A stretch of 20,915 nucleotides of DNA from positions 1-20,915 of IMG/VR virus record IMGVR_UViG_3300031673_006764; one strand, 5' to 3'. This document shows positions 1-20,915 of the stretch, one piece after another. The notes beneath the pieces were generated by a model. The model searched no databases and was not told the origin of the DNA. It saw only the letters and a list, made by a program, of their open reading frames with translations. The stretch's first letter is position 1. The number at the start of each line of letters is the position of its first letter. The stretch comes from a virus. The translations under genes and the position numbers were made by a program.

Positions 1-610
1 CGTTGTTTGTACTCTCGAGGATGCACTCATAGGCCACACCGTCCAGCGTGCACACTTCCCCAACCTCAAACGTCGTCGTCGCGTTCCAGATGCCCGACAG
101 GTAGCAGTCTGTGTAGACACGCCCCTGGTCGATCTTGTCGATGTAGTGCGCGAAGTACTTCTGCATCACCCCGACGACACGCACCACGACATAGTCGTTG
201 TTCTCAATCCCTTCCTCTGGTTCGACGGAGTCAGGACCGACACGACCGCTGAAGACCATCGCATTCGCTCCGGCTACTCCATCTCCGTCGTACTTCCCGA
301 TCCAGATCTGCAGCTTATGATAGCAGCCGATCAGTGGGACTCCTGCCGGATTGAAGATCGATGTATCCTCGGGATCCAAGCTCTCGCTTGCAGATCGGTA
401 CTCCTGCGTGTTGAGCAACGTGATCGTCGCAGTCCACCGACCTGTCGAACGATCTCCGTTCCACTGCAACGACTTCACGCGGGACTTGCCTGGGAAGGCC
501 GACCCTGCTGGATTGATCAAATCGATCCAGTCCGATCCGTCGTAGACCCTGACTACTTCTCCCGACACATGCGAGAGGATGTGCGCGTTTTCGATTTCCG
601 CTCTAGCCAT
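1..610 (-). CDS. Tail-tip / baseplate protein, partial (3' end outside window)
   Basis: The frame is open from ATG at 610 to the window edge, about 203 codons, so the C-terminus is missing. The start follows the tape measure stop by one base, and GAGG lies seven bases upstream of the ATG. The N-terminal 150 residues are rich in beta-strand-like sequence (for example LQIWIGKYDGDG and VFSGRVGPDSV), as in tail hub or distal tail proteins. The last visible 30 residues (IWNATTTFEVGEVCTLDG, then YECILEST) resemble a chitin-binding CBM5/12 module and closely match part of the protein at 6028-7113. In siphophages the gene after the tape measure normally encodes a distal tail or tail-tip protein that contacts the host. 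Position and composition support that role here, but I recognise no specific family. Confidence 0.75.
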   Translation of the reverse strand, partial: MARAEIENAHILSHVSGEVVRVYDGSDWIDLINPAGSAFPGKSRVKSLQWNGDRSTGRWTATITLLNTQEYRSASESLDPEDTSIFNPAGVPLIGCYHKLQIWIGKYDGDGVAGANAMVFSGRVGPDSVEPEEGIENNDYVVVRVVGVMQKYFAHYIDKIDQGRVYTDCYLSGIWNATTTFEVGEVCTLDGVAYECILESTNN

Positions 611-611
611 A

Positions 612-3600
612 TCAGAACCTCATCGGCGCGTAGCCTACGCCGGCATCGTTGACGTTCTTGCTTGTCAGGTCCTTCATCATGAGAGTCACTAGCCGCTGCT
701 GGGCGAGGTTGATGTTGATTGTCGCACCGCCGCCCATTCCCCCAAGTTGGGACAGTGGAACTACTGCCTCTGGCCCCTTCTCTCCAATGATCGCTGGTGT
801 CGGCTTGAATGCGATTCCACCTTCGCCCATATGCGGCAGTTGTGGCTCGATCCATTCGAACGTCGGAATCAGCGGGATGTTCACGCCCGGGAGGAGGTTG
901 ATGAACTTGATCAGCGCATTGAACGGCCAGATGATCCCGTTCATCACCTGGCCAAGCAGATTCCCGAAGAACACAAAAGCAGCTGCCGCACCCTCGGTCA
1001 CACGCCGAAGCAGATTCAGCGCTTCGCCGATGATGTCAATCATCCATTCCCAGTCTGACATTTTATCCGTCAGGCCGTCCGTGCCGGATAGCCACCCTTC
1101 CGTATCAGTGAGGAAGAGCTGGATGTTGTCGATGATCCCACCGAGATAGGTTTCGAGCATGTCCAACAGATTGACCTTGATGTCGTCCCAGTGCTCCCCT
1201 ACCCAATTTCCGAAATCCTCGAACATGCCCAGCACAGTATCCACGAATGGCTTGATGGCACCCCAGACGTCAGTCGTCAGGAACGACCATCCCTCGTCTG
1301 AGAAGAACAAGATGATGGCATCCAGCCAACCGTAGATCCGATCAAGCCAGTCTGTAATCTGCGGGAACAAGTCCTCTTTCCAGAATGGATCGACCTTCTC
1401 CGTCCAGAACGTACCGAATCCCTCCGCGAAGGTGCTCAAGTCGTCCACGAACACATCCGTGATCCAACCAGAGATCTGATCCAACGTCCAGCCGAACGTT
1501 TCGAGAGCAGGCAAGATTCCCTCGATGATCGACGGGAAGATCGCCTCGTACGCCGCCCTGACGGTATCTCTGAAGTCCGCGATCGGTTGGATCGCTCCAA
1601 GAATCTCGTTTCGGAAGGGCTCCATTGCCTCTTGCCACCACAACAGCACTTCCGAGGGATCTTCCTTTTCCTCGGCGCCCATGGTTTCCCAATCGAAGTT
1701 CGTCGGCTCCCCGGGCGTGCCAGCAGCAAACCGGATCCGGTTGATCGGCCAACCAATCGGAACGTTCAGGTTCGACAAGAGTTTCTGTCTCGCCTCGACT
1801 TCCTTCTTGATCGTCTCCTCTTGCAGGATGAACAGTCCGGTGATCGACGTAAGAATGTCAGCAAGCGGCCACAGGAATCCGAAGAGCGCTGACAGCAAGT
1901 CAACCTGGATCTGCGCAGCGGCTTCCTGGATCGCAGCCACAGACTCCGCCGACTCCACAAGGCCCCAGAAGGACTCAGCGAGTGCCAGCGATGCGTCGAT
2001 TACCTTGTCAATCGCAGCGGCTTCCTCCACCGCCTTCTCGGCAGCTGGCTTCACAACCAACTCATTCCACGCCGTGAACAGCGTGTCCACGATCGCCAAC
2101 ATGGCCGCGACACCGGCAATCGGACCAGCACCGATTGCCGTTGCTGCAGATATGGCACTGATTGCACCGCCGCCCGATGTGACGACACTACCCAGCCCTT
2201 GCATCCCCTCGCCACCATACTTGGTCAGCAGGCCGCCAATGCCTGTGATCAGTGTGGCAGCTACATCGATGAGTCGATCTTTTGCCTTTTCCGCTGAGAG
2301 TCCAAGTGCTTCCAATGCGGTGATCAGGGAGAGGATCTCTTGGCCTGCCTCGCTCTCCACGTCGATGTATTGCTCCACCCATCCAGTGAGCGTCTTGTAC
2401 CGTCCCGCCAGATCATCGAGGATCTCCGCCTGAGCGATCGATCCGTCTTCGGCCAATTTGAATGCCGCGATGAGCGCGGATGTTTCCTCTGCGAAGGTCG
2501 AGGCTTCCCCGACGAGAGCGCGGATCCTGTCGCGAAGATCTTCCAGCATCTCTACCCCGGACCATCCCTCCTTGGTGTAGAGCGCGAGAGCAGACTCCGC
2601 CTCTTCGAGATAATCCCTCAGTTCGCCGTACCCCTCGAGCGTTCCTTCTACATCCGCTGGGTCCATCTTGGCTACGGAGTCGGCTACCTTTTGAATCATC
2701 CCAGAGAACCAATCCCACGGACCAGCAATCGTAAGTGGCACCGCCTCTTCTAATGCAGCTTCTACGTCTGCACCGTAGACCCTGATTTGCTCCAGCGTGT
2801 AGCCGAATCCCTCCGCGATCGTCTTTGCCACCATGTCCGTTTCATTCGCCAATGCTTGCTGGAGCACCCTGAGTTCTGCTGCCGATTGTGCGAACGTGAA
2901 GAGACTTCCCTCTAGTTCGCTGACCGGGCGACCTAGCATATCGCCAGTCGCTTTGAACTCCTCGCTCACTCTGACTTTCGCAACTTCTTCCTCAACAGCT
3001 GTGAGCATCGCGCCTGTAATCCCTTCGATGATCTCGGCGACACGTGCCCGAGTGAAGACGTCTTGGAAGTCTTCAAATGCGCGTTCCGCATCCCACATGG
3101 TCTGACTCTCAAAAGGCACCGAGGACGGGAAGATGCCGGGCAGTGGCAGTGGCATATCTACAATTTCCGCCGGCAGCATTTCCTTCCGTAGTTCACCTAT
3201 CCGTCTCAGATAGATTTCCACCTCATCTACATTGTTTCGCGTGGCATCACGCATGTCGTCCAGTTTGGAAATCACGAAGCCAAATGCTGTCGCCAAACCC
3301 ATTATCCCCGCCACGATTGGATGTGATGCAAGAACGTTGAGTGCGGCATAGGCCAACCACACGCCGGCGGCCAAAGCTCCCGCTGCCGCAGCTCCGCCCG
3401 CCATGTATCCCGCCATGGCGGCAAGGCTCTCAATGACTGGTCCGAGGATCTCTGCAACTGCTCCGAACCCGTCCGCCAGTGCAGTCCACGCTTCGAGAAA
3501 TGCCAAGCTCGCCGGAAGGAGCTTTTCTCCAACCGCGATACCTACGTCATTGAGTTGCGACTTCAGGACCGTGATTTGGTACTCCCACGATTGCGAGACC

Positions 3601-4856
3601 TTCTCGAAGGCGATACCCATCGTGCCAGCTGCATACTCCGTCCTCTCCATGTCAAGCGCGAAGCCCGCAGCAGCAGTAGTAACCAGCGGCAGGACAGCGG
3701 TGATCGCACGAACATTCGTGAACAGATTCTCCAATGGGGTGCCGGTCTTCTCCGCTTGTTCCGCGATCATCTTCAACGCGCCCGCAAACCCATTGGTCTG
3801 AATCAGCGATCTGCCAGATTCATATCCAAGATCTGTGATTGCTTCAGCCAATGCTCCAGTAGGTCTGAACATGGACATGATCGTTTGACGAAGCGAGGTG
3901 ACTGCCCAATCCGTCATGATTCCCTGTCTTGTCAAGGTGGCAATCGCGGCGGTCATCTCTTCAAGACGTGCACCTGCAGGAGCCGCAACGCCGGCCAATC
4001 TACCGAATTGGCCTGCCAGTTCCTCGTATGTTGTCTTGCCATATCTCACAGCAGTGAACAACAAATCATTGACTCTAGTGGCTTCTGATGCAGCCATGCC
4101 GTAGGCATTCAGGACTGTGGTAACCATATCGACGGCTGTCAGCACGTCCGTCACGCCAGCCGCTGCCGCCTTCATCCCGGATTCGAAGATCTCCGTCGCC
4201 TGGGAGCCAAAAAACGTCGCGCTGTAAATCTGATACATGGCCTTGGTGCCATGAGCGGCCATGACATCATAGTCGTACGCGAGATCGCGGACCTCCTCGC
4301 CAAGAGCCGCAATTCCTTGTTGGTCGAGATCGGTCAGCGTCCACAGCTGGTAGAGTTCCTTGTTGAACTCCCGCTGAGACTCCGTGGCCCCGCTTGCCAT
4401 GCTGAGGGTTTTTGTGATACCTGCGAATGCGGCCATGTACGGCAGTACGGCCTTCGCCATCACCATCAAGGATCCGATGGATAGCGTCGCCCTTTTTGCC
4501 GCTCCGCCAACCGCAGTGAGTCCGACCGATAGGTCAACCGCGCCAGCCGCGGCGAGCTTGGCTGCCAGTTGCCCTTGGTGTAGAGCAAGTGCAAGCTGGT
4601 TTGCAGAGAGGGTAGCCATTTGCTGCGCGGAGAGCAGGCCCATGACCGATACCGTGACCATGTTGTAGCTGTTGATCAGCCCCATGTTCGCCGCGGCAAT
4701 GGCGGCGGAGGCAGCCTGCCCCTCGCTGATCATCCGCGACGTGTGCGACGCGAACGAGGTGCCTACCCCCGCCATCTGGGACTCAAACTGAGCCCGCGGC
4801 ACCATGATCTCTACAAATGCTCTGCCTAGCCCTTCGGCCGCACTCTCGCCCGCCAT
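612..4856 (-). CDS. Tail tape measure protein
   Basis: At 1414 residues this is the largest gene. It starts at ATG 4856 after GGGAGGG. The tape measure protein fills the tail tube lumen, sets tail length and is ejected with the DNA. Residues about 160-430 look like the TP901-type core (PhageMin_Tail), with long Ala-rich helices and the pattern ATRVNDLLFTAVRYGKTTYEEL. Hydrophobic stretches occur near residues 483-530, 890-930, 990-1013 and 1290-1328, consistent with membrane insertion during DNA entry. The region of about 1343-1385 holds the typical C-terminal motif PTPAIIGEKGPEAVVPL. At the usual 0.15 nm per residue, the length predicts a tail near 210 nm. It follows the chaperone gene and precedes a tail-tip gene, the standard siphovirus order. 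No lysozyme or peptidase domain is evident. Confidence 0.97.
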   Translation of the reverse strand: MAGESAAEGLGRAFVEIMVPRAQFESQMAGVGTSFASHTSRMISEGQAASAAIAAANMGLINSYNMVTVSVMGLLSAQQMATLSANQLALALHQGQLAAKLAAAGAVDLSVGLTAVGGAAKRATLSIGSLMVMAKAVLPYMAAFAGITKTLSMASGATESQREFNKELYQLWTLTDLDQQGIAALGEEVRDLAYDYDVMAAHGTKAMYQIYSATFFGSQATEIFESGMKAAAAGVTDVLTAVDMVTTVLNAYGMAASEATRVNDLLFTAVRYGKTTYEELAGQFGRLAGVAAPAGARLEEMTAAIATLTRQGIMTDWAVTSLRQTIMSMFRPTGALAEAITDLGYESGRSLIQTNGFAGALKMIAEQAEKTGTPLENLFTNVRAITAVLPLVTTAAAGFALDMERTEYAAGTMGIAFEKVSQSWEYQITVLKSQLNDVGIAVGEKLLPASLAFLEAWTALADGFGAVAEILGPVIESLAAMAGYMAGGAAAAGALAAGVWLAYAALNVLASHPIVAGIMGLATAFGFVISKLDDMRDATRNNVDEVEIYLRRIGELRKEMLPAEIVDMPLPLPGIFPSSVPFESQTMWDAERAFEDFQDVFTRARVAEIIEGITGAMLTAVEEEVAKVRVSEEFKATGDMLGRPVSELEGSLFTFAQSAAELRVLQQALANETDMVAKTIAEGFGYTLEQIRVYGADVEAALEEAVPLTIAGPWDWFSGMIQKVADSVAKMDPADVEGTLEGYGELRDYLEEAESALALYTKEGWSGVEMLEDLRDRIRALVGEASTFAEETSALIAAFKLAEDGSIAQAEILDDLAGRYKTLTGWVEQYIDVESEAGQEILSLITALEALGLSAEKAKDRLIDVAATLITGIGGLLTKYGGEGMQGLGSVVTSGGGAISAISAATAIGAGPIAGVAAMLAIVDTLFTAWNELVVKPAAEKAVEEAAAIDKVIDASLALAESFWGLVESAESVAAIQEAAAQIQVDLLSALFGFLWPLADILTSITGLFILQEETIKKEVEARQKLLSNLNVPIGWPINRIRFAAGTPGEPTNFDWETMGAEEKEDPSEVLLWWQEAMEPFRNEILGAIQPIADFRDTVRAAYEAIFPSIIEGILPALETFGWTLDQISGWITDVFVDDLSTFAEGFGTFWTEKVDPFWKEDLFPQITDWLDRIYGWLDAIILFFSDEGWSFLTTDVWGAIKPFVDTVLGMFEDFGNWVGEHWDDIKVNLLDMLETYLGGIIDNIQLFLTDTEGWLSGTDGLTDKMSDWEWMIDIIGEALNLLRRVTEGAAAAFVFFGNLLGQVMNGIIWPFNALIKFINLLPGVNIPLIPTFEWIEPQLPHMGEGGIAFKPTPAIIGEKGPEAVVPLSQLGGMGGGATININLAQQRLVTLMMKDLTSKNVNDAGVGYAPMRF

Positions 4857-4868
4857 GTACCCTCCCTG

Positions 4869-5132
4869 CTATTGAGGGCCTACCAATCCATGAAACTCAC
4901 TTGCTTCACGTATGTCATCGAACTTCTCTTCACTAGGGAACAGGAGATCCGGTGTAGCTGCTGCCAAGTCCATTGCGTTCTTCCTCTGCTCGGCCTCATT
5001 CTTTCCACCAGTCTCCGGCGGGAAGAAGTTCCACAGCCATCTGCCGAATAGTGTTGCGTGGCGCACAAAGTATCTGAACTGGATGTCATCCCAGGCCACG
5101 ACATCATCCTCTGTCTTGTTGTAGAGGATCAT
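4869..5132 (-). CDS. Tail assembly chaperone, frameshift extension (GT-like C-terminal part)
   Basis: This frame ends at TAG (4869-4871), 12 bases before the tape measure start. Its first ATG (5132) has no Shine-Dalgarno sequence. The same frame stays open and protein-like upstream of that ATG (YELAIPVL precedes MILYNKTEDD) and overlaps the end of the gene at 5159-5854 in the -1 frame. In lambda and many siphophages the chaperone is made in two forms, a short one (gpG) and a -1 frameshifted fusion (gpGT), and the gene pair lies just before the tape measure. I therefore read this as the C-terminal part of a fusion of about 325 residues. It is acidic and aromatic, with DDIQFRYFVRHATLFGRWLW near its N-terminus. 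Independent translation from 5132 remains possible. Confidence 0.75.
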   Translation of the reverse strand: MILYNKTEDDVVAWDDIQFRYFVRHATLFGRWLWNFFPPETGGKNEAEQRKNAMDLAAATPDLLFPSEEKFDDIREASEFHGLVGPQ

Positions 5133-5158
5133 GAGGACTGGGATCGCCAGTTCATAAT

Positions 5159-5854
5159 CTATGCTATATCCTGCTCCCTTTCTGAGTTTTCCGCATCGCC
5201 CACGCTCTTCTTCACGATGTCGTCGAGTGTCATTCCGGGCTTGAGAGAAGCCTTGGATCCTGGTATCTGTTCGTTCAGCCCGACGACCCAGAGGAAGACG
5301 TCCTCGAGAACTCGTCCTGGCTCACCGCTGAAGAGTTTGTCCACGAATGCAGCGTCAATCGGCATGGTGACAGGTTCAAGTTCCCCTGTCTCGTCGTTCT
5401 TGACGTTGTACGTGACCGTCTTCCCGTTGGCGGCGACCATGGATCGAGCCACTCCGGAGAGCATTTGTCCTCGATTGATTCCCCCGAAGATCCTGTCAAC
5501 GTAGGGCGAGAAACGATTCATCACATCGTCCTGTAGCTTGTCCGCCCACGCCCGGGCCTGCCCCTCGGTCTGCGCCACAAGAGACTCGCCTCGTTTCAGG
5601 ATTTCCTCCTCCAACTGGCGCTTCGCCCGCGTAATCACTGATCCCATAACCATCGATGCCTTGTTGCGTGTCGCCGCCAACGAGAACGGTGTTGCATCCT
5701 TGTCGCTTGTCTCCCGAACGTATGTCTCGAACGCACCCTGATCGCCAATCGAAAGTCGGGGGAACGTAAGTAGCTGTCCCCCGACTTCGAATTCCCGGAC
5801 GTGTGTCTTGCTCGTTGCCTGTTCAATTGCTGCTTGCAGATTGCCCATGCTCAT
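5159..5854 (-). CDS. Tail assembly chaperone (gpG-like)
   Basis: The gene encodes 231 residues and starts at ATG 5854 after AAAGGAG. The sequence is mostly helical and charged, with a beta-like N-terminal part (VREFEVGGQLLTFPRLSIGD), which suits a protein that coats the tape measure during tail assembly and leaves before the virion is complete. The call rests mainly on position (after the tail tube, before the tape measure) and on the overlapping -1 frame downstream, the hallmark of the G/GT arrangement. It is longer than lambda gpG (about 140 residues). The last 15 residues are strongly charged and precede the stop at 5159. I see no motif pointing to another function. Confidence 0.75.
   Translation of the reverse strand: MSMGNLQAAIEQATSKTHVREFEVGGQLLTFPRLSIGDQGAFETYVRETSDKDATPFSLAATRNKASMVMGSVITRAKRQLEEEILKRGESLVAQTEGQARAWADKLQDDVMNRFSPYVDRIFGGINRGQMLSGVARSMVAANGKTVTYNVKNDETGELEPVTMPIDAAFVDKLFSGEPGRVLEDVFLWVVGLNEQIPGSKASLKPGMTLDDIVKKSVGDAENSEREQDIA
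5186..5192 (-). other. Candidate -1 ribosomal frameshift site
   Basis: GGAAAAC is read in the chaperone frame as ..G GAA AAC.., about 27 bases before its stop at 5159. From here the -1 frame is open into the ORF ending at 4869. It is not a canonical X XXY YYZ heptamer, because the first two bases are G rather than three identical bases. Re-pairing in the A site (AAC to AAA) would be good and in the P site (GAA to GGA) imperfect. It is the best slippery tract I can find in the overlap, but the exact site is uncertain. Confidence 0.35.
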
Positions 5855-5880
5855 TTCATTCTCCTTTGTCTCGTTCTCAG

Positions 5881-6015
5881 TTACTTCCCTTTGCTCTTCT
5901 CGTACGCCGCGGCCGATGTCTTGATGACGGAACTCCGCGAATCGTCCATGGACTTCTGGATCTGAGCCCGCGTAGCGTCACCGGTCAATACCTTCGTCGC
6001 TTTCTTCTTGGCCAT
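5881..6015 (-). CDS. Small basic protein, 44 residues
   Basis: ATG at 6015 is preceded by AAAGGAGGAACGCA, one of the best ribosome-binding sites in the window, and the gene ends at TAA 5881. The product begins MAKKKATKVLTGDATRAQIQ and ends YEKSKGK. It is Lys/Ser/Ala-rich with a basic start and end, has no membrane segment and is probably helical. It lies 12 bases after the tail-tube-like gene and 26 bases before the chaperone gene, so it belongs to the same transcript. I do not recognise the family. Its place in the tail cluster suggests a minor tail or assembly factor. The strong ribosome site and neat fit between neighbours make it very likely real despite its size. Confidence 0.8.
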   Translation of the reverse strand: MAKKKATKVLTGDATRAQIQKSMDDSRSSVIKTSAAAYEKSKGK

Positions 6016-6027
6016 TGCGTTCCTCCT

Positions 6028-7113
6028 TTAGGTCGTCTTGGCCCGATCAACGAACCCAACGAGTCCGTCGACCAACAGTGTGAATGGATTCTGAGTCATC
6101 GCCGTCAGTGGCGCGATAATCCCGGCGCCAGGCACTTTCGCCCAGAATTCGAACCGCTCGTCGGCCGACGCTACATCCGTGAAGACAATCACGAACAGCT
6201 TCTCGCCAGAGAACAGTTCCGTGTGATGCGATTCCGAGCCGAGAATCGTCCAGTACGTAGCATTCGGCGGCTCGTTGTCGGTGCTCTCCAGGATGCAGGT
6301 ATAGCTTCGTCCTTCATGCTGAACGATATCTGCACCGTGACTTGTACAACTGCCAGTCGGAGAATACGTCACCGCCGAGTCCCACACCTTCTGGACGCCC
6401 CAGTAGTTCCGGATAGGAAGTTCCCCGGCGTTGATCAGATGCGTTTCGAGCGTCCGGAATCCGTGCTCGTCCTGCAGATTCTTGAACGTACTCACGTCTT
6501 CGCGCTCTCGGTTCATATCGATTGAGAGCGTGTCGTGAGCGCCAATCACCTGCAAGAGGCATGTAACGCGGACGTTGTCGATGTAGAGCGTTTGCGCCCC
6601 CGTAGGATCGATGTCAATGACGATAGACTTCGTCAGCACCGGCGCCGTCAGGAAGAGCGACCAGTATGCCCACTGCGCGTCTCCGTAGAAGACGTTGTTC
6701 GCAGTGATCGTCAAGGTGTTGGCAGTCTGGATAGCTGCACCCGCTGCATTCTTGAACGTCACCGTCAACGTCGCTTCTTTCGTCGTCGCCAGCTTTGCCC
6801 ACAACGAGACAGAGAGTTTCTTCGTCTCGGCGAGGGCAGCAGACAACGTGATCGTCTGCCCCATCGAGGTGTCGTCAGCCGTGTCAATGATCTTGCATCC
6901 ACCTGACAACCCGTTTAGGCCGTAGGTAGCACCCCATGTGATTGTCCCCAAGCCTTCCGTCAGATCCCAACTGTCCAGAGACAGGATGTTGGAGAATTGG
7001 CCGCTGACACCTTCCGTGCCGGCCAACAGATGTACTTCCTCCGCTGACCCGCCATCCAGTAACACCTTCTCAGATTTGAAGAGTCCGGCTAGATACCCTT
7101 GCTTCAGCGCCAT
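6028..7113 (-). CDS. Tail-tube-like protein carrying carbohydrate-binding-like domains
   Basis: The gene encodes 361 residues, starting at ATG 7113 after AGGGTGG. Residues 1-36 and about 188-240, plus 297-361, read like a tail tube core: LSIDMNREREDVSTF, then THLINAGEL, then a C-terminal FTLLVDGLVGFVD. Between them lie two extra modules. Residues about 42-183 resemble a CBM4/9-type beta-sandwich (LSVSLWAKL, AYWSLFLTAP, LYIDNVRV). Residues 244-290 resemble a CBM5/12 chitin-binding module (VWDSAVTYSPTG, HEGRSYTCILEST, ATYWTIL). The gene follows another tail-tube-like gene that shares the start MAL..GY. The protein probably sits on the tail shaft and displays binding domains outward. That domain reading is inferred from sequence pattern alone. 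Confidence 0.7.
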   Translation of the reverse strand: MALKQGYLAGLFKSEKVLLDGGSAEEVHLLAGTEGVSGQFSNILSLDSWDLTEGLGTITWGATYGLNGLSGGCKIIDTADDTSMGQTITLSAALAETKKLSVSLWAKLATTKEATLTVTFKNAAGAAIQTANTLTITANNVFYGDAQWAYWSLFLTAPVLTKSIVIDIDPTGAQTLYIDNVRVTCLLQVIGAHDTLSIDMNREREDVSTFKNLQDEHGFRTLETHLINAGELPIRNYWGVQKVWDSAVTYSPTGSCTSHGADIVQHEGRSYTCILESTDNEPPNATYWTILGSESHHTELFSGEKLFVIVFTDVASADERFEFWAKVPGAGIIAPLTAMTQNPFTLLVDGLVGFVDRAKTT

Positions 7114-7127
7114 TGCGAGTCACCACC

Positions 7128-7556
7128 CTATGCAGTCGGGTCTACGCCGAACAGATAATCCGGTGCGCCAGAGAAGAGGAAGGTCACGGCCATGATCTGC
7201 ATCTCGTTCTCCATTTGCGCGGTCGCGTTGATCCCGACCACCTTCGCGTTCCCCGTGATATGTGGATTGGCGCTGTCTGTCGAGTCTTCGAATTCCAGTT
7301 GCGTGTTCGTCCCACAGAGGTACTTCGCCACAATCTCGCCCATCTCCGCACGTGTGATGTCCCAGAGAATCGGAATCGTGATCTCGATTGGGTCGAACAA
7401 GCCCACCTCATACGTTCGGAACGGTAGGCCAGCATCACCGTGACAAGTCACATCGATCCGTCCTCGGGACGTGTTCAGCGTGATGTCGGCCCGCGTCTGT
7501 AGAACGTGGTCAGTATCCCACGTGAGAATCCCCGTATAGCCATGCGTAAGTGCCAT
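7128..7556 (-). CDS. Major tail (tube) protein
   Basis: The gene encodes 142 residues, starting at ATG 7556 after AAGGAGGG. The sequence alternates beta strands and polar loops typical of tail tube subunits: a strand (ADITLNTSRGRIDVT), a loop with conserved-looking aromatic and Gly residues, a helix (ITRAEMGEIVAKYL) and a C-terminal strand pair ending AVTFLFSGAPDYL. Tube proteins stack as hexameric rings to form the tail shaft through which DNA passes. It lies directly after the tail completion gene and before a second tube-like gene, as expected for the tube position. Which of the two genes supplies the main tube cannot be decided from sequence. This one is compact and of normal size, so I favour it. 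Confidence 0.72.
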   Translation of the reverse strand: MALTHGYTGILTWDTDHVLQTRADITLNTSRGRIDVTCHGDAGLPFRTYEVGLFDPIEITIPILWDITRAEMGEIVAKYLCGTNTQLEFEDSTDSANPHITGNAKVVGINATAQMENEMQIMAVTFLFSGAPDYLFGVDPTA

Positions 7557-7570
7557 TGGTTGTTCCCTCC

Positions 7571-8014
7571 TTAGCTTAGAAGCAAGATCTCATACCGTGC
7601 GCCGGCTCCGTACATCGTGACCTCGGAGACCACTTCCTCCCGTGTCCACGGACTCCCGCGCATGAACAAACGAACGCTTCCCCAGGCTTCAGAGACAACA
7701 ATGTCCCGACCATCAATTGCTTGAATCAGTGCATCTGCTACCAGTAATGAATCTCTCTTGTCCGGGGCCCACGTCGATGCCTGCAATCTCATCCAGTGGG
7801 CAACTGCATCCCCATCCTCTCCGTGCACGTATGCTGGACCTCTCCCCCCGAACGGGTAGTCGATGACTACGAATTTCGCCGTCGGGTCATCCGGTCGGGC
7901 GGGATAGATCGCATTGCCAATCAACGCCAAGAGATTCTCATTCCGCTCTACTTCCTCATCCTGTACAGCGGCCATGAACGCCTCAAGAAACGGGATTATG
8001 AATGGTTCGTTCAT
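7571..8014 (-). CDS. Tail completion / tail terminator-like protein
   Basis: The gene encodes 147 residues. Its ATG at 8014 overlaps the previous stop as ATGA, so translation is probably coupled. The sequence has an N-terminal helix (FIIPFLEAFMAAVQ), a middle part with FVVIDYPFGG and a final strand pattern ARYEILLLS. This fits the small alpha/beta proteins that cap the tail tube and join it to the neck, such as lambda gpU or DUF3168-type proteins. The evidence is gene order (between an HK97 gp10-like protein and the tube) and size. No diagnostic motif is visible. It could also be another neck component. Confidence 0.6.
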   Translation of the reverse strand: MNEPFIIPFLEAFMAAVQDEEVERNENLLALIGNAIYPARPDDPTAKFVVIDYPFGGRGPAYVHGEDGDAVAHWMRLQASTWAPDKRDSLLVADALIQAIDGRDIVVSEAWGSVRLFMRGSPWTREEVVSEVTMYGAGARYEILLLS

Positions 8015-8463
8015 AGCGGTCCCATCCCCGTCAAGATCTTTTGCCAGTCGAACCAGACTTCATCCATCGTGATCGTCATCCAAGGACGAGGTGCCATGAT
8101 CGACGTGCCTGTTTCCAGCATTCCCGGGTAGATGCCCAATCTGCCTGGCAAGTTCTCATCGATGATCCCGGCTTGCATCACAGCGGCACCGCCACGATTG
8201 AACACGGTATGCTTGATGTAATCGCGCATCTCGAATATTTCTCGCGGATCGATGTGCGGGAAGTCCCACGGCATAGAAGGCGGCGGAGCCATGAAGACGA
8301 AGTTGGCGCGGGCTCTCTCGACGAACAACTCGCCGCATTGATCGAGCCGCTCCTCGACGTTCTGCATCACAACATTGATGAACGGCGTCGCGTTGAACTC
8401 GACGACCGATCCACCGTAGTTGTACTTGCTGCCACCGAAGTAACCTTTGCTGGGCAATCCCAT
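8011..8463 (-). CDS. HK97 gp10-like neck / tail component
   Basis: The gene encodes 150 residues. I chose ATG 8463, which overlaps the previous TAA stop (TAATG) and has AAGGTGG seven bases upstream. A longer frame upstream lies inside the preceding gene. The C-terminal half carries the gp10-like pattern: GIYPGMLETGTSIMAPRPWM matches the usual Y..YLE.GT..M.ARPF signature near the C-terminus of this family, and LFVERARANFVFMAP matches the earlier helix and aP motif. These proteins act at the head-tail joint or tail completion. The N-terminus (GLPSKGYFGGSKYNYGGS) is Gly/Tyr-rich and looks disordered. Family membership is a pattern-based inference. Confidence 0.75.
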   Translation of the reverse strand: MGLPSKGYFGGSKYNYGGSVVEFNATPFINVVMQNVEERLDQCGELFVERARANFVFMAPPPSMPWDFPHIDPREIFEMRDYIKHTVFNRGGAAVMQAGIIDENLPGRLGIYPGMLETGTSIMAPRPWMTITMDEVWFDWQKILTGMGPL

Positions 8464-8825
8464 TACGCTACCACCTTCGTCATCCCTTTGATTCTCACGA
8501 TCGGGCATTGAAGCGTTTGCCCCATCCTCGACACGTCCTCCGCCCCGAGAACTAGGTAGTCGTATCCTGTATCGACTTCGCGAGCGATGTCGTCTTCCGC
8601 GATCTCCACTTCGATCGGCACGATCAACAGGAAGTCTTCTACCAGCGGCCTCGACGAATCGTTCGTCTTGACCGACACTCTGTCATTCGGATTCCGGCGC
8701 ACCTTCCTGCACCACTTGTTCTCGTACAGCGGCGACTCCTCCGAGTAGGTCTTCTTCACCGCATTGATGCTGTCCGGGGACTCTGTGGCCCGAAAGAAGG
8801 TGAAGAGCTTGTTCCCACCGATCAT
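8463..8825 (-). CDS. Head-closure / head-tail adaptor protein
   Basis: The gene encodes 120 residues. Its ATG at 8825 overlaps the previous stop (ATGA) and GAGGGTGG lies just upstream. The small, beta-rich sequence (RVSVKTNDSSRP, DFLLIVPIEVEIAEDDI, DYLVLGAEDVSRM, CPIVRIKGM) fits the SPP1 gp16 / head-closure class of ring proteins that plug the portal after packaging. Position between the gp6-like connector and the gp10-like protein supports this. No catalytic motif is present. Confidence in the fold is moderate because these proteins are poorly conserved. Confidence 0.6.
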   Translation of the reverse strand: MIGGNKLFTFFRATESPDSINAVKKTYSEESPLYENKWCRKVRRNPNDRVSVKTNDSSRPLVEDFLLIVPIEVEIAEDDIAREVDTGYDYLVLGAEDVSRMGQTLQCPIVRIKGMTKVVA

Positions 8826-9439
8826 CGGACCACCCTCAGTATCATCCCACTGCTCGCCAGCTTTCTGTACTGATCCTCGAACGCTTTTTCCTTGTCCGGG
8901 AAGACAGATTGAATCTCTCCATCCTGGAACTTCTCAACGTTGTCGTAGACACGGTACTGCTGGTCTACGCGCAAGAGCGTCCGGCTTGCGATTTCAGCGC
9001 AGATGTCCGTGAGCACTGCCGGCAAAGCCGTTCCGGCATCGCTGTACCCGCCAACGTAGACGACGGTGTAACGTTGTGGAGTTCTGTCACGCAGTGCTAC
9101 GCGCGACGTCTGCTCAGGCTTTGGAAGACGGATGTGCTTTGTGTAGACCCAGTACTCATCTTCGTCCGGATCCAGCACTTCCTCTTCGCTGTTGTCCGTT
9201 ACCGAAGTGACGGAGATGATGGGGGGATGATTCACACATAGAATGTGGTTCCCCCCATCAAAGATCTGCGTCACTGTTGCTTCGTCGAATCCAAGAGGTC
9301 TGAGGCATCGTGCGGCCAAATCAGCTACCACGTTCGCAATCATCGCGGTCACGTTGTACGAGTAGTCGGTAAGGCCCGTGTCCTCGTCTACTGTGACTCG
9401 CGTCGCAATCCCTATCTCAGATGCAGTCGGCCAGCCCAT
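8822..9439 (-). CDS. Head-tail connector protein (gp6/gp15-like)
   Basis: The gene encodes 205 residues from ATG 9439, preceded by AGGAGG. The N-terminal part has helices (NVTAMIANVVADLAARCL). A beta region follows (DGGNHILCVNHPPIISVTSV) with the PPI.SVTSV pattern seen in many gp6-like connectors, then VVYVGGYSDAGTALPAVLTD and another helical stretch (ICAEIASRTLLR). The motif Y.GGY....ALP..L...C.EIA is common in this family. Such connectors bind the portal after DNA packaging and form the first ring of the neck. The location directly after capsid and decoration genes is the usual one. Confidence 0.8.
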   Translation of the reverse strand: MGWPTASEIGIATRVTVDEDTGLTDYSYNVTAMIANVVADLAARCLRPLGFDEATVTQIFDGGNHILCVNHPPIISVTSVTDNSEEEVLDPDEDEYWVYTKHIRLPKPEQTSRVALRDRTPQRYTVVYVGGYSDAGTALPAVLTDICAEIASRTLLRVDQQYRVYDNVEKFQDGEIQSVFPDKEKAFEDQYRKLASSGMILRVVR

Positions 9440-9448
9440 GCCGTCCTC

Positions 9449-10060
9449 CTAGACGCCCTTGTAGATCTCCCAGTACGTTGCCGTCGATGCGCCGACTCCA
9501 GGCTCGGATACCGACGTACCAGCCGTCACTTCGGCCTCTGCCAAAGCTCGGCCAAACGCCGCTATGCACTTGAAGTAGAAGCAGTCATTCTGAACGATGT
9601 CGTCGACAGCGTAGACCTCGCCAAGTGCCCACTTCTTGAAGACCGGCCGTTCCATCGCACGGAAGCCGATGAAGTTGACGCCGAAGCAAGTTGTCGTATG
9701 AGTGTTCGTGTTGCGATGCTGAACACGCACATACCCACCCTCGTTCAGTTCGTCACACGAGAAGGCGATGATGTTGTCTTCGCCAAGCCCGGCCGCATCC
9801 GTGATCTCGATGTCTGCCGACGAGTATCCGACCGGCACCAAGTCCGTCCACGAGGAGTTGTCGGGGGACTTCTGGAACGTCAGATAGATCGTACCTGCCG
9901 CTTCGATGGTCCCGATCTCCACGAGGAACGCCCCGCCGCGGCATCCATGCACGAGTTTGGCTGTTCCGTCCGTCTCGGACGCAGATCCATTTCGTGCAGC
10001 CGTCGCCAGCAACGGAGTGATGTAGAACACACTATTGAAATCGCGTGTCATTTCTGCCAT
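9449..10060 (-). CDS. Probable capsid decoration protein with C-terminal CBM5/12-like module
   Basis: The gene encodes 203 residues from ATG 10060, with AAGGAAGG upstream. Residues about 1-135 look like a beta-sandwich: GGAFLVEIGTIEAAGTIYLT, QKSPDNSSWTDL and GGYVRVQHR form a pattern common in small virion decoration proteins made just after the capsid gene. Residues about 142-203 (KKWALGEVYAVDDIVQND, YFKCIAA, ATYWEIYKG) resemble a chitin-binding CBM5/12 module, with the first and last Trp in place. A decoration protein ending in a binding module could tether capsids to polysaccharide. The location after the major capsid gene fits decoration. The binding function is inferred. Confidence 0.65.
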   Translation of the reverse strand: MAEMTRDFNSVFYITPLLATAARNGSASETDGTAKLVHGCRGGAFLVEIGTIEAAGTIYLTFQKSPDNSSWTDLVPVGYSSADIEITDAAGLGEDNIIAFSCDELNEGGYVRVQHRNTNTHTTTCFGVNFIGFRAMERPVFKKWALGEVYAVDDIVQNDCFYFKCIAAFGRALAEAEVTAGTSVSEPGVGASTATYWEIYKGV

Positions 10061-10079
10061 GTTGCTTCACCTTCCTTGC

Positions 10080-11444
10080 TTACGTAAGCGTAAGCCCCGT
10101 GAGGAACTGAATGTCCTCCTCGCGCCGGATACCGAAATCGATCTCCCGCGATGCCAACACGCCAATCCTAAACGTCAGCGCGTACAGTTCCTTCAGGATC
10201 GTGATCTCGGTCTCTCCACCATCCGCAAGCATGATCGCCTTCACGTCGCCAACGAGCATCGCTCGAGACGCGGCACCAGCACCGAGATCGGTGCGAATTT
10301 GCGAGGACGTGTAGACGGGCAGGCCAAGGATGCGGTCCGCCGGCATGTTCGTCAGATCCATGATGTACGAATACTCAGCCGTTCCCGTCTTCGACTTCTG
10401 GAAATGGCTCAGATAGTCCGTGTGCATGACCCACGCACTCTGCGTTGCGGCCACGATGCCGTCGCGCCGTCGGATTGAATTGATCGCGTCCAGCAGGTTG
10501 TCGAAATCTGGCACACCGATCGACCCAGTCGTGTAGGGCGCCATCGATGGGTGATTGAAGAGCCCGAGAGGCTGCTTCGACCCTGTTCCCCTCAGACCGA
10601 CCTTCGTCTGCTCGATCGCCATTGCTGTGACGATCTTTCGACGGACGTCCTCTTCGACATTCCGCCGCGCATGCTTGATCAGGTTGAGGTAGATCGGAAC
10701 AACACACGCCATCGCATGCAGCGTCAGCGTAGCGTTGCCGTAATCGATGTCAGACGTTGAGATGTTGGTCGTGGGTGTATCCCCAGGCCAGTAGATCAGA
10801 GGATCGCGTCCTTCCTTGTCCCATTCCTGGAACTTCGGCGAGTCGGGGAAGTAGTCCACGCCCATGTTCATGAAGATCTCCTGACCGCGGAGCTTCATGA
10901 TCATGTCGGAATGGATCTCTGTCGGGATGAAGAACGAACCGGCAACTTCGGAACTGAGGTTCAGGTCCTTGAGCTGCTGCTGTCGCTCTGCGAGCTGCAA
11001 TGCCTTCTCTTCAGACATCGGTCCACGACCACGCGACTTCTGCGCCTTGAGTTCTTCGAGTTCGAGTCCTGCATCAGCCAAGAACGGATAGTCCCTGCCC
11101 AACGCCAGGATCCCGACCATGTGCGCGAGTGACAGGTCCTTCCTGTCGCGCTTCGTGCTGTCATGGATGATCGCCGGGGCAGTCAGTTTCGCCTGTGGCC
11201 CGACGCCTGTCAGTTCCAGATCCTTCGGATCGAGTGTCGTCAACGTCGGGTCGACCGCGCTCATCACCGCAGGTTTCTTCAACTCCATCGTCATCCCGTT
11301 GTCGTCCAGAAACTTCTGAACGTCTGCGGGGATCTTGGGCTCGTCCTGCCCGCCGCCCTCCTTGGCTTTCGCGAGAAGTTGCTTCGCTCCCGCGATCAGG
11401 AGTTCTCGCTCCGCCGCCTTCATTGTTGCCAGGTCTAGTGCCAT
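10080..11444 (-). CDS. Major capsid protein, HK97 fold
   Basis: The gene encodes 454 residues from ATG 11444. A GTG nine bases upstream is in frame, but AGAGGG is better spaced for the ATG. Residues about 1-165 are charged and helical (MKAAERELLIAGAKQLLAKA, later MSEEKALQLAERQQQLKDL) and look like a delta-type scaffolding and propeptide region removed by the protease. The HK97 shell domain then begins near AGSFFIPTEIHSDM. Family signatures include ISTSDIDYGNATLTLHAMAC, RRKIVTAMAIEQTKVGLRGT, GTGSKQPLGLFN and ADRILGLPVYTSSQI. It forms the icosahedral shell. Its position directly after the protease gene matches HK97 order. Confidence 0.95.
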   Translation of the reverse strand: MALDLATMKAAERELLIAGAKQLLAKAKEGGGQDEPKIPADVQKFLDDNGMTMELKKPAVMSAVDPTLTTLDPKDLELTGVGPQAKLTAPAIIHDSTKRDRKDLSLAHMVGILALGRDYPFLADAGLELEELKAQKSRGRGPMSEEKALQLAERQQQLKDLNLSSEVAGSFFIPTEIHSDMIMKLRGQEIFMNMGVDYFPDSPKFQEWDKEGRDPLIYWPGDTPTTNISTSDIDYGNATLTLHAMACVVPIYLNLIKHARRNVEEDVRRKIVTAMAIEQTKVGLRGTGSKQPLGLFNHPSMAPYTTGSIGVPDFDNLLDAINSIRRRDGIVAATQSAWVMHTDYLSHFQKSKTGTAEYSYIMDLTNMPADRILGLPVYTSSQIRTDLGAGAASRAMLVGDVKAIMLADGGETEITILKELYALTFRIGVLASREIDFGIRREEDIQFLTGLTLT

Positions 11445-11458
11445 CGTTACCACCCTCT

Positions 11459-12562
11459 TTATCCGAGTGCTTCCACGACATCGGCGCCGAGTTCTATGTA
11501 CTCCAGCTCCAGTTCGCGGATTCGTTCCTCTGCCGTCGCCAGAGCGAGTTCCTTCTCGGCCATGGCGCCCTCGTTTTGCTCGATGATCTCTCCAATCAGT
11601 TCAAACGCTTCAGCGACCGGCAGTGCGCCGGCGGCAGCTGCCAACCGGATCTCTGCGAAGGTCTTCTTTTCATCTGCACATTCAGATCCACCCGTAGTGC
11701 CTTCTACCGCCGCCGTACACGTCATTGCTACTTCCGCCCCGCCGCCCTCTGCCAAGGCCGCTTTCACGCCATCTCGCACTGCCTGACGTAGTTCCTTCTC
11801 GCCTTGCAGATGAATGTTGACTGGCACGTGAAGCGGTGCTCCCTTGTGTTCGAACTCCTCAAACCACTTTCGCAGAATCGGAGATGCGCCAGCATAGACC
11901 TGCTCCGCGTAGGCACGGAACATGGCCTTCAAGCCGTCCGTTCGCATTGCCTCGCGATTCGATGGCAAGGACACAGGGCTGTGCTCGAGCAACTCCCACT
12001 CCTTGATGTCCCATCCGCCCCAGAAGTTATCCTTGTCGATCGGCTCCCAGTCTTCGAGCAGGAATCCGACGGAGACGCAGTTCAGGATGTGGCCTTCCCA
12101 CATCTCGTAGTACGCCTTCCCTTCGGTGTATGCGTTCTCCACAGTCCACTGCCACCGCGCCCAACTCATTGCTTTGTACTGCTCGAGCACTTCACTGAAG
12201 CCAACTGGAATCGCGTGCTTGTGCAACGGGAACACCGTCGGATTCTTCTCGTAGTTCTCCGTGATGATCATGCCGTCTTGCCACATGATGTCCCCATCAC
12301 GGTCAGGCATGGACGACGAGATGATGGATTCTGCTTTCGGCCGCCCTTCGAGCAGTACTCCACTCTGTGCGCCTACTTCGAACACCCGCACTGGCTCTCC
12401 GATATCTGCCGGCAGAGAACGCTCGTGCAGGGCGTACTTGTACATTCCCGTGAGGTTCCCTTCCTTCAACAGATCCCGAATCTCGCCTCGATCAAGAACA
12501 ACGTGACCGCCGTCCTCTCCCTTTACCGAAACTTCGGTTGCTGTCAGAGCCTTCCTAGCCAT
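11459..12562 (-). CDS. Prohead protease (HK97 / S78 family) with scaffold-like C-terminus
   Basis: The gene encodes 367 residues from ATG 12562, five bases after GGAGGAG-type sites and overlapping the zinc-ribbon stop by eight bases. The S78 signature is clear: DRDGDIMWQDGMIITENYEK near residues 87-106, LHKHAIPVGFSEVL with the likely catalytic His (114 or 116), CVSVGF with the likely catalytic Ser 164, and LLEHSPVSLPSNREA at about 191-205. The protease matures the prohead by cutting scaffold and capsid propeptides. Typical family members end near 200-230 residues. Here about 140 more residues follow, rich in Ala/Glu with a predicted coiled coil at about 320-360, which suggests a fused scaffolding segment. 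Confidence 0.93.
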   Translation of the reverse strand: MARKALTATEVSVKGEDGGHVVLDRGEIRDLLKEGNLTGMYKYALHERSLPADIGEPVRVFEVGAQSGVLLEGRPKAESIISSSMPDRDGDIMWQDGMIITENYEKNPTVFPLHKHAIPVGFSEVLEQYKAMSWARWQWTVENAYTEGKAYYEMWEGHILNCVSVGFLLEDWEPIDKDNFWGGWDIKEWELLEHSPVSLPSNREAMRTDGLKAMFRAYAEQVYAGASPILRKWFEEFEHKGAPLHVPVNIHLQGEKELRQAVRDGVKAALAEGGGAEVAMTCTAAVEGTTGGSECADEKKTFAEIRLAAAAGALPVAEAFELIGEIIEQNEGAMAEKELALATAEERIRELELEYIELGADVVEALG

Positions 12563-12716
12563 TGCTACGCTCCTCCTTCTGGCATGGCGCCGATCGCGCC
12601 GCCCCTTTCTTAACGATGCCCCGACCCACGGACAGCGTTTGTCTACCGCACCGTGGGCATGTCGTCTGTGAGATGCTGGCACGCACTGCTCCGCAGGTCG
12701 GGCACATTCGTTTCAC
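12555..12716 (-). CDS. Small zinc-ribbon protein, 53 residues
   Basis: The start is GTG 12716, with AAGGAG six to seven bases upstream, directly after the previous stop at 12719. The alternative upstream ATG lies inside that gene. Four cysteines form two CxxC pairs (CPTCG at residues 5-9 and CPRCG at 20-24), a rubredoxin-like zinc knuckle. The C-terminal half is basic (GRGIVKKGAARSA). It overlaps the protease start by eight bases, so translation is coupled. The role is unknown. Small zinc ribbons are often found in phage late operons and may bind nucleic acid or protein. Confidence 0.75.
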   Translation of the reverse strand: MKRMCPTCGAVRASISQTTCPRCGRQTLSVGRGIVKKGAARSAPCQKEERSNG

Positions 12717-12718
12717 GT

Positions 12719-13144
12719 CTACTCCTTCGGTTCCTCGATGATCGGCAAGAGTCCGGCCAGCGCATCCCAAGGGATGACCGTCTCATCCTCCGAGTTTGGA
12801 TCCTTGAACTTCTCAAGACTCAGCTTCTCACGAAGCGAGATCTTCACCTCTTGCTTCCCGATTTCGGCGACACCCGCGATGTACACTTCCTTGGCCTCAT
12901 CGCTCTTGAAAACGTATTGGCCCATCCCGGGCGCCACTTCAATCGTCTTCGGGTTTCCCTTCTCGTCGAGTTCACAGTGCTTCTTCGCCAGCTTCTGCCG
13001 CTCGCCTTGGTAGACTTCCAGGTGTGGACTGATCTCCATCACTACTCGTGCGAGTTCGTACGAAGTCCTGACGGGAAGGTTGATCCCCGTGAACTTCGCG
13101 ACCGCTGCCTGGATGCCCTGCGCTTGCGTCAACGTCACTTTCAT
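12719..13144 (-). CDS. Small protein of phage head cluster, possible DUF1617-type
   Basis: The gene encodes 141 residues from ATG 13144 after AAAGGAG. The N-terminal half is helical (MKVTLTQAQGIQAAVAKF, YELARVVMEISPHLEVYQGE), followed by KLAKKHCELDEKGNPKTIEV and a C-terminal part ending IPWDALAGLLPIIEEP. The pattern of a helical pair, then a KK..ELDE.GNPK turn, recalls DUF1617-type phage proteins of unknown function, but I cannot confirm this. It begins the run of genes leading to protease and capsid after a hairpin-containing gap. A role in head assembly is a guess from position only. Confidence 0.7.
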   Translation of the reverse strand: MKVTLTQAQGIQAAVAKFTGINLPVRTSYELARVVMEISPHLEVYQGERQKLAKKHCELDEKGNPKTIEVAPGMGQYVFKSDEAKEVYIAGVAEIGKQEVKISLREKLSLEKFKDPNSEDETVIPWDALAGLLPIIEEPKE

Positions 13145-13175
13145 CTCTACTCCTTTGCTGCTCTCTCTTGCTTCT

Positions 13176-13223
13176 GCGGCCCTATGCCGCGGTGATTAGG
13201 GGCGGGAGCCGAAGCCCCCGCCC
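13176..13223 (-). other. Two RNA hairpins between repeat-protein gene and head genes
   Basis: The first hairpin (13200-13223) has a 10-bp GC-rich stem, GGGCGGGGGC pairing with GCTCCCGCCC (one G-U), closing a TTCG loop: the very stable C(UUCG)G tetraloop in RNA. The second (13176-13190) is GCGGC-ATAGG-GCCGC. No T-run follows either, so they are not standard intrinsic terminators. They may stabilise or punctuate the mRNA between the 1005-residue protein gene ending at 13232 and the gene starting at 13144. Confidence 0.6.
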
Positions 13224-13231
13224 GTCAATGC

Positions 13232-16200
13232 CTACGTTACCATCTTGGCAGTAATCCTGGCTGCAACACCATCGATGAAGCAATCGATGTAAACGTCAGC
13301 CCCACCGCCATTCGCGCCGCCGGTCACCTGCGAAGTGATATCGCAAAGGCCGTCCCAGTTGCCATTCGCTGGCCTGAGTCGGAATCCGACAGCTTTGCCG
13401 GTGTGCGTTCCGCCCAGCTGGCCGCCAATTGAAAGTCCGCATGCGAAGGTGCTTGCAGCAATCGTAGCGCCAGCAGGAACGTCTACCGAGAAATGATGAG
13501 CCGGGAAGTCGGTAACGCTGCCAGAAGCAGTGATCGTCACCCCGGTCTTGACCAGAATCGAACTCCAGCCACCAGAGAACGTGCCAGAAGTTTCAACATC
13601 CGCCGCAAGATACATGTAATCATGGCTCGTTGAACACGATACAGCAGCATCTGTAACCGCAGTGGATACCAAGAATCCCATGAGGAACGCCTCGGTATAG
13701 CCCGCGGCGAGTTTCACTCCTCCATCGTCGAAGTAGATCTCTGCCCCTGAATGCTGAGTGACACCATCCAGCGGGATACCAGAGCCAGATAGAGCGTATG
13801 ACGCTGTACCGACTTGAATCGCTTCGACACAAGCGGTTGGCTCAACTCGAAGCCCCACGTCCCATTTGCCAGCGCCAGGAACGCGCACTCTGTAACCAGC
13901 AGCATTGCCAGTATGGGTTCCGCCGAGATTCCCGCCGACCGAAACACCGCAGGCCCATGTGCCAGTTCCAATCACGGCGGTAGCAGGAACATCGCATGTG
14001 AAGTGAGCACCACTGAAGTCGCAGACACCACTTGACGTGGTAATCGTAACCCCGGCTTTGACCAACATGCTGCCCCAGGTTGCGCCTACGCCACCAGCCG
14101 TAGTGACATCTTCGGCTAGGTACACATAATCGTGTGCCGTGTAGAGGGACACGTCAGCAACTGTGATCTCGGTCGAGACCAAGAATCCGGCTCGCAATGC
14201 TTCTGTGTAACCAGCCGCGAGCTTCACGCCGCCGTCGTCGAAGTAGAACGAGACGCCTTCATGGGTGGTGACGCCGTTTAGCGGAAGGCCCAAACCGGAT
14301 GCGGCAAAGGACTCTGCTCCGACAGCAATCGCCTTGGTCATGGCCGAAGGCTCCATATTGAGGCCTGTGGTGATCGTACCATCGATATTGATGCCCGTGG
14401 TAGAATCGCCGATCTCAACACCAACCGCTGCGTCCGCGATGTAGAGACCGTAGTCCCAGTCCACGCCGCCATTCTTCAAGCATTCGAACGCGGCCGTTCT
14501 GGCGGTCCCCGTAGTCGAGATCGCCGCGACTTCCAACTGCGCTCGCACACCATTCAACGTGTGTCCGGTGACAAGCGTGAGCGTCGCTCCAGCCTTCACG
14601 TTGAAGTACCCGCCAGCCGTGAAGCATCCCGTGTCGGAGAGGGTCACGCCAGTACCGGCCTCGACCTGCCCCCAAACGGCTGCAGCGTTGTCTGCGCCCG
14701 TCAGATCAACAGAGTTGGACAAGTACAGTTCCGTCCAAGTTCCAAAGAACGAGTTGCTGTTCGCCTGACTCACGGTAACTGTCAACGCATGATACGCCGC
14801 CGCTGCCGCTGTGTTGTTGATGTCAGTGTTGACTCTTCCAACCGTTTGGCTCACCCAATCGTATCCGTCGCCAGTGATCTGAGTGCCAGTCGCTCCGGTA
14901 CCCCAGTCAGTGACTCCACCGAAGACCATCTTGCCTTCGCTGTAGATACCAGTCGTCACATCGGCAAGATAGATACCGTAGTCCCAGTCAACCCCACCGT
15001 TCTTCAGGCATTCGAACGCAGCTGATTTACCAGCATTTGTAATCGCGGCAACTTCAATCTGCGCCCTGACACCGTTCAACGAATGGCCAGCAGCGACCGT
15101 AAGGGTTGCTCCTGCAATGACGTTGGAATAAACACCAGCAGTAAAGCACCCTGTATCTGAGAACGTTACGCCAGTCCCAGCTTCAACTTGGCCCCAAACA
15201 GCAGCAAAGTTGTCGGCCCCCGTTAGGTCAACCGAGTTCGAGATGTAGAGTTCCGTCCATGTACCGAAACAGGAGTTGCTGCCAGTCTGACTCGCACCAA
15301 CTGTCAGCGCGTAGTACGCCGCTGCAGCAGCCGTGTTGTTCAGGTTGGCGTCGATGTGTCCCACTGTCTGCGAGACCCAGTCATACCCTGCTCCGTCGAT
15401 CAGAACACCCGTCGCACCTGTTCCCCAGTCGGTAATACCACCGAACACGAATTTACCCGTGCTCGAGTTGTACCGGAAGTAGTTGTCGGCGGCTTCTCCG
15501 CTGTAGAAGTACACGTCTCCCGCAGCCGTTCCACCAATACCAATCTGCAATGCAGCCGTAGTACAGGTCGCCGAGACAGCAATGCCCGTTACAATCGATC
15601 CAACACCGCTGTCGTCAATCAGGATCCCAGCAGTCATGTTTGGACTCGCGTTCAGGATGTACAGACCGTAGTCGCAGTACGCTCCCGCTGCCGTCACTCC
15701 AAAGACCAACGCCGTGACGCCGTCGTAGTTCACCGTGGAGTTGTACTCAAGGCCCAATCCGTAAACCCGGCCATCGTACGACCCCGAACATCCAGCAGCG
15801 ACGATTCCTTTGAGCGCCGCAATCTCACTTGTCGCAGCCCCAGCCGTGAAGGCGCCAACAAGCAATACGTTCCCGTACACTCCGAAACCGTCGTTCACTG
15901 TGCAGGTCGCGGCAGGATCGATGTACAGATTTCCGAACACCCCGTAGGCGTTCGTAATGACGTAGTCAACATGGACATCGCCTCGAATGCCGATTATCCC
16001 GCCAGCCGTACTCCACGAATCCGTGTAACCTGCCGATTGCTGAAGATCAACATCGATCCCAGTCACGAACACATCGCTCGCCAGTGGAACGTCGATGTCA
16101 ACTACAATCGGTTCCCCCGTCGCGAAGTCAACATCGATGTTCAGCCCACCAAGAGTCTCAAGGACTCCCGCGTCAGTTATGCCTGCGATGCATGTACTGC

Positions 16201-16249
16201 AGTCACTCGCAACCCAATGCACCCTATAGTCGTCTTTGTCTAGTGGCAT
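13232..16249 (-). CDS. Large repeat-containing virion-like protein, 1005 residues
   Basis: The start is ATG 16249, eight bases after AAAGAGG. An in-frame GTG at 16258 is too close to that site. The protein is Gly/Ala/Thr-rich and beta-strand-rich with few charges, like fibre or surface proteins. Residues about 266-439 and 440-613 are one tandem duplication (YDWVSQTVG, WTELYLSNSVDLTGADN, WGQVEAGTGVT, FECLKNGGVDWDYG). Residues about 639-808 and 809-969 are another (YFDDGGVKLAAGYTEA, GFLVST, GGTHTG). Cysteines recur at matching positions (368/542, 414/590, 767/937). There is no signal peptide, catalytic motif or recognised family. It lies between portal and protease, where such a large protein is unusual. 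I infer a head-surface or fibre-like role. Function is unknown. Confidence 0.85.
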   Translation of the reverse strand: MPLDKDDYRVHWVASDCSTCIAGITDAGVLETLGGLNIDVDFATGEPIVVDIDVPLASDVFVTGIDVDLQQSAGYTDSWSTAGGIIGIRGDVHVDYVITNAYGVFGNLYIDPAATCTVNDGFGVYGNVLLVGAFTAGAATSEIAALKGIVAAGCSGSYDGRVYGLGLEYNSTVNYDGVTALVFGVTAAGAYCDYGLYILNASPNMTAGILIDDSGVGSIVTGIAVSATCTTAALQIGIGGTAAGDVYFYSGEAADNYFRYNSSTGKFVFGGITDWGTGATGVLIDGAGYDWVSQTVGHIDANLNNTAAAAAYYALTVGASQTGSNSCFGTWTELYISNSVDLTGADNFAAVWGQVEAGTGVTFSDTGCFTAGVYSNVIAGATLTVAAGHSLNGVRAQIEVAAITNAGKSAAFECLKNGGVDWDYGIYLADVTTGIYSEGKMVFGGVTDWGTGATGTQITGDGYDWVSQTVGRVNTDINNTAAAAAYHALTVTVSQANSNSFFGTWTELYLSNSVDLTGADNAAAVWGQVEAGTGVTLSDTGCFTAGGYFNVKAGATLTLVTGHTLNGVRAQLEVAAISTTGTARTAAFECLKNGGVDWDYGLYIADAAVGVEIGDSTTGINIDGTITTGLNMEPSAMTKAIAVGAESFAASGLGLPLNGVTTHEGVSFYFDDGGVKLAAGYTEALRAGFLVSTEITVADVSLYTAHDYVYLAEDVTTAGGVGATWGSMLVKAGVTITTSSGVCDFSGAHFTCDVPATAVIGTGTWACGVSVGGNLGGTHTGNAAGYRVRVPGAGKWDVGLRVEPTACVEAIQVGTASYALSGSGIPLDGVTQHSGAEIYFDDGGVKLAAGYTEAFLMGFLVSTAVTDAAVSCSTSHDYMYLAADVETSGTFSGGWSSILVKTGVTITASGSVTDFPAHHFSVDVPAGATIAASTFACGLSIGGQLGGTHTGKAVGFRLRPANGNWDGLCDITSQVTGGANGGGADVYIDCFIDGVAARITAKMVT
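13343..13825 (-). repeat. Repeat B, copy 2 (coding)
   Basis: Second B-type copy, starting EAIQVGTASYALSGSGIPLD, offset by 170 residues from copy 1. It ends near NWDGLCDI, after which a short unique C-terminus follows. Confidence 0.85.
13826..14335 (-). repeat. Repeat B, copy 1 (coding, 170 codons)
   Basis: First copy of the B-type duplication, starting at KAIAVGAESFAASGLGLPLN. It shares YFDDGGVKLAAGYTEA, GFLVST, the HDY.YLA motif, a WACGVS-type cysteine and the GGTHTG motif with copy 2. Confidence 0.85.
14411..14932 (-). repeat. Repeat A, copy 2 (coding)
   Basis: Second A-type copy, starting KMVFGGVTDWGTGATG. It is offset by 174 residues from copy 1 and carries a two-residue insertion before FECLKNGG. 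It directly abuts copy 1. Confidence 0.85.
14933..15454 (-). repeat. Repeat A, copy 1 (coding, 174 codons)
   Basis: First copy of the A-type duplication in the 1005-residue protein, from KFVFGGITDWGTGATG to the ADVTTGIYSEG segment. It shares most residues with copy 2, including WGQVEAGTGVT and FECLKNGGVDWDYG, but the DNA differs at many third codon positions. Confidence 0.85.
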
Positions 16250-16265
16250 TTCGTCCACCTCTTTC

Positions 16266-16348
16266 CCTGTGTTCCGCGTTGCTCGTAGAGCAACATCCTA
16301 CTTCCTACCGTCACTTCACTCTCTTCGTCAGGTTGTAGGAAACACAGG
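16266..16348 (-). promoter_or_regulatory. Structured mRNA leader before the repeat-protein gene
   Basis: In the gap of about 120 bases after the portal gene, CCTGTGTTTCC (16338-16348) can pair with GGAACACAGG (16266-16275), one A unpaired. This stem encloses a perfect inner hairpin GTTGCTC-TAC-GAGCAAC (16278-16294). The right arm ends just before the AAAGAGG ribosome site, so folding could affect translation of the 1005-residue protein. No T-run and no convincing promoter were seen. The rest of the gap holds nothing else I can support. Confidence 0.5.
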
Positions 16349-16377
16349 ACCCACCCCGTGCTCTTACAGCGGGCACT

Positions 16378-17763
16378 TCATTCATTCGCATTCCCACCAG
16401 TTACGACCTCCGAAGGATCGGGGGCCTGTCCAATGATCTCCGTTCCGTCTGGGGAGTAGATCGCGTTCCCGCCATCCCCCTTTATGAGTGGCAGATTCCA
16501 GAGCAGCTGACGCACTTCGTTCGCCGACCAATACTGCTTGATCACCCGTGCGCCAACCTTCGCCATATCCAGCACGTCTCCCTTGAGCGCCTCAATCGCG
16601 CCAAGGTCGAAGGCCAGACGTAATCCGCTTCCCGGCTCCAGCAACGCCATATTGAGAACATCCTCGATCTGATCGCACCGCGGGAGGATCCCATTCTCGT
16701 AGTAGAGCCGATACATGATTTCTGAGGATGCGCGGTTGGCATCCTTGTAGTCTCCGGCGACGATCGGCGGCACGCCGTACGCGCCTAGAATCTCTTCCTT
16801 CGTGTACCTGCGCAGGTTAGGGAAGTCCATGTCCTTGTGATTGCTACCGATGTCCTTGTACTCCATCCCCTGCCCCAAGATTGCAGGTCGATGCCAACCC
16901 TCCTCGTCGCGATGCGCATCGTCCCAAGTGCTGAGGATTAGGTCGATATCAGTCTCGCCCAATCGCTGATCGGAAGAGAGAACACCTGTCGGCACTGCGC
17001 CATTATCGAAGTAGATGTAGTTCCAGTTGATTGCCTTCAGGTCTCCTGCGATGAGTACCCTCAACACCTGAGTCGGCGAGTAGCCGTAGAACGGGTTGTC
17101 TGGATTGAACGACCGCATGTAGATCATGTCTTCCGGCTTGAAGACGACGGCGCCCTTCGAACCCATCCAGACGTAGCCATCGATGAGTCTCTGTGTTCCC
17201 GCGACGACCATCATCTTCCTCGGATCGATCAGCGGCCACAGACCGACGAGCTTCTTGTTGCCATCTTTCGAGTAGAGCTTCTCGACGTAGGCCATGCCAG
17301 TCAGTTCCATGTAGGCGACCATGGCCGCTTTCATCATGTGCCCGGTCAGCTGGGAAGTCGGCGCGGGATTCTCGAGGATATCGAGGAGCGGATGCTGCCT
17401 GATCACTTTGCCGCCCTCGATCTGTGCCCACTTCTCGACAACGCCGGCATAGGTTTTCGATCTGGATGCTCTGTGGAAAGTGCGTGCGTTGCGGAACTTC
17501 CGACCTTCCTTCTGTTGTTCCATCTCGATGAGTATGAGTGGAATGTCCGCGATCGACGAGCCGATCCTCTCGATGGCTGTGAAGACAGCAGGATGCTCCT
17601 TGAAGGCGTTGAAGATGTCACGCATCCAAGTGGGCCGCGGAACTCGCCCATCGTCGTACGGCGGCCGGTAAGACGGCAGGAGACGACTTGTCCCTTCCTC
17701 CTCCTGCTTGATGACAGTAGGAGCGCCCATTGCCCTATTGAAGATCGACTGGAGTCGCCCCAT
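16378..17763 (-). CDS. Portal protein, HK97 family
   Basis: The gene encodes 461 residues from ATG 17763, with AGGAGGT six bases upstream and inside the end of the preceding gene. The portal is a dodecameric ring at one capsid vertex that takes part in DNA packaging and ejection and nucleates the head. Family features are clear: HPAVFTAIERIGSSIADIPL near residues 57-76, HPLLDILENPAPTSQ at about 124-138, a hydrophobic GMAYVEKLYSKDGN at about 156-169, PDNPFYGYSPTQVLRV at about 221-236, FDNGAVPTGVLSSDQRL, and GVPPIVAGDYKDANRASSE at about 330-348. The terminase genes that usually precede the portal are not in this window. Confidence 0.95.
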   Translation of the reverse strand: MGRLQSIFNRAMGAPTVIKQEEEGTSRLLPSYRPPYDDGRVPRPTWMRDIFNAFKEHPAVFTAIERIGSSIADIPLILIEMEQQKEGRKFRNARTFHRASRSKTYAGVVEKWAQIEGGKVIRQHPLLDILENPAPTSQLTGHMMKAAMVAYMELTGMAYVEKLYSKDGNKKLVGLWPLIDPRKMMVVAGTQRLIDGYVWMGSKGAVVFKPEDMIYMRSFNPDNPFYGYSPTQVLRVLIAGDLKAINWNYIYFDNGAVPTGVLSSDQRLGETDIDLILSTWDDAHRDEEGWHRPAILGQGMEYKDIGSNHKDMDFPNLRRYTKEEILGAYGVPPIVAGDYKDANRASSEIMYRLYYENGILPRCDQIEDVLNMALLEPGSGLRLAFDLGAIEALKGDVLDMAKVGARVIKQYWSANEVRQLLWNLPLIKGDGGNAIYSPDGTEIIGQAPDPSEVVTGGNANE

Positions 17764-18091
17764 CTGGGACCTCCTCTTCGGTCACGCTCGCTGCCTTGAA
17801 ACCTGATCCGCCACAGAGTTCGCAGTCAGACCACCGTCGTGCCATTGCCTTCGCTTCTCGGCCCGGGCACTCACACTTCTCTACGAATCCACCCTGTTGC
17901 ATGAGAGTCCAGAAGGCATCGATGGATCTGTAATGCGCTGCCATCGTCTCCTGCTTGAACCGCCTGTAGCCGGGAGTGTTTCGGTCCCGGTAGATCATTT
18001 CGCCACGTTCAAGCATGTCCTTCATGAGCTCCATCTGCCCATGAAATATCTGCGCATATATCGATGTCATGGTCACTTCCTTGTCTGTCAC
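17735..18091 (-). CDS. Small Cys-motif (zinc-finger-like) protein
   Basis: The gene encodes 118 residues from GTG 18091, which forms a GTGA overlap with the preceding 27-residue ORF. ATG 18070, seven codons on and preceded by AAGGAAG, is an equally plausible start. The N-terminal half is helical (QIFHGQMELMKDMLERGE). Cysteines at 73, 75, 90 and 93 form CxC and CxxCGGSG motifs, the second like half of a DnaJ-type zinc finger. It overlaps the portal start by 29 bases, so the two are translationally coupled. The role is unknown. It may be a metal-binding assembly or regulatory factor. Confidence 0.75.
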   Translation of the reverse strand: MTDKEVTMTSIYAQIFHGQMELMKDMLERGEMIYRDRNTPGYRRFKQETMAAHYRSIDAFWTLMQQGGFVEKCECPGREAKAMARRWSDCELCGGSGFKAASVTEEEVPDGATPVDLQ

Positions 18092-18171
18092 TGGGCTTTC
18101 CCCATCGCCTTGATGAAGGTTCGTATCCGTCGCCAGATTCGCATCAGTTGTGCCTTGGCTGTTCTCTTCAC
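18088..18171 (-). CDS. Very small basic peptide ORF, 27 residues
   Basis: GTG 18171 follows AGAGGGGGG, which sits right after the stop of the upstream gene (18183). The stop overlaps the next GTG as GTGA. The peptide VKRTAKAQLMRIWRRIRTFI (then KAMGKAQ) is strongly cationic and probably an amphipathic helix. The strong ribosome site and exact stop-start overlap argue for translation, either for the peptide itself or as a leader that couples translation to the downstream gene. It is too short to judge by homology. Confidence 0.5.
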   Translation of the reverse strand: MKRTAKAQLMRIWRRIRTFIKAMGKAQ

Positions 18172-18182
18172 GGGCCCCCCTC

Positions 18183-18980
18183 TTAGGTGTCGAGGTGATA
18201 TCTCAATCCAATCGTCGCCGTGGCGTTGATCGTGTCCTCCGTCTTCATCCTGTAGTAGACCCTTTGCCCAGCGGGTATCTTCGGAGACCTGAATCTCACG
18301 GTCTGATCGGAATCGATTTTCTTGGTTCCTGATCCGAATTCGTGGGCATCAAAGATCGTGACTGTGCTGGCATCCGGTCCATACCCCAACTCGATGGCAT
18401 AGAGTTTGTCATCCGCGCTCAACGATCTGATTCTGAGCGCTGAGACATGCCCGTCAATGGCGGAGAGAAGAGAACTGAAGGTCGTCGCACCACTGTCTGT
18501 CACTTCGGCCCACGTTCCGAATGTGTCAGCGACACCAGACGTGAATGTACAAGTCAGAGCGATGTTGCTACTTAGATCAGGGAAGATCATGGATCTGTGC
18601 TGAGTCTCAATGTAGATATTGTCGATGTATCCCGCACGAACCTCCGTGTAGTTCGCCAAGGCCGTTGCCAGGGCTGCCGTCCACGCAGATGCAAGGGCAG
18701 CGTTTTCCGTTCCGCGCATTGCGGTTGTTGGGATTGCGGCAAGCAGCACTTGGAGCGGCGAGAGTCCATAGGTTGAGTTGTCGAGCCTGTCCGTCACGAG
18801 GCAGGTGTAGAGTGCCTTCCCTGCTGTGTCTGGGATTCCAAGCGCAGCAAGCAGCGTACGGAGGTTCGTCTGTCCAGAGTAGTCACCGAGATCGGCCTTG
18901 ATGTCGGTGTCGTGGATGACGAGGGCCCCCGCCGTCGCTGTGATGTCTACGCCGTTGAGATAGACGCTCACGTCAAACAT
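18183..18980 (-). CDS. Unrecognised beta-rich structural-like protein
   Basis: The protein has 265 residues from ATG 18980. The GGAGG site touches that ATG, so the in-frame GTG at 18971, nine bases away, may be the true start. The sequence has an N-terminal part like a short repeat of strands (VSVYLNGVDITATAGALVIH), an Ala-rich helical middle (ALASAWTAALATALANY) and a beta C-terminal half (SNIALTCTFTSGVADTFGTW, RIRSLSADDKLYAIELGYG, RVYYRMKTEDTINATATIGL). It overlaps the preceding gene by 13 bases. Composition suggests a virion protein. I do not recognise the family. Confidence 0.8.
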   Translation of the reverse strand: MFDVSVYLNGVDITATAGALVIHDTDIKADLGDYSGQTNLRTLLAALGIPDTAGKALYTCLVTDRLDNSTYGLSPLQVLLAAIPTTAMRGTENAALASAWTAALATALANYTEVRAGYIDNIYIETQHRSMIFPDLSSNIALTCTFTSGVADTFGTWAEVTDSGATTFSSLLSAIDGHVSALRIRSLSADDKLYAIELGYGPDASTVTIFDAHEFGSGTKKIDSDQTVRFRSPKIPAGQRVYYRMKTEDTINATATIGLRYHLDT

Positions 18981-19369
18981 CCTCCATTCGTGATCGCTCT
19001 GTAGAAGGCAGTGACCTTGCACACGTAGGCGGCTGCGCTCGCCCCAGTTTCAATCGTCAACTGAATCTTCGTGCCTACTGCAATGTGTGTGAGTCCTGTC
19101 CAAGAGATGACCGCTTCGGATGTCAGATTGCCGACCGCTCCGGTTGTCGAACTGATCAGCACTGCCGGCGTTGCGTCGTCCGTCTGGATTGAGATGCTCG
19201 CCAAGGTTCCAGCTGGTATGCCCGTGGGCAGTTTGATCATGAGTCCTTCAAGAGCGCAGTCCTGCACGCCACCTGTGAACAGATCGTAAGACCCGGCCGC
19301 CTGATGGAGGTCGATGGTCGTCTTTACAGGTTTGATCGCGTACCGATCTAGTTGCCACTTCCCGACCAT
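18968..19369 (-). CDS. Unrecognised small beta-rich protein, 133 residues
   Basis: Starts at ATG 19369 after AGGAGGG. The sequence is polar and strand-rich: KTTIDLHQAAGSYDLFTGG, GLMIKLPTGIPAGTLASISI, LTSEAVISWTGL and KIQLTIETGASAAAYVCKVT. It looks like a small beta-sandwich of the type seen in decoration or fibre-anchoring proteins. It sits between two other unrecognised genes of similar style, upstream of the portal. The function is unknown. Confidence 0.8.
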   Translation of the reverse strand: MVGKWQLDRYAIKPVKTTIDLHQAAGSYDLFTGGVQDCALEGLMIKLPTGIPAGTLASISIQTDDATPAVLISSTTGAVGNLTSEAVISWTGLTHIAVGTKIQLTIETGASAAAYVCKVTAFYRAITNGGCLT

Positions 19370-19378
19370 TGCGCCCTC

Positions 19379-19780
19379 CTAAGACTCGCGGCTTGCCGCA
19401 TAGATGGTGACGATTGATTCGTTTGGCACGGCTGCGAATTTGCAACGGATGATGTAGTAGGGGAACTTGTCGCCAGTCACTTCGTAGCCAGTCTCGCCGG
19501 CCGCCACCACAAGCCCGACGTCGTCGATTGCGAAGACATCTGTGTCCGTCGCTACGTCCTTGCCAGATTCGAAGGCGCCGTACAGAGTGATCGTCATGTC
19601 CTTGTCGCTCAAGTTCTCAGCACCGTATGTCAAGCCACCCTGAGTGCGCATGTTGAGTTCCATCGCGTGGTAATCGGTATCGTCAGCAATGAAAGTCCCA
19701 GACATCGTCCTTGGTTTGGTTGTCTGCTGATAGTCAACGTGCTTACCCAATTCCGCCGCCGCGATCGCTGTATCGGCCAT
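19379..19780 (-). CDS. Unrecognised small protein, 133 residues
   Basis: I chose ATG 19780, with GGGGGAG five bases upstream. An in-frame upstream ATG at 19804 lies in the terminator region and has no site. Sequence parts include ADDTDYHAMELNMRTQGGLT, MTITLYGAFESGKD and KFPYYIIRCKFAAVPNESIV, a beta-rich pattern with no known motif. It is the first gene after the intrinsic terminator and starts the run of virion-like genes. It has the same length as the next gene (133 residues), but I see no clear similarity between them. Confidence 0.8.
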   Translation of the reverse strand: MADTAIAAAELGKHVDYQQTTKPRTMSGTFIADDTDYHAMELNMRTQGGLTYGAENLSDKDMTITLYGAFESGKDVATDTDVFAIDDVGLVVAAGETGYEVTGDKFPYYIIRCKFAAVPNESIVTIYAASRES

Positions 19781-19802
19781 TCGCTCCCCCTCTGGCCGCC
19801 CC

Positions 19803-19841
19803 AAAACAAAAACTCCCGACCGACGTTCTGCCGGCCAGGAG
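19803..19841 (-). terminator. Rho-independent terminator
   Basis: A 12-bp stem, CTCCTGGCCGGC pairing with GTCGGTCGGGAG (three G-U pairs), has the 5-base loop AGAAC and is followed at once by TTTTTGTTTT. It lies 23 bases before the gene at 19780. It would stop transcripts of the small-gene group upstream, or act as an attenuator for the virion genes. Confidence 0.85.
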
Positions 19842-19865
19842 CCTCGTCTCGAATGCTCCGCACTT

Positions 19866-19894
19866 ACTCTAGCAACTTAGGCTATGAATTGCAA
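19866..19894 (-). promoter_or_regulatory. Candidate sigma70-type promoter
   Basis: TTGCAA (19889-19894) and TAGAGT (19866-19871) are separated by exactly 17 bases, each matching four of six consensus positions. It is located in an AT-richer gap. Transcription would start near 19859 and run into the terminator about 20-55 bases later, so expression of the virion genes from it would need antitermination or read-through. Confidence 0.4.
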
Positions 19895-19902
19895 GTCGTC
19901 CT

Positions 19903-20022
19903 TCATGCCGACTCGTTCCAAGGACCGTCCATCCGCGTCAGAATTTCAGCTCGCGCCATCGCAAGATTGAACTGATGGATTGTCATCGGTTTGCGAATCC
20001 AATTCCATATTCTGTGGATCAT
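19903..20022 (-). CDS. Small protein, 39 residues
   Basis: ATG 20022 has GGAGGATGGG just upstream; the frame ends at TGA 19903. The peptide MIHRIWNWIRKPMTIHQFNL (then AMARAEILTRMDGPWNESA) has a basic, Trp-rich N-terminus and a helical C-terminal part. It follows the 74-residue gene by nine bases and precedes the promoter and terminator, so it is the last gene of the upstream group. No family is recognised. The ribosome site makes translation likely. Confidence 0.65.
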   Translation of the reverse strand: MIHRIWNWIRKPMTIHQFNLAMARAEILTRMDGPWNESA

Positions 20023-20031
20023 CCCATCCTC

Positions 20032-20256
20032 CTATCCATGCACCAACGGCTCGCCGACGTTCGCGATCACGTGCACGATCGTCTTTCCCCCCTCCCAAAC
20101 CAGCAAGCCGGATCCCTGCTCGCCGACCCATACTTGCCAGACAACACCACGCTCCATGACCAACGTGACGGGGCCGGAACGCCCGGAAGCCGCGATATTC
20201 CGCACGGTACATCCACTCGTCTCGAGCGACAGTTCTCGTATCCGGTCTGTACTCAT
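20032..20256 (-). CDS. Unrecognised small protein, 74 residues
   Basis: The start ATG 20256 overlaps the previous stop as ATGA, which favours it over an ATG 57 bases upstream. The sequence has an N-terminal MSTDRIRELSLETSGCTVRN, then strand-like VTLVMERGVVWQVWVGEQ and GKTIVHVIANVGEP. The pattern suggests a small beta-barrel or beta-sheet fold with an aromatic edge. It has no known motif, and neighbours give no functional clue beyond membership in the same small-gene operon. Confidence 0.75.
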   Translation of the reverse strand: MSTDRIRELSLETSGCTVRNIAASGRSGPVTLVMERGVVWQVWVGEQGSGLLVWEGGKTIVHVIANVGEPLVHG

Positions 20257-20759
20257 TCGACTGGCTCTTGTGTCCCCGGAATGAATTCGAATGATGCTGG
20301 GCAGATGCCCCACCGTCCATTCTCCATGTCGAGATCGTACGTGTCCGTCCCTTTCGTGGGCACCCGCGGGGGATCGACTTTTGTCACACCCTCACCGCCG
20401 CATACCGAGCAAGCGCGATCAGTCTCAGTCACGCCGGTTCCCTCGCATGCCGCGCACTGTTCACGGTCGCACTCCTTCACGGCCATGAACTTGCCATTCA
20501 CTGTCTGCCGTCTCACCTGATCGTTCCCGGCCAACAGGATCTCGACCAGCACGCTTCGCCATACTTCGGGATCCCTTCCTCTCATCGGATCCGAACGCAA
20601 GACCTTGAATTCTGAGAACGTTGGCATGTTCGGCGCCGCTTTAGACTGCCGCGCTCTGAGTTGGCCGAATGGATGCCAGTCCTTTCTGTCCCTCACCGCC
20701 GTGAGGAAGTTCCTCGTGAGATCCAATACCTCATTGCGAACCTGCTTCGATGCCCCCAT
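20253..20759 (-). CDS. DnaJ-type zinc-finger protein, 168 residues
   Basis: I chose ATG 20759 because GAGGAGG lies five bases upstream. A longer start at 20780 lies before that site. Residues 102-124 hold two CxxCxGxG motifs, CAACEGTG and CSVCGGEG, eleven residues apart, as in half of a DnaJ cysteine-rich domain. No J domain (HPD motif) is visible. The N-terminal 95 residues are helical and charged (VRNEVLDLTRNFLTAVRD; VWRSVLVEILLAGND). It is likely a zinc-binding protein of the phage operon. Partner and function are unknown. Confidence 0.8.
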   Translation of the reverse strand: MGASKQVRNEVLDLTRNFLTAVRDRKDWHPFGQLRARQSKAAPNMPTFSEFKVLRSDPMRGRDPEVWRSVLVEILLAGNDQVRRQTVNGKFMAVKECDREQCAACEGTGVTETDRACSVCGGEGVTKVDPPRVPTKGTDTYDLDMENGRWGICPASFEFIPGTQEPVE

Positions 20760-20769
20760 TCCGTCCTCC

Positions 20770-20910
20770 TCACCATCCATTTACGACCAACCACCACAGA
20801 GCCCTCGTGAGCGCGATCACCACAAACAGAGCTCCTGCGGTGCTGAAGAACACGCATTCCCAGAATCCCACAGTGGACAGGAGCCGCCAGCGCTTCGGCA
20901 AATCCCTCAT
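20770..20910 (-). CDS. Small membrane peptide, 46 residues (start may lie upstream)
   Basis: The frame from ATG 20910 to TGA 20770 encodes a product with a basic N-terminus (MRDLPKRWRLL), a hydrophobic stretch of about 25 residues (VFFSTAGALFVVIALTRALW) and a short tail. This is one transmembrane segment with the positive side inside. It ends two codons before the ribosome site of the next gene. Only five bases upstream are visible, so neither its ribosome site nor a longer start can be judged. Single-span phage peptides include holin-like or superinfection proteins, but nothing here shows which. Confidence 0.5.
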   Translation of the reverse strand: MRDLPKRWRLLSTVGFWECVFFSTAGALFVVIALTRALWWLVVNGW

Positions 20911-20915
20911 CCGTA

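Follow-up and report, generated by a model that had tools for sequence, protein, structure and literature searches.

Small adhesive domains that dress several parts of one phage particle are already known in the form of Ig-like domains. Mycobacteriophage Douge, T4 Hoc, lambda gpV and T5 pb6 share a layout in which a small domain of this type is carried on head, tube or tip proteins of the virion, and weak contact with surface glycans has been demonstrated for Douge and proposed for the others. The Ig-like domains that Douge displays on its head and tube attach to the host surface, and its tip domains are positive on glycan arrays (PMC13033339). Contacts between decoration proteins and carbohydrate have been reviewed (PMC7602432), and the Ig/FN3 domains of tail tubes have been proposed to touch surface carbohydrate (PMC8718954). 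Carbohydrate-binding-type domains are likewise inserted in siphophage tip proteins, namely evolved Dit and Tal and the hub and megatron of phage R4C, but these belong to other CBM families, and these papers describe none in head decoration or tail tube proteins (PMC8540738, PMC10276861).

We describe here an uncultured, siphophage-like phage in which three structural proteins carry one copy each of a CBM5/12-like module. This module has a different fold from the Ig-like domains, and binding is experimental in Douge whereas it is inferred here. By profile, it belongs to the same family as modules of phage and pyocin fibres (phrog_5073, phrog_9851, 9rkv and 25vf), but there the carriers are fibres, whereas here they are the decoration, tail-tube-like and hub proteins of a single phage. 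What is new is thus the CBM5/12-like fold on the head, shaft and tip of one phage, which extends to this fold a known way of dressing the virion with small adhesive domains.

A head-and-tail gene block with three module-bearing proteins

The stretch of DNA analysed (the window), an IMG/VR virus fragment of 20.9 kb, has a tailed-phage head-and-tail block on its minus strand (Table 1), in which the gene order is portal, protease, capsid, 203-aa protein, connectors, 142-aa protein, 361-aa protein, two small open reading frames (ORFs), tape measure and tip. No close isolate was found among 918 phage records, the portal reaching at best 25-28% identity; in the same records the 361-aa protein has a match in one Pelagibacter phage, confined to the module. 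A genome scan likewise matched seven loci essentially at the module region.

Table 1. Features of the window and of its module-bearing proteins
Feature	Position	Strand	Basis or remark
1 Portal	16378-17763	(-)	phrog_12, 2e-62
2 1008-aa protein	13232-16258	(-)	internal repeats
3 Capsid protease region	11459-12682	(-)	
4 Major capsid protein	10080-11453	(-)	phrog_10, E=2.6e-21
5 Probable head decoration (cement) protein, 203 aa	9449..10060	(-)	beta-sandwich N-domain and C-terminal module
6 CBM5/12-like module of decoration protein, residues 142-203	9452..9637	(-)	~17-residue loop insertion
7 Head-tail connectors	8822-9439	(-)	phrog_442, 1.1e-11
8 142-aa tail protein, probable canonical tail tube subunit	7128-7556	(-)	position and conservation in all related contigs
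9 Tail-shaft (tail-tube-like) protein, 361 aa	6028..7113	(-)	two inserted CBM-type domains
10 Jelly-roll CBM4/16-like domain of shaft protein, residues ~36-187	6553..7008	(-)	PF02018 and model
11 CBM5/12-like module of shaft protein, residues 244-291	6241..6384	(-)	8-residue insertion
12 231-aa and 87-aa ORFs	4869-5854	(-)	overlap in -1 relation
13 Tape measure protein, 1414 aa	612-4856	(-)	phrog_991, E=3.3e-42; PF10145, 1.8e-24
14 Tail-tip/hub protein, 203 of 665 aa in window	2..610	(-)	cut by window edge
15 CBM5/12-like module of tip protein, from residue 173	2..94	(-)	cut at residue 203

The 203-aa protein is probably a head decoration protein, as judged from gene position and a predicted fold. 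Its gene directly follows that of the major capsid protein. In the low-confidence AlphaFold model, the N-domain (pLDDT mostly 60-80) is similar to the cement/decoration proteins of the phages BPP-1 (3j4u_H, Z=8.7), Milano (8fwg_l1, Z=8.1) and 7-7-1 (9hz8_0, Z=7.9), with unrelated proteins scoring nearly as high against this weak model as the cement proteins do. The protein also matches phrog_5707, a family of unknown function, at E=2.1e-4.

The 361-aa protein is placed in the tail shaft, as a tail-tube-like protein, by the position of its gene between the 142-aa tail protein and the chaperone and tape measure genes. Comparison by hhalign finds a weak resemblance between its residues 194-240 and residues 22-66 of the 142-aa protein (P=0.0013). 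A whole-protein profile comparison with solved structures gave no tail tube match in the PDB, and AlphaFold left the tube core unmodelled. The best-modelled part of the protein is instead the jelly roll (pLDDT mostly 50-77), in which PF02018 (CBM_4_9) is found in 11 of 13 orthologues at E<0.1 (best 1.9e-4). The jelly-roll model matches CBM16, CBM4 and phage tailspike jelly rolls with Z of 9.4-11.4, including the K2-2 tailspike (8iqe, Z=11.4), CBM16 (2zey, Z=9.6) and CBM4-2 (2y64, Z=9.5). Together with the CBM5/12-like module, this places two CBM-type domains in one protein.

The tip protein is truncated in the window, and its full 665 residues are found on an overlapping contig (L080) and on L027; in L080 the module is complete, to about residue 214 (GIWNATTTFEVGEVCTLDGVAYECILESTNNEPPNATYWTVFSG). 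We infer a tail hub/tip identity from gene order, the gene being the first after the tape measure, and from sub-threshold matches of its orthologues to PF13550 (Phage-tail_3; E=0.0022-0.0042, residues 286-429, in 2 of 4). The C-terminus of the protein is fn3. When whole-protein profiles were run against solved structures, they found no relative among tail tube, decoration or hub proteins.

Several further features of the block are recorded here. The 142-aa protein has no database match in Pfam and PHROG searches. It and the 361-aa protein form a pair of adjacent tail-tube-like proteins (6028-7556, minus strand) in which both CBM-type insertions lie in the second, and the two are perhaps two kinds of tube ring. 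The -1 overlap of the two small ORFs before the tape measure gene is the arrangement of programmed-frameshift tail assembly chaperones, of which lambda gpG/gpGT are an example. The 1008-aa protein encoded between the portal and capsid genes includes a 300-nt repeat (14520-14819 and 15042-15341, 73% identical) and has no convincing family match in profile searches; it is possibly a head-associated fibre.

The three modules belong to one CBM5/12-like family

Starting from the tip module, a module HMM was extended through viral contigs to 406 copies, with the whole decoration family held out. In the window this HMM detects the tube module at 8.9e-14, the truncated tip module at 1.4e-8 and the held-out decoration module at 1.5e-3, and every other window ORF has E of at least 3.4. 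The 22 held-out orthologues of the decoration protein score down to 1e-7, and none of 4,623 shuffled or reversed decoration proteins does better than 0.069. Profile-profile comparison of the module alignment with the decoration family by hhalign gives 94% probability (E=1.2e-7).

The relationship to CBM5/12 is seen with Pfam and with solved structures. The Pfam CBM_5_12 model (PF02839) matches 21 of 22 module sequences at E<=1, the best at 3.3e-9. Relative to its curated cut-off of 26.2 bits, the window copies in the tube protein (15.9 bits) and tip protein (20 bits) are sub-threshold, and orthologues of both rise above it (tube L015, 35.4 bits; tip L003, 27.4, and L004, 29.5). For the decoration protein, Pfam is silent on the window copy, and the model appears in 6 of 10 family members at E<=1 (best 1.8e-3), with the orthologues below the cut-off. 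Among solved structures the module profile matches the CBM of an intradiol dioxygenase (4ILV, 1.1e-8) and the ChiA1 domain (1ED7, 5.9e-8), and also chitin deacetylases, the phage tail fibre 9rkv and the F2-pyocin fibre 25vf. AlphaFold, run on shallow alignments, modelled the tube and decoration modules with pLDDT below 50 throughout, so the models leave the 'ski-boot' fold unconfirmed.

The earlier note had picked out CBM5/12-like segments in three virion proteins and had proposed sensitive profile searches as their test. Those searches find matches, and the segments are correctly delimited: 142-203 in the decoration protein, 244-291 in the shaft protein and from residue 173 in the tip protein. 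Module HMM, hhalign and the Pfam matches of orthologues place all three in one CBM5/12-like family, and by sequence the three window copies are homologous both to one another and to CBM5/12.

The phage modules keep the fold core but lack the chitin site

We aligned 313 distinct phage modules to the chitin-binding domain of Bacillus circulans ChiA1. The core aromatic positions W656, Y662, Y675 and W696 are aromatic in 99, 100, 100 and 96% of the phage modules, respectively, and the two groups share the core W656, Y662, V668, Y675 and W696 together with the YxC strand. In ChiA1, Trp687 and Gln679 serve chitin binding, and CBM5 domains use a Y-W or W-W aromatic pair for this purpose (PMC8449059 and its reference list). 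The Trp687 position is aromatic in 0 of the 313 phage modules and is a gap in 93%, the loop there being about 3 residues shorter than in ChiA1; Gln679 is kept in about 10%, and the CBM5 aromatic-pair positions (678-680) are aromatic in 1-2%. Chitin-enzyme relatives among the HMMER matches listed (1ED7, 4ILV and the deacetylases), by contrast, keep Trp687. The phage modules further differ from CBM5/12 in being carried by virion proteins rather than secreted enzymes.

The conservation of the phage modules is thus mainly that of the core, and no binding site stands out. With the fold core kept and the known chitin site lost, the modules are better described as CBM5/12-like than as chitin-binding CBMs, and the 'chitin-binding-like' label of the earlier note holds for the family but is not supported for the ligand. 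Where this module, common in phages, is annotated as 'chitin-binding', the ligand is probably misnamed. For an abundant family that has kept its fold and lost the chitin site in every sampled copy, the identity of the real ligand is a clear and testable question.

A possible role in glycan contact

By analogy with phage Douge, it is plausible that head, shaft and tip of this phage all bear glycan-binding surfaces. In the reading that we prefer, and hold with about even confidence, the CBM5/12-fold modules would be mobile domains displayed on the virion surface that make low-affinity glycan contacts from head, shaft and tip. One copy lies at the C-terminus of the decoration protein and one inside each of the shaft and tip proteins, and all would face outward. 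Together the modules would provide many weak contacts, most likely with host or environmental glycans and through a site other than the chitin site. On a surface covered with polysaccharide, such contacts would keep hold of the virion or guide it along until the receptor is found by the tip, a step that follows what has been proposed for Ig-like domains on other phages. The second, independent CBM-type domain in the shaft protein, the jelly roll, favours a glycan role. We would suggest only tentatively, as a rather unlikely reading, that the modules make up a virion-wide adhesive coat built from one re-purposed CBM5/12 fold, in which the chitin platform was dropped and a new site for host or environmental polysaccharide arose elsewhere on the module.

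The chief rival to glycan contact is a purely structural role, in which the modules are spacers, cement or stabilizing caps and the fold was recruited for its stability with loss of ligand binding. This is a real possibility, if one short of an even chance. It would account for a core that is about 96-100% kept in modules that lack the ligand aromatics, the arrays of up to 10 tandem copies in fibre-like proteins have the look of building blocks, and the inserted tube domain of phage YSD1 serves ring contacts (PMC8718954). However, a single assembly contact is harder to reconcile with one virion carrying the module at three unrelated places and with a jelly roll as a neighbour. A docking role, with the modules anchoring fibres, accessory proteins or other virion components or attaching to a protein on the host, is improbable. 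Small beta-modules in phage tips do often anchor fibres, but for docking the same partner would have to be present on head, shaft and tip, and the sequence data do not discriminate between types of ligand. True chitin binding, by which the virion would stick to chitin particles or to the biofilm of a chitin-using host, is suggested by the clear homology to the ChiA1 domain and to chitin deacetylase modules; we consider it very unlikely, since every phage module examined lacks Trp687 and the CBM5 aromatic pair. Chance likeness to the short W...Y..G..V..Y.C...YW motif is hardly credible even for the window decoration copy, which alone reaches only E=1.5e-3 with Pfam silent, as its held-out relatives, the profile-profile match and the 4,623 null sequences speak against it, and it is rejected for the far stronger scores of tube and tip.

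Spread and inheritance of the module

The glycan-contact reading concerns a module that is widespread. The 406 copies in viral contigs fall in about 93 ORFs, with up to 10 in tandem, and the carriers are mostly large structural or fibre-like proteins; the matches of the PHROG tail-fibre families phrog_5073 and phrog_9851 lie at the module. Being common in phages and often tandem, the module is not special to the window phage. The contig sample was gathered partly with the peptide EPPNATYW, and that motif is over-represented in it; most of the 313 modules lack the motif themselves and are neighbours within the same proteins. Arrays of 7-10 tandem modules occupy the N-terminal part of proteins encoded at L025:733-2346, L032:8906-12247, L073:9764-11257 and elsewhere.

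Within the three protein families, the module is kept in every orthologue that covers the region (22 decoration, 12-13 tube and 4 tip proteins). Its level of conservation is about equal to that of the remaining protein in each family, and so it is not decaying. The tube module occurs among relatives in two forms, with or without the 8-residue insertion before the D-V strand (SPTGSCTSHGAD versus AVGD).

The earlier note had read the nearly identical YxCILEST[DN]N stretch of the tube and tip modules as a sign of copying within the phage. The stretch is real, with 17 of 27 residues shared in the best stretch of the two window modules, but it is a family consensus: about 25 contigs, many from unrelated phages, have modules with strings of the type YxCILEST[DN]NEPPNATYW, part of which is one of the search peptides. 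In a tree of 79 modules, the 12 tube modules are split off by one supported branch and the 4 tip modules by another (99/99 each versus the other group); the deeper forks are unsettled because of the few columns. At the shared residues, tube and tip use the same codon at 8 of 17 positions, against 7.9 expected from codon usage. Since tube and tip modules form separate clades, each with its own orthologues, and agree in codons at the chance rate, recent copying within the phage is rejected. Any duplication predates the divergence of these relatives, and each copy has been passed down together with the protein that bears it.

A fourth, weaker CBM5/12-like module (E=1.3e-5) is present in a relative (G001), in a 370-aa protein with a lipoprotein-type signal (FSGC) that is encoded outside the virion gene block (L101:6209-7321, minus strand).
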